Shown here: in pieces, positions 1 through 64,000 of the stretch
How positions within the stretch are numbered: the stretch's first letter is position 1
How the letters are laid out: the number at the start of each line of letters is the position of its first letter
Assembly (NCBI RefSeq): GCF_003568865.1
Contig: NZ_CP031115.1
Coordinates: forward strand, 1,922,001 to 1,986,000
Direction of reading: 5' to 3'
DNA length: 64,000 nt
DNA from: Rubrobacter indicoceani
Lineage (GTDB): Bacteria > Actinomycetota > Rubrobacteria > Rubrobacterales > Rubrobacteraceae
The notes under the pieces: model-generated
What the model was told of the DNA's origin: nothing
Databases searched by the model: none
What the model saw: only the letters and a program-made list of their open reading frames with translations
Position numbers and translations under genes: made by a program

Positions 1-495
1 CTGCCCCGAATTGTACGCCGCCAGCATCGCCCTCTCATCCCCGAAATATCTTCCTTCAAGGTAACTCAGCTGCCAGGTCCCCATCCAGATGTTGATGTAG
101 GGGTCGGTGAACTCGCCGGTGATGCCGGAGTTGTTCTGGATAAAATCGGCGGTTTCGGGGGTGATCTGCATCAGACCCTGCGCGTTCTGACTCGATACGG
201 CCTCCGGATCATAGCGGCTCTCCGTGTAGATGACCGCCGCTACAAGCGTCGGCTCTACCGCGTACGCCTCCGCCGCTTCCACGATGGTGTCCCGGTACTC
301 CAGCGGATAGACCGCCCGCTGTACGCTTTCGGGGGGCTCGGTCACAAGGTTATACAGCCCGTAGACCCCCGCCGCCACAAGCATGAGAATGACCACCAGC
401 GCGAGAAATCCACCGCCGGGGCGTCTGCGGTGATGACGCCCGTAAGTACGGAACTCCCCGCTATCCCTGCTTCTCTTCGTTCCCGTCGCGGCCAA
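1..495 (-). CDS. Membrane-anchored lytic transglycosylase (SLT domain), 3' end cut off by the window
   Basis: The visible 165 codons encode a short Arg-rich cytoplasmic tail, one membrane segment (FLALVVILMLVAAGVYGL) and the start of a soluble lytic transglycosylase domain. The domain shows the catalytic-Glu motif ESRYDP, then the family blocks QGLMQITPET and AYNSGQ. Such enzymes cleave peptidoglycan glycan strands outside the membrane. The start is a TTG at 495 preceded by AGAGGA, so the gene overlaps the end of coaE by 35 bases and is probably translationally coupled to it. The C-terminus lies beyond base 1. The family call is firm; the exact start is less so. Confidence 0.85.
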   Translation of the reverse strand, partial: MAATGTKRSRDSGEFRTYGRHHRRRPGGGFLALVVILMLVAAGVYGLYNLVTEPPESVQRAVYPLEYRDTIVEAAEAYAVEPTLVAAVIYTESRYDPEAVSSQNAQGLMQITPETADFIQNNSGITGEFTDPYINIWMGTWQLSYLEGRYFGDERAMLAAYNSGQ

Positions 496-1105
496 TGTTC
501 CTCTCTTGTCGTACCCTTGTCAGAAGGTCTACGGCTTTTTTTTCGAGATGTTCCAGCGTACCGTCGTTTTCTACCACGATATCGGCCCGCCGCGCCTTCT
601 CTGCGGCGGTGAACTGCCTGGCCTCTATGCCCCGGAGGCTCGAATCGTCAACGCCCCGCGCCGCAGACCACTCCCGGCGGCGGCTCTCCGAAGGCAGCAC
701 CGCAACGGTGTAGTCGAAAGCCTCCTCCCGGCCCGCCTCGAAGAGCAGCGGTATCTCCGCCACGAACACCTCGGACTCCGAGCTTTGGATGCGCCTCCCC
801 GTCTCTTTTCTGACAAGCGGATGGAGTATCGTTTCGAGGTCCCTCAAGGCTTCAGCGTCCCCGAAGACCGCGCCGCCGAGCTTCTTCCGGTCTACGTTTC
901 CAGCCTCATCGGTTACGTCCCCGAACCGCTCCGTTACCCGCCTGAGCGTCTCCGGGTCGCCGGCGTAGAGGTCGTGGACTATCTGATCCGAGGACACCGT
1001 CTCCGCCCCCGCCTCGCCGAGCATCTTTGTAAACGTACTCTTCCCGGACGCAAAAGAGCCGGTGACCGCGATGGTCACCGGCCCTCTCTTCGGGCTCGCG
1101 CTCAT
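461..1105 (-). CDS. coaE: Dephospho-CoA kinase
   Basis: This enzyme phosphorylates the 3'-hydroxyl of dephospho-CoA, the last step of coenzyme A synthesis in the cytoplasm. The 214-residue protein has the P-loop GSFASGKST near residue 16, the family block SSDQIVHDLY near residue 38, HPLVRKE near residue 93 and the lid/substrate region EIPLLFE near residue 116. Length is normal for the family. It lies 19 bases downstream of rpsA, the usual actinobacterial pairing, and overlaps the transglycosylase gene downstream. Confidence 0.95.
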   Translation of the reverse strand: MSASPKRGPVTIAVTGSFASGKSTFTKMLGEAGAETVSSDQIVHDLYAGDPETLRRVTERFGDVTDEAGNVDRKKLGGAVFGDAEALRDLETILHPLVRKETGRRIQSSESEVFVAEIPLLFEAGREEAFDYTVAVLPSESRRREWSAARGVDDSSLRGIEARQFTAAEKARRADIVVENDGTLEHLEKKAVDLLTRVRQERNIGRDGNEEKQG

Positions 1106-1124
1106 GTTCTGCGTGATCCGGTCG

Positions 1125-2420
1125 TTACTCGTTGTTCTCCAGGTCTAGATCCGAGAGCGCATCGAACGCCCCGGTCCTCAGACCGCCGGACTCGCGCGGC
1201 GGCGCGCTGGAGCCGCTGCCCCGGTCTTCTCTTTCGCGGCGCGGCGGACGCTCTCCGCGTGGTGCGCCACCTTCTTCGCGCTCGCGGCGCGGCGGGCGGT
1301 CGTCCCGGTCCTCGCGCTTCGGGCGAAGGCTCAGCGACAGCCTGCGGCGCTTTGCGTCCACGTCGATGATGCGCGCCTCGACCTCGTCGCCGGAGCGGAC
1401 GATCTCGGACGATTCCTCGACGTGGTGGTCGGCAAGCTCCGAGATGTGGATAAGCCCCTCGACCCCTTCCGCGACCTCCACAAACGCCCCGAAGGAAACC
1501 AGCTTCGTGATGCGCCCCGGTATCGTCTCCCCGACGTTGACACGCTCGACGATCTCCTGCCACGGGTCTTTCCGCGTCTGCTTGAGACCGAGCGAGATGC
1601 GCTCCCGGTCACGGTCCACCTCGAGAACCTTGACCTTGACCTCTTCGCCGACCTCGACGACCTCGGAGGGGTGATCCACGTGGTTCCACGAAAGCTCCGA
1701 GATGTGGATGAGACCGTCTATGCCTTCAAGGTCAACAAACGCCCCGAAGTCCACGAGGTTCGAGACGATGCCCTCGACGATGTCGCCCTCTTCGAGCGTC
1801 GTGAGGATCTTCTCGCGCTCTTCCTTGCGCTCCTCTTCGAGCACCGCCCGGCGACTAAGCACGACGTTGTTGCGGCTGCGGTTCAGCTCGATAACCTTGC
1901 ATTCGAGACGGTCGCCGAGAAATGAGTCGAGGTTCCTGACCCGTCGGATGTCCACCAGCGAGGCCGGCAGGAAGCCGCGAAGCCCGATGTCGATGATCAG
2001 ACCCCCCTTGACGACCTCGATAACCGGGCCCTCGACCGTCCGCTGGTCGTTGTACGACTCCTCGATGCGGTTCCAGGCCTTCTCGAAGGCCGCCCGCTTG
2101 GCAGACAGGATAAGCCGACCGTCGGCGTCCTCCTTCTGCATAACGAGGGCTTCGATGTGCTGACCCATCTCGACGACGTCGTGCGGGTCCGCGCCCTTGC
2201 GGATGGAGAGTTCGTTGGAGGGGATCAGACCCTCCGACTTGTAGCCTATGTCGACAAGGACTTCCTCCTTGTCTATCCGGACGACATTGCCCTCGACGAT
2301 ATCCCCGTCCTTGAAATCTATAAGGACGCTCTCGTCTATCGGGACTATCTCCCCGTTCTCCTCACGGAAGAAGTCCGCCATTGACAGTTCGCGGGATACG
2401 TTGCTCTTGGTTTCCGTCAT
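1125..2420 (-). CDS. rpsA: 30S ribosomal protein S1
   Basis: S1 binds mRNA at the 30S platform and helps start translation. The 431-residue protein has four S1 (OB-fold) repeats at roughly residues 36-110, 123-195, 210-280 and 297-365. The last two are the most canonical (GIVSNLVDFGAFVDLEGIDGL; GRITKLVSFGAFVEV). The C-terminal 65 residues are a charged Arg/Glu/Pro/Gly tail. Four repeats and a disordered tail match actinobacterial S1 rather than the six-repeat E. coli form. It lies between polA and coaE on the same strand. Confidence 0.95.
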   Translation of the reverse strand: MTETKSNVSRELSMADFFREENGEIVPIDESVLIDFKDGDIVEGNVVRIDKEEVLVDIGYKSEGLIPSNELSIRKGADPHDVVEMGQHIEALVMQKEDADGRLILSAKRAAFEKAWNRIEESYNDQRTVEGPVIEVVKGGLIIDIGLRGFLPASLVDIRRVRNLDSFLGDRLECKVIELNRSRNNVVLSRRAVLEEERKEEREKILTTLEEGDIVEGIVSNLVDFGAFVDLEGIDGLIHISELSWNHVDHPSEVVEVGEEVKVKVLEVDRDRERISLGLKQTRKDPWQEIVERVNVGETIPGRITKLVSFGAFVEVAEGVEGLIHISELADHHVEESSEIVRSGDEVEARIIDVDAKRRRLSLSLRPKREDRDDRPPRREREEGGAPRGERPPRREREDRGSGSSAPPRESGGLRTGAFDALSDLDLENNE

Positions 2421-2573
2421 GTACCGCTTGCTTTCCTTCCAACACTACGTCGTCGCTTGCTTGCAGGGGGCGATTATACAAACTATCCACCTGTTTGACC
2501 CGTGGTTGAACTCGGGCCGAGACAGACCGTTGCTCGACGCTTTTACGCCGACTACCCTGATTACCACTTTATT

Positions 2574-5108
2574 CTACCGCACTATCGCCAGCGGCTCACC
2601 CCGCCCCCACCGCTCCCCGACCTTTGCCTCTACTTCGAGCGGGGGGTGCAGGTCGTAGGCCGCGACCATCCTCTCTGCGGCAAGGCTTGCGACTTCTTCT
2701 ACCTGACCGTCGGCGACATCAAAGACAAGCTCGTCGTGAACCTGCATCAGCATATCCGCGCCGAGCCTCTTCATTCTGGGGGCAAGGTCCACCATGGCGA
2801 CCTTCATGATGTCCGCCGCCGTTCCCTGGACCCGGGCGTTGAACGCGAACCGCTCCCCGAGCTTCTGCACGTTTTTTTTGCGGTCAACGAGTTCCGGTAC
2901 GTATCGCCGGCGCCCGAACAGCGTCGTGACGTACGGGACTCCGGCCTCGGACTCGGCGCGTTCGCGTGCTTCGGAGAAGGTCTTCTGCATAAACGCCGTA
3001 ACCTTCGGGTAGCTCTCGAAGTAGCGTTTGATGTACTCGTCGGCCTCCGCCGGGTTGACGAGGTTCAGGCCGAGCCGCGTTGCGAGCCCGAAGCCGGATA
3101 TCCCGTACAGAACCCCGAAGTTGACCATCTTCGCCCGCCTTCGAAGCTCGGGTGTTACGCTCTCGGGTCGCACGTCGAAGACCTCCGAGGCGGTGCGGGT
3201 GTGGATATCCTCACCGTTTGTGAACGCCTCGACAAGGGCCTCCTCGCCCGTCATGTGGGCGAGTATCCGCAGTTCTATCTGCGAGTAATCCACGACCACG
3301 AGCTTTCGTCCGGCCGACGAGGTGAAGGCGTCGCGGATCCTCTGCCCCGTCTCCGTTCTGACGGGTATGTTCTGCAGGTTCGGGGCTTCGCTCGATACGC
3401 GTCCGGTGGTGGTGATCGCCTGGTTGAGCGTCGTGTGGATGCGCCCGTCGTCCCGGATGAGCTTCCCGAGTCCTTCCACGTAGGTTCCCTTGAGCTTTGC
3501 AAGCTCGCGCCACTCGACGATGAGGTGTGCGATAGCGTGGCCCTGAAGTTCCAGCTGGTTCAAGACCTTTGCGTCGGTTGAGTAGCCGGTCTTTGTTTTC
3601 CGGATCGGGGGTATCCCCATCTCCTCGAAGAGTATCTCACCGAGCTGCTTGGGCGAGCCGATGTTGAACTCACGATCCGCCTCTTTGTAGATGGCCGCTT
3701 CGAGCGTGGCGAGTCGGCCCTCTATCTCGTCTCCGACCTCATCGAGCGTCGCGGCGTCTACGGACATCCCGAGGTCTTCCATGTCGGAGAGTACGTCGGC
3801 CAGCGGAAGCTCGACGTTGAAGTAGAGCCGCGCGAGACCCAGCTCCTCCAGTTCTTCCCGGAGCCTCGGGCTAAGAGCCTGCACGACCGCCGCCCGCCGA
3901 GCCGCCGCGACGACCGCTTCGTCGTCGTGCTCGACCTCGACCCCGGCGAGGCCCCGGTCTGCGGCCATCGCCTCCACATCGTAGCTTCCGAGGCCGGGCC
4001 TTATAAGGTACGCCGCCAGATACGTATCGAAGTTCGCGTCCCGGACGCGGGTCTTTTTGGCGTCGTGAACGTAGAGCGGCCTCTCCGGGAGGTCCCCCAC
4101 GAGCCGCACGTCGTCCTCCGACTCCGCGACGCACCACCGCCCGTCCCCGACCGGCGCGACGGAAACCGCCTCGAAGCTCAGGTCCACGGGCTCTTCGGAG
4201 ACCCGGACTTTCAGGCGTTCGGGCGGGGCGAGCCGCTCGCCGCCGACCGTCGGCAGCTCCGAGAGCCTCTGGCCGAGGCTCTTGAACTCGTAGCGGCGTA
4301 TGACCTCGTCCACCTCGGGCGAGACGCCCTCGAACTTGAGCCTCTCCGCGTCGAACTCGACGGGTACGTCGTAGCGCATGGTCGCGAGTTCTTTGGAGAG
4401 AAACGCGCTCTCGCGGTTCTCTTCGAGCTTCGTGCGCGTGCCTTGCGCCTTGATGGCGTCGAGGTTTTCGTAGATCGCCTCCACCGTCACGTACTCCTGA
4501 AGAAGCTTCGACGCGCCCTTCGGACCGATTCCCTTGACGCCGGGGATATTGTCCGAGGAGTCGCCGACGAGGCCCTTGTAGTCCGGTATCTGCTCGGGCG
4601 TAACGCCGTATTCCTCGACGACCGTCTCGCGGGTGTACTCCTTGAGTTCGGAGACGCCGCGCGTCGTGCGGGCGACCTTCACCGGACCGCCGACAAGCTG
4701 CATGGCGTCCTGATCCCCGGTAACTATCAGGAGCTCCACACCGTCCGGCACCTTTTTCGAGAGCGTGGCGATGGCGTCATCGGCCTCGAAGCCCTCGGCC
4801 CGGACGGCGTGGATGTTCATGGCCAAGAGGATCTCATCAAGGTGGTCGAGCTGCATCCGAAGCTCCTCCGGCATCGCTGACCGGTTCGCCTTGTACTCCG
4901 GAAATATCTCGGTCCGGTACTTCGGCATCCCGCCGTCCCACACGACCCCGATGCCGACCGGCTCCTCCGAATCGAGCAGCTTCAGGACCATGGACGTGAA
5001 CCCGTAAAGCGCGTTCGTCGGCAGACCGCCACTTGTCGATATGGTCTGCGGCAGCGCGTAGAACGCCCGGTAGAGCAGTGAGAAACCGTCGATGAGATAG
5101 ATACGCAT
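2574..5108 (-). CDS. polA: DNA polymerase I (5' nuclease plus polymerase; proofreading domain degenerate)
   Basis: The enzyme fills gaps and removes primers in replication and repair. Residues 1-290 form the 5' flap endonuclease with FEADDAIATL, VTGDQDAMQLV and the helix-hairpin-helix GVKGIGPKGASKLL. The C-terminal polymerase has motif A (VVDYSQIELRILAHMTGE), motif B (RRRAKMVNFGVLYGISGFG) and motif C (MQVHDELVF). The middle 3'-5' exonuclease-like region (about residues 300-450) keeps the fold pattern but lacks the DxE metal-binding motif, so proofreading is predicted absent, as in Thermus Pol I. Length (844 aa) is close to Taq polymerase. A run of about 150 bases separates it from rpsA. Confidence 0.95.
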   Translation of the reverse strand: MRIYLIDGFSLLYRAFYALPQTISTSGGLPTNALYGFTSMVLKLLDSEEPVGIGVVWDGGMPKYRTEIFPEYKANRSAMPEELRMQLDHLDEILLAMNIHAVRAEGFEADDAIATLSKKVPDGVELLIVTGDQDAMQLVGGPVKVARTTRGVSELKEYTRETVVEEYGVTPEQIPDYKGLVGDSSDNIPGVKGIGPKGASKLLQEYVTVEAIYENLDAIKAQGTRTKLEENRESAFLSKELATMRYDVPVEFDAERLKFEGVSPEVDEVIRRYEFKSLGQRLSELPTVGGERLAPPERLKVRVSEEPVDLSFEAVSVAPVGDGRWCVAESEDDVRLVGDLPERPLYVHDAKKTRVRDANFDTYLAAYLIRPGLGSYDVEAMAADRGLAGVEVEHDDEAVVAAARRAAVVQALSPRLREELEELGLARLYFNVELPLADVLSDMEDLGMSVDAATLDEVGDEIEGRLATLEAAIYKEADREFNIGSPKQLGEILFEEMGIPPIRKTKTGYSTDAKVLNQLELQGHAIAHLIVEWRELAKLKGTYVEGLGKLIRDDGRIHTTLNQAITTTGRVSSEAPNLQNIPVRTETGQRIRDAFTSSAGRKLVVVDYSQIELRILAHMTGEEALVEAFTNGEDIHTRTASEVFDVRPESVTPELRRRAKMVNFGVLYGISGFGLATRLGLNLVNPAEADEYIKRYFESYPKVTAFMQKTFSEARERAESEAGVPYVTTLFGRRRYVPELVDRKKNVQKLGERFAFNARVQGTAADIMKVAMVDLAPRMKRLGADMLMQVHDELVFDVADGQVEEVASLAAERMVAAYDLHPPLEVEAKVGERWGRGEPLAIVR

Positions 5109-5183
5109 AGGGTGTGATTATACCGGAGCCACTCGATATCACCCCCGTAAGTCGGCGAAACCCTCCCGAGGTCCTACGACTTT

Positions 5184-5563
5184 TCATTCTTTGACAAGCG
5201 TCGGCTCGAAACGGACGGTGGTATTTCTCATGAGGCGATGAAACGCAGGGATTGTCCTTCCGTGGATCACGGGATGCTTCCCGGCGATGTCCCAACTGGC
5301 GTAGCGTGAATCTTCTTTCTGAAGCCGACGGACGCGAACGCGTACCGGGATCCCGCAGGCTTGCCGCGCAGCGTCGAAGGTGCCACCTCGACCCCGGGGT
5401 TGTTCCGAATGCGCTTCGTTTTACCGGCCGTGCTCCACGTCCTGAAGAAAGCCCGGTCGCCCTCTACGGCGAGGTTCACGGGGGTCCCATCTCGCCGAAA
5501 AGTCGTCAGCAGGACCGTCGTCTCTTCGGCCAGTTGACCTGAGACGCTTTCCGTATCAGCCAC
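5184..5563 (-). pseudogene. PPOX-class (F420/FMN-binding split-barrel) oxidoreductase, single-base frameshift
   Basis: From GTG 5563 the reading frame encodes a typical small PPOX split-barrel protein (EETTVLLTTFRRDGTPVN, AFFRTWSTAGKTKRI, NNPGVEVAPS, RGKPAG). Near position 5357, just after the codons for GKPA, the family-like sequence moves to another frame, where it runs GIPVRVRVRRLQKED, then KHPVIHGR and RLMRNTTVRFEPTLVKE, and stops at 5184. Adding one base restores a 126-residue protein of normal family length. The uninterrupted frame instead continues with unrelated residues and stops near 5267. Either the gene is freshly inactivated or one base is missing from the assembly. It lies alone between polA and the tRNA. 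Confidence 0.75.
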
Positions 5564-5689
5564 GATGTTTCTTCTCGGGAGGTGTGTCGTATCACCACCG
5601 AGACGATACTTTCTCTGACCACGACCCGCCGCAGTCCGGGCTACAAACAAATCGAGCAGGTCTCTTCAAGAGGCGGGTTTTCGTTGCAG

Positions 5690-5763
5690 TAGGGGCGGTG
5701 GGACTCGAACCCACACTGTACGGATTTTAAGTCCGCTGCCTCTGCCGATTGGGCTACGCCCCC
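5690..5763 (-). tRNA. tRNA with UAA anticodon (Leu-type) but short variable loop
   Basis: The minus strand folds into a full cloverleaf: 7-bp acceptor stem (terminal G-U pair), 3-bp D stem with a Leu-like D loop (CAATCGGCAGA), 5-bp anticodon stem with loop CTTAAAA (anticodon TAA at 5729-5727), a variable loop of only five bases (ACAGT), 5-bp T stem with TTCGAGT, and discriminator A. CCA is not encoded. Codon UUA is leucine, but normal tRNA-Leu is class II with a long variable arm. The total is 74 nt. The cloverleaf is certain; the amino acid identity is inferred from the anticodon. Confidence 0.85.
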
Positions 5764-5807
5764 GGGCGTGCTCTGTGGTGCTGGTTTCGGAGTATATCAG
5801 GGGGGTT

Positions 5808-6254
5808 TCAGGCTCCGGAGGCGGGTTCCCTCCGGGTGCAGCAGCCGCTTCCGGGGTACGGCTCTTCGATGCGGGAGAGGGTCCATTCCGCGACGGCGTT
5901 CGGTATCTCGCCCGAGAGGTGCAGCGCGGTGAAGGCGTGCAGGCACTTGATGTAGCCGCCCTCCCGGACGCCCGCGACCCGCACGCCGTAGCGTTCGCGG
6001 TGCTCGGCGTGTATTCGCTCCACTTCCTTCTCTCCGACGAGTTCTTGGACGGCCTTCACCCCGCCTCCCGCCTCGACGCCGGCTATGGCGGAGTTAAGGG
6101 CCGGGCAGGTCAGCCAGAAGGTCGTCGGGAGCTTTCGGGAGGGCTCGTTCCGTATGGCGGAGGGCTTGCCGAACGGGCAGCGGGCGGCGACGGTGAAGGG
6201 TTTCGGTTCGCGCCCGAGCTGTGCGGTTACAGTTTCGTAGTCGTGGTCCGTCAT
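5808..6254 (-). CDS. DUF501 family protein
   Basis: A 148-residue soluble protein with the conserved DUF501 pattern: QLGREPKPFTVAARCPFGKP near the N-terminus, PTTFWLTCP in the middle and a C-terminal VREGGYIKCLHAF block, with conserved Cys residues. The function is unknown. In actinobacteria it normally lies between ftsB/divIC and an exopolyphosphatase-like gene downstream of enolase. Here the ftsB end is preserved (four-base overlap) but no ppx gene follows; the tRNA does. It is probably the last gene of the eno-pyk-ftsB operon. Confidence 0.85.
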   Translation of the reverse strand: MTDHDYETVTAQLGREPKPFTVAARCPFGKPSAIRNEPSRKLPTTFWLTCPALNSAIAGVEAGGGVKAVQELVGEKEVERIHAEHRERYGVRVAGVREGGYIKCLHAFTALHLSGEIPNAVAEWTLSRIEEPYPGSGCCTRREPASGA

Positions 6255-6511
6255 TCGGATGCGGCCTCGTCCGGGAGCATGTACACCTTCTCGCCCGGCG
6301 CGACCATGCCGTAGCGTTCGCGGGCGGCTCGCTCTATCCCCGCCGGGGTCTGGAGTTCCCTGACCTCGGCCTCGCGGGCGGCGACGTCGGCCTCTAGCCC
6401 GGCGAGCCGGGCCTCCACCTCCGGCATCTCGGCCCGGCTCTTGAGAGTGTCTTTTAGCGGGGCGATGTAAGAAGCGAGAAGCAGGCCGATAAACGCCGCG
6501 TAAGCGACCAC
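6251..6511 (-). CDS. Septum formation initiator, FtsB/DivIC type
   Basis: A short bitopic membrane protein of the divisome: an N-terminal membrane helix (VVAYAAFIGLLLASYIA), a coiled coil (residues 24-55, EVEARLAGLEADVAAREAEV) and the family C-terminal box ERAARERYGMVAPGEKVY. FtsB/DivIC pairs with FtsL and FtsQ at the septum. The start used is GTG 6511. An upstream CTG after the pyk stop would add a basic stretch (TPRRRIRPVL) that would suit the cytoplasmic side, so the true N-terminus may be about 10 residues longer. It overlaps DUF501 by four bases. Confidence 0.85.
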   Translation of the reverse strand: MVAYAAFIGLLLASYIAPLKDTLKSRAEMPEVEARLAGLEADVAAREAEVRELQTPAGIERAARERYGMVAPGEKVYMLPDEAASE

Positions 6512-6547
6512 CAGAACCGGCCTGATCCTCCTCCGGGGCGTCAGGGG

Positions 6548-7975
6548 CTACCTCTCCTCGTCGCCCAGGGTGTGAACCTGAAGCAGGTTCGTCGAGCCGG
6601 GCATCGAACCCGCCACCCCGCCGGTGAAGACTATCCGGTCACCCTCCTTTAACTCTCCGGCCTCCTCGGCCGCTTCGAGCGAAGCCCGGAAACGCTCCTC
6701 TATGGTTCCGGCCTGATCCCCGATAATGGACGTTACGCCCCAGATAAGGGCCATCCTGCGGGCCGTCGCCACTATCGGGCTTACCGCAAGGATCTTGTTC
6801 GGCGGCCTGAACCGCGACACCCTTATGGTCGAGCGCCCGGTCTGCGTCGAGGTGAGTATGGCCTCGCAGTCAAGGACTTCGGCAAGCTCGCACGCCGCGT
6901 GGGTAACGGCGTCGTAGCGGTCCCCCCGGCCCCACATGGTGCTCGACATGATGTCCCGACCGTAGTTGATGGCGGCCTCCGAGGTGCGGCAGATCCTCTC
7001 CATCTCCTGCACGGCGTACATCGGATACCGCCCGACCGCCGTCTCGCCCGAGAGCATCACCGCGTCGGTCCGGTCGAAGATAGCGTTTGCAACGTCCGAG
7101 ACCTCGGCCCGCGTCGGACGGGGGTTTCTTATCATCGAATCAAGCATCTGCGTCGCCACGATAACGGGCTTGCCGCGCCGCCGGCAACGCGCGATGATTC
7201 TTTTCTGCTCGACCGGGACCCGCTCCGCCGAAAGCTCTACCGCCAGGTCGCCGCGAGCGACCATGATGCCGTCGGACTCAGCGATGATCTCGTCTATGTT
7301 GTCTATCGCTTCGTGCTTCTCTATCTTGGATATCACCGGAGCGTCCCCGCCGAACTCGCGGATGCGCTCCTTGACCTCCCGGACCTCGTCCCCCGTCCTG
7401 ATAAACGAAACCGCCACCCAGTCCGGGTGGAGCTCCTTCATCGAGAACTCCAGGTCTTCGATGTCCTTCGGCGTCAGGCCCGTGATCGAAAGCTTCGTGT
7501 CCGGGAAGTTCAACCCCTTGTGCGATGAGACCGGCCCGCCCTCCAGTACCTTGCAGACCACGTCGCCGCCTTTTATGGCCTCGACCCGCAACCCCAGAAG
7601 CCCGTCGTCTATAAGCAGCCGCTCCCCGACCTTCACGTCCTCCGCAAGCGCGTCGTACGAAGTCGAAAGCCGACTCGCGTCCCCGACAAAGTCCCCCGGC
7701 GCAAGCACCACCCGGTTCCCCTCGACAAGCTCCGTCCCGCCCGCTACGGGTCCGGTCCTTATCTTCGGTCCCTGCACGTCTTGAAGTACCGCTACATTGC
7801 GACCGGCCTTTCGGGCGGCTTCGCGAACGAGGTTTGCGTTGTACAGGTGCATGTCGTGGCTTCCGTGCGAGAAGTTCAGGCGCGTAACGTCCACGCCCGA
7901 CCCGATAAGCTGGTCTATCGTCTCTTCGGAGCTTGTGGCGGGGCCTAAGGTCGCGATGATCTTGGTCCGGCGCAT
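6548..7975 (-). CDS. pyk: Pyruvate kinase
   Basis: This enzyme converts phosphoenolpyruvate and ADP to pyruvate and ATP, the last step of glycolysis. The 475-residue protein starts with the family motif TKIIATLGPAT and has FSHGSHDMH, the K/E active-site stretch VISKIEKHEAI, the metal and substrate loop IMVARGDLAVEL, the signature ATQMLDSM and VMLSGETAVGRYP. The C-terminal regulatory domain is of normal size. It follows eno by three bases, so substrate and product enzymes are made together. Confidence 0.97.
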   Translation of the reverse strand: MRRTKIIATLGPATSSEETIDQLIGSGVDVTRLNFSHGSHDMHLYNANLVREAARKAGRNVAVLQDVQGPKIRTGPVAGGTELVEGNRVVLAPGDFVGDASRLSTSYDALAEDVKVGERLLIDDGLLGLRVEAIKGGDVVCKVLEGGPVSSHKGLNFPDTKLSITGLTPKDIEDLEFSMKELHPDWVAVSFIRTGDEVREVKERIREFGGDAPVISKIEKHEAIDNIDEIIAESDGIMVARGDLAVELSAERVPVEQKRIIARCRRRGKPVIVATQMLDSMIRNPRPTRAEVSDVANAIFDRTDAVMLSGETAVGRYPMYAVQEMERICRTSEAAINYGRDIMSSTMWGRGDRYDAVTHAACELAEVLDCEAILTSTQTGRSTIRVSRFRPPNKILAVSPIVATARRMALIWGVTSIIGDQAGTIEERFRASLEAAEEAGELKEGDRIVFTGGVAGSMPGSTNLLQVHTLGDEER

Positions 7976-7978
7976 CGG

Positions 7979-9292
<1,314 letters not shown>

Positions 9293-9442
9293 TTACGTCT
9301 CTTGCTGCTTACCCAGTTTACCCGCATCATGATACGTCCCGGAGATCGGATGTGTTCCGCCCGGCATGGGTGCCGCAGGACAACTGCTTTTTAACACGCA
9401 ACCCCGAACCTCTATACGGCTGGATGCTCCGGGCCCCGAACA

Positions 9443-9470
9443 GAAAAAGACCCCGCAAAAAAGCGGGGCC
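9443..9470 (-). terminator. Rho-independent terminator of the PpiC lipoprotein gene
   Basis: On the minus strand, 26 bases after the stop at 9496, GGCCCCGC and GCGGGGTC pair around a T6 loop and are followed by TTTTTC. This is a classic intrinsic terminator and separates the peptidyl-prolyl isomerase gene from eno. Confidence 0.85.
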
Positions 9471-9495
9471 TCACGGTGATGCGCGCGGCGGTTCA

Positions 9496-10554
9496 TTACT
9501 CCTGCGCTGCGGTCGTCTCCTCGGCGGCGGCGTTCGGATCGTAAGCGGGCAGGTACTCCACGTTGCGCTCTTCCTCCTGCCCGGCGAGCCATTCGGTAAA
9601 GGCCACGCCCTGCTGCTCGGCGGTGAGCTGGTCGCGGATCTCACCCTCCACCTCGTCGAACGGCTGGGTCTGCTCCTCGCGGATCTCGTACAGCCGGATT
9701 ATGTGGTAGCCGAACTGCGTCTCGACCGGGCCAACGGTCTCGCCCTCCTCGGCGTTGAAGAGAGCCTCCTCGAAGTTCGGGACGGTCTCGCCGCGCCCGA
9801 TACACCCGAGGTCGCCGCCCTGCTCCGCGCTGCCGGGGTCCTGGGAATCCTCACGGGCTATCTCCTGGAAGTCCGCGTCCTCGTCCTCCAGCCGCTGGAA
9901 GGCCTCCTCGGCCTGCTCCCGCTGGTCCGGACCGTAGAGGATATGCCGCGCGCAACGCTGCGGCGGGGTCGTATAAGCGGTGTCTGCGTTCTCGTCGTAG
10001 TAGGTGCGGACTTCCTCGTCGGTCGGCTCGACGTCCGAGGTGATCCGCTCCTGAACCTTCTGCACCGGGAGCGAGGACCGGATGTCGTCGCGCAGGTCGT
10101 CCTCGGTCAGCCCGGCCTGCTCCAGGGCCTGGTTCAGCGCCTCATCGCCGGAGAGTTCCTGTCCGCTCGCGCTCGCCTGCTCGGAGAGCTGGGTCTTGAT
10201 CGTCTCTATCTCAGATTCCACGTCCCCGTCGGAGACGGTGATGTTGTTCTCCTCGGCATAGGCGACCGCTATCTCCTGCTGCACGAGCGAGGGCAGAACC
10301 TGCTGCGCGGCGAGGTCGTACTGCGGAGATCCCGGCTCCACCTCTCCCGTGCCGCTCTGCTGGGCGAAGAGGTCTATCGCCTCCTGAAGCTCGCCCTGAG
10401 TAACCTCACCGCCGTCGAAGGTGGCGACCCGCTCGGCCCCCGAAGGCTGGTTTGCCGTTGTATCCGCCGCGCCGCAGGCCCCCGCGCCGAGCACGACAAC
10501 CGCCAGACCGCAAGATAACGCGACCCGCCTCAGAAAAGTATTCCCCAGAACCAA
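9496..10554 (-). CDS. Peptidyl-prolyl cis-trans isomerase lipoprotein (SurA-N plus PpiC/parvulin)
   Basis: A predicted exported foldase anchored to the outer face of the membrane. The N-terminus has a basic region (FLRR), a hydrophobic core and the lipobox LGAGAC. A SurA-like helical region follows, then a parvulin domain with RCARHILYG, GGDLGCIGRGE and the closing FGYHIIRL motif, and a Glu/Thr-rich tail. The longest frame begins at 10611, but TTG 10554 places the signal peptide at the very N-terminus and has an upstream GAGG. This gives 352 residues. PrsA-like proteins help secreted proteins fold. Confidence 0.85.
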   Translation of the reverse strand: MVLGNTFLRRVALSCGLAVVVLGAGACGAADTTANQPSGAERVATFDGGEVTQGELQEAIDLFAQQSGTGEVEPGSPQYDLAAQQVLPSLVQQEIAVAYAEENNITVSDGDVESEIETIKTQLSEQASASGQELSGDEALNQALEQAGLTEDDLRDDIRSSLPVQKVQERITSDVEPTDEEVRTYYDENADTAYTTPPQRCARHILYGPDQREQAEEAFQRLEDEDADFQEIAREDSQDPGSAEQGGDLGCIGRGETVPNFEEALFNAEEGETVGPVETQFGYHIIRLYEIREEQTQPFDEVEGEIRDQLTAEQQGVAFTEWLAGQEEERNVEYLPAYDPNAAAEETTAAQE

Positions 10555-10720
10555 GATAGAAAGAACCTCGCATATCGAATAGCTGAACCCTGCCCGCAGA
10601 CACCGGGCCATGAAACGCTCGCGATTCTAGCACGGGTCTACCCGGGGCCGAAGACGACCCGCAGTCTATACGCCAGACGACGGGCGGAAGTTTCCGCTCC
10701 GGTGTCGAAACCCCAGACGG

Positions 10721-13700
10721 CTACTCGCCCGCGAGCCTCGACAGCACCGCGACCGCAAGCTCCTCGGCCCCGAGCTTCGAGCCCCGCACGGAGACCTTTC
10801 CTTCCCGGCCGCTGACCGTCCCGCCGGAGGCCTTCCTGACCTCGCCCTTCGTCCGTCCGAGGACGGTGACGCCGTAGAGTGTGAGCGTCCCGGCCCGGTA
10901 GCTCACGCTGCTCGCCCCGGCCTCGCGAGCCAGTATGCGAACTCGGGAGAGCGAGACAAGGTTCTTTGCCGCCTCCGGCAACTCGCCGAAGCGGTCGCGC
11001 AGCTCTTCGGCGAGATCCTCGACCTCGGTGCTGGTGCGCGTGCCGGAAGCCCGGCGGTAGAGGTCTACGCGCTCGATCTCATCGGTAACGTAGTCCGGCG
11101 GCAGGTACGCATCGAGCGGCAGCTCCACGATCACGGTCTTCTCCCCGTCCCCGCCCTCGGGCCTCTCGCCTTTTGCGAGCGCGACCGCTTCATCGAGCAG
11201 GCGCAGGTACATCTCGAAGCCGACCGCCGCGATGTGGCCGGACTGCTCGTCGCCCAGCAGGTTCCCGGCCCCCCGGATTTCAAGGTCGCGCATCGCAACG
11301 GCAAAGCCGCTCCCGAGCTCCGTGAAGTCCATCAGGGCTTCGAGCCGCTTCTGGGCTTCGAGCGTCGCCCCGAGCGGTGCGTAGAGGTAGGCGTAGGCCT
11401 GCTCCGTCGAGCGTCCGGTGCGCCCGCGCAGCTGGTAGAGCTGCGAGAGGCCCATCAGGTCGGCTCGCTCCACGATAAGCGTGTTCGCCGTGGAGACGTC
11501 GAGGCCGCTCTCGACGATGGTGGTCGTTACCAGCACGTCGGCCTCGCGGTCAAGAAAGCGCCGCATCGTGTCCTCCAGAAGCCGTTCCGGCATCTGTCCG
11601 TGCGCCGTGACGAAGCTCGCGCCGGGGACAAGCTCGCGCAGTCGTTCGGCGGTTTCGTCTATCGAGTCGACCCGGTTGTGAACGAAATAGACCTGCCCGC
11701 CACGAGCGACCTCGCGCTTTATAGCCCGCACCGCCATGGCCTCGTCGTACGGCCCGACGTGCGTCAGGACGCTGCGCCTTCCAGCGGGAGCGGTCTCGAT
11801 AACGCTTATATCCCGAAGCGCGGCCAGGCCCATCTGCATGGTGCGCGGGATCGGGGTCGCCGTGAGGGTCAGAACATCCACGCTTGTCTTGAACTGCTTG
11901 ATGCGCTCCTTGTGCTTCACCCCGAAACGCTGCTCCTCGTCCACGATAACGAGGCCGAGGTCTTTCGGGTCTATCTCCGCGCTCAAGACCGAGTGCGTCC
12001 CGATCAGGACGTCTATCTCGCCCCTTGAGTACTCCTCCAGTATCCGGCGGCGGTTTTTCGCGCTCGTGAACCGGGAGAGGCTCTCGACCCTGACGGCGAA
12101 GGGGGCCAGCCTCTCCGAGAAGGTCCGGGAGTGCTGCTGCACGAGGATGGTCGTCGGCGCGAGCATGAGCGTTTGCTTCCCCCCGACCGAAGCCTTGAAC
12201 GCGGCCCGCACGGCGACCTCCGTTTTCCCGAAGCCCACGTCTCCGCATACGAGGCGGTCCATCGGGTGCGGCTTCATCATGTCCGTCTTCACGGCGGCGA
12301 TGGCGGCGGCCTGATCGGTCGTCTCCTGATACGGGAAGCTCTCTTCGAGATCGAACTCCCACTCCGAGTCGTCCGGGAAGGCGTGTCCCGGGAGCACGCT
12401 CCGGGCCGAATGGAGCTTCAGCAGTTCTCCGGCGAGCACCTTGACCCGCTGCCGCACCCGGTCCGTGACCCGCGACCAGCTCTCGCCGCCGAGCTTGTCG
12501 AGGTTTGTCCCGGCCCCGACGTACTTGTGCAGCAACTGCATCTGCTCGTAGGGCACGAAGAGCGTGTCCCCGCCCCGGTACGCAACCTCCATGTAGTCCC
12601 GCACGACCCCGAGGGCTTCCTTCGAGACCAGCCCCTCAAAGCGGCCGATGCCCTGGGCCTGATGCACGACGAGGTCGCCTTTTTTCAGGTCGGCGAACGA
12701 GGTGAGCGTCTTACCCCGGCTCTTGGGCTTCTCCGTGGAACGCCGCCGTCCGAAGATGGAGTCCCGGCGAACAACGGTTACGTTCCCATCCGGGTAGGTG
12801 AAGCCTTCTTCGATCTCACCCGGTATCGCATAGAGGCCCGGCGCGAGCCTCACGTCGACCCGGTCGGCCTCTTTTACGAGGCGATCTATCTCGCCGAACG
12901 CGTAGACGGTGCGCTTTGCGTCGCTCGATGAACCGCAGGCGACGAAGACGCTCACCCCGGCCTCGACCCAGGTCTGCATCCTCCGGGCCGCCTCGCGCAG
13001 GGAGCCCGTCGCCTGCAGGGCGAGCGGCGGCGCGGAGACGACCTCCACCGCCTCTTCCCCGTCGTCGCCGCCCGAGAACTCGACCGCGGCGTTGACCCCG
13101 CGACCGTCGTAGAGGTCCTCTACAAGCCCGTCGAGGTCTTCGGGAAGGGCCTCGCGGGGTTCTTCGCGCCAGACTTCCGTCCCGTCCGGCAGGAGGTCGA
13201 GCGGCGAGACCGGATCGAGGTCAAGAAGCAGGGCGTCCAGCCCCGGCGTCCTGACCCCTCGCGCTGCCTCGTCTGGCAGTTCACCTTCTCTGTTATTTCC
13301 ACCCTCCGAGGCGGCGGCGAGCGCGCTGAGATCTGCCTCCCTCGCGGCGTAGACGGCGACGCCTTCGAGCCCGCGCACGACCCGCTGCGTTGCAAGCGAG
13401 ACGGCCCGCACGCTCTCGACCTCGTCGCCCCACCACTCGACGCGCACGGGGGATTTTCTTGTCGAGGGGAAGATGTCCACGATGCCGCCGCGCACGGCGA
13501 ACTCGCCGGGCTTTATAACGCGGTCGGTGCGCTCGTAGCCGAGTTCGACAAGACGTTCGAGAACGCTCTCCTGCTCGACCTCCACGCCTTCGGAGAGTTC
13601 GAGCGGCCGATAGAGCGGCGTCCGCTCCATAAGGGCGAGCGGCCCGCAGACGACAAAGCCCGCCCCGCCGGAGGCAAGCTCGTGAAGGGCGCGCTGCCTC

Positions 13701-13966
13701 GCCCCGACGCGGGCCACTTCAGGGTCGAAAACATCCCCGTAGGCAACGCTCCGCGACGGCAGATAAAGCACCGCGCGACCGTCCTGCACGAACGCCGTTG
13801 CGTCGCGCGCGTAGCGTTCGGCGGCGGCCTCGTCCGAAGCCAGATAGAGAACTCTTCCGTTGCCCCGTTCAAGGGCGAGGTAGGCCCGGGTGCGTCTTGG
13901 GGCTTGAAGAAGCCGCGTGGTAGTACGATTCACCCGAAAATTGTACTCGTTCCGGCGGGTTTTCAA
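10721..13966 (-). CDS. mfd: Transcription-repair coupling factor
   Basis: Mfd removes stalled RNA polymerase at DNA lesions and recruits UvrA. The protein has the UvrB-like N-terminal module (about residues 1-400), the RNA-polymerase interaction domain beginning LKKGDLVVHQAQGIGRFEGL, the translocase with Walker A (CGDVGFGKTEVAVRAAF), DEEQRFG box and TATPIPRTMQ, the second motor lobe with HNRVDSI and QLRGRTGRS, and the C-terminal D7 domain. TTG 13966 gives 1081 residues. GTG 13933 is an equally possible start 11 codons later. Confidence 0.95.
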   Translation of the reverse strand: MKTRRNEYNFRVNRTTTRLLQAPRRTRAYLALERGNGRVLYLASDEAAAERYARDATAFVQDGRAVLYLPSRSVAYGDVFDPEVARVGARQRALHELASGGAGFVVCGPLALMERTPLYRPLELSEGVEVEQESVLERLVELGYERTDRVIKPGEFAVRGGIVDIFPSTRKSPVRVEWWGDEVESVRAVSLATQRVVRGLEGVAVYAAREADLSALAAASEGGNNREGELPDEAARGVRTPGLDALLLDLDPVSPLDLLPDGTEVWREEPREALPEDLDGLVEDLYDGRGVNAAVEFSGGDDGEEAVEVVSAPPLALQATGSLREAARRMQTWVEAGVSVFVACGSSSDAKRTVYAFGEIDRLVKEADRVDVRLAPGLYAIPGEIEEGFTYPDGNVTVVRRDSIFGRRRSTEKPKSRGKTLTSFADLKKGDLVVHQAQGIGRFEGLVSKEALGVVRDYMEVAYRGGDTLFVPYEQMQLLHKYVGAGTNLDKLGGESWSRVTDRVRQRVKVLAGELLKLHSARSVLPGHAFPDDSEWEFDLEESFPYQETTDQAAAIAAVKTDMMKPHPMDRLVCGDVGFGKTEVAVRAAFKASVGGKQTLMLAPTTILVQQHSRTFSERLAPFAVRVESLSRFTSAKNRRRILEEYSRGEIDVLIGTHSVLSAEIDPKDLGLVIVDEEQRFGVKHKERIKQFKTSVDVLTLTATPIPRTMQMGLAALRDISVIETAPAGRRSVLTHVGPYDEAMAVRAIKREVARGGQVYFVHNRVDSIDETAERLRELVPGASFVTAHGQMPERLLEDTMRRFLDREADVLVTTTIVESGLDVSTANTLIVERADLMGLSQLYQLRGRTGRSTEQAYAYLYAPLGATLEAQKRLEALMDFTELGSGFAVAMRDLEIRGAGNLLGDEQSGHIAAVGFEMYLRLLDEAVALAKGERPEGGDGEKTVIVELPLDAYLPPDYVTDEIERVDLYRRASGTRTSTEVEDLAEELRDRFGELPEAAKNLVSLSRVRILAREAGASSVSYRAGTLTLYGVTVLGRTKGEVRKASGGTVSGREGKVSVRGSKLGAEELAVAVLSRLAGE

Positions 13967-14010
13967 ACCCCGAGCGTCTTCGCAAAAGACGGCTCCGAAA
14001 GACGATTCCG

Positions 14011-14050
14011 GAAAAAGGAAAAGAGCCGCCGGGACGAGATTCGGCGGCCC
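14011..14050 (-). terminator. Rho-independent terminator after the 300-aa lipoprotein gene
   Basis: About 20 bases beyond the stop at 14071, the minus strand has GCCGCC and GGCGGC arms around a 12-base loop, followed by TCTTTTCCTTTTT. This is a stem with a U-rich tail, consistent with an intrinsic terminator upstream of mfd. Confidence 0.75.
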
Positions 14051-14070
14051 TCGATAAAGTTCTTTTCGGG

Positions 14071-14973
14071 CTAGAGTTCTCTGATCTCCGTAGCGATGAT
14101 AGAGGGCTGGAGCCCGTATGGTACGTACAGTTCGTCCTCGTAGGTTACATTCAGTTCCCGCTCGAACTCGGCCCGGTCGAACTCGCGGAACTCGCCGGTT
14201 GCCCGGACTGCGTCGCCTTCTGAGACCTCCGGCACCGTACCGTCTTCGCCCACGATCAAGACCCCCTTGTTCGCGCCTACTACCCCGGGTCCGGTCACGA
14301 CGAACGCCTCGCCATCGAGGATGTCTTCGACTTCGCCGTCTACGGTTACTTCGTTGCCGTAGTAATCGTCTGGCGCCCGGGTCAGGTCGAAGAGCGTCGG
14401 GGAGCCGGCCTGTGCCGCCGGTTCGTCGCTTCTTCCCTGTTCTTCCTGCGTAGCGCTCGGGGTGAGGAGAATCCGTTCGGCGACGATGACCGGCTCCCCG
14501 GCGTACTCTTCGTAGAGTTGCCCGTCTGCGGTGGTCCCGAGCTCTTCTTCGAGCGCCGCGCCGTCCTCGAAGCGACGCACCGTACCCTCTACCTGAACGA
14601 GGTCGCCCGTGTCGCCCGGCCCGAACTCGCCCACCTCCGCGCCTTCTACAACTTCTTCCAGCGGCCCGCTGCTCACGACGAGCAGCTTCTCGGTATCGAG
14701 GAAATTCTCTCCTCCGATGGTGAAGGCTCGCTCACCGACCAGCTCGCCAAGCTCTCCGCTGACGGTAACGGAAGAGTCGAGGTAGTTATCCGGCGAGTCG
14801 GTTACGTCGCTCGATACGACACCTGCCGGGGCCTCCCGTGCAGAAGCCTCTTCCTCCTCGGCGCAGGCCACCGAGAGACCCGCGAGGGTGAACATCAGCG
14901 CCAGTGCCGTGAGCCTGCGCCCGACCGGAGAGTCCTTTACACCCTTTGAGGGCTCGTTTCGTATCGTGCTCAT
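14071..14973 (-). CDS. Lipoprotein with two repeated OB-like beta domains
   Basis: No named family was recognised. A signal peptide ends in the lipobox LSVAC, followed by an acidic linker. Two similar modules follow, each opening with a D-P/S-D-x-Y stretch (SPDNYLDSSVTVSGELGEL near residue 60 and APDDYYGNEVTVDGEVEDI near residue 190). Each continues with an F-x-I/V-x-G segment, a V-E/R-x-G/T-G strand and an FEDGAALEEEL/FDRAEFERELNV helix-like segment. This looks like an internal duplication of a small beta-barrel. The start at ATG 14973 has GGAGG nine bases upstream; the longer frame to 15048 would bury the signal. It is probably anchored on the outer membrane face. Confidence 0.7.
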   Translation of the reverse strand: MSTIRNEPSKGVKDSPVGRRLTALALMFTLAGLSVACAEEEEASAREAPAGVVSSDVTDSPDNYLDSSVTVSGELGELVGERAFTIGGENFLDTEKLLVVSSGPLEEVVEGAEVGEFGPGDTGDLVQVEGTVRRFEDGAALEEELGTTADGQLYEEYAGEPVIVAERILLTPSATQEEQGRSDEPAAQAGSPTLFDLTRAPDDYYGNEVTVDGEVEDILDGEAFVVTGPGVVGANKGVLIVGEDGTVPEVSEGDAVRATGEFREFDRAEFERELNVTYEDELYVPYGLQPSIIATEIREL

Positions 14974-15040
14974 CTGATGAATCCTCCGTTCTCTAGGGTG
15001 CAGAGGCTTTCGTTTCGATCTGCCTTCGGCTCCGTCGCCG

Positions 15041-15748
15041 CTAAGCATGGTGGCTGGTGTCGGCAGTGTAGCCGATAGGATGACCGCTGCGCCCGGCGAG
15101 GATGCCGCCGATCGTGGAAGCGATAGCCGCGAGTAGCAGGGAGAAAAAGGCGTAGAGCGCGCCCGTCCTCAGGGTCGAGACGATGCTCTCCGAGTCTACA
15201 TCGGCCCCCTGCAAGCTCAGGGCTCCGCTTGATAGCGCGCCCAGTTGACTCACGAGGTTACCCAGAGCGCCGAAGATCTGTCCCAGACCCAAAGAGGAGA
15301 AGAAGAGTATGAGCACGGTGCCGAGAGCCCAGACCATCAGCCCGTTCAACAGGCCGCTCGCCACGCCCCGGGTCGCCGAAGTCATCCCGGCTACGGCTCC
15401 CCCGGTGAAGAAGGCGATCAAACCTATAATCCCGGAGACCCAGGCGCTCGCGCCGTCTCCCCCCGCGCCGGGGTCGAGGTCCAGGGTCAACAGCCCGAGC
15501 CCGAAGGCCAGAAGCTGCAGCGAAACAAAGGCGGCTATGGTCGTGATCAGGCCAGCCCAGATCGGCCCCCACCGGACGCTGTCGCGAGGGCTTGTGTTCC
15601 CGCCGGTCTGCCGGAACTCGACTTCCTTCCGCACCGGCTCTCTGTTGTGGACCGGTCTTTCGTGGACTGGCTCACCGGGGACGTTGGGCTGATCGACCAC
15701 CCGGACGTCTTCCCGATGTTCCCCGTCACCGTCTACTCTTCTAGCCAT
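15041..15748 (-). CDS. Small integral membrane protein, four to five predicted helices
   Basis: Family not recognised. The first 55 residues are hydrophilic and charged (VHERPVHNREPVRKEVEF). Hydrophobic helices follow at roughly residues 60-85, 102-125, 128-155 and 195-220, rich in Gly/Ala (ISGIIGLIAFFTGGAVAGM; GILAGRSGHPIGY). It resembles small actinobacterial membrane proteins of no known function with a Gly-rich pore-like architecture. It lies upstream of the lipoprotein on the same strand with a 67-base gap and is divergent from the two-component system. Confidence 0.6.
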   Translation of the reverse strand: MARRVDGDGEHREDVRVVDQPNVPGEPVHERPVHNREPVRKEVEFRQTGGNTSPRDSVRWGPIWAGLITTIAAFVSLQLLAFGLGLLTLDLDPGAGGDGASAWVSGIIGLIAFFTGGAVAGMTSATRGVASGLLNGLMVWALGTVLILFFSSLGLGQIFGALGNLVSQLGALSSGALSLQGADVDSESIVSTLRTGALYAFFSLLLAAIASTIGGILAGRSGHPIGYTADTSHHA

Positions 15749-15872
15749 ATCAGGTTCCTTTCCTTGCTCTTTTGCATAGCCTCGTAGCCTCGGCTCGAAG
15801 TTCTCTTCCCTGCCGAGCGAGAGCCATCACCCGAGGTTCTCCAAGAGGTTCTACCCGTCCATTGTTGGGGTG

Positions 15873-15925
15873 AGGTAAGGAGTTCGCGGGTTCAGGTAAG
15901 GGGATTGTCAGGGAACCCTTACAAT
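15873..15925 (+). promoter_or_regulatory. Candidate regulated promoter of the two-component operon (AGGTAAGG direct repeats)
   Basis: AGGTAAGG occurs at 15873-15880 and 15894-15901, exactly 21 bases (two helical turns) apart. A TACAAT -10 lies at 15920-15925. The second repeat covers the expected -35 position, where no good -35 hexamer exists. This layout suits a promoter activated by an OmpR/PhoB-type regulator, plausibly the product of 17676-18395. The repeat is seen; the regulator assignment is inference. Confidence 0.45.
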
Positions 15926-15982
15926 GGATTCCAGAAGGATCGATGTGGCTTCGGGGGCGGAGCTTTGGGCTAGTATTCACCC

Positions 15983-17707
15983 ATGAAGCTCGGGTTCAAC
16001 GTGTGGTTACCGCTCGTCTCGGTCTTTATCGTCCTGCTCGCGGTGGCGTTGATGGTCTCCTACGGGCTCTCTACCGCGTCTTCCAGGATCGAGGAGTACG
16101 CGAGAGGTCGTCTGGATGCGCAGGCTCTCGAAGCGGCGAGGGCGGTCGGGGACTCGGGGAGTAGTGGCGAGGCGCGAAACGCTCTCCGGCAGGCCGCGAG
16201 CGTCAATGAAGGAGAGGCGTTGTTCGTCGGGCTGGATGGTGTGGTCGTTGACCGGGCCGGTCGGAAGCTGGTGCCGTCCGAGCAGAACCTCCTGCGGAGG
16301 CTCGTCGGCGAGGCGACCCGGGAGGGTCCGTCCAGTGAAGAGCTGGGAGACCTGGACATCTCGGTCGCGCCGGTCGTGCGGGTAGGTGGTGAAGGTGGAG
16401 GGATAGTCCTCGCCTCCCGGGCCTCCGAGGAGGCCATTTACTCGATCTTCCTGCGAAGCACCCTGGAAGCCGCCGCGATCGCCGCGTTGCTCGGAGGCCT
16501 GCTGATGCTGCTTCTGGCGACGCTGCTCGGTGGGCGGGTCAAACGGCTCGCCCGGGGCGCGAAGGCCATAGAACGCGGGGATCTCTCACAGCGCATCACC
16601 CCCGGTTTCGAGGACGAACTCGGCGACCTTGCAAAGACCTTCAACGACATGGCCGCCAACCTCGAAGCGGTATTTCTCAGGCTCGAAGAGAAGAACGTGA
16701 GGTTGAACAGGATACTCGACACCCTCACCGAGGGCGTGATGCTCACCGACGACCGGGGACGCCCGGTGTTCGCGAACCGCGCCGCCCATGCCATGCTCGC
16801 CCCGGATGGCCGGAGCATCTCGCACATCCCCGACCCCTGGGAGGAGTTCAGCCTGCCCGAGGCGATAATGCACTGCCTCTCCCATTGGGAGCCCCTGGAA
16901 GCCCGCGTCGAGGGCAGGGGCTCTTTCCTGAACGTCCAGTTGCGTCGCCTGTCGGCGGAGAACGACTCGGAGGGAGGTGCGCTCGTGGTTCTGCAAGACC
17001 TCTCCGAGGGTCGGCGACTGGAGGCAAACCAGCAGAGGTTCCTCTCCAACGCCTCCCACGAGATAAAGACCCCGATCACGAGCATCCTCGGCGCCGCGGA
17101 GCTTCTGCTCAGCGGAGACCAGGAAAACCCCGAGGTACGTCAGATGTTCTTGGAGAACATCCACGACGAGGCCGAGCGTCTTAAGCGGCTCTCGCAGACG
17201 CTCCTGCGGCTGGCCCGCACGGGTCAGGATCTCAGAGAGCCGGAGTTGCGGGCTGCGGACCTCGCCGGGACGGTTCGGCGTGGGGCGCAGAGGATGGAGA
17301 CGCTCGCCCGAGAGGCCGGAATGGAGTTGCACGTAGAAGACCGGGAGGCGTGGGTTCTCGCGGATGAGGAGTGGTTGGATCAGGCCGTGATCATCCTGCT
17401 CAACAACGCCATCCAGCACTCGCGGCGCGCCGGTCGCATCCGCATATGCTCCGGCGGTTCGACCCTGACGGTAGAAGACGAAGGGCTCGGTATAAAAGAG
17501 GCCGACCTCCCCCACGTCTTCGAGCGTTTCTACCGGGCGGCATCCGCTCCTGAGGGTTTCGGTCTGGGCCTCCCGCTTTGCAAAGAACTGATCGAGCGGA
17601 TGGCGGGTAGTATCTCTCTACGCTCCAGAGAAGGAGAGGGGACCGTGGTGAAGGTAGAGCTACCAGAGGCAGAGAGTGCCACAGAGAATCTTGATAGTAG
17701 AAGATAA
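15983..17707 (+). CDS. Membrane sensor histidine kinase (PhoR-like, HAMP-PAS-HisKA-HATPase)
   Basis: A 574-residue sensor. Membrane helices near residues 8-30 and 158-184 flank an extracytoplasmic domain of about 125 residues. HAMP follows (185-235), then a PAS-like domain (240-340), the HisKA domain with phospho-acceptor His359 (FLSNASHEIKTP) and the ATPase domain with N box (ILLNNAIQHS), G1 (VEDEGLGI), F box (FERFYRA) and G2 (GFGLGLPLC). It autophosphorylates and passes phosphate to the regulator, whose gene overlaps it by 32 bases. The signal sensed is unknown. Confidence 0.92.
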   Translation: MKLGFNVWLPLVSVFIVLLAVALMVSYGLSTASSRIEEYARGRLDAQALEAARAVGDSGSSGEARNALRQAASVNEGEALFVGLDGVVVDRAGRKLVPSEQNLLRRLVGEATREGPSSEELGDLDISVAPVVRVGGEGGGIVLASRASEEAIYSIFLRSTLEAAAIAALLGGLLMLLLATLLGGRVKRLARGAKAIERGDLSQRITPGFEDELGDLAKTFNDMAANLEAVFLRLEEKNVRLNRILDTLTEGVMLTDDRGRPVFANRAAHAMLAPDGRSISHIPDPWEEFSLPEAIMHCLSHWEPLEARVEGRGSFLNVQLRRLSAENDSEGGALVVLQDLSEGRRLEANQQRFLSNASHEIKTPITSILGAAELLLSGDQENPEVRQMFLENIHDEAERLKRLSQTLLRLARTGQDLREPELRAADLAGTVRRGAQRMETLAREAGMELHVEDREAWVLADEEWLDQAVIILLNNAIQHSRRAGRIRICSGGSTLTVEDEGLGIKEADLPHVFERFYRAASAPEGFGLGLPLCKELIERMAGSISLRSREGEGTVVKVELPEAESATENLDSRR

Positions 17708-18395
17708 CGCCCCGACCCGGGCGGTCCTCGAACGGGCGCTCTCGCGGGAGGGCTTCCAGACTACGGCTCTGAGAGATGGTGAGAAAGCGCTGGAACACCT
17801 TCTATCCTCCGAGCCTTATGATCTCCTGATCCTGGACCTGATGCTCCCCGGGATGGACGGTGTGACCCTCTGCCGGGAGCTCCGGGAGCGAGGCGGCTCC
17901 CAAAGCCGGGTGCCGGTGATCATGCTCACCGCCCGTGACGACGAGACGAGCGTCGTGGTGGGCCTTGAGGTCGGCGCCGACGACTACGTGAGCAAACCGT
18001 TCAGCCCGCGCGAACTCGTAAGCCGGGTTCGCGCTCACCTCCGCCGCCAACGACTCGATACCCGCCCCGACGAGCAATCCAGACTCTTCTTCCCCGGCCT
18101 GGAGATAGACCGCCTGAAGAGGAAAGTGACCGTTCGCGACGAGCCCGTGGAACTCACGGCTAAAGAGTTCGAGGTTCTTTCACTGCTCGCCTCGCACCCG
18201 GGACGGGTCTATACAAGAGAGCAGATCATGTCCCACCTTTGGGACGGGAAACTCTACGGCGAGACAAGAGCGGCTGATGTATACGTGCAACAGCTTCGGA
18301 GCAAGATAGAGTCCGACCCGAAGGCTCCTCACTACGTCCTCACCCTCCGGGGGGTCGGCTACCGCTTTGCCGAGCCGCAAGACGAAGGCCGCTGA
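17676..18395 (+). CDS. OmpR/PhoB-family response regulator
   Basis: The receiver domain (residues 1-118) has acidic residues near position 9, phospho-acceptor Asp54 (LLILDLMLPGMDG), the Thr/Lys switch (VIMLTARDD, DDYVSKPFSP) and a linker. A winged-helix DNA-binding domain follows (ELTAKEFEVLSLLASHPGRV, YVQQLRSKIE, TLRGVGYRF). The 239-residue length is normal. The gene starts with GTG inside the 3' end of the kinase gene, so the pair is translationally coupled. The AGGTAAGG repeats upstream of the kinase suggest autoregulation. Confidence 0.95.
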   Translation: MPQRILIVEDNAPTRAVLERALSREGFQTTALRDGEKALEHLLSSEPYDLLILDLMLPGMDGVTLCRELRERGGSQSRVPVIMLTARDDETSVVVGLEVGADDYVSKPFSPRELVSRVRAHLRRQRLDTRPDEQSRLFFPGLEIDRLKRKVTVRDEPVELTAKEFEVLSLLASHPGRVYTREQIMSHLWDGKLYGETRAADVYVQQLRSKIESDPKAPHYVLTLRGVGYRFAEPQDEGR

Positions 18396-18462
18396 CGACG
18401 AACGCGTCGGAGATCTCTATCATGTCTTTTTGGAGCACCGTACCCGAGAGCAGGAGGAAAGC

Positions 18463-18870
18463 ATGTTTACCGTCGAAGACCTGAACGAGCGCGGCGAGGG
18501 GAAACTTCCGGGCCTCCTCGGGCTTGAATTCAAGGATCTTGCGGAGGGCTACATCGCTTCGCAGCTTGATATCCGGGATGTACACCTCGCACCGAACGGT
18601 TACCTCCACGCCGCAACGGTCATCGCCCTCGCGGACACCTCCTGCGGCTACGGCTGCTTCATGAACCTCCCCGAAGGCGCCGAAACCTTCACAACCATCG
18701 AGCTGAAGAGCAACTTCCTCGGCACCGCTCGCGGGGGAACCATCTTCTGCGAGGCGCGCCTGGCACACGGCGGACGCACGACGCAGGTCTGGGACGCGAC
18801 CGTGACGGGCACGGACGGGCGCACGATCGCGTTGTTTCGCTGCACCCAGATGGTCCTGTATCCGCGCTGA
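18463..18870 (+). CDS. PaaI-type hotdog-fold thioesterase
   Basis: A 135-residue hotdog protein, predicted to hydrolyse acyl-CoA or aryl-CoA thioesters. Visible family features are the N-terminal LPGLLGLEFKDL, the catalytic-region block GYLHAATVIALADTSCGYG and the central strand TTIELKSNFLGTA. ATG 18463 has a strong AGGAGGA six to eight bases upstream. A longer frame would overlap the regulator gene without a ribosome-binding site. It is 67 bases from the regulator, so co-transcription is possible but a functional link is not evident. Confidence 0.8.
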   Translation: MFTVEDLNERGEGKLPGLLGLEFKDLAEGYIASQLDIRDVHLAPNGYLHAATVIALADTSCGYGCFMNLPEGAETFTTIELKSNFLGTARGGTIFCEARLAHGGRTTQVWDATVTGTDGRTIALFRCTQMVLYPR

Positions 18871-18924
18871 GGCGCGGCCCGGCTATTCGCCTAGAACTAT
18901 TTTCGGGGAGATCTCGGCCAACCC

Positions 18925-19848
18925 TTATCCGGTCTTCTGCGAACGAACCTCGGGCTCGCCCGCGACGCGCCGGAACCGGACCTCGTTGACGAGAAGGAGG
19001 CTGGCGAGGATGATCGCAAGCCCCGGCAGGGTCCCGCCGCCGACTGGCTCACCGAGAAGGAGCGCGCCGAGCAGGACCCCGAAGCCCGGCACGAGGAACG
19101 TCACGGTGAGGGTCTTTGTCGGGCCGACGCTCGTTATAAGCCGGAAGTAGATAAGGTACGCCAGGGCGGTCGAGAGAAACGCTATCCCGAGCACCGCTCC
19201 GATCACGACCGCCGAGATGTCTGCGACGTTCACGTCCGCGCCGTCGTACAGGGCGAACGGCAGCGTTACAAGCGCCGCACCGCCGAGCTGTCCGACGGCC
19301 ATCGAGAGCGGGGAGACCCCGACAAAGCTACGCTTGGCATACGCGCTCCCGAGGCCGTAGAAGAACGCCGCCGCAAGCGAGGCGGCGACGGAGAGCAGGA
19401 CGACCGCGCTCAGGGGGATGGGGCTCCAGCCGACCAGCACCCCGACCCCAACAAGGCCGAGAAGGAGGCCCGCGACCTTTCTCGCGGTCAGCGCATCCCC
19501 GAGCCAGACGGCGGCGACTATCGCCCCGAACATCGGGGTGGTGGAGTTCAGTATCGCCCCGAAGGAGGCGGTCAGTTCGATCTGGGCCGCCGAGATAAGG
19601 GTGAAGGGCATCGCCGCGTTGAGCGTGCCGAGCAGCAGGAACCCCCGCCACCTTTTCTGCACCTCCCGAAGCCCGCCGACCGCCCCGAAGGCCACCAGGT
19701 ACCCGACAAGCGCGAGCGCCGCCAGCCCGACCCGCGCCTCGACCAGCGTGAATGGCCCGAGCACCGAGGCCGAAACCCGGATAAAGATAAACGACACACC
19801 CCACAACATACCGAGCGCAAAGAGCAGCCCGAGTTCTCTGAGGCTCAC
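18925..19848 (-). CDS. EamA-family drug/metabolite exporter (10 helices)
   Basis: A 307-residue integral membrane protein with ten hydrophobic segments arranged as two EamA repeats (GLLFALGMLWGVSFIFIR and ATFFYGLG-like AAFFYGLGSAYAKR). These transporters export small metabolites or amino acids. The ATG overlaps the stop of the MGMT gene upstream (ATGA), so it is the last gene of the sigma-MGMT-MGMT operon. Its link to alkylation repair may be export of a toxic compound, which is inference. Confidence 0.88.
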   Translation of the reverse strand: MSLRELGLLFALGMLWGVSFIFIRVSASVLGPFTLVEARVGLAALALVGYLVAFGAVGGLREVQKRWRGFLLLGTLNAAMPFTLISAAQIELTASFGAILNSTTPMFGAIVAAVWLGDALTARKVAGLLLGLVGVGVLVGWSPIPLSAVVLLSVAASLAAAFFYGLGSAYAKRSFVGVSPLSMAVGQLGGAALVTLPFALYDGADVNVADISAVVIGAVLGIAFLSTALAYLIYFRLITSVGPTKTLTVTFLVPGFGVLLGALLLGEPVGGGTLPGLAIILASLLLVNEVRFRRVAGEPEVRSQKTG

Positions 19849-20372
19849 CGGTCGGTCTCTCGCGAGTCTTTTCGCTCGTGGTCAAGGAGCCGTTCTTTCA
19901 AGTGTATCCCCCCGGCGAACCCGGTCAGCCCGCCGCTTGCACCCACGACCCGGTGACACGGCACGAAGAGCGGTATCCGGTTTGTGGCGTTGGCCCGTCC
20001 GGCGGCCCGCGCCGCCCCCGGTCTTCCGACCATCGCGGCAAGCTCCGAGTAGGTTCGCGTCTGAGCGAACGGTATCCTCCGGAGCGCGCTCCATACGCTG
20101 CGCTGCCACCCCGTGCCGACCGGGGAGATCGCGAGATCGAAACCCCGCCTCTCGCCACCTGCGTACTCGTCCAGCTGCCGGGCGACGGGGTTTGTGATCC
20201 CGGCTGCCCGCCCGAGGGTATATCCCCGGCGTTCCAGCTCATCTTCAAGCGAAACGGAGTAGTCCCCTTCGTCGAAGCGGGCGTAGATCACGGCCCCGGC
20301 TCCGTCCGCGGCGAAGGTGAAAGGCCCGGCGGGCGAAGCGACCGTCTGGAGGTAAGCCTTTTTCCGGCTCAC
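19845..20372 (-). CDS. Methylated-DNA--protein-cysteine methyltransferase (Ogt-like)
   Basis: Removes methyl groups from O6-methylguanine by transfer to its own cysteine. The 175-residue protein has the helix-turn-helix region FQRSVW-like GWQRSVWSALRRIPFAQTRTY, the Asn-hinge ANATNRIPLFVP and the active site PCHRVVG with Cys139. An upstream start would run through the neighbour in another frame. GTG 20372 overlaps the preceding stop (GTGA) and gives a normal Ogt length. It is the second of two tandem alkyltransferases. Confidence 0.9.
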   Translation of the reverse strand: MSRKKAYLQTVASPAGPFTFAADGAGAVIYARFDEGDYSVSLEDELERRGYTLGRAAGITNPVARQLDEYAGGERRGFDLAISPVGTGWQRSVWSALRRIPFAQTRTYSELAAMVGRPGAARAAGRANATNRIPLFVPCHRVVGASGGLTGFAGGIHLKERLLDHERKDSRETDR

Positions 20373-21154
20373 GCGGCGACCGCCGGACGGCAGACCTTGC
20401 AGGGCCGGAAGCCGGAGCCGAGGGCGGAGTTCAGGTTTTTGAACGGGCGGCGGTTCTCGGGCTTGATGCGCCTGGCGTGCCTGCAGGTCGTGTGGCAGAC
20501 GATGCCCGTCGTGGGGGTGGCGACGTAAGGCGCGCGGGCGACCTCTTCGAGTGGAACGCCCTCGTCCCTGAGAAGCCGGACTTTCTTCTCCGGCTCGAAG
20601 CCGTAGCTGCCGGGGCTGCCGTCGTTCCTTATAACGCGGTGGCACGGGACGATAAGCGGTACGGGGTTGTTCGCCATGATCGTCCCGACCGCCCGCGAGG
20701 CCCTCGGCCGCCCGGCCTCGCCCGCAACCCAGCCGTAGGACCGGACCTCACCGCGCGGGATGTCCTCCACTACCTTCAGAACCCGTCGCTGGAACTCCGT
20801 TCTGCCGCTAAGGTCCAGGGGAACCTCCACCCGCTCTCCGGCCAGCGCCCGCCGGACGAGACCCCGAAGCCCGTCCGAGGCCCCCTCCTCCTGCGGTACG
20901 ACGAGCCGCCCGAACATCTCACCGTAGCGCCGCGAGAAGTCCCAGCCGTCTTCGGCGCAGGGCGTTACGTATTTGATCCCCCCGGTTCCGTACCCGACGT
21001 AGAGTTTCCCGAGCGAGGAGTCCACCGTGAAGAACAAATCCGCTCCGTCGGCGAGGATGGCTTGTCCGGCGGCGGCAAGGTCATAGCCCGAGAGGCGTTC
21101 TCCGGCGGCGCGGAGCGTCGCCTCGATGCTTTCCGAGGTACGGGTTTCGTTCAT
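20369..21154 (-). CDS. MGMT domain with C-terminal Ada-type zinc domain
   Basis: The N-terminal 85 residues resemble the MGMT ribonuclease-like domain. Residues 115-205 are the alkyltransferase core with active site IVPCHRVI (Cys171). The C-terminus (residues 215-258) is an Ada metal-binding domain with Cys220, Cys224, Cys252 and Cys255 (TGIVCHTTC; GFRPCKVCRP). In E. coli Ada the zinc domain is N-terminal and separated by an AraC helix-turn-helix; here the order is reversed and no AraC domain exists. It may repair both base and phosphotriester methylation. Start overlaps the sigma-factor stop (ATGA). Confidence 0.85.
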   Translation of the reverse strand: MNETRTSESIEATLRAAGERLSGYDLAAAGQAILADGADLFFTVDSSLGKLYVGYGTGGIKYVTPCAEDGWDFSRRYGEMFGRLVVPQEEGASDGLRGLVRRALAGERVEVPLDLSGRTEFQRRVLKVVEDIPRGEVRSYGWVAGEAGRPRASRAVGTIMANNPVPLIVPCHRVIRNDGSPGSYGFEPEKKVRLLRDEGVPLEEVARAPYVATPTTGIVCHTTCRHARRIKPENRRPFKNLNSALGSGFRPCKVCRPAVAA

Positions 21155-21756
21155 GTTGCGGTCTCCTTTTTCGGGGCGGTTCCGGCGCTGCTCTCAGCCG
21201 CAGCAAGGGACTTCCGGAGCGAGTCCATGCCGCGCCGGACAAGGGTCTTGGCGGTGTTCTCGGGCCAGCCGGTTGCGAGGGCTATCTCCGCGTAGGGCAG
21301 GTCTTGCAGATACCGGAGCGTTACGGCGATGCGCTGTTTTTCCGACAGCCGTGCGAGCGCGTTCAGAGCGTCCATGATCCTGGCCCGATCCGGCTCCGGT
21401 TCTGCGGTTGGGCAGGTTTCTTCGTAAAGCGGCAACTCTTTTCTGCGCGACGAACGGCGGAAATGATCGCGGGTTTTGTTCAGGGTGATCCTGTACAGCC
21501 AGGCCCGCAATGCAAGGTTTTCGATCCTCTCCTTGCGGTACCTTCCCAACGCTTCAAGCGCGCTCACGAGCGCGTCGTGAACCACGTCTTCGGCAAGCAC
21601 GCAATCCCGCAGCATCGCTCCTGTGAAAGCATAAAGCTCCGGGTAGTACGCTTCGATCATCTCTCCCGGCGCGTCCGGGTCGCGGTCGGCGAGCCGTTCG
21701 CCGAGCGAACGTCCGCCGCGAGTAGACTTCTTTGCGATGGTGATCTCCGTCTGCAT
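21151..21756 (-). CDS. ECF-type RNA polymerase sigma factor
   Basis: A 201-residue sigma factor of the extracytoplasmic-function type. Region 2 is visible as YYPELYAFTGAMLRDCVLAED and LRAWLYRITLNKTRDHFRR; region 4 as LSEKQRIAVTLRYLQDLPYAE and GWPENTAKTLVRRGMDSLRK. No anti-sigma gene is adjacent. ATG 21756 gives the normal ECF length; the frame is open further upstream to 21873. It heads an overlapping operon with two alkyltransferases and an exporter, so it may direct a DNA-alkylation stress response. That role is inference. Confidence 0.85.
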   Translation of the reverse strand: MQTEITIAKKSTRGGRSLGERLADRDPDAPGEMIEAYYPELYAFTGAMLRDCVLAEDVVHDALVSALEALGRYRKERIENLALRAWLYRITLNKTRDHFRRSSRRKELPLYEETCPTAEPEPDRARIMDALNALARLSEKQRIAVTLRYLQDLPYAEIALATGWPENTAKTLVRRGMDSLRKSLAAAESSAGTAPKKETAT

Positions 21757-21799
21757 GTTTTTAGAACGTCCCTGTCGCTCGGAAAGTTTCACCCCGAAA

Positions 21800-22252
21800 C
21801 TAAAGTCCCGGTATCGTTGCCTTGCCGAGGGCTTTCCGCAACCGACCGAAGCCGCCGCCGGGAGCTTCTCCAAAGCTCAACCACCAGCCCCTCAATCCGT
21901 GCTGGAACCCGGCCTCTCTGGCTTGATCCGAACTCACCCGACCGACGAGAACCACCTCCCGTAAGCCTCGTACTCCGGCAGACTCAGCCGCCCCGACATA
22001 CAGCGCGACCGCCGTCTCAGACTCACCGAACCAGGGATCCACAACCGGAACCCCGACCAGCATCCTGCCTGCTCCAACCTCCCTGAAGGCAACGACCCCG
22101 ATTACATCCCTTCCACCGCCCCCGGCAACAAGGAAACTCCCCTCTTCGTACGCCGTCCAGCGCGGCAGACCGTTCATCTCCATCAAACGCACTATATCTG
22201 CAATGTCGGCCCGCCCCGACCGACGAACGCTCATACGTTTTTCCACGCTCAC
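21800..22252 (-). CDS. Small GNAT-like protein
   Basis: The 150-residue protein resembles a GNAT acetyltransferase: VRRSGRADIADIVRLMEMNG is the usual beta1-alpha1 opening, GVVAFREVG the beta4 strand, and REVVLVGRV a late strand before a C-terminal QAREAGFQHGLRG helix. The acetyl-CoA pyrophosphate loop (Q/RxxGxG/A) is not clearly present, so activity is uncertain. It ends 44 bases upstream of the sigma-factor start on the same strand and could be the first gene of that operon. Confidence 0.5.
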   Translation of the reverse strand: MSVEKRMSVRRSGRADIADIVRLMEMNGLPRWTAYEEGSFLVAGGGGRDVIGVVAFREVGAGRMLVGVPVVDPWFGESETAVALYVGAAESAGVRGLREVVLVGRVSSDQAREAGFQHGLRGWWLSFGEAPGGGFGRLRKALGKATIPGL

Positions 22253-22390
22253 GTCAACTCCTCTCCAGAGGATGACCGAAGGGCTCGACTACAAACCAGC
22301 CACGAGCCGCACAACCCCTGAAATCGGAAAACCATGATCCCTTTTGCGGTTTGCCGGGATGCCCTCACCCTTTCCTCTGTTCGATCCGGG

Positions 22391-22424
22391 TATAATTGCC
22401 ATAACAGTCTGGGACAATTATAAG
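22391..22424 (+). promoter_or_regulatory. GntR gene promoter overlapped by an inverted repeat operator
   Basis: TTGCCA (22396-22401) and TATAAG (22419-22424) are 17 bases apart, a good sigma-70 promoter. They are embedded in an inverted repeat: TATAATTGCC at 22391-22400 faces GGACAATTATA at 22412-22422. A related partial copy, TGCCATAGGACAATAAGG, follows at 22433-22450. Arms that cover both promoter hexamers suggest autorepression by the GntR protein encoded 30 bases downstream. The repeat is seen directly; the regulator is inferred. Confidence 0.65.
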
Positions 22425-22455
22425 TGGCATACTGCCATAGGACAATAAGGATTTC

Positions 22456-23418
22456 ATGGATTTACGGATAAACCAGAAAAGTCACGTACCGGTACATGTG
22501 CAGTTGGAGGAGCAGATCAAGCACCTCATTCTGTCGGGTGGGGTCGGGGTCGGGGAGCGTTTGCCGAGCATACGCGCTCTGGCGGGATTCTTGCGGGTGA
22601 ACCGGAACACAGTATCGAGGGTGATCTCGGACCTGGAGCGCGAGGGTTTTGTAGAGACGCGGCGCGGGAGCGGGGTGTACGTTCTGGAGCCGCCGGTCGG
22701 TGGTGCGGAGCGCCATCGGAAGGAGGTCATAGAGCGCGTCGTGGATCTGGCGGCGGCGCGGGGTGTGCCGCTCGATGAGATAGCGGAGGCTCTTATGGAG
22801 CGTTTCCGGGCTTCGGGGGCGGAGAAGACGAAGATCCTCTTTATCGAGTGTACGAAAGAGGAGTTGGATCAGTTCTCCGACGAGCTTGAGGCGCAGCTTC
22901 CGGTAGAGATAGAACGGGTGATGCTGGAGGATCTGGAAAAGACCGTTTCGGGCGGGGATCCTCCTTGGAGCCTTGCGGTAACGACCTTTTTCCATGTCCA
23001 CGAGGTCGAAGAGATAATGGAGCCGCTCGGCGTAGAGACCGTTGCGCTGCTCGCGGAGGCGAACATAGAGAGCCTGCAGAAGCTTATGGCGTTGCCGGAG
23101 AGAACGACCGTCGGGATCATCGGGGCGTCGGAGACCTGCATGGTCAACCTTGCGCGTTCGCTGGAAGGAGCGGGCCTTGGACATCTGGACCTCCGGGGCG
23201 AGGTCTACATCGACGACCTGAACGAGGCGGACAAACTCTTCGACGAGGCCCAAGCTCTTCTGATCTGTTCATCCATAACCGCAAAGAAGATCTCGGAAAT
23301 GGACAAACCCGAGCGGATCGAAGTCATCGAAGAAAATCGCACGCTCGACAAGGGCGGCGTCGAGATGCTCGGACGCATGCTCCGGGAACTCCGAAAGGAG
23401 GCTAGCGACGCTGGTTGA
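22456..23418 (+). CDS. GntR-family transcriptional regulator
   Basis: The N-terminal winged helix (residues 5-75) is typical GntR: VPVHVQLEEQIKHLILSG, LPSIRALAGFLRVNRNTVSRV and LEREGFVETRRGSGVYVLEP. Residues 95-115 contain an Asp/Glu-rich helix typical of the YtrA-like group. The C-terminal 200 residues form an unusual effector domain resembling a periplasmic-binding or phosphate-regulator fold (ILFIECTKEELDQFSDEL; TTVGIIGASETCMVNLARS). The ligand is unknown. No clear target gene is adjacent. Its own promoter carries an inverted repeat, suggesting autoregulation. It overlaps pth tail to tail by 17 bases. Confidence 0.88.
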   Translation: MDLRINQKSHVPVHVQLEEQIKHLILSGGVGVGERLPSIRALAGFLRVNRNTVSRVISDLEREGFVETRRGSGVYVLEPPVGGAERHRKEVIERVVDLAAARGVPLDEIAEALMERFRASGAEKTKILFIECTKEELDQFSDELEAQLPVEIERVMLEDLEKTVSGGDPPWSLAVTTFFHVHEVEEIMEPLGVETVALLAEANIESLQKLMALPERTTVGIIGASETCMVNLARSLEGAGLGHLDLRGEVYIDDLNEADKLFDEAQALLICSSITAKKISEMDKPERIEVIEENRTLDKGGVEMLGRMLRELRKEASDAG

Positions 23419-23956
23419 ACACGTCCATCGCCCGCTCCGGACCGTCGGTGAGTATTTTCTCCACCGCATCCGCTGCATCTGGAACGGCGTTTTTCACGGC
23501 CGGATCCATCCCACCGAGAACGTAATCCACAACGGCGACGCCTTCCGGCGGGCGACCTATACCGACCCGCACCCGCACGAAATCACGCCCGACATTGTTT
23601 GTAATAGAACGCAAGCCGTTGTGGCCGCCGTGTCCCCCGCCGACCTTCACCCGAACGTCCCCTGCCGGAATGTCGAGTTCATCGTGGATGACTATAAGGT
23701 TTTCGGACTTCTGACCGGCGACCGCCGACCCGGAGAGGTTCATCATCGTCTGCGGCTTCATGATAGTGAGGTTCTTCAGGTCGAAACCTACTTCGGCAAC
23801 CTCGGACTTTTTCTTTGTCCGCCACGAACCGCCGTACCTGCGAGCGAGTTCGTCGGCCACTAAAAAACCGATGTTGTGGCGAGTTCGCTCGTAGCGACGA
23901 CCGGGGTTTCCGAGGCCCACGACCACGGGGAGGCTCCGCGACATAGCCTGCGTCAC
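23402..23956 (-). CDS. pth: Peptidyl-tRNA hydrolase
   Basis: Recycles tRNA from prematurely released peptidyl-tRNA. The motifs are VVVGLGNPGRRYERTRHNIGF with the catalytic His, LTIMKPQTMMNLSG and VIHDELDIPAGDVRVKVGGGHGGHNGLRSI. The frame extends upstream to 24031, but GTG 23956 has GGGGAG at suitable spacing and gives 184 residues, the normal size. ATG 23944 is an alternative. It lies downstream of rplY, the standard actinobacterial pairing. Confidence 0.95.
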   Translation of the reverse strand: MTQAMSRSLPVVVGLGNPGRRYERTRHNIGFLVADELARRYGGSWRTKKKSEVAEVGFDLKNLTIMKPQTMMNLSGSAVAGQKSENLIVIHDELDIPAGDVRVKVGGGHGGHNGLRSITNNVGRDFVRVRVGIGRPPEGVAVVDYVLGGMDPAVKNAVPDAADAVEKILTDGPERAMDVFNQRR

Positions 23957-24063
23957 GGAAGGCTCCCCGGTTGTTTTTTCGCTCTCCGGCTTCGATCTCG
24001 CCGGGAGGTTCAGCTTTCGCATCTCGCGCAACTTGCCGCGAGCCGAACGAAACAGACGGGAAA

Positions 24064-24762
24064 TTACTGCTGCTCCCCGGGGCCTTCGTTCGAGTCGCCG
24101 GAGCCTGCGTCGCCATCCTCCTCGGCGGCCTCGGCTTCTTCGCGCTCGGCGGTCTCCTCGTCCGATTCCTCCTCGACGACGCCCGCAGCCTCGAGTTCCT
24201 CGTCGGTAATGATGTCCGGGGGGGTAACGGTCGCAACGACCTCTTCCGGGTCGGAGACGAGCGTAACTCCCTCGGGCATCGTGACGTCGGCGAGCGTCAT
24301 GTTCTCGTTCATCCCGAGGCTTGATACGTCTACCTCGATCTCCTGCGGGATATCGCCCGGCAGGGACTCGGCCTGGATCTCGTAGGCGACCTGGGCAAGA
24401 ACGCCGCCCTCCTCGGTACCGGGGGCCTCCCCGACAAGGGTGAGCGGGACCGTGATCTCGATAACCTCGCGCATGTTCACCGGGGCGAAGTCCACGTGGA
24501 TAAGCCGGTCGTTGACCGGGTTGCGCTGTACGTCCACGACGCGGGCGGTCTGCTTGCCCTCGCCGAAGTCAAGGTCGTAGAGGGCGTTGTCGCCGTAGTG
24601 GGTCAGGGTGTAGTCGAGAAGCTTGTTCGGCACCGCAAGCGAAGTGTTCCCGCCGTCGGCGTAGAGCACCGCCGGGGTCTGACCGCTCTTCCGCAGCCTG
24701 CGGGAGTCGTTCTTTCCCTTGCTTTCCCGTTCCCTTGCCTGCAACTGTACGTTATCCGCCAT
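24064..24762 (-). CDS. rplY: 50S ribosomal protein L25 (general stress Ctc type)
   Basis: Binds 5S rRNA in the large subunit. The N-terminal L25 domain (residues 1-90) shows QARERESKGKNDSRRLRKSGQTPAVLY and FAPVNM; the C-terminal TL5/Ctc domain (95-190) has LAQVAYEIQAESLPGDIPQEI. A very acidic tail (residues 190-232, EEESDEETAEREEAEAAEED) follows. This is the long two-domain form. ATG 24762 (MADNVQLQ) is the expected N-terminus; the GTG three codons upstream has too short a spacing from GGGAG. Confidence 0.93.
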   Translation of the reverse strand: MADNVQLQARERESKGKNDSRRLRKSGQTPAVLYADGGNTSLAVPNKLLDYTLTHYGDNALYDLDFGEGKQTARVVDVQRNPVNDRLIHVDFAPVNMREVIEITVPLTLVGEAPGTEEGGVLAQVAYEIQAESLPGDIPQEIEVDVSSLGMNENMTLADVTMPEGVTLVSDPEEVVATVTPPDIITDEELEAAGVVEEESDEETAEREEAEAAEEDGDAGSGDSNEGPGEQQ

Positions 24763-24876
24763 CTGTCTCACTTCTCCCGCGTTCTCTTGAACCTCGATAC
24801 GAGCTTATTCCAAACCCGCTTAATTTACTAGAAATCCCGCTTATAACAACTGTATTGCGAGCGGTGGCGCAGCCGA

Positions 24877-25869
24877 CTAGAACAACTGGTTCTCGCCCAT
24901 AAAGACCTCGCTCACCGATTCGTCCGTAAAGACGTTCTTGATGGTGCTGGCGAGGATCGGGGCGATGCCAAGGGTTTGTATCTTTCCCTTCGGCTCGTCG
25001 TCGCGCAGGGGCAGCGTGTCCGCCACGACAACCTCCCGGATGGCGGAATCCTCTATTCTCCGGTACGCCCTGCCGCTGAAAACGGCGTGCGTCGCGGCCG
25101 CGTAGACCTCGGTGACGCCCTCGTCAATGAGACGTTCGGCGGCCCCGCAGAGCGTACCGCCGCCGTCTATGATGTCGTCTATCATGATCGCACGCTTGCC
25201 CCCCACGTCCCCGATAACGTGGGTTACCTCCGACTTTCCCGGCTCGCGGCGCATCTTGTTCACGATGGCCCAGGGAAGCCCGAGGTGATCCGCGAGCCGC
25301 TTGGCGACCTTCACCTCGCCAGTATCCGGCGCGACCACCACAGCATCGTCGGCGTTTCTGAAGCCCCGCTCCCCGAAGTAGTCCACGAAGGCGTGCATCG
25401 CCGTCAGGTGGTTTACCGGGACGGAGAAAAAGCCCTCTATCTGCCCGACGTGCAGGTCCATCGTCATCACCCGGTCGGCCCCGGCGACCTCCAGCATGTT
25501 CGCGACGAGCTTCGCCGTTATCGGCTCGCGCGGCTTTGTCTTTCTGTCCTGCCTGGAGTAGGCGTACCAGGGTATGACGACGATGATCGTCTCCGCCGAA
25601 GCGCGCCTCGCCGCGTCGATCATGATAAGGAGTTCCATCAGGTTCTTGTTTACCGGCTGGCACAGGCTCTGCACGATAAACACGTCCGAGCCGCGCACGC
25701 TCTCGCCGTAGCGGGCGTACATCTCGCCGTTGGCGAACTCCGTCAGCTCCACCTCGCCGAGTTCGAGGTCGAGGCGGTCGGCGATGCGCTGCGAAAGCTC
25801 CGGGTATCCGCTCCCGGAGAACAGCATCAGCCGTTTCTCGGGGTTGTGGGCTATATGACCGTTATGCAT
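24877..25869 (-). CDS. prs: Ribose-phosphate pyrophosphokinase
   Basis: Makes PRPP from ribose 5-phosphate and ATP for nucleotide, His and Trp synthesis. The 330-residue protein has the N-terminal MLFSGSGYPELSQRIAD, the ANGEMYARYGESVRG block, QSLCQPVNKNLMELLIM, DLHVGQIEGFF, VVAPDTGEVKVA and the PRPP-binding loop IMIDDIIDGGGTLCGAA. Length is normal. It follows glmU on the same strand, the usual order in Gram-positive bacteria. Confidence 0.96.
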   Translation of the reverse strand: MHNGHIAHNPEKRLMLFSGSGYPELSQRIADRLDLELGEVELTEFANGEMYARYGESVRGSDVFIVQSLCQPVNKNLMELLIMIDAARRASAETIIVVIPWYAYSRQDRKTKPREPITAKLVANMLEVAGADRVMTMDLHVGQIEGFFSVPVNHLTAMHAFVDYFGERGFRNADDAVVVAPDTGEVKVAKRLADHLGLPWAIVNKMRREPGKSEVTHVIGDVGGKRAIMIDDIIDGGGTLCGAAERLIDEGVTEVYAAATHAVFSGRAYRRIEDSAIREVVVADTLPLRDDEPKGKIQTLGIAPILASTIKNVFTDESVSEVFMGENQLF

Positions 25870-25944
25870 CTTCCCTCCGGATTTTCGCGAGACTCCATCA
25901 AGCCACCGGGTATCCTACCGATTCTTTCCGCGCTTTGCGTTTGT

Positions 25945-27336
25945 TTAACCTTTTTTATCGGATGGCTTCTTTCTACCCGGGGCGTCTCGAATAACACGAG
26001 CCGGCGCGCCGACGGCGAGTTTTCCGGCGGGGATGTCCTTGTTGATGGTGCTCCCGGCCCCGAGGTACGCCCCCTCACCGACCTTCACCGGGGCGATGAG
26101 GTTGGTGTTGATCCCGGTAAAGACACCGTCCCCTATCTCGGTCCGGTTCTTGTTCACGCCGTCGTAGTTGGCCGTGATGGTCCCGGCCCCGAGGTTGACC
26201 CCGGCGCCCATCTGCGTGTCCCCGACGTACGAAAGGTGCGGGACCTTCGAACCCTCTCCGATGTGTGTGTTCTTGACCTCGCAGTACGCCCCGACCTTCG
26301 ACTTCCGACCCAGCACCGTCCCCGGCCTGAGGTAAGCGTACGGCCCGACGCTCGCCTTTCTGCCGACGTGCGCCCCGCGTCCGACCGAATGCTCCACGAG
26401 CGCGCCGTCCTCGACCGTCGTGTCCATCAGGTCCGAAGAAGGCCCGATCACGCAGTCCGAGCCGATCTTCGTCGCGCCGCGCAGAAAGGTCCCCGGAAGT
26501 ATCACGGTGTCGCGTCCGATCTCGACCGTCGCCTCGATGTGCGTGGAGACGGGGTCCCGGACGGTGACGCCCTCCTGCATGTGCGCGTCGAGGATTCTCC
26601 GGCGCAGGGTCTCTTCGGCCCGGGCAAGCTGCGCCCGGTCGTTGACGAGGTTCGCCTCGGTGAGGTCTTCGAGGTGATAGGTGACGGCGCGGCTTTTCTT
26701 GCCGATGATCTCCAGAGCGTCCGTCAGGTACAGTTCGCCCTGCGAGTTGTTTGATTCGAGCCGCCCGAGTGCATCCCGGATCTCGGCCAGCCCGAAGGCG
26801 TACAGCCCGAGGTTGACGAGCTTGTTCCCGCGCTCCTCGTCGCTTGCGTCACGCTCCTCGACTATCCGCACCACCCCGGCGTCCTCCGTAACCCGCCCGA
26901 GCCCCGCCGGGTCATCCATCCCGGCGACCAGCACCGTCGCCCCGACATCGGCGTTGCGGTGCCGCTCTACAAGCCCGGCGAGCGTGGCGGCGGAAATAAG
27001 AGGTCCGTCCCCGTTTACGACCAGAAGCGTCCCCTCGGTCTGCTTCACCGCCTCCAGCGCGACCTTTACGGCGTGCCCGGTGCCGAGCTGTTCTCTCTGG
27101 AGAACGCTCTCGGCCTCCTCCGGCAGAACGGAGCGCACCTCATCGGCCTGATGCCCGACAACGACGTTCAGGCTCTCGGGCGAGAGGGGCCGGATCGCAC
27201 CTATCACGTAGTTCACCATCGGCACACCGCACAGGGTGTGCAGGACCTTTGCCCGGTTTGATTTCATCCGGGTCCCCTTGCCGGCCGCAAGCACGATGGC
27301 TACCAGGGGGTTGTTTTCAGGCTCGTTCATGGACAT
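25945..27336 (-). CDS. glmU: Bifunctional GlcNAc-1-phosphate uridylyltransferase / GlcN-1-P acetyltransferase
   Basis: Makes UDP-N-acetylglucosamine for peptidoglycan. The N-terminal domain (about 1-235) has LAAGKGTRMKSNRAKVLHTL, QREQLGTGHAVKVAL, VVNGDGPLI and NLGLYAF. The C-terminal left-handed beta-helix (about 255-450) has the hexapeptide repeats HIGEGSKVPHLSYVGD and NLGAGTITANYDGVNK with catalytic-region residues. The basic C-terminal tail is normal. It lies between tRNA-Gln and prs. Confidence 0.96.
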   Translation of the reverse strand: MSMNEPENNPLVAIVLAAGKGTRMKSNRAKVLHTLCGVPMVNYVIGAIRPLSPESLNVVVGHQADEVRSVLPEEAESVLQREQLGTGHAVKVALEAVKQTEGTLLVVNGDGPLISAATLAGLVERHRNADVGATVLVAGMDDPAGLGRVTEDAGVVRIVEERDASDEERGNKLVNLGLYAFGLAEIRDALGRLESNNSQGELYLTDALEIIGKKSRAVTYHLEDLTEANLVNDRAQLARAEETLRRRILDAHMQEGVTVRDPVSTHIEATVEIGRDTVILPGTFLRGATKIGSDCVIGPSSDLMDTTVEDGALVEHSVGRGAHVGRKASVGPYAYLRPGTVLGRKSKVGAYCEVKNTHIGEGSKVPHLSYVGDTQMGAGVNLGAGTITANYDGVNKNRTEIGDGVFTGINTNLIAPVKVGEGAYLGAGSTINKDIPAGKLAVGAPARVIRDAPGRKKPSDKKG

Positions 27337-27418
27337 GCGCGTCTCCTTGAGTCAGCCCGCAGGATTCGTGAAAGTTCTGAAAGCGCGGGAGAACGACCCT
27401 CCGGACTTCTCCCCCGAG

Positions 27419-27489
27419 CTGGGGCGGCAGGATTCGAACCTGCGATCCCGGGACCAAAACCCGGCGCCTTGCCGCTTGGCCACGCCCCA
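27419..27489 (-). tRNA. tRNA-Gln (UUG)
   Basis: The minus strand folds into a standard cloverleaf with acceptor TGGGGCG/CGCCCCA, D arm GGCCAAGCGGCAAGGC, anticodon loop TTTTGGT (anticodon TTG), a short variable loop and T arm with TTCGAAT. The unusual 5' U1-A72 start is typical of tRNA-Gln. CCA is not encoded. It sits between glmU and the rsmA-ispE gene. Confidence 0.93.
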
Positions 27490-27515
27490 GAGTCCTGCGA
27501 CGCGGATTATATATC

Positions 27516-29249
27516 TTACCGCCCCCGGATGATCTCGACCCCGAACCCGACCGGCCTGTAGACCCCGACCGCGACCCCGGTGAGGGGCTCGGACGCGAGC
27601 GCGACCCGCGCGGACTGCTCGTCCCAGAAGATCCCGTACACAACCGTTCCGCTCCCGCTCATCGCCGTCCCTATGGCCCCCGAGGCCAGCAGGACCCGCT
27701 CGTACTCGGCAAGCTCGGGGACTATCCTCGCCGTAAGCGGTGCGAGGTCGTTGCCGATGGAGCTCGCAAGCCGCGTCAGGCTCCCGGCCAGAAGCGCGGC
27801 CATCACCGGCCCGGAGTTTCCTTTGCTCTCTACGGTGTTGCTGTCGTATGCCCGGTAGACCTCCGCCGTCGAAGCCGAGGCTTCCGGCTTGACAAGTGCG
27901 ATGTAGTGTTCGGGCGGGGGCGGCAGCGCCGAGAGCTTCTCCCCCACCCCCTCACCGAGCGCGGTCCCGCCCGAGATGCAGAACGGTACGTCAGCCCCCA
28001 CCCCGACCGCGACCTCACGCAGTTCGTCTTCGGAGAGACCGAGAGAGAACAACTCGTTGGCCCCGACAAGAAAAGCCGCCGCGTCCGCCGAACCACCCCC
28101 GACCCCGGCCCCGGCCGGGATGCGCTTGGTAAGCTCCACCGCGACCGACAACTCCCGCCCGACCCGACCGGAGAGCAACCGCCATGCCCGGTGGATGGTG
28201 TTCTCGTCCGACGGCCCGACGTCCGCCCCCGGCGGCTCGACCTTCAGGCTGAAACCGGATCCCGCTTTCGTGAGGCTCAGGTCGTCGTGCAGCGAAATGC
28301 TCTGAAACACGGAACGCAGCTCGTGGTAACCGTCGTCTCTGACGCCCGTTATCTCAAGCGTGTAGTTCACCTTCGCGTGCGCCCGCAACAGTACGACACC
28401 CGGATTGTCCCGAACATCCATCCCCGTCTCACCCCCGACCTCTGTGCTTTCCCTACCCTGCAGGATACCCCGATAAAGCCGAACGAAGTCCTCCGGCGCA
28501 AGCTCCTCCGCCCGCACGTTCTCCCCGTAGCCGATCTCCCGCAGAACCGCCGCGACCACCGACCTCCCCCACGCCTCAAGGTTTTTCACGAGTCGTTTTC
28601 GCCGCGTCGCAAACGCAGCCAGCACGAGCCGCTTGACCTCCGCGTACTCCTCCAGGACAAGGCTGCTCTCCCGCCGCTTCAACTCAACGACTGCCGAGTA
28701 GACCCTCGGCGGCGGATCAAAAACCGTCGGCGGGACTTTGTGGACCACCCCGGAAACGGCGAGCAATTGTATCAATACAGCATAACTTCCGTAATCTTTC
28801 GTGCCGCGCCCGGCGGCCATGCGCTTTGCGACCTCGAGCTGCACCATGAAGCGCATTTCCCCGAGGTCCGGCGCTTCTTCCAGCAAGCGCAGGACAAGCG
28901 GCGAGGCGATGTTGTACGGGAGGTTTGCGATGAGTTTGTTCGGGGTCGGTGCGAGGTTTCGGTGGTCGAAGCGCAGGGCGTCGGCCCTGTGGACGGCAAG
29001 GTTTCCGGCCCCGGCGGTTGCGTCTTTCAGGTACGGCAGCACGTCGTCGTCTATCTCGACGGCGTGGACATAGCCTGCCTGTTCAAGAAGAAACCCCGTC
29101 AGAAAACCGCGCCCCGGCCCCACTTCGAGAACCACGTCGTCCCCGGTCACGCCCCGGCAGACGATGCGGGCGGTGTTCGGGTCTTTAAGGAAGTGCTGTC
29201 CGAAACGCTTCTTCGGATTTCCGGCGGGGGGGGGTCCGGTCGGGGTCAC
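27516..29249 (-). CDS. rsmA-ispE: Fused frame: 16S rRNA dimethyladenosine methyltransferase RsmA (KsgA) plus IspE kinase
   Basis: One uninterrupted frame of 577 residues carries two enzymes. Residues 10-262 are RsmA, which dimethylates two adenines at the 3' end of 16S rRNA: KKRFGQHFLKDPN, EVGPGRGFLT, NLPYNIASPL. Residues 286-577 are IspE, which phosphorylates CDP-methylerythritol in the MEP isoprenoid pathway: AHAKVNYTLEITG, PAGAGVGGGSADAAA, SGSGTVVYG. The linker is short and polar (residues 264-285). An internal ATG at 28421 (Met277) with a G-rich upstream region could allow separate IspE synthesis. The genes are usually adjacent but separate. It overlaps tatD by four bases. Confidence 0.9.
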   Translation of the reverse strand: MTPTGPPPAGNPKKRFGQHFLKDPNTARIVCRGVTGDDVVLEVGPGRGFLTGFLLEQAGYVHAVEIDDDVLPYLKDATAGAGNLAVHRADALRFDHRNLAPTPNKLIANLPYNIASPLVLRLLEEAPDLGEMRFMVQLEVAKRMAAGRGTKDYGSYAVLIQLLAVSGVVHKVPPTVFDPPPRVYSAVVELKRRESSLVLEEYAEVKRLVLAAFATRRKRLVKNLEAWGRSVVAAVLREIGYGENVRAEELAPEDFVRLYRGILQGRESTEVGGETGMDVRDNPGVVLLRAHAKVNYTLEITGVRDDGYHELRSVFQSISLHDDLSLTKAGSGFSLKVEPPGADVGPSDENTIHRAWRLLSGRVGRELSVAVELTKRIPAGAGVGGGSADAAAFLVGANELFSLGLSEDELREVAVGVGADVPFCISGGTALGEGVGEKLSALPPPPEHYIALVKPEASASTAEVYRAYDSNTVESKGNSGPVMAALLAGSLTRLASSIGNDLAPLTARIVPELAEYERVLLASGAIGTAMSGSGTVVYGIFWDEQSARVALASEPLTGVAVGVYRPVGFGVEIIRGR

Positions 29250-30025
29250 GCGTCGGTGGCCGGCGGGTCTGCGAGCCTGTCCAGACCGTAGAAAGCTCTG
29301 GCGTTCCTTGTCGTTCGCTCGGCAAAATCTTTTTCGCTCACCCCGAGCCTGTCCGCAAGAAACCGGGCCGTGTGAACCACGTTCTTCGGGGCGTTCGGCT
29401 TTCCGCGAAGCAGCGTCGGACTGAGGTACGGCGCGTCCGTCTCGACCATCAGGCGGTCTTCGGGGACAAGGTGGACGAAGTCGGCCGTCGGGTTGTTCCT
29501 GTACGTAACATTGCCGGTGAGGCCGATGTAGCAGTCGCGCTCGATCGCCTCGCGGAACTCGCTCTCGCCGCCTTCAAAGCAGTGCAGGACCGTTGGAACA
29601 CGAGCGGCCGTCAGGGCGTCCATCGTGTCGGAGAAAGCGTTTCTGGTGTGGATCACGAGCGGGAGCCGCACCTGGTTGGCGATCGAGACAACATCATCGA
29701 AGAGCGGTCGCTGCATCTCCTTCGGCCACTCGTTTCGGTAGTAGTCGAGGCCGACCTCCCCGAGTGCGACGATCCCGCCCGAGTGAGAGAGCTCGACGAG
29801 CGCGGCGAGGTTCTCCTGGGAGTGAGCGTCGGCGTTGTGCGGGTGGATGCCGGCGACGGCGTACACGCCGGGTAGACGCTCTGCAAGCTCGATGCCCGCG
29901 CGCGAATCGGCCACCGTCGTTCCGATGTTGACGATCGCCTCGACCCCGGCATCCCGGGCCTCTTTTACGGCCTCCTCGGGCGATACGTTCAGCCGAAGGA
30001 GGTGCGTGTGGGAATCGGTCAGCAT
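29246..30025 (-). CDS. TatD-family metal-dependent deoxyribonuclease
   Basis: A 259-residue amidohydrolase-fold enzyme with the N-terminal metal site TDSHTHLL (His6, His8), the bridging Glu in VALGEVGLDYYRN, histidines in PLVIHTRNA and VLHCFEGG, and the C-terminal ETDAPYLSP. TatD proteins are 3'-5' exonucleases or D-aminoacyl-tRNA deacylase-like; the exact substrate cannot be told from sequence. Its stop overlaps the RsmA start, a common arrangement. Confidence 0.93.
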   Translation of the reverse strand: MLTDSHTHLLRLNVSPEEAVKEARDAGVEAIVNIGTTVADSRAGIELAERLPGVYAVAGIHPHNADAHSQENLAALVELSHSGGIVALGEVGLDYYRNEWPKEMQRPLFDDVVSIANQVRLPLVIHTRNAFSDTMDALTAARVPTVLHCFEGGESEFREAIERDCYIGLTGNVTYRNNPTADFVHLVPEDRLMVETDAPYLSPTLLRGKPNAPKNVVHTARFLADRLGVSEKDFAERTTRNARAFYGLDRLADPPATDA

Positions 30026-30177
30026 CCCCGGATTATATCGTTCGTCGGCGCCGGGGAACCGCAGCGCATGCCCTCAGGTCGCCGGGGCCACGTTTCACGC
30101 CCCGCCTGAACCGCCCCCGCAGGGACCCGCGGAACGTCGGCTGGCGGACAGAGCGGTTCTCCGACGCCGGCCCGACG

Positions 30178-30975
30178 CTACTCGACAAGTCGGGCGTAGA
30201 CCTCGTTTTTCCGGCGCCCGGTCTCACCGGCGGCCCGGGCGGCGGCCCGGGAGGGTTTGTCGCCTGCGGCTGTGTACTCCCGGGCAAGCAAAACGGCCTC
30301 CTCGAGCGTGGCCGCCCGGGCCGCCGCGCCGCCGCGCACCACGACCACAACCTCGCCCTTCACGTCGCCGGAGAAGTGATCAGCCGCCGCGGAGGCGCTC
30401 CCCCGGAAGACCTCCTCGTGGAGCTTCGTAAGCTCGCGGCAGACCGCGACCGGCGATTCGGGCGGCAGCTCCAGAAGCGTTTTCGCCAGGCGCTTCGGGG
30501 ATTCGTAGAGGATGAAGGTCGTTTTTTCGGTCGAGATCCGCCCGAAGGTTTCCCGCCTTTCACGGCCCTTTCTGGCCGGGAACCCGACGAACGTTACGGT
30601 GTCGGCGGGGAGGCCCGAGGCGGCGAGGGCGGTGGTCAGGGCCGAAGCGCCGGGGAGGATTTCGACCTTCACCCCGGCTTCGAGGCACGCGGTGACCAGA
30701 GTGTGGCCGGGGTCGGAGACAAGCGGCGTCCCCGCGTCCGAGACAAGGGCGATGTTCTCGGCCTCCGCCCGTCCGGCGAGTTCCGGGGCGAGCCGCGCCT
30801 CGTTGTGTTCGTGGCAGGCCAGCAGCCTCGCGTCTATCCCGTAGTGCTTGAGGAGCTGTCCGGTCCGGCGGGTGTCTTCGCAGGCGACAACGTCCGCTTC
30901 GCGCAGGGTCCGCAGGGCGCGCAGGGTGATGTCTTCGAGGTTCCCGATGGGCGTTGGGACAACGTAGAGGGGCAT
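30178..30975 (-). CDS. rsmI: 16S rRNA (cytidine-1402 2'-O)-methyltransferase
   Basis: RsmI methylates C1402 in the ribosomal P site. The tetrapyrrole-methylase fold shows LYVVPTPIGNLEDITLRAL, CEDTRRTGQLLKHYGI, HEHNE, LVSDAGTPLVSDPG, ILPGASALTTALAASGLP and FVGFPARKG, all in the family order. The C-terminus is Ala/Arg-rich. It lies upstream of tatD with a 150-base gap that holds nothing I recognise. Confidence 0.95.
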   Translation of the reverse strand: MPLYVVPTPIGNLEDITLRALRTLREADVVACEDTRRTGQLLKHYGIDARLLACHEHNEARLAPELAGRAEAENIALVSDAGTPLVSDPGHTLVTACLEAGVKVEILPGASALTTALAASGLPADTVTFVGFPARKGRERRETFGRISTEKTTFILYESPKRLAKTLLELPPESPVAVCRELTKLHEEVFRGSASAAADHFSGDVKGEVVVVVRGGAAARAATLEEAVLLAREYTAAGDKPSRAAARAAGETGRRKNEVYARLVE

Positions 30976-30979
30976 GCTC

Positions 30980-31072
30980 TCAGACGCTTCGGACGCGGAA
31001 GCCGGGCGGTTCCCGGAAGGCCGGGATCATCTCCCGCCAGACCGCATTCTCAGATTCTTTCAGGAGGCTCAT
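30980..31072 (-). CDS. Possible 30-residue protein between recJ and rsmI
   Basis: The recJ stop TGA forms an ATGA overlap with an ATG at 31072 that opens a 30-codon frame ending four bases before the rsmI ATG. The product would start MSLLKESENAVWREMI and is partly amphipathic. The tight fit between two genes, and overlaps at other junctions in this window, make translational coupling plausible. No family is recognised, and short frames are common by chance at this G+C. Confidence 0.25.
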   Translation of the reverse strand: MSLLKESENAVWREMIPAFREPPGFRVRSV

Positions 31073-32727
31073 CGCTTCCAGTCCGCGATCTCAAGCTCCG
31101 CTTCGCCCGAGTACCGGCTCCGGCCGACGGTGAAGACCGCGTCGAACCGACCTTCGGGGATCGCCTCCGGGTCGCAGGAGAGCTTTGCCTTCGTGCCGCC
31201 TTCAAGGGTGAGGAGGTTCATGCCGGGCCAGATCTCCCTTGACGAAGCGACGGACAGCCCGCTCGCCGCAAAGACGGGCTTGTGGTTGCCACTCCCGAAG
31301 GGTGCAAGACGCTCGTGCCAGTCAAGAAAGCCGTTTCTCAGGGAACGGAGTTCAAGCTCCGCCTCGACCTCGATCGCGGGCTCGAGTATCTCCGGCTCTT
31401 TTTCGACCTGCAGCCTCACGGCCTCGTTGACCTTCGCCACAAACGGGTCGAAGCCGCCCGCCACGACCGAGAGCCCGGCGGCCTTCCGGTGTCCGCCCCA
31501 CTGATCAAGGTACCCCCGCGCGGCGTAGAGCGCGCCGTAGAGGTCCACGTCGGTCTCCCCGGCGCGGGCCGAGCCACCGTACGAACCGTCGGCCCGGCGC
31601 CCGAGTATCGCTGCGGGTCGGCCCACCGCGCCCGCCACCCGACCGGCGATAAGCCCGGCGAGGCCGCCTATCTCATCCGTAACGACGACCTTGAAGTCCT
31701 GCGCCGGGTCAACCTCCTCCATCGCCCGGGCGACCGCCGCCTGAGTGCGTTTCTGGCGGTCCTGGTTGAGCTGGTTCAGGTCGGAGGCGATGCGAAACGC
31801 CTCCCGGCGGTCGTCCGTAAGCAGCAGTTCCAGGGCGGGGCGGGGGTTCTTTATCCGGCCGATGGAGTTGATGCGTGGCCCGAGCCTCCAACCGAGGTCC
31901 TCCTCACCGAGCGCGCCCCGCACCCCGGCGACCTGCACGAGTGCGGCCAGCCCGGGCCGGGCCTGCCGCGCGTCGAGGGTCGCGTTCAGGCGTTTCAGGC
32001 CCATCATCGCAAGGGCGCGGTTGTCGCCGCGCAGGGGGGCTATATCGACGACCGTGCCGAGCGCGACAAGGTCGAGTAGCCGTCCGAGGCGTTTCTTTGC
32101 GTCCGGGTCGTCGAGTTCGCGGGCGACGGCCCAGGCAAGCTTCCACGCAACCCCGACCCCGGCGAGCGGGTCGTCCATATCCCAGAGTTTCGGGTCGAGA
32201 ACGGCGACGGCCGCGTCCGGGGTCTTCTCCGGCGGGAGGTGGTGGTCGCTTATGATCACGTCCATACCGAGCTCGCGCGCTATCTCGACCTCGCGCCAGT
32301 TGGAAATGCCGCAGTCGCACGATATAAGCAGGTCGACGCCCTCTGCGAACATGTCTCTTACGTACGGTTCGAGAAGCCCGTAGCCCGTCTGCCGGGTCGG
32401 CAGGCCGACCGTTACGTTGGGCGTGTAGTGCGAGAGCGCAAGGTACAGCACCGAGGCGGAGGTGATGCCGTCGGTATCGTAGTCCCCGAAGACCCCGATG
32501 CGCTCGCCGGACTTTATGGCCTGTGCGATGCGCCTCGCAGCGACCTTCCACGGTTCCTCGTCGGGGGGTCTGATGGTGGCGAGCGACGGCGAAAGAAAGT
32601 TACCGGCCTCCTCCGGCGTGATGCCCCGGTTTGCAAGGACGCGGGCGCACAGCCCGTCCAGGCCGCCTTTTTCCACAAGGGCGGAGACAACATCAGCGTC
32701 CGGTTCCATGAATCGCCAGCGGGCCAT
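31069..32727 (-). CDS. recJ: Single-stranded-DNA exonuclease RecJ
   Basis: Degrades single-stranded DNA 5' to 3' in repair and recombination. The DHH domain has IGVFGDYDTDGITSASVL (Asp82, Asp84), ISCDCGISN, IISDHHLPP (DHH 161-163) and LDLVALGTVVDIAPL. The DHHA1 domain shows the GGxxxAAG-type motif GGHRKAAGLSV, and an OB-like tail follows. At 552 residues it is near the compact RecJ core. Confidence 0.93.
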   Translation of the reverse strand: MARWRFMEPDADVVSALVEKGGLDGLCARVLANRGITPEEAGNFLSPSLATIRPPDEEPWKVAARRIAQAIKSGERIGVFGDYDTDGITSASVLYLALSHYTPNVTVGLPTRQTGYGLLEPYVRDMFAEGVDLLISCDCGISNWREVEIARELGMDVIISDHHLPPEKTPDAAVAVLDPKLWDMDDPLAGVGVAWKLAWAVARELDDPDAKKRLGRLLDLVALGTVVDIAPLRGDNRALAMMGLKRLNATLDARQARPGLAALVQVAGVRGALGEEDLGWRLGPRINSIGRIKNPRPALELLLTDDRREAFRIASDLNQLNQDRQKRTQAAVARAMEEVDPAQDFKVVVTDEIGGLAGLIAGRVAGAVGRPAAILGRRADGSYGGSARAGETDVDLYGALYAARGYLDQWGGHRKAAGLSVVAGGFDPFVAKVNEAVRLQVEKEPEILEPAIEVEAELELRSLRNGFLDWHERLAPFGSGNHKPVFAASGLSVASSREIWPGMNLLTLEGGTKAKLSCDPEAIPEGRFDAVFTVGRSRYSGEAELEIADWKR

Positions 32728-32793
32728 CGTGTCGGGCCTCTTTCAGATCGGGTTTTCCGGGATTATACAGAGCGGTCCGGACGCAACCTCTCG

Positions 32794-34104
32794 CTAGACC
32801 AGCGGCCCGAGGCTCTCGAGGGCGCGTTCCACGACCTTTGCGGCGAGCGGTCGGCGTTCCCATTCCTCGCGGGTCAGCTCCTCGCAGTTTGTCTTGTCGA
32901 GTTCAAACATCTCCTCCATGTCCGCCGCGAGCTTTTCGGAGTAGATCTCGAGGTTGACCTCGTAGTTTCCGAGCAGCGAGAGGCGGTCTATGTTCGCCGT
33001 ACCGATGGTGGACCACTTGCCGTCTATGGTGGCGGTCTTTGAGTGGATCATGATGTGCTTGTAGCGATGGATCTTCACCCCGACTTCGAGCAGCTCGTAG
33101 AAGTATCTTCTTCCCAGCCAGTCGGCGGTGATGTGGTTCGACTCCCTGGGCAGGACTATCTGCACGTCCACCCCGCGCCTCGCCGCCTCGATAAGCCCGG
33201 CGCGCATGGCGCGGTCGGGGATAAAGTAGGCGTGCGTCAGGTAGATATTCCTCGAGGCCCGGTCTATCGCTTCGAGGTAGACGGCCCGTATCGGGAAGAT
33301 CCTCATGTACGGATCGTTCCGGTGCAGCACGAGGTGTGAATTCCACGCCCGTCCGCCCGTCGGCTCGATGCGCGGAAGGTTTCTCAGGCGGTCGGCCCCG
33401 TGGTGGGTGTTCCAGAAATCCACGAAGGCGTTCTCTATCTCGTTGACCTCGCTCCCCCGGATGCGGAGGTGCGTGTCGCGCCACCCGGCGGCGTAGAGCT
33501 TGCCGATGTTGTAGCCGCCCATAAACGCCACGCGACCATCAACGCAGAGGATCTTCCGGTGGTCGCGGAAGATGGTGCGCGGGTTCACGAACTCGGCGGC
33601 GTGCTTCATCGGACGGAAGTTCAGGAGGTGGATCTCGTCCGGGAAGTTCTTGAACTCCCTGGAGACGACGAGGTTTGCGAAGCCGTCGAAGATAACGTAG
33701 ACGGAGACACCCTCCCGGGCCTTCTTCGCCAGCGCGTCCACGAACCGCTGTCCGAGTTCGTCGCCCTTCCAGATAAACGTTTCAAGGTAGACGTACTTCT
33801 CCGCGCCCTCTATCTCGCGCAGCATCTCCTCGTATAGTCGGACGCCGAAGGGGAACACCTTGAGTTTCCCCTCGCCTTGCTCGGTCTCGATCTCGTCGTG
33901 CTCGGCCCAGGGAAAGCCCTCGCCAGGGCCCTCGCGCCGTTTCCTTAACTGCGAGAGAAACGTCAGGACGGCGATGCTCGCGACCTGAAAGACGGTCAGC
34001 ACAACGATAAACCGCACGAAAAGCCCGCGGACGGCGCGGAGGATGCGCCCCACGCCGGAGAAGATCCCGGCGATGTCCCTGAGAAGCGAGATAAAGAAGA
34101 ACAA
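32794..34104 (-). CDS. Cardiolipin synthase-like phospholipase D protein
   Basis: Two HKD catalytic motifs are present: His182-Lys184-Asp189 (DHRKILCVDG) and His354-Lys356-Asp361 (IHSKTATIDG), each followed by a Gly-rich turn (AFMGGYNIG, STIGTANID). Residues 1-50 hold one or two membrane segments (FIVVLTVFQVASIAVLTFL). This is the bacterial Cls arrangement, joining two phosphatidylglycerols at the membrane. Its ATG directly abuts the stop of the DUF697 gene, so the two are coupled. Confidence 0.88.
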   Translation of the reverse strand: MFFFISLLRDIAGIFSGVGRILRAVRGLFVRFIVVLTVFQVASIAVLTFLSQLRKRREGPGEGFPWAEHDEIETEQGEGKLKVFPFGVRLYEEMLREIEGAEKYVYLETFIWKGDELGQRFVDALAKKAREGVSVYVIFDGFANLVVSREFKNFPDEIHLLNFRPMKHAAEFVNPRTIFRDHRKILCVDGRVAFMGGYNIGKLYAAGWRDTHLRIRGSEVNEIENAFVDFWNTHHGADRLRNLPRIEPTGGRAWNSHLVLHRNDPYMRIFPIRAVYLEAIDRASRNIYLTHAYFIPDRAMRAGLIEAARRGVDVQIVLPRESNHITADWLGRRYFYELLEVGVKIHRYKHIMIHSKTATIDGKWSTIGTANIDRLSLLGNYEVNLEIYSEKLAADMEEMFELDKTNCEELTREEWERRPLAAKVVERALESLGPLV

Positions 34105-34905
34105 CTACGGGTTCTCCCGACGATCGGCCTCGTTCCGAGCCGCCTCTTTTCCTTTCGCCGCGCGCCGCTCGCGCATCCGGTCCACAAAGCCCTTTGCCTC
34201 GCGGGCGGCGCGTTCGCGGATGCGCTCCATCTCTTCGGCCCCGACCTTCTGGTGGCCGCGCTCGAAATAGAGAACCGTCGCCCGGCCCATCGCGAGCGTC
34301 CCGGCGTAGCCGAGGGCCGCCGAGGCCGCCCAGCCCGCCACAGGAACGAACTTCGCCACCTGTCGCCCGACCGCCCGGAGCCCGAAGCCCGCCGCCAGGA
34401 CCCCGAAGAGTTCCCGGGCGCGCTGGAAAGAAAGCTCCTCGCCGTAGGCAGCGGCGATCAGGAGCACCATCCGGCCCTGGTTTGCCGTCATCACCGGAAG
34501 GTCCGCGCCGGGGATCGGCAGCGCGCCCACGACCGCGTTCTGGCGGGCGTTGTTGCGGATGATCTCGTTACACACCGCCCTCCTGAAGAACGGATATCCC
34601 TTCGCCAGCGGAACAAGATAGTCCTCTTCGAGGGCCTTGACGATCAGGCCCGCCGCCCCCTCCCCGGTGAGTTCCGACAGGTCGAAGTCCGAGACGTTCT
34701 CGATCCCCCGACCGGAGAGCGTGGCGCGAGAACCCGTAACGGTCAGCAGGATCTCGGCCCCGCGCATGCTTGTCTGCGCCCCGGTGAGCGCAACGAGGCG
34801 ATCCAACTGCGAAGAGGCGTCCCCGACCACCGCGAAAGTCGCCTGCTCACGGGCCGCCTTTCGCGTATCCCGGAACACGTTGTAGAGGCTTCTCAAGTTA
34901 TTCAA
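34105..34905 (-). CDS. DUF697 membrane-associated protein
   Basis: A 266-residue protein. Residues 1-110 are an alpha/beta region without a recognised catalytic motif. Residues 125-215 match DUF697, with the signature PIPGADLPVMTANQGRMVLLIA, then GVLAAGFGLRAVGRQVAKFVP and hydrophobic helices (AASAALGYAGTLAMG). The tail is Arg/Glu-rich. Many DUF697 proteins carry a GTPase domain; none is visible here. It is co-directional and coupled with the cardiolipin-synthase-like gene, which suggests a membrane role. Confidence 0.7.
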   Translation of the reverse strand: MNNLRSLYNVFRDTRKAAREQATFAVVGDASSQLDRLVALTGAQTSMRGAEILLTVTGSRATLSGRGIENVSDFDLSELTGEGAAGLIVKALEEDYLVPLAKGYPFFRRAVCNEIIRNNARQNAVVGALPIPGADLPVMTANQGRMVLLIAAAYGEELSFQRARELFGVLAAGFGLRAVGRQVAKFVPVAGWAASAALGYAGTLAMGRATVLYFERGHQKVGAEEMERIRERAAREAKGFVDRMRERRAAKGKEAARNEADRRENP

Positions 34906-34989
34906 CTTCTCACCTGAACTTTCTTATCTGAGATCGATCTCTCCCCGACGAGCCTCACACTATCAGGAACTCCGGCGGCGGGCCTGAAA

Positions 34990-35017
34990 TTGATTCCTGA
35001 CTTTTTTAAGCTATATT
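34990..35017 (+). promoter_or_regulatory. Promoter of the primary sigma factor gene
   Basis: TTGATT (34990-34995) and TATATT (35012-35017) lie 16 bases apart in a locally A/T-rich stretch unusual for this genome, 45 bases upstream of the TTG start. This fits a vegetative promoter reading into the sigma-factor gene. Confidence 0.6.
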
Positions 35018-35061
35018 ACGATCTAATATAAGGAAGGGTTTCGGCTTCAGGAGATCACGTT

Positions 35062-36165
35062 TTGAGCTTGCAGCCTCAGCGCGACTTACGGGATATAGCA
35101 GAAGTCCGGGAACTCTTCGACGCGGGTCGGGAGAACGGGGCGCTCGACTCCAGCGAGGTTCTGGAACTTCTTCAGGAAGTGGACCTCTCCACCGACGAAA
35201 TCCAGCGGGTCTACGGTCTTCTGCGCGAGGGCGGCATCGAGGTTACGGACGGCGGTTTCATCGCCGGAGTCCTTGAGGGCGAGGAAGAAGACAAGCAGAT
35301 AGTCGAGGAGATCGTGGACAATGACCTGAAGGCTCGCTACACCGGAGACGCGGTGCAGATGTACCTCGACGAGATCGGCAAGACCCCCCTCCTCACCAAA
35401 CCGCAGGAGATCTACCTCGCGAGGCGCATCAAGCGCGGCGACCGCCGGGCAAAGGCCCACCTTACGCGGGCGAACCTCCGGCTCGTGGTCTCCATCGCCA
35501 AGAAATACGCCGGACGCGGGGTGTCTTTGCTGGATCTCATCCAGGAGGGAAACATCGGCCTGATGCGGGCGGTGGAGAAGTTCGACCACCGCAAGGGCTT
35601 CAAGTTCTCGACGTACGCAACGTGGTGGATCCGTCAGGCCGTTACCCGCGCCATCGCCGACAAGGGCCGCACGATTCGCGTTCCGGTTCACATGGTGGAG
35701 AAGATCAACAAATACTACCGGGTCCACCGGTCGCTCTCCGCTGAACTGAACCGCGACCCGAGCGACGAAGAGGTCGCAGACCTGATGGAGATAGATGCCG
35801 AGGAGATAGGCCGCATCCGGCACGTCTCGCGCCGCTCTATCTCCCTCGAGACCCCGGTCGGGGAGGATCACTCCTCCGAACTCGGGGACTTTATCGCCGA
35901 CGAAGAGTCGGCCACGCCGCACGATATGGCGACTTCCTCGCTTCTGAAGGCCCGGATGCGCGAGGCCCTCGACGGCCTCCCCGAGCGCGAACGGATGGTG
36001 CTCGAGTACCGCTTCGGCCTGACGGGCGGCCAGCCGAAGACGCTCGAGGAAGTCGGGGAACGCTTCGACGTTACGCGCGAGAGGATTCGTCAGATCCAGT
36101 TGACCGCGCTCGCGAAGATAAAGAGCAGCCCCCACGCCGCAAGCCTGCGCGACCTTCTCGACTAA
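35062..36165 (+). CDS. Primary (sigma-70 family) RNA polymerase sigma factor
   Basis: The 367-residue protein has a short region 1.1-like N-terminus ([21 protein letters not shown]), region 1.2 ([15 protein letters not shown]), region 2 ([34 protein letters not shown]), region 3 ([17 protein letters not shown]) and region 4 with helix-turn-helix ([20 protein letters not shown]). The region 2.3-2.4 and 4.2 sequences match housekeeping sigma factors, so this is probably RpoD/SigA or a close principal-like paralogue. TTG start with AGGAG eight bases upstream. Confidence 0.9.
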
Positions 36166-36179
36166 AGGACTTTCCGGGG

Positions 36180-37469
36180 TCAGCCGTCTCCGGCGACCTC
36201 TTCGTAGGCGGCCTCCAGCTGCGGGTCGCGCTCGAAAGCCTCGCTTCGGGACAGGTCTTCCAGCTCGTTCGGGGTAACCTGCTCCCCCTCTTCTCCGAGT
36301 GTCGCCTCCACGTTCGGTACGATGCCTTCTTCACGGATGAAGTCTCCATTCGGGGTGAGCCATTCGGCGATGCCGAGAAGAATCGCCGACCCGTCGGAGA
36401 GGTCGAACTCGGAGAGGACGGTCCCGGTCCCAAAGGTCGTTTCCCCGACCACGGTCGCCCGGCTGTTGTCGCGGAGCGCGCCGGAGACGATCTCGGAGCT
36501 GGACGCGGAACCTTCGTTGACGAGCACGACCATCGGGATGTCGGGGAAGGCGGGTTGGCCCTCGGCCTCTGCGGGGGTGCGCTGCCCGTCCGCGTCCTGG
36601 CGGATGTAGATCACGTCGCCGCGATTCAGGAACAGATTTGCGATGCGGCGGGCCTGATCCAGCCTGCCGCCGCCGTTGTCCCGGAGGTCGAGGATTATTT
36701 TCTCTGCCCCGTCATCCACGGCCTGCTGCACCTCCCCGCGCAACTGGTCCGCGCTCTCCCCGCTGAAGGAGGTCAGCCGGACAAGGGCGGTGCCGGTCCC
36801 GGGTATCCGGGCGGCGGAGGCGACGGGCGAGGAGATCTCGGTCCGCACGAGTTCGTAGGTTTCGCGCTCTCCGTCATCCTTTTCGACCGTGAGGCCGATC
36901 TCGCTTCCCTCCGGGCCACGCACCCGTCCGGAGATAGCCGTTGCGTCCTGACCCTCGACGGTCTCCCCGTTGACCGCGATGATCTCATCCCCGGACTCGA
37001 CCCCGGCCCGGTCCGCCGGAGAACCCTCGACCGGCGAGACGACAAAGACCCGACCGTCGCGCTCCTCTATGGTTACCCCGACCCCGACGTACCGCCCCGA
37101 GATGCTCTCCTGGCTACGCTCGCGCTCTTCGGGGGTGAGGAAACGAGTATGCCCCTCGTCACCGAGCGAGTCGAGCATCCCTTCTATGGCTGCGTAGGTC
37201 TGCTCGGTCGGCCTGACGGCGTCCTGATCCACGTAGTCGTCGCGCACGACGTTCAACGCCTCGGCGTAGACCCGGAGGCTCTCTTCGTCCTTCGCAGAGA
37301 GCGAAGCCGGCCCCTGAGAGTACCCGTACCAGTAGCCGCCGCCCGCGACCGTGATCAGCACGAGGGCGAAGGCCGCGCCCGATACTACGGGCCTGACCCA
37401 CCATGAAAGCTCCCTGCCTCGGGCCTTCTCCGAGTTCTTTGTATCCGCTCTGTTGAAATGCCCTGACAC
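36180..37469 (-). CDS. S41 C-terminal processing peptidase-like protein, catalytic Lys absent
   Basis: A single N-terminal membrane helix (residues 26-48) anchors an extracytoplasmic PDZ domain (about 125-210, GVGVTIEERDG, GDEIIAVNGETVEG) and an S41 protease core (LVRLTSFSGESADQL, LDLRDNGGGRLDQA). The nucleophile loop is intact (LVNEGSASSSEIVSGAL, Ser around 321-323). The catalytic lysine of the usual GKGTVQ block is replaced: the sequence reads VVGETTFGTGTVL with Thr348. No nearby Lys can substitute. It may be inactive, use another base, or act as a scaffold. It is convergent with the sigma-factor gene. Confidence 0.85.
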   Translation of the reverse strand: MSGHFNRADTKNSEKARGRELSWWVRPVVSGAAFALVLITVAGGGYWYGYSQGPASLSAKDEESLRVYAEALNVVRDDYVDQDAVRPTEQTYAAIEGMLDSLGDEGHTRFLTPEERERSQESISGRYVGVGVTIEERDGRVFVVSPVEGSPADRAGVESGDEIIAVNGETVEGQDATAISGRVRGPEGSEIGLTVEKDDGERETYELVRTEISSPVASAARIPGTGTALVRLTSFSGESADQLRGEVQQAVDDGAEKIILDLRDNGGGRLDQARRIANLFLNRGDVIYIRQDADGQRTPAEAEGQPAFPDIPMVVLVNEGSASSSEIVSGALRDNSRATVVGETTFGTGTVLSEFDLSDGSAILLGIAEWLTPNGDFIREEGIVPNVEATLGEEGEQVTPNELEDLSRSEAFERDPQLEAAYEEVAGDG

Positions 37470-37525
37470 CCGCCGATTCTACTATCCGGCGCTTCGGATG
37501 CGGGCGATGTTCTTCTATATCCGCG

Positions 37526-39103
37526 TTACTTGTAGAAACCCCACTCCCGGACGTTGCGCATCAGGGACCCGGTCGTTACGCCGTCTTCGGGGCCGGAGAG
37601 CCGACTGGACCACGCAAAGGTGTCCGGCCACACGAAAAGCGGCGCAAGAGCGTACTCGGCGGCCAGGATCTCCTGCGTGCGGCGCAGGTAGCGGGCTTCG
37701 TCTTCCGGTCGGCCGAGGCTCGTGTAGATCGCACCCGCCGAGAGGTCGGGCAGGACCCCCCTCAAAGCTTCGTACTCCGCCGGCCTCCCGAGGTCGAGAA
37801 GCGTCAGGTCGAAGTCCCCTTCCGGCAGCGTCGAAGCGTAGAATTCGCCGCCCGGTACGCGCTCGACCTCTATCTCGGCCCCGGCCCTTTCCAGCTCTGC
37901 GGCTATCTCCCTGGCGGTCGTATCCCTGACCGGACCCCCCGCCGGATAGGCCAGACGCAGGCTTGTGCCGGAGAGGTCGGTCGGGGTGCCCTCAGGTGAG
38001 AGCTCATCCCAGCTTCGGGCTTCCCCGGTGTTCGGGACGGTCGCGAACACCCGCCCGGTCTGGTCCATTCCGACCGTTTCGGCCAGGGAAGTCCTGTCCA
38101 CGTTCGAGGAGATGGCGGCCCGAGTCGGCTCGTCGAGGCCTTCGGAGTCAAAGACAAGGAGTTCGGTTCTCTGACGCAGGGCCGGGGCTCGCACCAGATC
38201 TCCGGACTCCGGCGCGTCCCCGGCTATAAAGACCCCGAAGTCGGCGTTCGAGGAAGCGAGGCTCCGGGTCGCGTCGCCCGGTCCCTCGTACTGGACGGAG
38301 AGGCCGTCGAGCCGGGGGTACTTGAGTTCTTCGGTCCAGTATCGCGGGCTTGCGGTGAAGTCCAGCCCGCCCCCGCCCCTGAACTCTTCGAGCAGGAAAG
38401 GCCCGCTTCCGACCGGCTCGTCGGAGAGCGTCAGCCCCGAGAGACCTACCGCGTCGGCGTAGACGTGCTCGGGCAGCACGGGGGCGGTCAGGAGATCCCG
38501 CCACCCCGCATACGGCCCCTCGAAGTCAAGACGCACCGACCTCTCCCCCGTCGCCTCGACCGCTTCGAGGCGCGAGAAACCGGAGAGCTCGGGGGAGATC
38601 CGCCCCTCGTCGGCGAGCTCCATCGCCCGGCTGTAGGTCCATACGATGTCCTCGGCGGTTACCGGCTCCCCGTCGGAGAAGGCGGCGGCTTCCCGCAGGC
38701 TCACCTCGACGCTCATCGGCTCGAGGCTCAGGGTCCCGTCGCCGTAGGCGGGTACGGCCCGGGCCAGAAGCGGCCTGAAGTCGCCCGACGGCCCGTACTC
38801 CAGCAGCCCTTCGAAAACGACCCCGTCAAGGTTCGACGCCCCGGCGCACGCCCCGAGGTACGGGTTAAAGCAGGACGGCGCGGTCGAGGTGGGCATCGAA
38901 ACCCGAACCGTACCGCCGAGGCCGATCTGGCTGACCGGTTCCTCACCGCCGTGATCCACGCTTCGAGGCGGCTCGTCGGTTACCTCCTGAGCCGCGCAGC
39001 CGAGCGCAAGGAAACCGAGGCAGACCGTGGCCGCGAAAAAGGCCACGAAGCCCCCCCGAACCGAAGAACGGGCCGGTCTTCTGGATGTTACAAACTCTGA
39101 CAT
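37526..39103 (-). CDS. Family 5 (oligopeptide) ABC transporter substrate-binding lipoprotein
   Basis: A predicted lipoprotein with basic N-terminus, hydrophobic core and lipobox LALGC. The mature part has the SBP_bac_5 layout: GGTVRVSMPTSTAPSCFNPYL, LLEYGPSGDFRPLLARAVP, AAFSDGEPVTAEDIVWTYSRA and GSGPFLLEEF. It captures peptides or related solutes outside the membrane. ATG 39103 places the signal at the N-terminus; the frame opens at 39130. It follows oppF by about 100 bases on the same strand and is one of two such proteins in the window. Confidence 0.88.
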   Translation of the reverse strand: MSEFVTSRRPARSSVRGGFVAFFAATVCLGFLALGCAAQEVTDEPPRSVDHGGEEPVSQIGLGGTVRVSMPTSTAPSCFNPYLGACAGASNLDGVVFEGLLEYGPSGDFRPLLARAVPAYGDGTLSLEPMSVEVSLREAAAFSDGEPVTAEDIVWTYSRAMELADEGRISPELSGFSRLEAVEATGERSVRLDFEGPYAGWRDLLTAPVLPEHVYADAVGLSGLTLSDEPVGSGPFLLEEFRGGGGLDFTASPRYWTEELKYPRLDGLSVQYEGPGDATRSLASSNADFGVFIAGDAPESGDLVRAPALRQRTELLVFDSEGLDEPTRAAISSNVDRTSLAETVGMDQTGRVFATVPNTGEARSWDELSPEGTPTDLSGTSLRLAYPAGGPVRDTTAREIAAELERAGAEIEVERVPGGEFYASTLPEGDFDLTLLDLGRPAEYEALRGVLPDLSAGAIYTSLGRPEDEARYLRRTQEILAAEYALAPLFVWPDTFAWSSRLSGPEDGVTTGSLMRNVREWGFYK

Positions 39104-39199
39104 GCAGCGGTAGTGTACCCGCTTCACCACGAGTCGGAGCGTCTCAGAGGCGGTCTTTCACCCCCGGACCGGTGCTTTTTATCAAGGTTTCACCCCGCT

Positions 39200-40339
39200 T
39201 TAAGGCTCGGACAACTTCTCGGGCGTCGCGTCGTGCTGCGGCTGCTGGCTGCCGACGCGGTAGGGCGTCGCTTCCGAGCGGTCGTCTACGCTCTGCCCGA
39301 GCTTCACCGGGAAAAAGCAGGCCGCCCGGTGCGGCGAAGCCTCACTCGTGGAAGAGTCGGGGTGCTCTTCGAGCGCCGGTTCGTTCTCCTTGCAGTAGTC
39401 GCGGGCGCGGGGGCAGCGGGTGTGAAACCGGCAGCCAGAGGGCGGGTTCGCCGGAGAGGGGACATCGCCCGTCAGGACAACTCGCCGCCTCTCGCGTTCC
39501 TTGCGCGGGTCGGGGATGGGGATGGCCGACAGAAGCGACGCCGTGTACGGGTGCTTCGGGTCTCTGTAGAGCGCGTCCCCGTCCGAGACCTCGACGACCT
39601 TGCCGAGGTACATCACCGCGACGCGATCCGAGATGTGCCGCACCACCGAAAGGTCGTGGGCGATAAACACGTACGTCAGGTCGAACTCCTTCTGCAGATC
39701 CTGCAGAAGGTTCACGACCTGCGCCTGGATCGAAACGTCCAGAGCGGAGACCGGCTCGTCGCAGATGATGAGCTTCGGGTTCAGGGCGATGGCCCGCGCC
39801 ACCCCGATGCGCTGCCTCTGGCCGCCGGAGAACTCGTGCGGGTAGCGGTTGTAATGCTCGGAGTTGAGGCCGACGATTTCAAGCAGCTCCTGGACGCGCT
39901 TCTTGCGCTCGCCGGACGAACCGATACCGTGCGTCGTCAGCGGCTCGGCGATTATGTTCCCGACCGTCATGCGCGGGTTCAGGCTTGCGTACGGGTCCTG
40001 GAAAACTATCTGCATCTCCCGGCGAACGGCGAGCATGTCCCTGCGGTTCATCTTCAGGACGTCGCGGCCCTCAAAGAAAACCTCGCCTTCGGTGGGGTCG
40101 AGAAGGCGGAGGATCATCCTCGCCAGCGTGGACTTCCCGCACCCCGACTCCCCGACGAGGCCGAGCGTCTCGCCCTTCTTTACTTCGAGGTCTACGCCGT
40201 CAACGGCCTTGACGTGCCCGACCGTGCGCTGAAGGACGCCGGCTTTTATGGGGAAGTGCATCTTCAGGTTGCGGGCTTCGAGGATGTTCTCGCCGGAAGG
40301 AGCTTTGCCCGGGCGGTTCACGGTGTCTGTCGCGCTCAC
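39200..40339 (-). CDS. oppF: Oligopeptide ABC transporter ATP-binding protein (OppF)
   Basis: ATPase subunit of a peptide importer. Walker A is [14 protein letters not shown], the Q-loop region [11 protein letters not shown], the signature [16 protein letters not shown], Walker [13 protein letters not shown] and the switch [10 protein letters not shown]. The C-terminal Cys-containing oligopeptide extension has [17 protein letters not shown], the usual FeS-like/regulatory motif of Opp ATPases. GTG 40339 overlaps the oppD stop (GTGA), which removes the unlikely extra N-terminus of the longer frame. 379 residues, normal. Confidence 0.94.
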
Positions 40340-41355
40340 CTCTGCACCCCCAGTTCCTGCTCGACGCGCCTTTTTTCGGCTTCGATCTCCTCCACGGACA
40401 GAATGCAGGCCGCTGAGTGATCCGGCCGCTTCTCTACAAGAGCCGGGTCGGTCGTGTGACACTCGGCCTTCACGAACGGGCAGCGCGGCGAGAAATTACA
40501 GCCGTCCGGCAGGAAGATCAAAGACGGAGGCGAGCCCTTGATCGGCAGGAGCCTCACCTCCCCGGCCGTGTCGAGCCTCGGCAGGCTCCGAAGCAGCGAC
40601 CACGAATACGGCATCAGCGGGTCGTAGAAGATAGGCTCGGTCGGGCCCTGCTCCACGGCGCGCCCGGCGTACATCACCATCACCTTGTCGGCTATCTGCG
40701 CGACCACGCCGAGGTCGTGGGTGATCATCACGATCGCGGTCCCGTACTTCTCCTGCAGGTCTATCATGAGGTCCAGTATCTGCGCCTGAATCGTTACGTC
40801 GAGCGCGGTCGTCGGCTCGTCGGCGATAAGCACCTTCGGGTTGCAGGAGAGGCCCATCGCGATCATCGCCCGCTGCCTCATCCCGCCCGAGAACTGATGC
40901 GGGTATTCCCCGGCCCGCCTTTCCGGGTTTGCGATGCCGACGTCCTTTAGAACCTGAACGGTCTTCTTCTTTGCCTCGCCCTTCGAGACGTGCTGGTGGA
41001 TCCGGATAGCCTCACTTATCTGGTTGCCGACCGTGAAGACCGGGTTCAGGCTAGTCATCGGGTCCTGAAAGATCATGGCGATGTCGTTGCCCCGGATCTT
41101 CTGCATCTCGCGCTCCGGCACTTCAAGAAGGTTCCTGCCGTCAAAGATTATCTCGCCCTCCGGATACTCGACGGGCGGCTTCGGGTTGAGCTGCATCACG
41201 CTGAGCGCGGTTACGCTCTTGCCGCTCCCGGACTCCCCGACGATGCCGAGCGTCTCGCCCGGCTCCAGGGAAAAGGAGACGCCGTCAACGCTCTTCACTA
41301 CGCCGTCCTGCGTTTTGAAATGCGTCTTCAGGTTGTTTACCTCGAGCATCGGCAT
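40336..41355 (-). CDS. oppD: Oligopeptide ABC transporter ATP-binding protein (OppD)
   Basis: Partner ATPase of OppF. Walker [17 protein letters not shown]-loop [11 protein letters not shown], signature [14 protein letters not shown], Walker [14 protein letters not shown] and switch [12 protein letters not shown] are in order. The C-terminal Cys cluster [18 protein letters not shown] is typical. OppD-OppF-SBP form one operon here; the OppB and OppC permease genes lie 5 kb away beyond three plus-strand genes. Confidence 0.95.
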
Positions 41356-41734
41356 CGCTTCACCCCACGATTTCTAGCCTGGAAGTGCGTCCAGATATGA
41401 TCCGCGTAGTTTAGTTGCATATTTCTTCGGCTGCATACGCCTCCCCCGGTCCTGCCGTACCGGGTTTTCCACCCTGCTCTCCGCCGGAAACATCCCCTGC
41501 AAACGCCCCGGACTTTCTCCCGCGGGCCAGTTACAGACGGCCTGCCCCGGGCTTTGAATCTACGCTCGGTGGATCCCGCCCCGAAAAACCGGGCCGTGAA
41601 ACAGAACGCCGGAAGACCCTGTACTGTATCTGCAGAAGAGGCGGGCAGAGACCCGGCGCTCGCGTCGGCGTACAGGCCCCGCGAGACAAGCGGGAAGCGG
41701 ACACGAGCCGCACGAGCGGAGGACACGGATAAGC
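41356..41734. other. Intergenic region between divergent oppD and ATP-grasp genes
   Basis: 379 bases with no supported gene. It must hold the promoters of both operons. The part next to oppD is relatively A/T-rich (GTTTAGTTGCATATTTC), suggesting the oppD promoter. A GGAGG lies about 12 bases before the GTG of the ATP-grasp gene. No tRNA, attenuator or clear operator was recognised. Confidence 0.5.
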
Positions 41735-43144
41735 GTGCAGACCGAAGTTTCAAGCCTGGATGTCTACAACGAAGCAAGGACCGAAAGCGGCGAGGTCCGT
41801 TCCGCCTACCAGCCACTTCTCGAAGCCTTCGAGGTGATGGGCCCCTCCTTGCGCTCCGAGCGCCGCAGGAAAGCCGCGCGGAGGCTCCGGGAACTCGGGG
41901 CGACCTTCGACCTTCCGGACGGAGATGGCGGCGGGAGCCGCATCCTCCCCGCCGACTGGACCCCGCGCATCGTCCCTCGGGAGCACTGGGAAGCCCTCTC
42001 GAACGGGCTGCTCCAGCGAGGTCGGGCCATAAATGCCTGGCTCTCCGACCTCTACGACGGAGACCCCGGCGAGCAGTCCGTCGTCCCGGAAGAGGTCGTT
42101 CGCTCGAGCGCGCTCTACAGCCCCCGCGCCTTCCCCGGCTCCGAGACTACCTATCCCGTACACGTCTACGGTCCGGATGTGGTCCACCTCGGGGACGGCG
42201 ACTACGTAGTTCTGGAAGATAACGTCCGCGTCCCGAGCGGCGCGGCCTACGCCGACTCCATCCGCAGGGTCGGGCGCGAAGTCTACAGAGACGTGTACGA
42301 GGCCTATCCCTCGGAGGTCGGGGAGATCTCGGGCTACTACGGGATGCTCCGCGCAACCCTCGAAGCCGCCGCCCCGCCCGACGTCACCGAGCCGCACCTC
42401 GCGCTTCTCACGGGCGGGCGCGGGGATTCCGCGTACTTCGAACACCGGCATCTGGCAGGGGTCTGCGACCTTGAACTCCTCACCCCCGAAGACCTCGACG
42501 TAAAAACAGAAAAGGTGGTCTCCCGGAACACCGGACGCCGGATAGACGTTATCTACCGCCGGGCGGACGACGGGGGTGTGATCTCGGACATAAACGGTCT
42601 CGGGCGGGTCTGCCGGGAGAACCACGTCGCCATCGTAAACGCTCCGGGCGTCGGCATCGCCGATGACAAAGCCGTCTTTCCGTACGTGCCCGAGATGATC
42701 CGGACCTACCTGAAAGAGGACCCGCTTCTCTCTTCCGCAACCACCCTCCCGCTCGCAGACCCGGACCGGCGCGGGGAGGCCCTCGACCGCCTCCCCGAAC
42801 TCGTCCTGAAGCCGCGCGAGGGCTACGGCGGCCTCGGCGTCGTTATCGGCCCCGAAGCCGACGAGGCGACGCTCGCCGAAGCCCGGCGCAACGTCTCCGG
42901 AAACCCGGATGCCTTTATAGCGCAGGAGTGCCTCAATTTCTCGACCCACGTCACCGACCCGCACGCAAGCGGCGAAGCAGACAGCAAGCCGAACGAGTGC
43001 TTTATAGACCTCCGGGCGTTTGTCCTGCCGGTCGTCGGCTACGCGATGCCCGGCGGCCTGACCCGCGTCGCGAAACCCGGAACGCGCGTAGTCAATTCCT
43101 CGTCGGGCGGCGGTTTCAAGGACACATGGGTCCTGCAGGGTTAG
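41735..43144 (+). CDS. Circularly permuted ATP-grasp type 2 (DUF404/DUF407) peptide-ligase-like protein
   Basis: A 469-residue member of the circularly permuted ATP-grasp family: WTPRIVPREHWEALSNGLLQR, FLADLYD-like AWLSDLYDGDPGE, YVVLEDNVRVPSGAAY, GVGIADDKAVFPYVPEMIR and the glycine loop LKPREGYGGLGVVIG. These are predicted to form amide bonds between a carboxylate and an amine using ATP. Family members usually sit with alpha-E (DUF403) and transglutaminase genes; neither is here. Instead an amidotransferase and a DUF1028 gene follow. Start is GTG. A hairpin spans the stop codon. Confidence 0.85.
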   Translation: MQTEVSSLDVYNEARTESGEVRSAYQPLLEAFEVMGPSLRSERRRKAARRLRELGATFDLPDGDGGGSRILPADWTPRIVPREHWEALSNGLLQRGRAINAWLSDLYDGDPGEQSVVPEEVVRSSALYSPRAFPGSETTYPVHVYGPDVVHLGDGDYVVLEDNVRVPSGAAYADSIRRVGREVYRDVYEAYPSEVGEISGYYGMLRATLEAAAPPDVTEPHLALLTGGRGDSAYFEHRHLAGVCDLELLTPEDLDVKTEKVVSRNTGRRIDVIYRRADDGGVISDINGLGRVCRENHVAIVNAPGVGIADDKAVFPYVPEMIRTYLKEDPLLSSATTLPLADPDRRGEALDRLPELVLKPREGYGGLGVVIGPEADEATLAEARRNVSGNPDAFIAQECLNFSTHVTDPHASGEADSKPNECFIDLRAFVLPVVGYAMPGGLTRVAKPGTRVVNSSSGGGFKDTWVLQG

Positions 43145-43165
43145 CGGGTCCGGCAACCCTGCAGG
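43132..43165 (+). other. Perfect hairpin spanning the ATP-grasp stop codon
   Basis: CCTGCAGGGTT (43132-43142) and AACCCTGCAGG (43155-43165) are perfect 11-base inverted arms around a 12-base loop, and the TAG stop lies at the left arm. There is no U tract, so it is not a standard terminator. It may stabilise the 3' end of an upstream mRNA segment or tune relative expression of the two enzymes. Confidence 0.6.
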
Positions 43166-43230
43166 GCCCGAAGCGTAGCCGGTCTCGGGTTTATCCCGAT
43201 GGATTGTCCCGGTAGGCGAAGGGAGCTTGT

Positions 43231-45009
43231 ATGTGTGGCATCTGCGGTGAAGTTCGCAAGGACGACAACGCGCCCGACGTAGGCGCGGTCGCCCGGATAA
43301 ACAAAGAGATGACCTCGCGCGGCCCCGACGGCGCAGGCGTCTGGTCGCAGGGAAAGGTGGCCCTGGCGCACCGGAGGCTCCGTATAATAGACCTCTCCGA
43401 AGGCGGGTCCCAGCCGATGGTGGATCCGGACCTCGGCCTCACCATCACCTTCAACGGCTGCATCTATAATTATCCGGAACTCCGCGACGAGCTGCGGAAG
43501 TCCGGCTACCGCTTCTTCTCCACCTCCGACACGGAAGTTTTGCTCAAGGCCTACCACAAGTGGGGCGAGGATTTCGTAAGCCACCTCAAGGGGATGTTCG
43601 CCTTCTGCATCGTCGAGCGCGACTCCGGCAGGGTCGTCCTCGGGCGCGACCGGCTCGGTATAAAACCGCTCTACCTCGCGGAGACGGACAGCCGCCTCCG
43701 CTTCGCCTCGACTTTACCCGCCCTGCTCGCGGGCGGCGGCGTGGATACGACGGTGGACCCGGTCGCGCTGCACCACTACATGATGTTCCACGCCGTCGTC
43801 CCGGCCCCGCACACCATCCTGAAGGGCATTCGAAAGCTCGACCCGGCGACGCTCCTTATAATCGAGCCGGACGGCAGGAGGCGGAAGGTACGCTACTGGA
43901 ACCCGGCCTTCGCCCGCAACCCCGACCACGACGGCATGACGGAGAACGACTGGCAGGACGCCATCCTCTTGTCGCTCAAAACCGCCGTAGAGCGGCGCAT
44001 GGTCTCGGACGTACCCGTCGGGGTGCTGCTCTCCGGCGGCCTCGATTCAAGCATCATCGTCGGGCTTCTGGCGGAGCTTGGTCAGAAAAACCTCCAGACC
44101 TTCAGCGTCGGCTTCGAGGCGGTCGGTGGGATAGAGGGCGACGAGTTCGAGTTCTCGGACCTCATAGCCGATCACTACGGCACGGATCACCACAAGCTCA
44201 TGGTCTCCTCGGAGAAGATGCTCCCCGCGCTCGGTCAGGCGATAGGCGCGATGAGCGAGCCGATGGTCAGCCACGACGTGGTTGGTTTCTACCTGCTCTC
44301 CGGCGAGGTCGCAAAGCACCTGAAGGTGGTTCAGTCCGGTCAGGGTGCGGACGAGGTCTTTGCCGGATACGGCTGGTATCCCCCGCTCGAAGGCGCCGAA
44401 GACAGCGGCCTCGACACCTACGAAGGCGAGTTCTTCGACCGTCCGAGAAGCGAGATGGAGGACGCCATAAGCCCCGAATACCTCGCCGCCACCGACGTAT
44501 CCCGCGAGTTCGCCGAGGCCCACTTCGACCAGCCCGGCGCCGACACGCCGCTTGACCGGGCCCTCCGCCTCGACTCGCGCGTCATGCTCGTTGACGACCC
44601 GGTGAAGCGCGTGGACAACATGACGATGGCCTGGGGCCTCGAAGCCCGCGTCCCGTTCCTCGACCACGACCTTGTAGAGCTCGCCGCCGCCTGCCCGACG
44701 GAGCTCAAGCTCGCCCACGACGGCAAGGGCGTGCTGAAGGAAGCGTCCCGGCGAGTTATCCCGAACAGGGTCATAGACCGCCCGAAGGGATATTTTCCGG
44801 TCCCGGCTCTAAAGCACCTGGAAGGCAGGTACCTTGACCTGGTGCGCGAGGCTCTGAACGCGCCGGAGGCCCGGGAGCGCGGGCTGTTCGGCAGGGCTTA
44901 CGTGGATCACCACCTCGCCGCCCCGAACGACGGGAAGACGCGCCTCGGCTCCAACAAGCTCTGGCAGCTCGGGTTGCTCGAACTCTGGCTTCAGGAGCGC
45001 GGGGTCTAA
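43231..45009 (+). CDS. Glutamine-dependent amidotransferase, asparagine-synthase type (N-acetylglutaminylglutamine amidotransferase-like)
   Basis: Residues 2-190 are a class II glutaminase with nucleophile Cys2 (CGICGEVRKDD), RGPDGAGVW and DRLGIKPLYL; residues 230-590 are the AsnB synthetase domain with the PP-loop VGVLLSGGLDSSIIVGLL and SGQGADEVFAGYGWYPP. Amidotransferases of this type transfer ammonia to an adenylated carboxylate. The sequence looks closest to the amidotransferase of N-acetylglutaminylglutamine amide synthesis rather than to plain AsnB, but this is from memory of the family. GGGAG precedes the ATG. The neighbours are a peptide ligase and a hydrolase. Confidence 0.88.
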   Translation: MCGICGEVRKDDNAPDVGAVARINKEMTSRGPDGAGVWSQGKVALAHRRLRIIDLSEGGSQPMVDPDLGLTITFNGCIYNYPELRDELRKSGYRFFSTSDTEVLLKAYHKWGEDFVSHLKGMFAFCIVERDSGRVVLGRDRLGIKPLYLAETDSRLRFASTLPALLAGGGVDTTVDPVALHHYMMFHAVVPAPHTILKGIRKLDPATLLIIEPDGRRRKVRYWNPAFARNPDHDGMTENDWQDAILLSLKTAVERRMVSDVPVGVLLSGGLDSSIIVGLLAELGQKNLQTFSVGFEAVGGIEGDEFEFSDLIADHYGTDHHKLMVSSEKMLPALGQAIGAMSEPMVSHDVVGFYLLSGEVAKHLKVVQSGQGADEVFAGYGWYPPLEGAEDSGLDTYEGEFFDRPRSEMEDAISPEYLAATDVSREFAEAHFDQPGADTPLDRALRLDSRVMLVDDPVKRVDNMTMAWGLEARVPFLDHDLVELAAACPTELKLAHDGKGVLKEASRRVIPNRVIDRPKGYFPVPALKHLEGRYLDLVREALNAPEARERGLFGRAYVDHHLAAPNDGKTRLGSNKLWQLGLLELWLQERGV

Positions 45010-45014
45010 GCACC

Positions 45015-45030
45015 GCCCGGCTTACCGGGC
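45015..45030 (+). other. Short perfect hairpin between amidotransferase and DUF1028 genes
   Basis: GCCCGG and CCGGGC pair around CTTA, five bases after the amidotransferase stop, with no U tract. Together with the hairpin at 43132 it means both internal gene junctions of the three-gene set carry a stable stem, consistent with mRNA processing or protection. Confidence 0.45.
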
Positions 45031-45060
45031 GACGGCTCGGCGGGCTGCTACCATGCGGCC

Positions 45061-45783
45061 ATGAACCCGAAGCTCGCGCTTGAATACAACACCTTCTCCA
45101 TAGCCGCCCACGACCCGGAGTCCGGGATGTTCGGGATCGCCACCAGCACAAAGACCCCGGCGGTCGGGGCGATGTGCGTCTACGCCCGGGCCGGGGTCGG
45201 GGCGGTCGTTACACAGGCCCGTACAAACCCGCTCCTGGGCATAGACGGCATAGACCTTCTGGAGAAGGGCTACCCGGCGGAGGACGCTATAAGCATGCTG
45301 CTCCACCTCGACCTGCAGCCTGAGCGTCGGCAGCTTCTGATCGTGGACTCCGAAGGCCACTGCGCCGCTCACACCGGAGACGAATCCGAAGAGTGGCGCG
45401 GCCACCTCTGCGGAAGAAACCACGTCGTCGGGGGTAATTTACTTGTCGGGCAGAGAACCGTCGAAGCGATGAGCGAGTCATTTACGGAGAGCGAGGGTTC
45501 GTACTTCCCCGGGCGGCTCCTGCTTGCGCTTGAAGCGGGACAGGCGGCGGGCGGCGACCGGCGGGGAAGGCAGTCTGCGGCGTTGTACGTCGTCAGGGAT
45601 ACGCCGTACCCGTATCTGGACTTGCGGGTGGACGAACACCCCGAACCGGTGGCGGAACTCAGGCGCATCTACGGCGTCGTGCGGAAGGACCTCGTGCCGT
45701 TTATCGAGGCTCTGCCGACGCGGGGAGATACCGAAGGCTTCACCGGGGAGGACATCCGGGGAACGCTTATCCCGGAGGACTAG
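45061..45783 (+). CDS. DUF1028 Ntn-hydrolase-like protein
   Basis: A 240-residue protein with the DUF1028 pattern: NTFSIAAHDPESGMFGIATSTK, VGAMCVYARAGVGAVVTQARTNPLLG, LLIVDSEGHCAAHTG, VVGGNLLVGQRTVEAM and LLLALEAGQAAGGDRRGRQSAAL. The fold is thought to be of the Ntn-hydrolase type, suggesting peptidase or amidase activity, though biochemistry is scarce. It starts at ATG 45061, 52 bases after the amidotransferase. In the NAGGN pathway the third gene is a peptidase, so a hydrolase here in the same slot is notable. Confidence 0.85.
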   Translation: MNPKLALEYNTFSIAAHDPESGMFGIATSTKTPAVGAMCVYARAGVGAVVTQARTNPLLGIDGIDLLEKGYPAEDAISMLLHLDLQPERRQLLIVDSEGHCAAHTGDESEEWRGHLCGRNHVVGGNLLVGQRTVEAMSESFTESEGSYFPGRLLLALEAGQAAGGDRRGRQSAALYVVRDTPYPYLDLRVDEHPEPVAELRRIYGVVRKDLVPFIEALPTRGDTEGFTGEDIRGTLIPED

Positions 45784-45853
45784 CCGCAGGAGCGGACGGC
45801 CCCGCTACCGCGACCAGCCGCCGGCCCTGTTGTGCGCCGTCGTTCGGCGGGCT

Positions 45854-46804
45854 CTACTCTACGGATTTCGGGTCGAGGGCGTCGCGCAGCCCGTCGCCGA
45901 GGAAGTTCACGCAGACGGCGGTTACAACGATCATAGCGGCCGGGAAAAGGGTCAGCCACCACGCCTGGGTGATGGTCGTCCTTGCGTCTTCTAGAAGGTT
46001 GCCCCACGACGGGGTCGGCGGCTGTATTCCGAGGCCGAGAAACGAGAGCGCGCTCTCGAGCAGGATCGCATCTGCGGTTACGAGCGTCGCCTGAACGACC
46101 ATCACCCCGACGACGTTCGGCAGGACGTGGCGAACCATAGTCGTAGTGTTGGAGACTCCTATCGCCTTAGCCGCCTGCACGTACTCCTGACTTCGAAGGG
46201 AGAGAACCTGGGAGCGCACGACCCGCGCGATGGACGGCCAGAGGAGCAGAACGAGCGCAAACGAGATAGTGACGGCGGTGAAGTTCAGGACGCTCCCGAG
46301 GACAAGCAGAAACGGCAGCAGAGGCAGCGTCAGCATAAAGTCCAGAAAGCCCACGGAGAGCGTATCCAGACGCCCCCCGGTAAAGCCCGAGAAGATCCCG
46401 ACCGCCGCCCCGATAAGCGTCGAGAACACCCCGACAGAGAGACCGGCTATCAGCGAGACGCGACCGCCGTACAGCACGCGGGTGAGCTGGTCGCGCCCGA
46501 GGCTGTCGGCCCCGAACGGATGGGCGAGGGTCGGGCCGGAGGAGAGGGCGGTGTAGTCTATGGCATCGTAGTCGTAGGGGGCGATAAGCGGCGCGGCGAG
46601 CGCGAGGAGATAGAGGAGCAGAAGTATCACCCCGCAGCCCATCGCGATGCGGTGCCTGCGAAAACGCCGCCAGATGATCTCCCGCTGGGTCCGGCCCGCG
46701 ACCCGCCCCGACCCGGCGCTACGGTCGTCATCAACCGCTCCGGCAGCCCCTGCGCTTCCCTCCGGCGATACGTTTCTCACGTTATTTCTGTCCAAGAGAA
46801 CCAC
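45854..46804 (-). CDS. oppC: Oligopeptide ABC transporter permease OppC
   Basis: A membrane permease with a charged N-terminal extension of about 45 residues, then six helices. The EAA cytoplasmic loop is visible (EYVQAAKAIGVSNTTTMVRHVLPN). The family C-terminus has LGIQPPTPSWGNLLEDAR and ALDPKS. It pairs with OppB upstream in the same operon (32-base gap). The ATPases and binding protein are encoded beyond the three plus-strand genes. Confidence 0.93.
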   Translation of the reverse strand: MVLLDRNNVRNVSPEGSAGAAGAVDDDRSAGSGRVAGRTQREIIWRRFRRHRIAMGCGVILLLLYLLALAAPLIAPYDYDAIDYTALSSGPTLAHPFGADSLGRDQLTRVLYGGRVSLIAGLSVGVFSTLIGAAVGIFSGFTGGRLDTLSVGFLDFMLTLPLLPFLLVLGSVLNFTAVTISFALVLLLWPSIARVVRSQVLSLRSQEYVQAAKAIGVSNTTTMVRHVLPNVVGVMVVQATLVTADAILLESALSFLGLGIQPPTPSWGNLLEDARTTITQAWWLTLFPAAMIVVTAVCVNFLGDGLRDALDPKSVE

Positions 46805-46836
46805 TTTCTGAGCCTGCGAGGCGTCGCAGCCGTCGC

Positions 46837-47796
46837 TCAGTCATAGCTGATCCTCGGGTCGACCGCCGCGTACACGATGTCCGCCATCAGGTTAAAGAAC
46901 ACCGTCAGGACCGCGATGATTATCAGTATCCCCCGCGCGATGTTGTAGTCGCCCTTGTAGAGGCTGTCTATAAACAGAAAGCCAAGCCCCGGCCACGCAA
47001 AGACCGTCTCCGTGATCACGGCCCCCGCAAGCAGCGTCCCGAGCGACAGGGCGACAAGCGTTACCGTCGGGATAAGCGCGTTTCTGAGCGCGTGCTTGAA
47101 GTACACGACGTTGCCCGACAGCCCCTTCGCCCGCGCCGTTCGCAGGTAGTCCGAGTTAAGCACGTCAAGCATCGCAGACCTCTGGAATCGGCTGAAGCTC
47201 GCGATGCTTATAGCCGAGAGCGCAAAGACGGGCAGGGCCATGTGCTGCACGAGGTCGACGAAACCACCCGTATCGGTCATCCCGGAGGTGTAGAAAAACC
47301 GCGTCCCCGTGGCGTTGGTCAGGTAGACGCCGAAGACAAGCTGCAGGAGGATGCCCATAAGGAACGTCGGGGTCGAGAAGCCGATAAAGGCGAGGACGGT
47401 CGCGGTGTTGTCGAGGGTGCTGTACTTCTTTATCGCCTGATACACCCCGAGCGGGATGGCGATGGCGAGCGTAACGAGCAGGGAAGTCCCCATAAGAAGC
47501 ACCGTCGGGTAGACGCGGCGGCCTATGATCTCGGCGACGGGGGCGTTCTGCTTGAAGCTCACCCCGAAATCGCCCTGAAAGATGCCGCTGATCCAGATCC
47601 AGTACTGCACCCAGAGCGGCTGGTTCAGCCCGTAGAGGTTGGCTATGCGCTCGATGTCGTCGGGCTGGACTCGCGGGTTCTGGCGAAGGTCCGTCAGCGG
47701 GTCCCCGGCGAGCGTTACAAGAAGGAAAATTGCGATGCTCGCAAAGAAGAGCACTACGAAGCTGAAGAGCGTCCTGCGCACGATGTAGGCGAACAT
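46837..47796 (-). CDS. oppB: Oligopeptide ABC transporter permease OppB
   Basis: A 319-residue permease with six helices. Family features: N-terminal FAYIVRRTLFSFVVLFFASI, VQYWIWISGIFQGDFGVS, and the EAA loop SDYLRTARAKGLSGNVVYFKHALRNALIP. The C-terminus ends VYAAVDPRISYD as usual for OppB/DppB. The strong GGGGGAGG precedes the ATG. The first gene of the permease pair. Confidence 0.94.
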   Translation of the reverse strand: MFAYIVRRTLFSFVVLFFASIAIFLLVTLAGDPLTDLRQNPRVQPDDIERIANLYGLNQPLWVQYWIWISGIFQGDFGVSFKQNAPVAEIIGRRVYPTVLLMGTSLLVTLAIAIPLGVYQAIKKYSTLDNTATVLAFIGFSTPTFLMGILLQLVFGVYLTNATGTRFFYTSGMTDTGGFVDLVQHMALPVFALSAISIASFSRFQRSAMLDVLNSDYLRTARAKGLSGNVVYFKHALRNALIPTVTLVALSLGTLLAGAVITETVFAWPGLGFLFIDSLYKGDYNIARGILIIIAVLTVFFNLMADIVYAAVDPRISYD

Positions 47797-48087
47797 TGCC
47801 CGCTACCTCCCCCAGGCTTCGGAAAAATCCCGCAACTGCCTCTGACTTTTCGCAGTATAGCGAGAACCCGACCGTCTTCTTGTCGTTCCCCGCGCTCCCG
47901 TCCGAACCAGGGGCTTTTCAGAGGCTCTGGCGGGTTGTTTTCGGGTGACAGGAACCGATGATGAAGAACCCGTCACCGGCAATAAAGACCAGCCTGCACG
48001 CGACCGACCGCTTTTCTATTCCTCCACCTGGCCGCGGCCGGAGAGCTGGAAACCGAGAGCCGGAAACCGGGAACGTTTCAGGATCTT
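47797..48087. other. Intergenic region upstream of oppB and downstream of the CxxC repeat protein
   Basis: 291 bases with no supported gene. The oppB-proximal part has a GGGGGAGG ribosome-binding site and a possible TATACT -10 near 47858 on the minus strand, with no convincing -35. A 14-base near-repeat (GAGAGCTGGAAACC and GAGAGCCGGAAACC) lies near 48040. No terminator with a U tract follows the repeat-protein stop. Confidence 0.4.
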
Positions 48088-50817
48088 CTAAAAAGAGACG
48101 ACCCGAACCGCCGGGCCTGCAGGTCGGCGAGTTCCGTACCGGATGCGCCTCCTGCGACACCTCGGGTTCTGCCGGACCTGAGCCGGGTTCTCCGCGTTCC
48201 CGGACGGCAACGATTCCGCGCCTCCCTCGCTCGCCGCCGAAGATTCCGAGCCGGGGTCCCCTTCCGTGTAGCTCGGTTCCGTGTAGCTCGGTTCCGTGTA
48301 GCTCGGTTCCGTGTAGCTCGGTTCCGTGTAGCTCGGTTCCGTGTAGCTCGGTTCCGTGTAGCTCGGTTCCGTGTAGCTCGGTTCCGTGTAGCTCGGTTCC
48401 GTGTAGCTCGGTTCCGTGTAGCTCGGTTCCGTGTAGCTCGGTTCCGTGTAGCTCGGTTCCGTGTAGCTCGGTTCCGTGTAGCTCGGTTCCGGTGCGAGCG
48501 TCTCCTGCGTCGGGAGGCTTTCCTGCGTCGGAGGCGGCGGGACGTACTGCGGCACGACCGGCTCCGCAACTCCGGGGTTCTGCGGGTATGTTGCTTCGGG
48601 TTCGGGCGCGATGCTCGCGGTACCGTAGCCGCTCTGGGTGTAGCCGCCCTGCAGGCTGGCTGTCTGTTCCTGCGCCTGAAGCACCGTCCCCGGTTGCGCG
48701 GTGCCTTGCGCGCCGGCGGTCGCGGTTCCGCTGGCCCCGCAGACAACGCAGGTCTGCTCGTAGGATTGCTGCTGATCTGTTGAGGGCGGACTCTGGGAGA
48801 TCACCTGATACACCCGACCACCGTTGGCGGTCGCCCCACCGCCCGTGGCGCTGGCGCTCGCCGAAGACCCGGGTTGAGGTGCTGCCGCCGTCTGATGGCC
48901 CTCACCCTGGGTGGCGGTTCCGCCCGTCGCGGTTCCGCCGCCGCCGCCCGTCGCCGTCCCACCCGGGGCGCAGTAATTACAGAAATTCTCCGCCCGCTGC
49001 ACGTAAAGTACTTCGTGCGTCGTGCCGGATGGTTCCTGAGGTGGAGGAGCCATTATCCGCTGCTGGACTATCCCCTGATAGACCAGCCCGCCGCCGGCAA
49101 AGGCGTCGCCGCCGTTTGCGCTCGCGTCGGCTCCGGCGACGCCGCCGCTTCCGCTTTGAGAAGAACCTTCGGAGACCGCAGGCGTACCCCCGCTTACCGT
49201 TCCGTCGCCCGGTGAGCCGCCGGTGGCGAGCCCGCCGTCGCCACCCGTCGCCGTGCCGCCGGTCGCCTCGCCTCCCGAGCCGCCGACCGCCGTACCGCCG
49301 TCGCCGCAGTAGTTGCAGACGTTCTGTGCGACCTGCTCGTAGACTACCTTTCCGACCCATACCGGAACGTCTACTATCGGGATCTGAACCTGCTGTACAA
49401 GCTGGTATACGCGACCACCGAAAGCCCCTGCGTCGCCACCGTTTGCGCTGGCGTCGGCGCTGGCCGGGCCACCGTCGCCGCCCGTCGCCGCGCCACCGTC
49501 GCCGCCCGCCGCAAGAGAGCCCGAACCGGAGACGGCGTCGCCGCCCGAGCCGCCCAGAGCGCCGCCGCCCGAGCCGCCCGTCGCCGTACCGCCCGTCGCC
49601 GTACCGCCCTCTCCGGCCGAGGCCGTCCCGCCCGAGCCGCAGTAGTTGCAAATGTTCTGTGCGACCTGACGGAATATCACCGTCTCCGCCCACTCGGGGA
49701 TCATGGCCCCGACGGGTGCCTGGACCTGTTTCACGGCCTGCGCAACCAGGCCGCCGTTTGCCCCGACTTCGCCACCGTTTGCGCTGGCGTCGGCGCTGGC
49801 CGGGCCACCGTCGCCGCCCGTCGCCGCGCCACCGTCGCCGCCCGCCGCAAGAGAGCCCGAACCGGAGACGGCGTCGCCGCCCGAGCCGCCCAGAGCGCCG
49901 CCGCCCGAGCCGCCCGTCGCCGTACCGCCCGTCGCCGTACCGCCCTCTCCGGCCGAGGCCGTCCCGCCCGAGCCGCAGTAGTTACAGACCGTTCGGGCGA
50001 TCTGCTCGAAGATGATCGTCTTTGTCTTCGGATCTGAGATAACGTTGAAGAATGACCCGGAGGTGAGATCGGATGAACCCGTGCTGACGACCTCCAGCAG
50101 CTGGCTCGCGCCCTGCTGGACCACGCCCCCGAGCGAGAGCGCATCGCTCCCGTCTGCGCTCGCGTCGCTCTCAGCCGAACCGCCGTTTCCGGCGGTGGCC
50201 GATCCCCCGGCGCCTCCGGTAGCGGTTCCACCGCTACCGGGTACGGCGCTCCCGTCCTGTCCCATCCCCCCCGGCACGCCCGAAACGCCGGGCGAACCAT
50301 CGCCGTTGGTCGCGGTCCCGGCGGCCCCGCCGCCGCCACCGGAGGCGTTTCCCGCCGAGCCGCCCTGTCCCCCGGTGGCCAGACCACCGTCGCCCCCGAC
50401 GGTGCCGCCGCCCTGTCCCCCGGTGGCGACGCCGCCCGTCGCCGTTCCGCCGCCGCCCGCCTCGGACTCCCCGCCGTTGGCGCACACGTCACACGCCTGA
50501 GAAGAATCCTGCGTCACCTTTACCGGGGCCGGAGGGGCCGTCGGTCCGGGAGTGGTCTTTGCAGGCTTCTTTACTGGGGCCTTGACCGGTTTCTTGACGG
50601 GGGCCTTCTTCCTGGCCGAGCCGGAAGTCGTGTTGGACTTGCTGCCGACCTGAGCCTTTACAACCTGAGAGTTGGAGGGACCGGAAGGCTTCTTGCCGGA
50701 GGTCTTCGCCTCAGCGACCGAGAAGGCCGAGAAAAAGAGCGCGAACACAAGGATCAGGATAAGCGCCGCCACGGCTCCCCGACCAAACCACCCGCTGATC
50801 CTCCCCGCTACGTTCAT
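48088..50817 (-). CDS. Secreted glycine-rich modular repeat protein with CxxC motifs and TEPSY tail
   Basis: No family recognised. ATG 50817 has GGGGGAGG upstream and begins a signal peptide (GAVAALILILVFALFFSAF, cut near AEA). A Lys/Pro linker (KKAPVKKPVKAPVKKP) follows. Six modules come next, each opening with CxxC (CDVC, CNYC four times, CVVC), then GGTATGG-type Gly/Thr/Ala runs, an ADASANGG-like step and a hydrophobic Gln/Val strand (VYQLVQQVQIPI). The C-terminus has 15 TEPSY repeats and an Arg-rich end. The 909-residue protein is probably extracellular or wall-associated; cysteine pairs could crosslink or bind metal. A longer frame to 51027 is less likely. Confidence 0.75.
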   Translation of the reverse strand: MNVAGRISGWFGRGAVAALILILVFALFFSAFSVAEAKTSGKKPSGPSNSQVVKAQVGSKSNTTSGSARKKAPVKKPVKAPVKKPAKTTPGPTAPPAPVKVTQDSSQACDVCANGGESEAGGGGTATGGVATGGQGGGTVGGDGGLATGGQGGSAGNASGGGGGAAGTATNGDGSPGVSGVPGGMGQDGSAVPGSGGTATGGAGGSATAGNGGSAESDASADGSDALSLGGVVQQGASQLLEVVSTGSSDLTSGSFFNVISDPKTKTIIFEQIARTVCNYCGSGGTASAGEGGTATGGTATGGSGGGALGGSGGDAVSGSGSLAAGGDGGAATGGDGGPASADASANGGEVGANGGLVAQAVKQVQAPVGAMIPEWAETVIFRQVAQNICNYCGSGGTASAGEGGTATGGTATGGSGGGALGGSGGDAVSGSGSLAAGGDGGAATGGDGGPASADASANGGDAGAFGGRVYQLVQQVQIPIVDVPVWVGKVVYEQVAQNVCNYCGDGGTAVGGSGGEATGGTATGGDGGLATGGSPGDGTVSGGTPAVSEGSSQSGSGGVAGADASANGGDAFAGGGLVYQGIVQQRIMAPPPQEPSGTTHEVLYVQRAENFCNYCAPGGTATGGGGGTATGGTATQGEGHQTAAAPQPGSSASASATGGGATANGGRVYQVISQSPPSTDQQQSYEQTCVVCGASGTATAGAQGTAQPGTVLQAQEQTASLQGGYTQSGYGTASIAPEPEATYPQNPGVAEPVVPQYVPPPPTQESLPTQETLAPEPSYTEPSYTEPSYTEPSYTEPSYTEPSYTEPSYTEPSYTEPSYTEPSYTEPSYTEPSYTEPSYTEPSYTEPSYTEGDPGSESSAASEGGAESLPSGNAENPAQVRQNPRCRRRRIRYGTRRPAGPAVRVVSF
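48266..48490 (-). repeat. 15-bp tandem repeat, 15 identical copies
   Basis: GTGTAGCTCGGTTCC (plus strand) repeats 15 times without a single change over 225 bases. On the coding strand it encodes the pentapeptide TEPSY in tandem. The unit length is a multiple of three, so copy-number change keeps the frame. There are no spacers, so it is not CRISPR. Confidence 0.97.
49433..49647 (-). repeat. Copy A of a 215-bp identical internal duplication
   Basis: By eye, 49433-49647 matches 49769-49983 base for base at an offset of 336 bases (112 codons). It covers the Gly-rich part of a CxxC module. Flanking parts of the two modules differ clearly, so this looks like recent duplication or gene conversion. 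Confidence 0.85.
49769..49983 (-). repeat. Copy B of the 215-bp identical internal duplication
   Basis: Second copy of the repeat at 49433-49647, in the adjacent CxxC module. Both copies encode the run from SGSGSLAAGGDGG-type sequence back to the CNYCG motif. Confidence 0.85.
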
Positions 50818-50931
50818 GAGTCCTCCCCCGGAGCTTCCCTTGTCCAGCATCATCCGGTCTGCCGGAAGATGTTCGCCGTTCTTGCCGCCGCCGTGTAGAG
50901 ATGTCATTCTGATATATCGTTCTGAAAATTC

Positions 50932-50971
50932 TGAAAAGTAAGAAGAGCCGGAACGGAATTCGCGCTCCGGC
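50932..50971 (-). terminator. Rho-independent terminator after the 672-aa repeat protein gene
   Basis: On the minus strand GCCGGAGCG and CGTTCCGGC pair (one G-U) around CGAATTC, followed by TCTTCTTACTTTT. It lies about 65 bases beyond the stop at 51037 and insulates the two repeat-protein genes from each other. Confidence 0.8.
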
Positions 50972-51036
50972 CCAGAGATCGGCCTGTACTTACCGCTGAA
51001 AGACCGCTCGTAGATATCAGGCCCCATGATCCCGGT

Positions 51037-53055
51037 TTACGGCAGGGTCGGGAGAGCTATGGGCAGAACCGCTATCTGCTGGGTCTGCGTGGAACTCTGG
51101 CTGACGCTGCCGCCGCTGGAAGTGGCGGGGGCGCCATTGGCCCCCGCACTCGCATTTGCATCGCCGCCTGCGCCGCCGGTCGCGTCGCCGCCCGAACCGC
51201 TCGTGGCGTCGCCGCCCGAGCCGCCGTTGGCGCTGCCGCCGTCGCCGCCGTTGCCGCCGTTGCCGGTCGTCGCGTCGCCGCCCGAACCACCGGTCGCGTC
51301 ACCGACGTTGCCGCTCGTGGCGCTTCCACCGCTGCCGGTCGTGGCGTTGCCGCCCGAACCGCTGGTGTTGCCGCCTACCGTACCGCCCGTCGTGGTCGTC
51401 GAACCGGTCGAGTTGCTACCGTTCGTGCCGCCCGTGGAGGAGACGTCGCCGGTCGAGTTGGTGCCGACCGAACCACCGGTCGAGGTAGCGTCGTTGTCGG
51501 TGAAGGAACCACCGGTCGCGCCGCCCGTCGTGGTCGTCGAGCCTGAGGAGGTACCGCCGATGGTACCGCCGGCTGCCCCCGCGTCGCCGGTCAGGTTGCC
51601 GTTGCCGGAACCGCCGGTCGTAGTCGTGCCGCCCGTAGAGGAAAAACCACTTGTGCCGCCGGTCGCGCCGCCACCGTCGCCGCTGGTGGAGCCGCCAACG
51701 TCACCGCTCGTAGAGCCGCCGCCCGCCCCGGTCGAGGTATCGCCGACGGAGCTGCCCGCCGCGGTGTCGCCGGTACCGGTAGCACCGACGTTGCCGCTCG
51801 TAGAGCCGCCGCCCGAGCCGGTGGAGTTTCCGCTTGCGGAGCCGCCGGTGGCAGCGCCGCCCGAGCCAGTCGAAGAGCTACTCGCGCCACCGGTCGAATC
51901 TCCGCCTGCGCCGCCGGTAGAGTCGCCGGTGCTACAGGAAGTATTTCCGCTGGTGCTGGTGGCGTCCGCCGAAGCGGCCGCACCGCTCACCGGGACTGCG
52001 GTAGTAACGGGGATACAGGCTCCCTGGTTGCTGCCTCCGGTTGAGGTGCCGCCGTTGCTGCCGGTAGATTCACCGCCAGCCGCGCTCGAGGTACCGCTCG
52101 TACCACCGGTCGCCATTCCGCCGGTTGCGGTCGAGGTGCCGCTCGCGCCGCCGGTCGAAGTACCGCTCGTGCCGCCGGTCGAATCCCCGCTGCCGTCCAG
52201 GTTGACCGCTATCGGGACCGCCACGGCCGTGCCGCTGCCGCCGCCCTGAGACGTGCCGCTGCTCCCGCCCGTCGTCGCGCCGCTGCCGCCGCCCGTAGCG
52301 GAGCCGACGTTGCCGCTTGTGGAAGTGCCGCTTGATGCGCCGTTGGCCACACCGTCCGCGGCCTGGTCGTTGATCTGACCGCTTGTCGCCGTGCCGCTGG
52401 CGTTGGCGTTGTTGTTCGCGTCGCCGCTTGACGCGCCGTTTGCCGTGCCGCCGCTGGAGCTTGCGTCACCGGAGGCGTTTGACTGTGATCCGCCGCCGCT
52501 GGCGCTCGCGTTGCCGCTCGTGGCGCCGGTGGAGTTGGCCTGACCGTTGTGGGTCGCGCCGCCACTTGATGCGCCGTTGGCCACACCGTCCGCGGCCTGG
52601 TCGTTGATCTGACCGCTCGCACCGCCCGTGGCCGTGCCGCTGCCGCCGCCCGTAGCGGTGGACGAGCCGTTGTTGGTCCCGGCCGCGCCGCTCCCGGCGT
52701 TGGCCGTTCCGCTTGCCGCTCCGGCTCCGCCCGAGGCGTCGCCGCCGGAAGCTCCGGCCCCGGCGTTGGCCTGGCCGCCGCTTCCGGCGTTGCCCGCACC
52801 ACCCGGGGCACCCGCCGCGTCGCCGCCCACGGAGATCCCACCGAAGCCGCCGACGGCCTTGCCGCCGTTGCCTCCCGTAGCATTCTGCCTTGAAACCTGC
52901 GCGGGACTGTTCTTCTTGACCTTGACGACTTTGTGCTTCTTCGGCTTGTGCTGGCCTTTGTAACCCGCTGTAGCCATGGCTGTAGTAGGTGTAACTGCCA
53001 TGATGATGACCGCGATCATTGCCACGAATAACATCATCTTCTTCACGATTTGCAC
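51037..53055 (-). CDS. Secreted Gly/Ser/Thr/Asn-rich repeat protein
   Basis: No family recognised. GTG 53055 has AGAAGGAGG nine bases upstream and starts a signal peptide (KKMMLFVAMIAVIIMAVTP, cut after AMA). A Lys-rich stretch (QHKPKKHKVVKVKKN) follows, then about 560 residues of TGG/GSG/SGN low-complexity sequence. SGQINDQAADGVANGASSG occurs twice, encoded by 53-base identical DNA at 52331-52383 and 52565-52617. Only two Cys (ACIPV, SCSTG) are present. The C-terminus is SVSQSSTQTQQIAVLPI. Composition resembles the CxxC protein downstream, so the two probably share a surface role. Confidence 0.75.
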   Translation of the reverse strand: MQIVKKMMLFVAMIAVIIMAVTPTTAMATAGYKGQHKPKKHKVVKVKKNSPAQVSRQNATGGNGGKAVGGFGGISVGGDAAGAPGGAGNAGSGGQANAGAGASGGDASGGAGAASGTANAGSGAAGTNNGSSTATGGGSGTATGGASGQINDQAADGVANGASSGGATHNGQANSTGATSGNASASGGGSQSNASGDASSSGGTANGASSGDANNNANASGTATSGQINDQAADGVANGASSGTSTSGNVGSATGGGSGATTGGSSGTSQGGGSGTAVAVPIAVNLDGSGDSTGGTSGTSTGGASGTSTATGGMATGGTSGTSSAAGGESTGSNGGTSTGGSNQGACIPVTTAVPVSGAAASADATSTSGNTSCSTGDSTGGAGGDSTGGASSSSTGSGGAATGGSASGNSTGSGGGSTSGNVGATGTGDTAAGSSVGDTSTGAGGGSTSGDVGGSTSGDGGGATGGTSGFSSTGGTTTTGGSGNGNLTGDAGAAGGTIGGTSSGSTTTTGGATGGSFTDNDATSTGGSVGTNSTGDVSSTGGTNGSNSTGSTTTTGGTVGGNTSGSGGNATTGSGGSATSGNVGDATGGSGGDATTGNGGNGGDGGSANGGSGGDATSGSGGDATGGAGGDANASAGANGAPATSSGGSVSQSSTQTQQIAVLPIALPTLP

Positions 53056-53589
53056 GATTCGCACCTCCTTCTGTCTGCTCTTGGATCTTCTGCTTGCCCG
53101 TAATGCCCCTGAACCGGCCGGGTCCCTCTGCCCGCTGTGCCTCTCCCTGATACCCACCTCGCCTTCCCTGGTTAGCAAGAATTTTCTGACTCACCTTTCC
53201 CTCAGCAATGATCTCCCGAGGCACGAAACCTGTAATCGCTTAAATGGGCGATCTTTGTCTGGCCCAAATGCGCTAGCCGTACCCCCCCGGCGCCCTCACC
53301 CCACACCAGGCCCGTAATCCCGTTCCAAAGCGGAGATCCGGGCCTCGAAGGCCTCATTCGACCAGACCTCGAAGCTGCATCTCACCCTCTACCGCACGTG
53401 CAGGTTCAGCGTCTGGTAGAGGTTACGGGGTTAGTGAAAGGCGTGGTTGTCCGGGTGGTAGTCCATTTGGGTTAGTGATACTTGGCTCAAATACGCGATG
53501 TGCCGTCTGCCGGGGGCGGTTAGATTGGTTTGCAGGCGGGATCGTTCGGGTCTCGGAGGCGTAGACGGCATCAGAAGGAGGTGAGACAC
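53056..53589. other. Long divergent intergenic region between repeat protein and precursor peptide genes
   Basis: 534 bases with no supported gene. The side next to the repeat protein gives a leader of up to about 230 nt that may be structured: CCTCG/CGAGG arms enclose 53157-53225. The middle contains TGGGC/GCCCA arms near 53245-53270. An 8-bp hairpin (CCTCTACC at 53386-53393, GGTAGAGG at 53415-53422) and two GGGTTAGTGA boxes lie before the peptide gene. No standard -35/-10 pair was clear. Confidence 0.5.
53428..53478 (+). promoter_or_regulatory. Two GGGTTAGTGA direct repeats upstream of the precursor peptide gene
   Basis: GGGTTAGTGA occurs at 53428-53437 and 53469-53478, 41 bases (about four helical turns) apart, in the same orientation. 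GGGTTAGT is also found on the minus strand at 55645-55652 upstream of the 111-residue gene of the same island. They may be binding sites for a common activator, possibly the LuxR-type regulator nearby. Confidence 0.45.
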
Positions 53590-53808
53590 GTGGAGAAAGA
53601 ACGCACAGGTGGAACGGGTCTGAATAGGGAAGAGCTGGAGGCTCAGTCGGCCGGGTTGCTCCCCGATCGTCTGGAGATGAGGCATCGGCGGCACGGAAGG
53701 CGCAGGAGGGGCCGGGGGCTGGTCCTCGTTATCGTTGACGACGGCAACCAGTTCAACAACGGCATCTACTATCCGCCACCGTACTACACGCAGCCGCCGG
53801 CAGTATAG
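53590..53808 (+). CDS. Small putative ribosomal-peptide (RiPP-like) precursor
   Basis: Begins at GTG 53590, seven to nine bases after a near-perfect AAGGAGGTGA. The 72-residue product has a leader-like acidic helix (LNREELEAQSAGLLPDRLEM, residues 11-30), an Arg-rich block (RHRRHGRRRRGRG, 31-43), a hydrophobic stretch (LVLVIVDDG) and a Tyr/Pro/Asn-rich tail (NGIYYPPPYYTQPPAV). The LPDR-type leader, with a short variable tail, resembles small peptide precursors in actinobacteria. There is no signal peptide. A terminator follows, then a protease with a PqqD-like domain. Modification or cleavage is inferred, not shown. Confidence 0.6.
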   Translation: MEKERTGGTGLNREELEAQSAGLLPDRLEMRHRRHGRRRRGRGLVLVIVDDGNQFNNGIYYPPPYYTQPPAV

Positions 53809-53847
53809 GGTTTTGCGTGCATCACGCACGATGAGAGACGGGGCAGC

Positions 53848-53878
53848 GGGGATGGACTTTCGAGTCGTCCCCGTTTTT
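53848..53878 (+). terminator. UUCG-loop terminator between precursor peptide and protease genes
   Basis: GGGGA/TCCCC and GACT/AGTC form a stem with a small internal bulge closed by a TTCG tetraloop, followed by GTTTTTC. This intrinsic terminator lies between the peptide stop (53808) and protease start (53902). A small hairpin (GCGTG/CACGC, 53815-53827) precedes it. It would make the short peptide message more abundant than the protease message. Confidence 0.75.
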
Positions 53879-53901
53879 CGTGTCTCGAGAGGAACTGCAG
53901 A

Positions 53902-55218
53902 TTGACCGCCGCCAGAGAGACTGCCGACCACAAGAACGCATCGCAGGGGGTGAGGTTCGCGCCCGCAGAGGGTCTGGACTTCATCGGGGAGTATCGGGAC
54001 TCCGGGCTCGCCGATCCGCCGTATCTGGTGCGTCGGGCGGACGGTCAGGTCGTGCAGTTGTCGCGCCTGCTGTACCTGCTCGTCGGTTGTATGGACGGGT
54101 TCCGGGACGCAGAGGAGATCTCCGAGCGCGTGAGCCTTGAGTTCGGTCGCCGGGTGACGGCACAGAACGTCGAGTTTCTGGTAGAGAAAAAGCTTCTGTC
54201 TCTCGGTTTGCTCGCGGCGGGTGGCGGCTCCGACCTCGCGCCGCCGAGGCTGGACGCAGCGTTTCTCGGGTTGCGGTATCGCATCGGGCTGCTCTCCGCC
54301 GGTACTGTCTGGAAGGCGACGACCCCGTTTCTGTGGCTGTTTCGTCGCGGGGTGATGGTCGGGATGCTCGTCGCCCTGCTTGCGCTGGACGTGTGGGCGC
54401 TCGCGTTTCACGGTGTGCTCGAAGGGGTGCAGGAGATCCTTTACCAGCCGTCGCTGATCCTTGCTTTCGTGGCGATAGAGATGTTCGCGATGGCGTGGCA
54501 CGAGTGCGGCCACGCGGCGGCCTGTCGTTACGGCGGTGCGAAGCCGGGCGTGGTCGGGGTCGGGATCTACGTTATATGGTTTGTTTTCTACAGCGACGTG
54601 ACCGACTCTTACCGGCTCGATAAACGCGGACGGCTCAGAACCGACGCGGGCGGACTTTATTTCGACGCCATCTTCACGCTCGGCATAGCCGCAGCCTACT
54701 TCCTTACCGGCTTCGAGCCGTTGCTGATCCTCGCCCTTCTGAACCAGCTGAACGCCCTCGATGAGTTCTCGCCGTTTCTGCGCCTCGACGGCTACTACAT
54801 AATGAGCGACCTCACGGGTATCCCGGACCCTTTCAAGTACGTAAAGCCCGTCCTGCTCGGCCTGATACCGGGCCGCACCCCCGCACCGGAGGTCCGGGCC
54901 ATGAAACCCTGGGTTCGGAGGATCATAACGTTATGGGTGCTCTCGGTCGTCCCGGTGCTCTTCGTGGGGCTCGGGGTCTTGATCTTCTACGGGCCCTGGT
55001 TTCTTTCTAAGGCCTGGGATTCCCTGCGGGTTCAGCTGGCCGGGCTCTCCGAGGCGACTCGCGAGGGAACCGCCCCCGAGGTCTTGCTCGGCCTGCTGAA
55101 CGTGGCCGCGCTTCTCATTCCGGTGCTGGGCGGGACGCTGCTTTTGCTGGCCGTTTTCGGAGGAATTCTGAGAAGGGTGCGCCGTCGCCTGAACCGGAGC
55201 GGCTGCTCCACAGGCTGA
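53902..55218 (+). CDS. Membrane zinc metalloprotease (M50/site-2-like) with N-terminal PqqD-like domain
   Basis: Residues 35-105 resemble the PqqD/RRE winged-helix domain (QVVQLSRLLYLLVGCMDGFRDAEEI, VTAQNVEFLVEKKLLSLGLL), which in RiPP systems binds precursor leaders. Residues 140-438 form a multi-helix membrane protein with the zinc motif HECGH (200-204) and the second metal motif SPFLRLDGYYIMSD (Asp296), as in putative peptide zinc metalloproteases. The start is TTG 53902 with GAGAGG upstream. It lies 93 bases after the precursor gene on the same strand, past a terminator, and likely processes or exports that peptide. Confidence 0.8.
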   Translation: MTAARETADHKNASQGVRFAPAEGLDFIGEYRDSGLADPPYLVRRADGQVVQLSRLLYLLVGCMDGFRDAEEISERVSLEFGRRVTAQNVEFLVEKKLLSLGLLAAGGGSDLAPPRLDAAFLGLRYRIGLLSAGTVWKATTPFLWLFRRGVMVGMLVALLALDVWALAFHGVLEGVQEILYQPSLILAFVAIEMFAMAWHECGHAAACRYGGAKPGVVGVGIYVIWFVFYSDVTDSYRLDKRGRLRTDAGGLYFDAIFTLGIAAAYFLTGFEPLLILALLNQLNALDEFSPFLRLDGYYIMSDLTGIPDPFKYVKPVLLGLIPGRTPAPEVRAMKPWVRRIITLWVLSVVPVLFVGLGVLIFYGPWFLSKAWDSLRVQLAGLSEATREGTAPEVLLGLLNVAALLIPVLGGTLLLLAVFGGILRRVRRRLNRSGCSTG

Positions 55219-55259
55219 GCCGGCAACGATTCGCTGATCACTCTTTCGGAGCGCGAAGC

Positions 55260-55595
55260 TCAGCCTTCGAGCGCGAGCAGAGCCTCGTCCAGAACGCCGA
55301 GGATATCCGACACTTCGAGGTTCTGGATAATCCTTACCTCCCCGCCGAACCCGACCCGCGAAACAGGGCCGTCATCCGGGTGCAACTCAATCCAGAAAGG
55401 GACCGCAGACTCCATCGCCGGGGTGATGCGGTTGCAGATCACGAACTGCGGTCGCTGCTTTGTGATCTCGGCGTCGAGGTTCATCCAGTTGACCCTAATA
55501 ACCTCGATGTCCGGTCGCTCAAGCTCCACGATGCCGGCGATGGCCTCCTGGTACGATCTCCACTCGTTGGCTACTAGCAGCTTCGTAATGCACAT
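55260..55595 (-). CDS. 111-residue unknown protein, receiver-like fold suspected
   Basis: Function unknown. The alternating pattern (KLLVANEW, DIEVIRVNW, PQFVICNR, EVRIIQNL, ILGVLDEALLALEG) looks like a small alpha/beta response-regulator receiver, but the phospho-acceptor Asp and the conserved Lys are not in place. It could be a pseudo-receiver protein. It is convergent with the protease gene and downstream of the LuxR-type regulator. GGGTTAGT lies upstream at 55645-55652, shared with the precursor peptide promoter region. Confidence 0.6.
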   Translation of the reverse strand: MCITKLLVANEWRSYQEAIAGIVELERPDIEVIRVNWMNLDAEITKQRPQFVICNRITPAMESAVPFWIELHPDDGPVSRVGFGGEVRIIQNLEVSDILGVLDEALLALEG

Positions 55596-55678
55596 GCCTT
55601 ATAGTCTCATATTCGCAAAACCATATCATCCCTGACATGGACCAACTAACCCTAGCTCATTTGTATGAGGAACGCGCG

Positions 55679-55714
55679 AACCGGTTTTGTAACGGGTGTT
55701 ACGGACAACCGGTT
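55679..55714. promoter_or_regulatory. Nested palindrome AACCGGTT ... GTAAC/GTTAC ... AACCGGTT
   Basis: AACCGGTT at 55679-55686 and 55707-55714 flank GTAAC (55689-55693) and GTTAC (55698-55702) around GGGT. The whole element is symmetric and could form a cruciform or hairpin. It lies between the LuxR-type regulator (stop 55721) and the 111-aa gene and has no U tract, so an operator is more likely than a terminator. Confidence 0.55.
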
Positions 55715-55720
55715 CCTTTG

Positions 55721-56413
55721 CTAGAAGCTGATGAGACCGTGCCGGGCGACAAAGACCACGGCTTGGAGGCGAGAATGCACCCCGAGTTTGGTCAGGATGT
55801 TGACGATGTGGGTCCGTTCCGTTTCAAGGGCGATGTGGAACTTCTTTGCTATCTCCTTGCTGTCCAGTCCCTCGGCGAGCGCGCTCAGAATCTCCCGCTC
55901 CCGGGCGGTGAGCCGGGCGAAGGCCTTTTCTGCCTCGCGGTCGCCGTAGCGTTTCTTGCTCGCTATACGGAGCATCTCGATGATCTCCTGCGAAGAGAGC
56001 AGAGCCTCTCCGGCCCGGACGCTGCGTACCGAATCCACTATCCGGTCGAGGGCCACGGTCTTGTGTATGACCCCGGAGGCCCCGGCCTCTACCGCACGGG
56101 CGAAATCGTCCCGGTCGAGGCTCGCCGTGAGCACCAGAGTGCTTACGCCGCTCTCCGCCAGATGCCGGACGAGGTCTACCCCGTCGCCGTCCGGGAGCCC
56201 GAGGTCCACGACCGCGATGTCCACCACTTCGTCGTGCCGCTCTATCGCCTCCCTCGCCTCCGACATGCTCCCGACGTGGCACACCACCTCGAAGCCCGGC
56301 TCGGTGTCGAGGAAATAAGCCAGCGACTGGCGAAAGGAGATGTGATCCTCGACCAGCATGATCCCGGTCGCAGTGTCATCCTCGGTTTCTTCGCGCCGTT
56401 CCAGAGACATCAT
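55721..56413 (-). CDS. NarL/LuxR-family response regulator without adjacent kinase
   Basis: The receiver domain (residues 15-130) has GIMLVEDHISFRQSLAYFL, the phospho-acceptor Asp in VVDLGLPDGDGVDL, VLTASL and the conserved Lys in GVIHKTVALD. The LuxR helix-turn-helix (about residues 165-225) has LTAREREILSALAEGLDSKEIAKKF and HIVNILTKLGVHSRLQAV. ATG 56413 follows GGAGG by six bases. No histidine kinase is encoded nearby, so it may be an orphan or use a distant kinase. Its position suggests control of the peptide/protease island. Confidence 0.9.
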   Translation of the reverse strand: MMSLERREETEDDTATGIMLVEDHISFRQSLAYFLDTEPGFEVVCHVGSMSEAREAIERHDEVVDIAVVDLGLPDGDGVDLVRHLAESGVSTLVLTASLDRDDFARAVEAGASGVIHKTVALDRIVDSVRSVRAGEALLSSQEIIEMLRIASKKRYGDREAEKAFARLTAREREILSALAEGLDSKEIAKKFHIALETERTHIVNILTKLGVHSRLQAVVFVARHGLISF

Positions 56414-56577
56414 CTCTAACCTCCGATACAGGGAAATACCCTTTCCGACCCCGGGTTGTTACTCCAGCCCGCACATTACGCTGTAAACAGAGGTTCGGCA
56501 ACCGCCGCCTGGCATACTACCCCGGCTGCGTTTCGATACATCCAGCACGAGGGGCGCGCCCCGGGCACCTGTCCCTG

Positions 56578-56606
56578 GAGAGCGGAGATCCGAGATCTCC
56601 GCTCTC
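56578..56606. terminator. Perfect 13-bp inverted repeat downstream of the binding-protein gene
   Basis: GAGAGCGGAGATC (56578-56590) and GATCTCCGCTCTC (56594-56606) pair perfectly around CGA, 26 bases beyond the stop at 56632. The stem is very stable. The minus-strand tail has no U run, so this may terminate weakly or block 3' decay. Confidence 0.65.
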
Positions 56607-56631
56607 TGTTTCCGGGGCTTTTGAGGAAGGT

Positions 56632-58326
56632 CTAGCCGAGCGACCAGGCCTGGATGTTCCACGTCGGGGTGGCGAGGGTCGGGTTGTTCTCCGGGCCGTT
56701 GAGGTCTTCGCGGAAAGCGTAGATGCTCGGACGCTGGTAGAACGGTATGATCGGCACGTCCTCGGCGATGAGTTCCTGAGCCTGACGTAGGAGGTCACCG
56801 CGCTCTGCGACGTCTATCGTGGAGTCCGACTGCTCCAGCAGGTCCGTTACCTCCTGGTTGACGTAGCGCGGGTAGTTCTGACCGTCCGGAGCGACCTGGT
56901 TGGCCGAGAAAAGCGTGGTTATGGACGGGTCCGGCGTCGCGGACCACGCCCACTCGCCCATCTCGAAGTTCCCGCCCGGCAGCGAATCACCGAAGAACTG
57001 CTGAGCGGCTTCGTTCTGGATCTCGATGGTAAGCCCGAACTCGGCGAGCTGCTGCTGGACTATCTGCTGCAGTTGCTCGCGCAGCGCGTTCCCCGAGGTC
57101 GTCGAGAAGACGATGGTCTCCGGCGCACCGTCGGCGATGGCGCCTTCTATAAGCTCGCGGGCCTGATCCGCGTCGTAAGCGTACTGCTCCCACGCCGGGG
57201 TGTAGTAATCGTCGAGCTCCGGCACGATAACGCTGTCGAGAACCCGCGCGTTCCCCGGCAGGATGTTCTCGAGAACCTGCTGGCGGTCTATGCCGTAGGC
57301 GATGCCGCGCCGGAGGTCCACGTTGTCAATGACCTCGGTGTTGAAGTCTATGTGCTCCCACTCCGCCCCATAGGCGGTTGTAACGGTAACGCCTTGAAAC
57401 TCTTCGAGCCGCTCTATCAGCCCAATGTCCGGGGCCGGGTTGATGAAGTCCACCTCGCCGGAGTTCAACGCCGTTACAAGCGTGTTCGTATCGGTGATAA
57501 ACCGGAAGGTGATGGACTCGAAGCTCGACTCGTCGCCCCAGTAGTTGTCGTTCCTCACGAAGCGCATGCTCTGGCCCCGGTTCCACTCCTCGAAAACGTA
57601 CGGCCCACTCCCGACGACGTTGCTGTTGAAGAACTCGTTGAAGTTCTCGCCCTCAAGGATGTGGCGCGGGAGCAGGGGCTGGTTGTCCGCGAAGATATCC
57701 TGCCAGCGGGCGTCCGGCTCGGAGAAGACGATGCGCGCGGTCAGCTCGTCCGGCGTCTCGAAGGTGTCTATTTTGTCCCAGATCTCACGCGTGATGATCT
57801 GGTTGTCCTCGTTCATTACGGTTTCGTAGGTGAACTGCAGGTCCGCGCTCGTGAGCGGCTCTCCGTCAGACCACACGAGTCCTTCCTTGAGCGTTACCTC
57901 GATCGTGAACGGGTCTTCGCTCACTATCTCCGGCATCCCGTCCGACAGGTTCGGCGCGTAGGACAAATCCGGCTGGATCTGGAGTACCGAGTCCTGCGCC
58001 ACCGAGGTCATCACCTGCGTCGCAACGAGGTCGCCCCCGACGATGTAGGGGTTGAGGATGGCTGGTTCCTGATCCCAGCCGATAACGAGGTTGTTGCCCC
58101 GGTCCTGACTTCCGGCCCCGCCGCCTTCCTCCTCCGGCGAACTTCCGCCTTCACCACCGCCACCGCCGCAGCCCGCGACGCCGAGCAGCGAAGCCGCCGC
58201 AACGCCCATCCCGCCGACCTTCAGAAAGTCCCTGCGGCTGAAACCCGCAGCCCCCGCCGAAACGCTACCCTCCGGGCGCACCTCTGCGTTCAGTCCGGAA
58301 TCATCCCTGTCAGAAATACTCGACAA
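56632..58326 (-). CDS. Tat-exported family 5 ABC substrate-binding lipoprotein
   Basis: The N-terminus has the twin-arginine motif SRRDFLKVGG, a hydrophobic stretch and a lipobox ending GVAGC, then a Gly/Glu linker. The mature part has the oligopeptide/nickel-binding layout (LNPYIVGGDLVATQVMTSV, VWSDGEPLTSADLQFTYE, VVGSGPYVFEEWNRG, RGIAYGIDRQQVLENIL). It starts at TTG 58326 with AGGAGA upstream. No permease or ATPase gene is adjacent; it could feed the Opp permease encoded about 9 kb away, or be an orphan. Confidence 0.9.
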   Translation of the reverse strand: MSSISDRDDSGLNAEVRPEGSVSAGAAGFSRRDFLKVGGMGVAAASLLGVAGCGGGGGEGGSSPEEEGGGAGSQDRGNNLVIGWDQEPAILNPYIVGGDLVATQVMTSVAQDSVLQIQPDLSYAPNLSDGMPEIVSEDPFTIEVTLKEGLVWSDGEPLTSADLQFTYETVMNEDNQIITREIWDKIDTFETPDELTARIVFSEPDARWQDIFADNQPLLPRHILEGENFNEFFNSNVVGSGPYVFEEWNRGQSMRFVRNDNYWGDESSFESITFRFITDTNTLVTALNSGEVDFINPAPDIGLIERLEEFQGVTVTTAYGAEWEHIDFNTEVIDNVDLRRGIAYGIDRQQVLENILPGNARVLDSVIVPELDDYYTPAWEQYAYDADQARELIEGAIADGAPETIVFSTTSGNALREQLQQIVQQQLAEFGLTIEIQNEAAQQFFGDSLPGGNFEMGEWAWSATPDPSITTLFSANQVAPDGQNYPRYVNQEVTDLLEQSDSTIDVAERGDLLRQAQELIAEDVPIIPFYQRPSIYAFREDLNGPENNPTLATPTWNIQAWSLG

Positions 58327-58494
58327 TCCATTCTCCTCTCCTGAACCGGAACCGACTTTTCAGACAGCGGATAACCGGGACCCGGCATCTCTTCCTGACC
58401 CCCACCGCCCCTGCGGACCGATCCTCTGTAAGTAACCCCGACCGGCGGAAATAATGCCCCGGCAAGGGTTCTGATTTCTCCCGTTGGCACGATT

Positions 58495-59016
58495 CTAGCG
58501 GCATTCTCCGCCGTTTGCCGGAGTCGTGGCATCTCCCGCGCCGGACCACCCGCCGACCAGCTTCAGCGCGTGCTCGTTCGTCGCCTCCGTCGTCGCCCTC
58601 AGGAACCGCTCGATAACGTCTTTCTCCTCAGCAGAGAATCTGCCCTCGAGGGAGATCATCTCCTCCACATACGGCCAGAGGTTCTGCATCGAATCCTCCA
58701 CCCCCAGCCTCGTACACCGAACGAGATAGCTTCTCCGGTCCGCCGGATTTCTCACCCGCTCCACGTAACCCTTTCCTTCGAGGCGATCCACGAGCGTCGT
58801 AACCGCCCCCGCACTCATCGAAAGCCGCTCCCTGATCGCCCCCAGCGTCATCGGCCCGAACTGATGTACGTGGCCGAGCGCGGCAACCTCCGATACCTCC
58901 AGACCCATCCGTTTCGCAAGAGCCGCCGAATACCGCATCACCGACGACGAATGCTCCCGCATCATGTGCGCCAACCGCCCCTCGCCGATACCCTCCAGAC
59001 CCTCGCCACCCCTCAT
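58495..59016 (-). CDS. MarR-family transcriptional regulator
   Basis: A 173-residue winged-helix protein: SEVAALGHVHQFGPMTLGAIRERLSMSAGAVTTLVDRLEGKGYVERVRNPADRRSYLVRCT is present across the middle in the MarR order (helix-turn-helix then beta-wing; shown here only in part for length: LSMSAGAVTTLVDRL, ERVRNPADRRSYLV). ATG 59016 follows GGGGGAG. It is divergent from the TspO-like gene and ABC exporter, a common arrangement in which MarR represses an exporter and senses its substrate. Confidence 0.9.
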   Translation of the reverse strand: MRGGEGLEGIGEGRLAHMMREHSSSVMRYSAALAKRMGLEVSEVAALGHVHQFGPMTLGAIRERLSMSAGAVTTLVDRLEGKGYVERVRNPADRRSYLVRCTRLGVEDSMQNLWPYVEEMISLEGRFSAEEKDVIERFLRATTEATNEHALKLVGGWSGAGDATTPANGGECR

Positions 59017-59053
59017 CCCTGCTCCCCCGTAGAACGCTTGACAAACTTTTACT

Positions 59054-59082
59054 TTGACTATAAAACTATTTGACTGTATAAG
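59054..59082 (+). promoter_or_regulatory. Promoter of the TspO-like gene with TTTGACT direct repeats
   Basis: TTGACT (59054-59059) and TATAAG (59077-59082) are 17 bases apart, a strong sigma-70 promoter. TTTGACT occurs at 59053-59059 and again at 59069-59075, and the segment between contains a short palindrome (CTATAAAACTAT). These fall in the 90-base divergent region and are good candidates for the MarR operator. Confidence 0.6.
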
Positions 59083-59104
59083 CAGTTTAACGTGGAGGAA
59101 AAGC

Positions 59105-59896
59105 GTGGGCAAGGCGGCGGACGGTTTTCGGCGGGGAACGACGTTGTTCGGTGCGGTGTTTCAGGTTCTGGCTGGTTTTCTGATTCCGGTGGGGGCGTTT
59201 GCTTTGGGGGAGGCTTCGCTGATCATTCCGGCGGGCTGGGCGTTCGCCGTCTGGGGACCGATCTTTTCTCTGTGTGCAGTTTACGCTGTTTATCAGGCGT
59301 TGCCTTCAAATGGTCGTGATCCGCTTTTGCGTGCTATCGGCTGGCCCCTTGGCCTCGCCTTTGTCGGCAACGGGCTGTGGACTTTTCTGGTGCCGGTGCG
59401 TCAATCCGTTCTGCTTCAGGCAATCCTTTTTGCGATCCTGATCGCCGTGCTGGTGGCGTTCGTGCGGTTTGTACGCCTGGAGAGGATAAACCCCGGCGGT
59501 TTAGAGCGGTGGGTCGTGGGGCTTCCGGTCGGTCTGCTCGCGGGCTGGCTCACGGTTGCAAACGTCGTCAGCTTCAACGACCTGCTCGTGGGGTTCGGCG
59601 TTCTGGGAAACGGTCTGGTGGCCGCTTTCGTCGGAGCGGGTCTGCTCATCGTCGGGGCAGTCGTTGCAACGGTCGTGCTGAAGGCTGTTTCGCGGGGTCC
59701 GCTCCAGGCGACGGTTGCCTACGCCCTCGGGGTCGTGTGGGGGCTGTTCGGGGTTGTAGCAAACCAGTACGACGCCTCGCTCCTGACAAGCGGGGTCGCT
59801 GCTGTCTGTCTCGTTGTGCTGCTTTTTATGCTCCTCGGGGTGGTGGTGAGAAACCGTGCGATGCGCCCGGATTCCGGGGATGTGAGGGCTTTGTAG
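59105..59896 (+). CDS. TspO/MBR-like multi-helix membrane protein
   Basis: A 263-residue protein with seven to eight hydrophobic helices. The N-terminal half resembles TspO/MBR-related proteins (GWAFAVWGPIFSLCAVYAVYQAL, NGLWTFLVP, GLPVGLLAGWLTVANVV). It is longer than classic five-helix TspO. A ligand or signalling role is possible but not shown. GTG 59105 follows GGAGG by about six bases. It is followed by a DrrA/DrrB-type ABC exporter and is divergent from marR. Confidence 0.7.
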   Translation: MGKAADGFRRGTTLFGAVFQVLAGFLIPVGAFALGEASLIIPAGWAFAVWGPIFSLCAVYAVYQALPSNGRDPLLRAIGWPLGLAFVGNGLWTFLVPVRQSVLLQAILFAILIAVLVAFVRFVRLERINPGGLERWVVGLPVGLLAGWLTVANVVSFNDLLVGFGVLGNGLVAAFVGAGLLIVGAVVATVVLKAVSRGPLQATVAYALGVVWGLFGVVANQYDASLLTSGVAAVCLVVLLFMLLGVVVRNRAMRPDSGDVRAL

Positions 59897-59954
59897 GGAT
59901 CGTAACCTTTGGGGGTCGCGGGTCGCTGAAGTGTTATTCGAGTCGGGGGTGGAG

Positions 59955-60932
59955 ATGAGCAAGGCGGCGATATCGTCAGCGGGTCTGGTCAAGAAATTCG
60001 GTGAGAACGCGGCGGTTGCCGGCGTCGACCTCACCATACCGGAGGGAGAGATATACGGTTTTCTTGGGCCCAACGGTGCAGGCAAGACAACGACCGTGAG
60101 GATGCTTGTGACGCTCCTCAAGCCGAGTGCCGGGCGGGCGACGGTCGCCGGGCACGACATCGCCGGGGAGGCCGGTTCGGTCAGGCTCGCCATCGGGGTC
60201 GCGCTTCAGGAGGCCGCCCTTGACGGTAAGCAGACCGGCATCGAGATCCTCCGTCTTCAGGGTAGGCTCTACGGGCTGCGCCGCAAGGAGATAGACCGGC
60301 GCGTCTCGGAGCTGAAGGAGCTTATAGACATCGGGGATGCGCTCGGGGAGCGGGTCGGGAGCTACTCGGGCGGTATGAAACGCCGCCTCGACCTCGCAGC
60401 CGCGCTTGTCCACAACCCGAAGGTGCTTTTCCTTGACGAGCCGACTACCGGGCTGGACCCGGTGAGCCGCAATAAAGTCTGGGAGGAAGTCCGGCGGCTC
60501 AACGACGACCTCGGCATGACCATCTTTCTCACGACCCAGTATCTGGAGGAGGCGGATCAACTCGCAGACCGGGTCGGCATCATCGCGAAAGGAAAGATAG
60601 TCGCCGAAGGAACGCCGGGGGAGTTGAAGCGCGGGGTCGGGCGGGACCTCGTTATAGCGACGCTCAGAGGGCGGCCCGCCGGCGTTTTGGAGCGGCTCGA
60701 AAAACTGCCCGGTGTGGAGCGGGTGGACGCACGCGGCGACGAAGTCTACGTTGCCTCGCAGGACGGTTCGCGCATCGTCGGGGATGTAGCGGTCGCGCTC
60801 CGGGGGGCCGACGTAGAGGTCGAGCGGCTCACCCTCCGGACCCCGACCTTAGACGACGTGTTCCTTGAGGTGACCGGCAACCGCATGACCCCCGAAGAAG
60901 AGAGTACCGGCGACGAGGCGGAGGTGGCATGA
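59955..60932 (+). CDS. DrrA-type ABC exporter ATP-binding protein
   Basis: A 325-residue ATPase of the daunorubicin-resistance type. Walker A is GPNGAGKTTTVRMLV, signature YSGGMKRRLDLAAAL, Walker B VLFLDEPTTGLDPVSR and switch LTTQYLEEADQLADR. The C-terminal extension typical of DrrA (LTLRTPTLDDVFLEVTG) is present. The start is ATG 59955; a GTG two codons before cannot be excluded. It overlaps the permease gene (ATGA). Confidence 0.93.
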   Translation: MSKAAISSAGLVKKFGENAAVAGVDLTIPEGEIYGFLGPNGAGKTTTVRMLVTLLKPSAGRATVAGHDIAGEAGSVRLAIGVALQEAALDGKQTGIEILRLQGRLYGLRRKEIDRRVSELKELIDIGDALGERVGSYSGGMKRRLDLAAALVHNPKVLFLDEPTTGLDPVSRNKVWEEVRRLNDDLGMTIFLTTQYLEEADQLADRVGIIAKGKIVAEGTPGELKRGVGRDLVIATLRGRPAGVLERLEKLPGVERVDARGDEVYVASQDGSRIVGDVAVALRGADVEVERLTLRTPTLDDVFLEVTGNRMTPEEESTGDEAEVA

Positions 60933-61726
60933 TGGAGGCCGGAGCGGATTCCGGGGTCGTGGCGCGTCCGGCGGGGTTTCTGCGGGACCTGCTCAGCGTT
61001 GCGGGGAGGGCTCTGAGAGCCATACCGAGAGAGCCGGAATCGCTTGTCCCGGCCCTGATAGTCCCGATCTTCTTTTTCGCCGTAAACGTCGGGGCGCTCT
61101 CCGACATCTCGACCTTTGCCGGGGTGGACGACTTTCAGGCGTTTCAGCTTCCGGTCGCGATAGTCTTCGCCGTAACGGGTATCTCACGGGCCTCCTCGCT
61201 TGTAACGGATATACAGTCCGGGTACTTCGACCGGCTGCTGGTCTCGCCGGTCAACCGTTCGAGCCTGCTTCTGGGGTTGATGATCTCGGACTTTGTTCTC
61301 GTCATCGCGCTCTCGGTCCCGGTGCTGCTGCTCGGCTTTATCCTCGGGGTCGGTTTCGCGACCGGGCCGCTCGGCGTGCTGACGTTTTTGCTGATCGCAG
61401 GCGCGTGGGGTCTGGCCTTTACGGGCTTTCCGTACGCGATAGCGCTGCGTACCGGAAACCCGGCGGCGGTCAACTCGTCGTTTATCCTTTTCTTTCCCTT
61501 CGCCTTTCTGACGACGACGTTTCTGCCGCAGGAGGCGCTCACGGGCTGGCTCTCTACCGTTGCGGACTACAACCCGGTAACGTACCTGCTCGCCGGGCTT
61601 CGCTCGCTGATATCGGACGGCTGGAGCACCGATATATTTCCGGCAATCGGGGCGGTGGCGGTTGTCGGGGCGATCTCGTTCGGCCTTGCTTTCTCCGCCC
61701 TCCGGGCAAGGGTGCGCCGTTCGTAG
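60929..61726 (+). CDS. ABC-2 type exporter permease (DrrB-like)
   Basis: A 265-residue permease with six helices in the ABC-2 layout: FFFAVNVGALSD near helix 1, LVTDIQSGYFDRLLVSPVNRSSLL between helices, and the late TTFLPQEALTGWLSTVADYNPVTYLLAGLRSL block. With the upstream ATPase it forms an exporter of an unknown hydrophobic compound, likely under MarR control. Confidence 0.92.
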   Translation: MMEAGADSGVVARPAGFLRDLLSVAGRALRAIPREPESLVPALIVPIFFFAVNVGALSDISTFAGVDDFQAFQLPVAIVFAVTGISRASSLVTDIQSGYFDRLLVSPVNRSSLLLGLMISDFVLVIALSVPVLLLGFILGVGFATGPLGVLTFLLIAGAWGLAFTGFPYAIALRTGNPAAVNSSFILFFPFAFLTTTFLPQEALTGWLSTVADYNPVTYLLAGLRSLISDGWSTDIFPAIGAVAVVGAISFGLAFSALRARVRRS

Positions 61727-61735
61727 CGACCGGGA

Positions 61736-62809
61736 CTATTCCCGGCGAAATCCGTTCCCGGGGAGGTACTTTCTGAACAGGGCCGTGCCGCGAAGCAGGG
61801 CCATCAGAGCCGCCCCGGCCCCGAGAAGCGAGATAAGGGTCAGAAGCATCCCCCCGAGCGGCAGCAGGCCCGCTGCGGCGACTATCGCCGCCCCGACCAC
61901 CGCCGCGAGAACGTTTCCCTGACGATACCCGCCGACGGCGAACACCACCTTGCGCCCGACAAAGAACGCCGCTACAACCGCTCCGAAGGCCACGAGCCCG
62001 AGGTAGAGCGGAGCGATAAGGATCAAGAGCGGCAGCCCGATAACCGAAACAGCGAGGAGCAGCGACGCAACCACCCCCCCGACAACCGAACCGAGGCCCA
62101 CGAGCATGGACCAGCCCGGATGGCTCTCGACCATTCGCGAGGAGGCCGCAAGTTGAGCCGGCGCGACAACCGAGATCAGGATCGAAGCCCCGCAAAGAAG
62201 CCCGGCCCCGAGCAACCAGCCGCTCATCCCCCCGAATACCGAGGGGGCGGTCGCCTCACCGAGCGTCGCACCGGAGACGTTCCCGGCCATCATCCGACCC
62301 CCGACAAGCGCGCCCTCCTCGTACTGACAGAGTCCGGTGCCGCAGTGGACATCCCCCTTTATAACCGCCCCCGGCCCGAGGACCACATCGCCCCGCTCGA
62401 CCTCGATGTTCCCCTCGACGAAATCGTTTACGTACACGTCCCCGAAACCGGCCTCCACGTCGCCGCCGACCGGAGCTTCGACCCGGATGCTCCCTAGGCC
62501 GGACTCGACGTCGCCGCCGACCGGCCCGCGCACGGTGATGTTGCCGACGGTCGAGCTGACATCGCCCTTCACGACCCCGTACACCTCGACCCGACCCATC
62601 GCAGAGGAAACCTCCGGGGCCACCTGGCCCCGCTCGACCACGATCGGACGGTTCGGGTCGACGCCCGACATGTCCGGGACGCCGGGCGTCGCGGCAGAGA
62701 CCGGGCGCGTCGGTATGAGTAGAAACCCCATTAAACCCGTGAGGGTGGCGAGCAGGATCAGGAGGCCGGGCGAACGCCCGACGGCACGACGGGGGACCGC
62801 AGGGGTCAT
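61736..62809 (-). CDS. Membrane protein with bactofilin-like beta-helix domain
   Basis: A 357-residue protein: a cleavable or anchoring N-terminal helix (GLLILLATLTGLMGFLLIP), a stretch of six-residue-period beta-helix (GVVKGDVSSTVGNITVRG, GDVEAGFGDVYVND, PGAVIKGDV) like bactofilins/polymer-forming proteins, then four hydrophobic helices (GWSMLVGLGSVVGGVVASLLL; LPLLILIAPLYLGLVAFGAV). Its ATG overlaps the anti-sigma stop, so it belongs to the sigma operon. The role is unknown; an envelope-stress scaffold is possible. Confidence 0.7.
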   Translation of the reverse strand: MTPAVPRRAVGRSPGLLILLATLTGLMGFLLIPTRPVSAATPGVPDMSGVDPNRPIVVERGQVAPEVSSAMGRVEVYGVVKGDVSSTVGNITVRGPVGGDVESGLGSIRVEAPVGGDVEAGFGDVYVNDFVEGNIEVERGDVVLGPGAVIKGDVHCGTGLCQYEEGALVGGRMMAGNVSGATLGEATAPSVFGGMSGWLLGAGLLCGASILISVVAPAQLAASSRMVESHPGWSMLVGLGSVVGGVVASLLLAVSVIGLPLLILIAPLYLGLVAFGAVVAAFFVGRKVVFAVGGYRQGNVLAAVVGAAIVAAAGLLPLGGMLLTLISLLGAGAALMALLRGTALFRKYLPGNGFRRE

Positions 62810-63369
62810 GCCTCTCTCGTATGCTCCGTGGAGCGAGTTCCCCGAACAAGGGAGTAGACCGCCCCCGCTATCAGGAGATCCACGAAGAACCCGACCCCGA
62901 GCGCAACGAGCACAAAGGGTGCGACAAGCGCCAAAAAGAGCGTCGAGACGTTGGAGGCCGCGGAGATGTAGCCGAAAAGAGACTCGACGCCGCTGGCGAG
63001 TATAAAGATCGGGTTCTCGCCCCCGAAGCTGAGGGCGAGCGTCGTGACGATCAGGATGCCGACCGCCAGAGCGCCCCACATCAACCTCGCGACTAGCGAA
63101 CGGGTCGGCAGGCACATCGCTACCTCACGCCCGACCGAGGACGCACCCTTCAAAGCAGGCCCGGAAGGTGCAGCGACTCCGGCGGCGATGCCGGAGGAAA
63201 ACCCCTCGCTCAGAGCAACCTCGCGCCTGTAGCGGGCGGCGCATTCGGAGCAGGAATCAAGGTGACCGCGCACAAAGTGGCGGCGTTCGGGTGAGAGCGT
63301 TCCCTCCGCGAGGTCGAAGATCTCCTCCGGATCGCAGCATCCGTGCGGTATGCGCTCTTCACGCATCAT
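62806..63369 (-). CDS. Zinc-finger anti-sigma factor, membrane-bound
   Basis: The N-terminal 55 residues hold a zf-HC2 motif (RGHLDSCSECAARYRR, His-x3-Cys-x2-Cys) typical of zinc-binding anti-sigma proteins. Two or three hydrophobic segments follow (LMWGALAVGILIVTTLALSF; LFLALVAPFVLVALGVGFFVDLLIAGAVY). It probably holds the upstream sigma factor at the membrane and releases it on envelope or redox stress. The gene begins three bases after the sigma stop and overlaps the bactofilin-like gene. Confidence 0.85.
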   Translation of the reverse strand: MMREERIPHGCCDPEEIFDLAEGTLSPERRHFVRGHLDSCSECAARYRREVALSEGFSSGIAAGVAAPSGPALKGASSVGREVAMCLPTRSLVARLMWGALAVGILIVTTLALSFGGENPIFILASGVESLFGYISAASNVSTLFLALVAPFVLVALGVGFFVDLLIAGAVYSLVRGTRSTEHTREA

Positions 63370-63371
63370 GG

Positions 63372-63938
63372 CTACCCGGCGACCCCGGCCGCGTCCTTCT
63401 CGGATTCGGTGAGGATCTCACCGACCATGTTCCGGGCGCGAAACAGCCTGCTCTTGACCGCCGAAACGGTGAGCCCGAGGACTTCCGCTATCTCGGCGTA
63501 GCTCATCTCTTCGTCGTAACGCAGCATGAGCGGCACCTGATAGGTCTCCGGCAGGGCTTCCATGGCTACCCGAACCCCGGCCCGACGCTCGGCGTCTATG
63601 GCGTCGGTCTCCGGGCCGCCGGATGAGGCACCGTGGACTTCCTGGTTAAACTCCACTATCTCCTTGCGCCGCCGCAGCGTGTCTATTCCGAGGTTGTTGG
63701 CGATGGCGAGCAGCCAGGTTTTAAACCGGTAATCGGGGTTAAAGGTCTCAAGCTTGTCGTAGGCCTTGAGAAAGGTCTCCTGAACGAGATCCTCGGCGGA
63801 GATCTCCCGCTTTGCGTACGGGTACAGCACCTTTGCAACCAGGCGCTCGTAGCGACGTACCAGCTCTTCGTAGGAACGGGTGTCCCCGGCCAGGGTGCGA
63901 ACGACAAGATCGTTGTCCTCCAAAGCCTCGCGCTTCAC
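63372..63938 (-). CDS. RpoE-like ECF sigma factor
   Basis: A 188-residue sigma factor: region 2 (YEELVRRYERLVAKVLYPY, AEDLVQETFLKAYDKLETF, FKTWLLAIANNLGIDTLRRR), a 25-residue linker, and region 4 (ALPETYQVPLMLRYDEEMSYAEIA, LGLTVSAVKSRLFRARNMV). It is followed by its predicted anti-sigma factor and a bactofilin-like membrane protein. Region 4's SAVKSRLFRAR is a strong helix-turn-helix. The remaining 62 bases to the window edge hold no complete gene. Confidence 0.93.
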   Translation of the reverse strand: MKREALEDNDLVVRTLAGDTRSYEELVRRYERLVAKVLYPYAKREISAEDLVQETFLKAYDKLETFNPDYRFKTWLLAIANNLGIDTLRRRKEIVEFNQEVHGASSGGPETDAIDAERRAGVRVAMEALPETYQVPLMLRYDEEMSYAEIAEVLGLTVSAVKSRLFRARNMVGEILTESEKDAAGVAG

Positions 63939-64000
63939 GGCCAGACCGCGCAGCCGCGCCCGCCAGCCGCCTAGTGCCTGTCCCGTCTGAGCCTGTGCGT

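What the first reader, a model, noticed from the sequence alone, without database searches (positions are those of the whole stretch)
48088..50817. Secreted modular protein with six CxxC-Gly-rich modules
Seen: each module opens with CxxC, followed by GGTATGG runs, an ADASANGG step and a Gln/Val strand, all after a signal peptide and a Lys/Pro linker. I recognise no family. Evenly spaced cysteine pairs in a Gly-rich chain suggest disulfide crosslinking or metal binding in an extracellular matrix, which is inference.
Basis: partly seen in the sequence, partly recalled or inferred. Interest (0 to 1): 0.65.

Follow-up and report, generated by a model that had tools for sequence, protein, structure and literature searches.

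The report
Orphan secreted glycine-octad CxxC protein
A bacterium, probably a Rubrobacter, carries a pair of secreted, glycine-rich repeat proteins that matched nothing known; one has six cysteine pairs set between its repeats, and the pair most likely builds part of the cell's outer coat or matrix.

Summary
Window 48088-50817 (-) encodes a 909-aa protein with a signal peptide, a Lys/Pro linker and six CxxC pairs (12 of its 13 Cys). The modules are less even than described: Cys-to-Cys steps are 169, 112, 111, 112 and 77 aa, module 6 is degenerate, and modules 2 and 3 are near-identical DNA (215 of 216 bases over 72 codons). The Gly pattern has period 8 (GGxGGxAx), not the period 3 of PE_PGRS or collagen-like chains. 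Both genes lie in an 8.8-kb stretch between the solute-binding and permease genes of an oligopeptide ABC operon, which are 52-175 bp apart in 7 of 7 relatives examined. No Pfam, NCBIfam or PHROGs family, nor PDB sequence, matches. The module profile hit only this genome among 39 of its family and 396 of its phylum. AlphaFold gave no usable model (pLDDT 40-44). Best reading: a lineage-specific structural envelope or matrix protein pair, with CxxC as disulfide (or metal) staples. Fold, Cys state and function are inference.

The parts
48088..50817 (-). P0001: 909-aa secreted modular CxxC/Gly-octad protein
50707..50817 (-). signal-peptide-like N-terminus (residues 1-37, ...SVAEA|KTSG; cleavage site is my reading)
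   Evidence: hydropathy; cleavage inferred
50494..50706 (-). Lys/Pro-rich linker, residues 38-108
   Evidence: 15 K+R, 1 D+E over 37-108
49987..50493 (-). module 1 (CDVC, 169 aa)
49651..49986 (-). module 2 (CNYC, 112 aa)
49318..49650 (-). module 3 (CNYC, 111 aa; first 72 codons 215/216 identical to module 2)
48982..49317 (-). module 4 (CNYC, 112 aa)
48751..48981 (-). module 5 (CNYC, 77 aa, shortened)
48552..48750 (-). module 6 (CVVC, degenerate), running into a Pro/Gln-rich stretch; the range is the row aligned
48262..48491 (-). 15.3 identical 15-bp units encoding (EPSYT)n
51037..53055 (-). P0002: neighbour secreted Gly/Ser/Thr octad protein (GTG start after AGGAGG is my reading; ORF open from 53178)
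   Evidence: C-terminal block 51073-51336 matches the module profile at E 7e-7
50945..50973 (-). terminator-like hairpin between P0002 and P0001 (11 bp stem, T-rich tail)
   Evidence: consensus scan; 10 such sites found, 4.3 expected
47797..56631 (.). 8.8-kb stretch between the SBP gene (56632-58326 -) and the DppB-type permease gene (46837-47796 -) that holds the pair

Best explanation
P0001 and P0002 are a lineage-specific pair of exported structural proteins of the cell envelope or surface matrix. Each is exported by an N-terminal signal peptide. Its Lys-rich linker holds it by charge to anionic wall polymers, and its body is a mildly acidic, Gly-rich eight-residue repeat that forms an extended or compact repeat scaffold. 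In P0001 the scaffold is cut into modules. A short Gln/Val strand ending in CxxC closes each module, and the CxxC forms a local or inter-chain disulfide that staples modules or chains; the (EPSYT)15 tail is a stalk or contact segment. Shown: the sequence anatomy, the eight-residue period in both proteins, the relation of P0002's end block to the modules, and the setting. Inferred: export by the general pathway, wall binding, the disulfides and the coat/matrix role.
For: Signal-like N-termini and Lys-rich linkers in both. Gly autocorrelation peaks at lag 8 in both (z 6.5-6.7 in P0001 278-613, 5.7-5.8 in P0002). P0002's end block scores above all shuffles against module profile A1, 0 of 900 with and 0 of 900 without composition correction. 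On the shorter junction profile A2 it is weaker: 1 of 900 with correction, 15 of 900 without. Twelve of 13 Cys in CxxC. No catalytic family found. Recent internal copying (215/216 bases between modules 2 and 3) and a perfect 15-bp array are typical of repeat-built surface proteins (general knowledge).
Against: No C-terminal anchor: no LPxTG and no second hydrophobic segment, so retention at the surface is not shown. No reliable fold: pLDDT 39.7 and 43.6, with strands in one model and helices in the other for the same junction. No expression data. The last ~30 residues (Arg-rich, running into a terminator-like hairpin) may not be the true C-terminus. With no relatives found outside the genome, no selection test across species was possible. 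CNYCG also fits a metal knuckle.
Confidence: 0.45

Rival explanations
1. The CxxC pairs are metal knuckles: CNYCG resembles the CxxCG turn of zinc ribbons and rubredoxin, and two modules together supply a Cys4 site, so the protein is a metal-stapled or metal-holding surface scaffold.
For: CxxCG in modules 2, 3, 4 and 6. The only weak Pfam hits over the modules are Cys-knuckle families (Molybdop_Fe4S4 E 0.027, Zn_ribbon_PriA E 0.12; both below cutoff). Six CxxC make three possible pairs.
Against: Modules 1 and 5 have Ala after the second Cys. Both Pfam hits cover only 11-13 residues. Extracytoplasmic thiols in an aerobic actinobacterium tend to be oxidised (general knowledge). No His or other conserved ligand nearby.
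Confidence: 0.25
2. A neutral or nearly neutral orphan: Gly-rich repeats expanded from short GC-rich octads, exported but of little function, with the CxxC pattern spread by copying.
For: Found in one genome only. Modules 2 and 3 almost identical. Perfect 15-bp array. Odd C-terminus.
Against: Modules 1, 3, 4 and 5 differ strongly in DNA but keep both Cys, Gly positions and Gln residues, and changes favour the third codon position. Two related genes keep the same layout.
Confidence: 0.2
3. A secreted substrate or partner of the nearby RiPP-type M50 protease and response regulator island (53590-56413), for example a carrier or shell for a modified peptide.
For: The genes share the same 8.8-kb stretch. 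The M50 protein resembles the daptide protease model (84.7 bits, cutoff 300).
Against: The M50 gene and its small ORF are on the opposite strand. Relatives with the M50 protein (5 of 39 genomes including this one) lack the module profile (1 of 39).
Confidence: 0.05

Closest known systems
P0002, the neighbour Gly/Ser/Thr octad protein in the same genome
   Same: signal peptide, Lys-rich linker, period-8 Gly pattern; end block related to the modules beyond composition on profile A1
   Different: no CxxC (two lone Cys), one end block instead of five, no EPSYT tail
PE_PGRS proteins of mycobacteria (polyglycine-II sandwiches)
   Same: secreted or surface, very Gly-rich, GGx-type repeats, size changes by copying
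   Different: no GRPLI motif and no PE-type match at E up to 1; Gly period 8 rather than 3; Cys-bearing modules; the module profile scores a PGRS-like protein no better than most of its shuffles' upper range (shuffles reach it in 5 of the 6 no-correction or junction-profile sets shown and in 4 of 900 with A1 correction)
   Same: signal peptide, GGxATGG runs, and one CDGC followed by GGASGTAVGGDGAEVTGG, much like CxxC-GG-TAVGG here
   Different: 304 aa, one CxxC, different C-terminus; similarity not significant once composition is corrected
G384 protein (L057/L078)
   Same: very large chain alternating Gly-rich blocks with Gln/Asn/Val stretches
   Different: no CxxC seen in the stretch read; mixed periods 3, 11 and 14; not significant against shuffles
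RTX nonapeptide repeats
   Same: two copies of GGxGxDxU in P0001
   Different: period 8 not 9, few Asp, no RTX Pfam hit

Membership tests
PE_PGRS | N-terminal PE domain and GRPLI motif | tested here: not met
   no PE family hit at E up to 1; GRPLI absent
PE_PGRS | GGX triplets, i.e. Gly period 3 (PMC10216338, passages read) | tested here: not met
   lag-8 peak, no lag-3 peak, in P0001 and P0002; PGRS-like control lag 3 at z 14.2
PE_PGRS | polyglycine-II sandwich fold | tested here: inconclusive
   AlphaFold pLDDT 39.7
Zinc ribbon / rubredoxin-type knuckle | two CxxC(G) knuckles making a Cys4 site in a recognisable domain | tested here: inconclusive
   motif present; Pfam hits below cutoff
Zinc ribbon / rubredoxin-type knuckle | bound metal | not testable with these tools
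   needs purified protein
RTX repeats | tandem GGxGxDxUx nonapeptides | tested here: not met
   2 isolated matches in P0001, 0 in P0002; period 8
Collagen-like (GXY) | Gly at every third residue | tested here: not met
   no lag-3 peak
LPXTG wall-anchored surface protein | C-terminal LPxTG, hydrophobic segment, positive tail | tested here: not met
   no LPxT[GAS]; no second hydrophobic segment
Sec-exported protein | N-terminal signal peptide | tested here: met
   MNVAGRISGWFGRG + 19-residue segment of hydropathy 2.8 + SVAEA; no dedicated signal-peptide predictor was available
Any Pfam-A, NCBIfam or PHROGs family | score above the curated cutoff (Pfam, NCBIfam) or E up to 0.01 (PHROGs) | tested here: not met

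The most novel reading that the evidence does not exclude
A previously undescribed class of bacterial structural protein: an eight-residue glycine repeat scaffold, cut into modules by Gln/Val strands and closed by CxxC staples, evolving by copying inside one Rubrobacter-like lineage and working with an uncrosslinked partner (P0002) to make a redox- or metal-set surface coat.
Probability: 0.25. Interest if true: 0.6.

Novelty: new variant of a known kind. Interest (0 to 1): 0.37.

Why it matters
Gly-rich surface proteins are poorly understood because their sequences are hard to search and fold prediction often fails on them. This pair offers a clean natural contrast, octads with and without CxxC staples in adjacent genes of one organism. 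That makes it testable whether the Cys pairs set mechanical strength, assembly or metal content. It also shows a whole gene pair present in one genome and not found by these searches in its family or phylum sample. If real and expressed, it is a compact template for a disulfide-set protein material in a lineage known for harsh dry habitats (the lineage name is inferred, the habitat recalled).

Tried and rejected
Pfam, NCBIfam, PHROGs, PADLOC and PDB sequence searches gave no family. Weak hits (Keratin_B2_2 on the EPSYT tail; Molybdop_Fe4S4 and Zn_ribbon_PriA on CxxC; REase_II on the linker) are below cutoff or low-complexity, and I rejected them as identities.

Homologue searches: the whole-protein search of 41 genomes gave four genomes besides this one, all matching only the low-complexity tail region (query residues 747-896). 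I read the frames of one of these four (L002). The best plasmid hit, in an Enterococcus faecalis SpaA pilin-related protein, is again only the EPSYT array (residues 777-852). I read it as shared low complexity, not kinship. P0002 matched no plasmid and P0001 no phage record. Two scans of genome contigs and one of viral contigs matched short patterns (44, 25 and 147 stretches) but none was confirmed by tblastn. These scans are weak for Gly-rich sequence, so absence there is not strong.

Pattern searches: GGxATGGxGG in 39 family genomes gave 5 places in 4 other genomes. All 5 were read and none lies in a Gly-rich chain like this. The longer pattern in 396 phylum genomes gave 11 places in 10 other genomes. 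Seven of the 11 were read (L057, L058, L059, L061, L064, L065, L066); three are in frame in Gly-rich chains (L057, L061, L064) and four are not. Four were not read (L060, L062, L063, L068).

Structure: both AlphaFold jobs failed (pLDDT 39.7 and 43.6), so no fold search was run. The same-genus genome G001 gave no syntenic locus: only a 23-aa match to the DUF1028 neighbour, and an ORF next to it did not align as DppB. The Rfam scan was empty. The paper PMC8325347 (abstract and passages read) came up for Rubrobacter and 'glycine-rich' but concerns type IV pilus control and does not bear on this protein. Papers seen only as search listings: the others.

Full report
WHAT IS THERE. The minus-strand ORF 48088-50817 is 909 aa long. 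It has a signal-peptide-like start, a Lys/Pro linker (15 K+R and 1 D+E over residues 37-108), and six CxxC pairs at residues 109, 278, 390, 501, 613 and 690. A Pro/Gln stretch, 15 perfect EPSYT repeats and an odd Arg-rich end follow. Twelve of 13 Cys lie in CxxC pairs; 0 of 100,000 random placements reached six pairs. The start at 50817 is preceded by a GGGGGAGGAC Shine-Dalgarno-like stretch, and differences between modules favour codon position 3 (346/317/518 at positions 1/2/3 over 10 non-independent pairs). I therefore take this frame, not the overlapping + strand ORF 47958-50015, as the gene.

THE MODULES. Modules 1-5 run CxxC - Gly octads - (AD)ASANGG - GGxVxQxxxQ - variable - VxYxQxAxN, and then the next CxxC. 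Lengths are 169, 112, 111, 112 and 77 aa; module 6 has only the CxxC and a short Thr/Ala/Gly stretch. Modules 2 and 3 are 215/216 identical in DNA over 72 codons, a recent duplication or conversion. The Gly pattern repeats every eight residues (GGSGGGAL GGSGGDAV SGSGSLAA GGDGGAAT GGDGGPAS; lag-8 z 6.5-6.7). There is no lag-3 peak, whereas a PGRS-like protein from another genome gave lag 3 at z 14.2.

THE PARTNER. The gene just upstream on the same strand (P0002, 51037-53055 by my reading of the GTG start) also has a signal-like start and a Lys-rich linker, and a Gly/Ser/Thr chain with lag-8 period (z 5.7-5.8). Its C-terminal block matches the module profile at E 7e-7. In my own test the match on profile A1 beat all shuffles (0 of 900 with composition correction, 0 of 900 without). 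On the junction profile A2 it is weaker: 1 of 900 with correction and 15 of 900 without. I take the two genes as relatives through this block. A terminator-like hairpin lies between them, so they may be transcribed apart.

THE SETTING. Downstream lie DppB- and DppC-type permease genes (46837-47796 and 45854-46804, both -). Upstream, beyond an RiPP-type M50 protease (53902-55218 +), a small ORF and a LuxR-type response regulator (55721-56413 -), lies an SBP_bac_5 gene (56632-58326 -). I examined the DppB locus in 7 of the 18 other family genomes with a strong DppB match. In all seven, an SBP-like gene sits 52-175 bp upstream of DppB (G008, G010, G015, G019, G023, G044, G046; SBP identity confirmed by comparison for G008 and G044, read by eye for the other five). 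The window's SBP is 63% identical to that of G008 and 47% to that of G044. In the window the two genes are 8,835 bp apart. So the pair sits in a stretch inserted into, or moved into, an otherwise compact operon. GC of the stretch is 0.658 against 0.644 for the window, so composition does not mark it as foreign.

DISTRIBUTION. The module profile matched 1 of 39 family genomes and 1 of 396 phylum genomes, this genome in both. A DNA pattern for the octads hit this genome 10 times, all within the two genes, with 0 reversed-pattern control hits. The organism is probably a Rubrobacter or close kin: a fragment of its second contig matched a Rubrobacter marinus plasmid at 82% over about 620 bases. The genome itself is unnamed, so this is inference.

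NEAREST ANALOGUES. The phylum pattern search brought three in-frame Gly-rich chains among the seven of 11 places that I read. One is a PGRS-like protein (it holds GRPLI; my label). One is a very large alternating Gly-rich/Gln-Asn chain. One is a 304-aa secreted protein with a single CDGC followed by GG-ASGTAVGGDGAEVTGG. The last looks strikingly like a CxxC module start. Without composition correction it beats all 900 shuffles on profile A1, but with correction 226 of 900 reach it. Kinship is therefore open.

MECHANISM. I think the pair is structural: exported, held by its basic linker, with octads as scaffold and CxxC as staples at the end of each Gln/Val strand. Export rests on sequence. The scaffold role rests on the repeat nature and the lack of any enzyme family. 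The disulfide state, wall binding and assembly are inference. The main rival is metal binding, because CNYCG resembles a zinc-ribbon or rubredoxin knuckle (recalled). The second rival is a nearly neutral orphan repeat gene. AlphaFold could not decide: pLDDT was 39.7 for two modules and 43.6 for the junction, and the two models disagree on strand versus helix.

NOVELTY. The kind (Gly-rich repeat surface protein) is known. This octad-plus-CxxC module matched no family in the libraries searched. Literature searches with the terms listed no paper whose title or shown abstract describes it; that library misses most subscription journals.

Noticed in passing
53590-53808 (+) and 53902-55218 (+): A small ORF (GGTGLNREELEAQSAGLLPDRLEM...YYPPPYYTQPPAV) followed by an M50-type membrane protease resembling the daptide protease model (84.7 bits, cutoff 300): a possible RiPP precursor-protease pair; the protease matches in 5 of 39 family genomes including this one.
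   Followed up: partly
55260-55595 (-) and 55721-56413 (-): A LuxR-type response regulator and a 111-aa ORF without family match lie in the same inserted stretch.
   Followed up: partly
48088-48261 (-): After the EPSYT array the frame becomes Arg-rich and runs into a terminator-like hairpin; the true C-terminus or an assembly frameshift is uncertain.
   Followed up: partly
L082 2501-2728 (Enterococcus faecalis plasmid NZ_CP136354.1): A SpaA pilin-related protein carries a stretch 80% identical to the EPSYT array, near its C-terminus.
   Followed up: partly
L077 5275-6189 (genome G191): A secreted 304-aa Gly-rich protein with one CDGC module-like start and a long acidic Val/Asp tail.
   Followed up: partly
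41735-43144 and 43231-45009 (+): A circularly permuted ATP-grasp gene next to an asparagine synthase-like gene, possibly a peptide-building pair.
   Followed up: no

Follow-up and report, generated by a model that had tools for sequence, protein, structure and literature searches.

What is the role of a short peptide encoded just upstream of a membrane metalloprotease whose N-terminus resembles the domains that read peptide leaders? The question is raised by a locus of Rubrobacter indicoceani at positions 53590-55218 of a 64,000-nt stretch of the genome (hereinafter, the window; all positions are within it). RRE domains are known to read the address tags of modified peptides, and the features from which the locus appears to be built are the following.

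53574..53585, + strand: Shine-Dalgarno sequence AGAAGGAGGTGA of the peptide gene, read directly from the sequence
53590..53808, + strand: gene for a 72-aa putative precursor peptide, GTG start, TAG stop at 53806-53808 (ORF and leader-model match)
53620..53679, + strand: leader segment, residues 11-30, LNREELEAQSAGLLPDRLEM (conservation with the EELEAQ....LPDRxEM of relatives)
53680..53805, + strand: putative core, residues 31-72, with an Arg block, an LVLVIV stretch and a Tyr/Pro tail
53846..53874, + strand: UUCG hairpin followed by a T-run, terminator-like (-17.1 kcal/mol, z -4.2)
53902..55218, + strand: gene for a predicted RRE-M50 intramembrane metalloprotease, 438 aa (ORF, motifs, family models, AlphaFold)
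53953..54219, + strand: predicted RRE/PqqD-like domain, approximately residues 18-106 (AlphaFold, Foldseek; hhalign E 2.1e-5)
54499..54513, + strand: HECGH zinc/catalytic motif, residues 200-204 (H200, E201, G203 and H204 invariant in 24 homologs)
54787..54798, + strand: DGYY, second zinc-ligand motif, residues 296-299 (D296, G297 and Y298 invariant in 24 homologs)

The first-pass annotation had described a 72-residue peptide with an acidic, leader-like segment at residues 11-30, an arginine block and a Tyr/Pro tail, then a UUCG terminator, then a membrane metalloprotease with HECGH and DGYY motifs; all of these are present as described, the UUCG hairpin is followed by a T-run and is terminator-like, and the motifs are intact, with H200, E201, H204 and D296 retained throughout the homologs. 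The GTG at 53590 is favoured as the start of the peptide over a longer in-frame alternative (TTG 53530) because of the position of the Shine-Dalgarno sequence, and third-position GC of the window reading frames is gene-like (0.74 and 0.80). A search with a leader model built from 17 relatives, with the window sequence excluded, ranks the peptide ORF first among the 1336 ORFs of the window (E 3.2e-6; 0.46 for the next one). When the 3.08-Mb genome is scanned with a model that includes the window leader in its training, the peptide site is the sole good match (next E 0.94). A model made from Actinomadura alone misses the window peptide, and the model of the remaining relatives finds it; Pfam has no match for this peptide. 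The hairpin between the two genes is more stable than all 200 shuffles, and comparable hairpins were found in only 3 of the 19 related loci checked; an attenuating role, as named in the first-pass annotation, goes further than these data. It is absent from the list of a simple terminator scan, apparently because of a bulge, and Rfam yields no match within 53180-55300.

Among the relatives of this peptide, the leader is conserved and the core varies between lineages. The leader follows the approximate pattern (L/F)(S/T)xx(E/D)L(E/D)x(L/Q)xGExLP(E/D)Rxx(L/M)S (also written EELEAQ....LPDRxEM), and an alignment of 48 leaders on LPxR/K has L or I at position -8 throughout, with E/D dominant around it. 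The cores consist mostly of hydrophobic 'NVAAPVNAAVAANVLSDDS' units. The commonest core outside Actinomadura is NVAAPVNAAVAANVLSDDSxAYANAEQxxxIDQS, often encoded in tandem genes, and in some relatives the precursor is a protein of 230-290 aa with several such units; Cys-containing cores of two kinds, one Gly-rich, are found in Actinomadura. Pfam and NCBIfam searches with the relatives' peptides identify no known precursor family.

Four relatives' peptides share with the chaplins (PF03777) a short VxVPVxxxxNVCG-like stretch in the core (hhalign score 25.2 versus at most 18.4 in 100 shuffles); this is a weak profile-profile similarity only, as the Pfam chaplin model matches neither the relatives' peptides nor the window genome. 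Unlike chaplins, these peptides carry an LPxR leader and no Sec signal, and the stretch is not seen in the window core. The latter is composed of RHRRHGRRRRGRG, then LVLVIVDDGNQFNNG, then IYYPPPYYTQPPAV, ends in PPAV and has a net charge of about +6 (R, K, D and E counted). It matches no core among the relatives, and inspection by eye of the other frames behind the window leader turned up no frame-shifted core of the relatives' type. Thus, to judge from its sequence, the window core, with its Arg block and Tyr/Pro tail, is cationic and unusual in comparison with those of the relatives.

The first-pass annotation had staked its reading on a PqqD/RRE-like N-terminus of the protease, and this resemblance is borne out by the predicted fold, Foldseek and hhalign. 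The AlphaFold model (24-row alignment, mean pLDDT 80.7) places a beta3-alpha3 domain (residues 26-98) ahead of a helical membrane half. For the N-terminal domain, Foldseek identifies TbiB1, an RRE bound to a leader (5v1u, probability 0.98), and TruD (4bs9, 0.94-0.97), and a search with a second model of the protease finds PqqD (5sxy, probability 0.96, target TM 0.63), although every Foldseek E-value for this protease is above 0.001. All matches with a probability above 0.85 are RREs or RRE-containing proteins; the next one is the carbamoyltransferase GdmN, at 0.80. An hhalign comparison of the N-terminus with 16 PqqD-type domains gives E 2.1e-5 and a probability of 77, and a sequence-profile search of the PDB returns a single match, PqqD 3g2b, with E 0.14. 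Pfam names no family for the protease and does not call PqqD. We therefore take the N-terminal domain as a probable RRE that lies below the usual sensitivity of Pfam. A single-chain model was also made of the window DNA from the peptide through the RRE, with the TAG read as Gln, as a modelling device that implies no claim of read-through. In this artificial model, made with the native leader alone, leader residues 11-20 have a pLDDT of 83 and residues 22-23 form a beta bridge; the core is at about 40 and the RRE at 91-96. The model suggests that the leader could dock on the RRE.

An alignment of the protease with its homologs (24 sequences) contains 38 invariant columns. The start of the protease is ambiguous between TTG 53902 and a GTG about 16 codons further on, close to the starts of some relatives. 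The NCBIfam models for the daptide_HExxH (NF041824) and YydH/LiaK (NF058609) families both match all 24 aligned family members; the window protease scores 84.7 bits against a cut-off of 300 with the former and 25.9 bits against 225 with the latter. PADLOC assigns no defence family. In a maximum-likelihood tree, the family is split from two DapPs by a 100/100 branch, at which long branches meet, and by this tree forms its own clade, apart from the DapPs. The branch of the window protease is long (1.03).

Conservation of a small peptide beside the protease in relatives, the other point on which the first-pass annotation had agreed in advance to stand or fall, also holds. A leader ORF is located at most 1.5 kb upstream on the same strand in 56 of 63 family loci. 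It is divergent in two others (L084, L100), weak in two (L111, L114; E 0.024-0.072) and seen by eye in two more (L115, L120); one family protease, in L105, lacks an adjacent leader peptide. The latter locus is on contig G191:C2, and three leader peptides are encoded on another contig of the same genome (G191:C4:550326-551244). The pairing model was trained on part of the 63 loci; of the 14 loci outside the training set, 9 exceed the threshold on one strand or the other, and an LPxR-type peptide of some kind is present in 13. The controls are clean, with matches in 0/26 distant M50 loci and 0/35 unrelated stretches. Across 396 genomes of the phylum, 26 have a protease match, 19 a peptide and 17 both (Fisher p 1.8e-21); 24 of the 26 have the family proper, the match in G060 is a DapP that passes the cut-off, and that in G231 belongs to another M50 group. 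The joint peptide-protease alignment was made of in-frame read-through rows. In addition to the 24 of 396 sampled genomes, the family is found in 37 Actinomadura loci and on two Streptomyces plasmids (L189, NZ_CP107797.1; L190, NZ_CP102333.1, from Streptomyces changanensis HL-66), where the genes are annotated as hypothetical; the plasmid copies suggest horizontal movement. A separate M50 group (L193-L209) consists of long frames (about 490-1000 aa) whose N-terminal xxMDGxRTV stretches recall PqqD. These genes score below the daptide_HExxH cut-off, and the search upstream of the eight that were used as controls gave no LPxR leader.

Among the closest described counterparts is the daptide protease DapP/MpaP, which similarly combines an RRE with an M50 intramembrane protease and adjoins the gene of its leader peptide, often with several precursors per locus. 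Mutations have demonstrated contact between leader and RRE for the daptide protein MpaB, and the leader peptidase MpaP is reported to be RRE-dependent (PMC10036551). The window unit is nevertheless not a daptide cluster, whether by score, by accessory genes or by a C-terminal Thr: the protease falls far short of the cut-off that the DapPs L191 and L192 exceed (485 and 407 bits), genes of the DapB, C, D or M type are absent from the surroundings of the pair (no oxidative decarboxylase, aminotransferase or methyltransferase gene among the window genes, 45.8-64 kb), and the core does not end in the Thr of daptide precursors; the leader motif differs as well. YydH/EpeP/LiaK also is an M50 membrane protease beside a small peptide, but the present family differs in its leader and in the RRE at its N-terminus, and scores far below the cut-off of that model; no radical-SAM epimerase, as would be expected for epipeptides, is encoded among the window genes at 45.8-64 kb. 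EpeP is reported to suffice for the production of the epipeptide, which it presumably both cleaves and exports (PMC10885120). Site-2 proteases of the SpoIVFB type share the membrane-half fold and the HExxH motif (Foldseek match to SpoIVFB with pro-sigmaK, 8vjm, probability 0.75), but here an RRE precedes the protease, and the proposed substrate is the encoded leader peptide rather than a pro-sigma factor. RRE-dependent leader systems combine an RRE fold fused to a processing enzyme with a co-encoded precursor that has a conserved leader and a variable core, and the structural model together with the aligned precursors indicates that both are present in this family. Whether the unit is a RiPP system depends on modification of the core, and no tailoring gene was found nearby. 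The open-access literature contains no description of a leader-peptide/RRE-M50 pair, absence there being no proof.

These observations are best compatible, with a probability of about 0.72, with a two-gene unit for leader-guided peptide maturation, in which the leader is bound and cut and the core is released, probably unmodified. The peptide would be made without a Sec signal, its leader (EELEAQ....LPDRxEM) would be bound on the cytoplasmic side by the N-terminal RRE of the protease, the site-2-type M50 domain would cleave the peptide in or at the membrane, at the leader or directly behind it, and outward release of the core would follow. By analogy with DapP and EpeP, we infer that the unit binds, cuts and releases its peptide, in the manner of DapP minus the chemistry; likewise deduced are where the cut falls, the export, the lack of modification and what the product does. 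With no dedicated tailoring enzyme encoded in the unit, the core most probably stays unmodified. The cores of the relatives, mostly hydrophobic, repeat-like and chaplin-like within one branch, point to a role of the product at the cell surface; because the window member is divergent, this prediction rests on the relatives and may not carry over to the window core. In this and dozens of other actinobacteria, the pair thus has the look of a two-gene system, as yet undescribed, for cutting and releasing small peptides that probably belong to the cell surface.

The alternative that survives best, although we consider it improbable, is that the unit is part of a true RiPP pathway, in which the core is modified by an enzyme that is encoded elsewhere and uses the same leader, so that just the subsequent removal of this leader is left to the protease, as with DapP in daptides. 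The closest named proteases, DapP and YydH/EpeP, indeed serve modified peptides (PMC10036551, PMC10885120). However, no tailoring enzyme recurs beside the pair in the 10 relatives surveyed or accompanies it in the window: among the 56 flanking proteins from ten loci, the 25 most frequent families include no tailoring enzyme or exporter that recurs, the repeating domains being only those of housekeeping proteins and regulators, and the window genes at 45.8-64 kb include no tailoring enzyme. The absence of a cyclase or radical-SAM gene noted in the first-pass annotation accordingly extends from these window genes to the flanks of the relatives. The cores, moreover, differ too much between lineages for one shared modification to be easily seen.

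Still less probable is regulated intramembrane proteolysis, whereby the peptide would inhibit the site-2 protease or serve it as a substrate in signalling or regulation, instead of being an exported product. The membrane half is SpoIVFB-like, SpoIVFB cuts pro-sigmaK, and the window, like some relatives, has LuxR-type regulators encoded close to the pair; yet several tandem precursors per locus that share a leader and diverge in their cores, and 230-290-aa precursors made of repeated units, fit a product better, and the RRE reads peptide leaders in all solved cases that we found. The long branch of the window protease and a core that matches no relative's imply that the window member could be drifting, but outright decay, with the leader kept and the function of the core lost, is very unlikely: the core is unlike that of any relative, the protease branch is long and the protease is missing from G001, the sole congeneric genome in the sample, whereas the Shine-Dalgarno sequence is strong, the reading frames, leader and catalytic motifs are intact, and third-position GC is that of genes.

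Leader-guided maturation by a tag, a reader and a membrane protease, without a modifying enzyme, would uncouple leader recognition from chemistry and suggests that RRE logic serves plain proteolysis and export, too. A more far-reaching version, which we put forward tentatively and regard as doubtful, is a Sec-independent export route in which the RRE-site-2 protease alone processes unmodified, surface-forming, partly chaplin-like proteins, joined in several lineages by a third component, a secreted CxxC protein. Should the chaplin-like cores prove to be true relatives of chaplins, RiPP-type handling would be linked to surface amyloids. Because the pair is present in Actinomadura loci and on Streptomyces plasmids, these predictions are testable in cultivable strains. 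The candidate third component is a secreted protein with two Cys-x2-3-Cys motifs, encoded downstream of the protease in L083, L084, L111 and L189; in L085-L087, the two-Cys-pair domain is a C-terminal extension of the protease itself, and no such protein or domain was seen beside the window pair.

The scanned neighbours of the pair in the window include oligopeptide ABC components, a MarR protein, a drug-type ABC exporter, a bactofilin-like protein and a sigma factor. Two adjacent genes, divergent from that of the peptide, encode large Gly/Thr/Ser-rich repeat proteins (48088-51027 and 51037-53178, both on the - strand) with signal-peptide-like N-termini. The suggestion that the protease or its product acts on these surface proteins found no support, given their signal-peptide-like starts and opposite strand, and was dropped because none of the relatives surveyed has such a neighbour beside the protease. 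The protein encoded at 48088-51027 contains repeated NVCNYCG units, and a perfect 15-base tandem repeat at 48262-48491 (15.3 copies, 100% identity) encodes (TEPSY)n near its C-terminus. On the other side, downstream of and convergent with the protease gene, a LuxR-type response regulator is encoded at 55721-56413 (- strand). A LuxR-type regulator with the N-terminal sequence MRLLDIEVHSP is found at L082:4115-4510 (- strand), with similar ORFs in L080 and L081; in these three loci, the ORFs are located about 1.3-2.2 kb upstream of the precursor genes.
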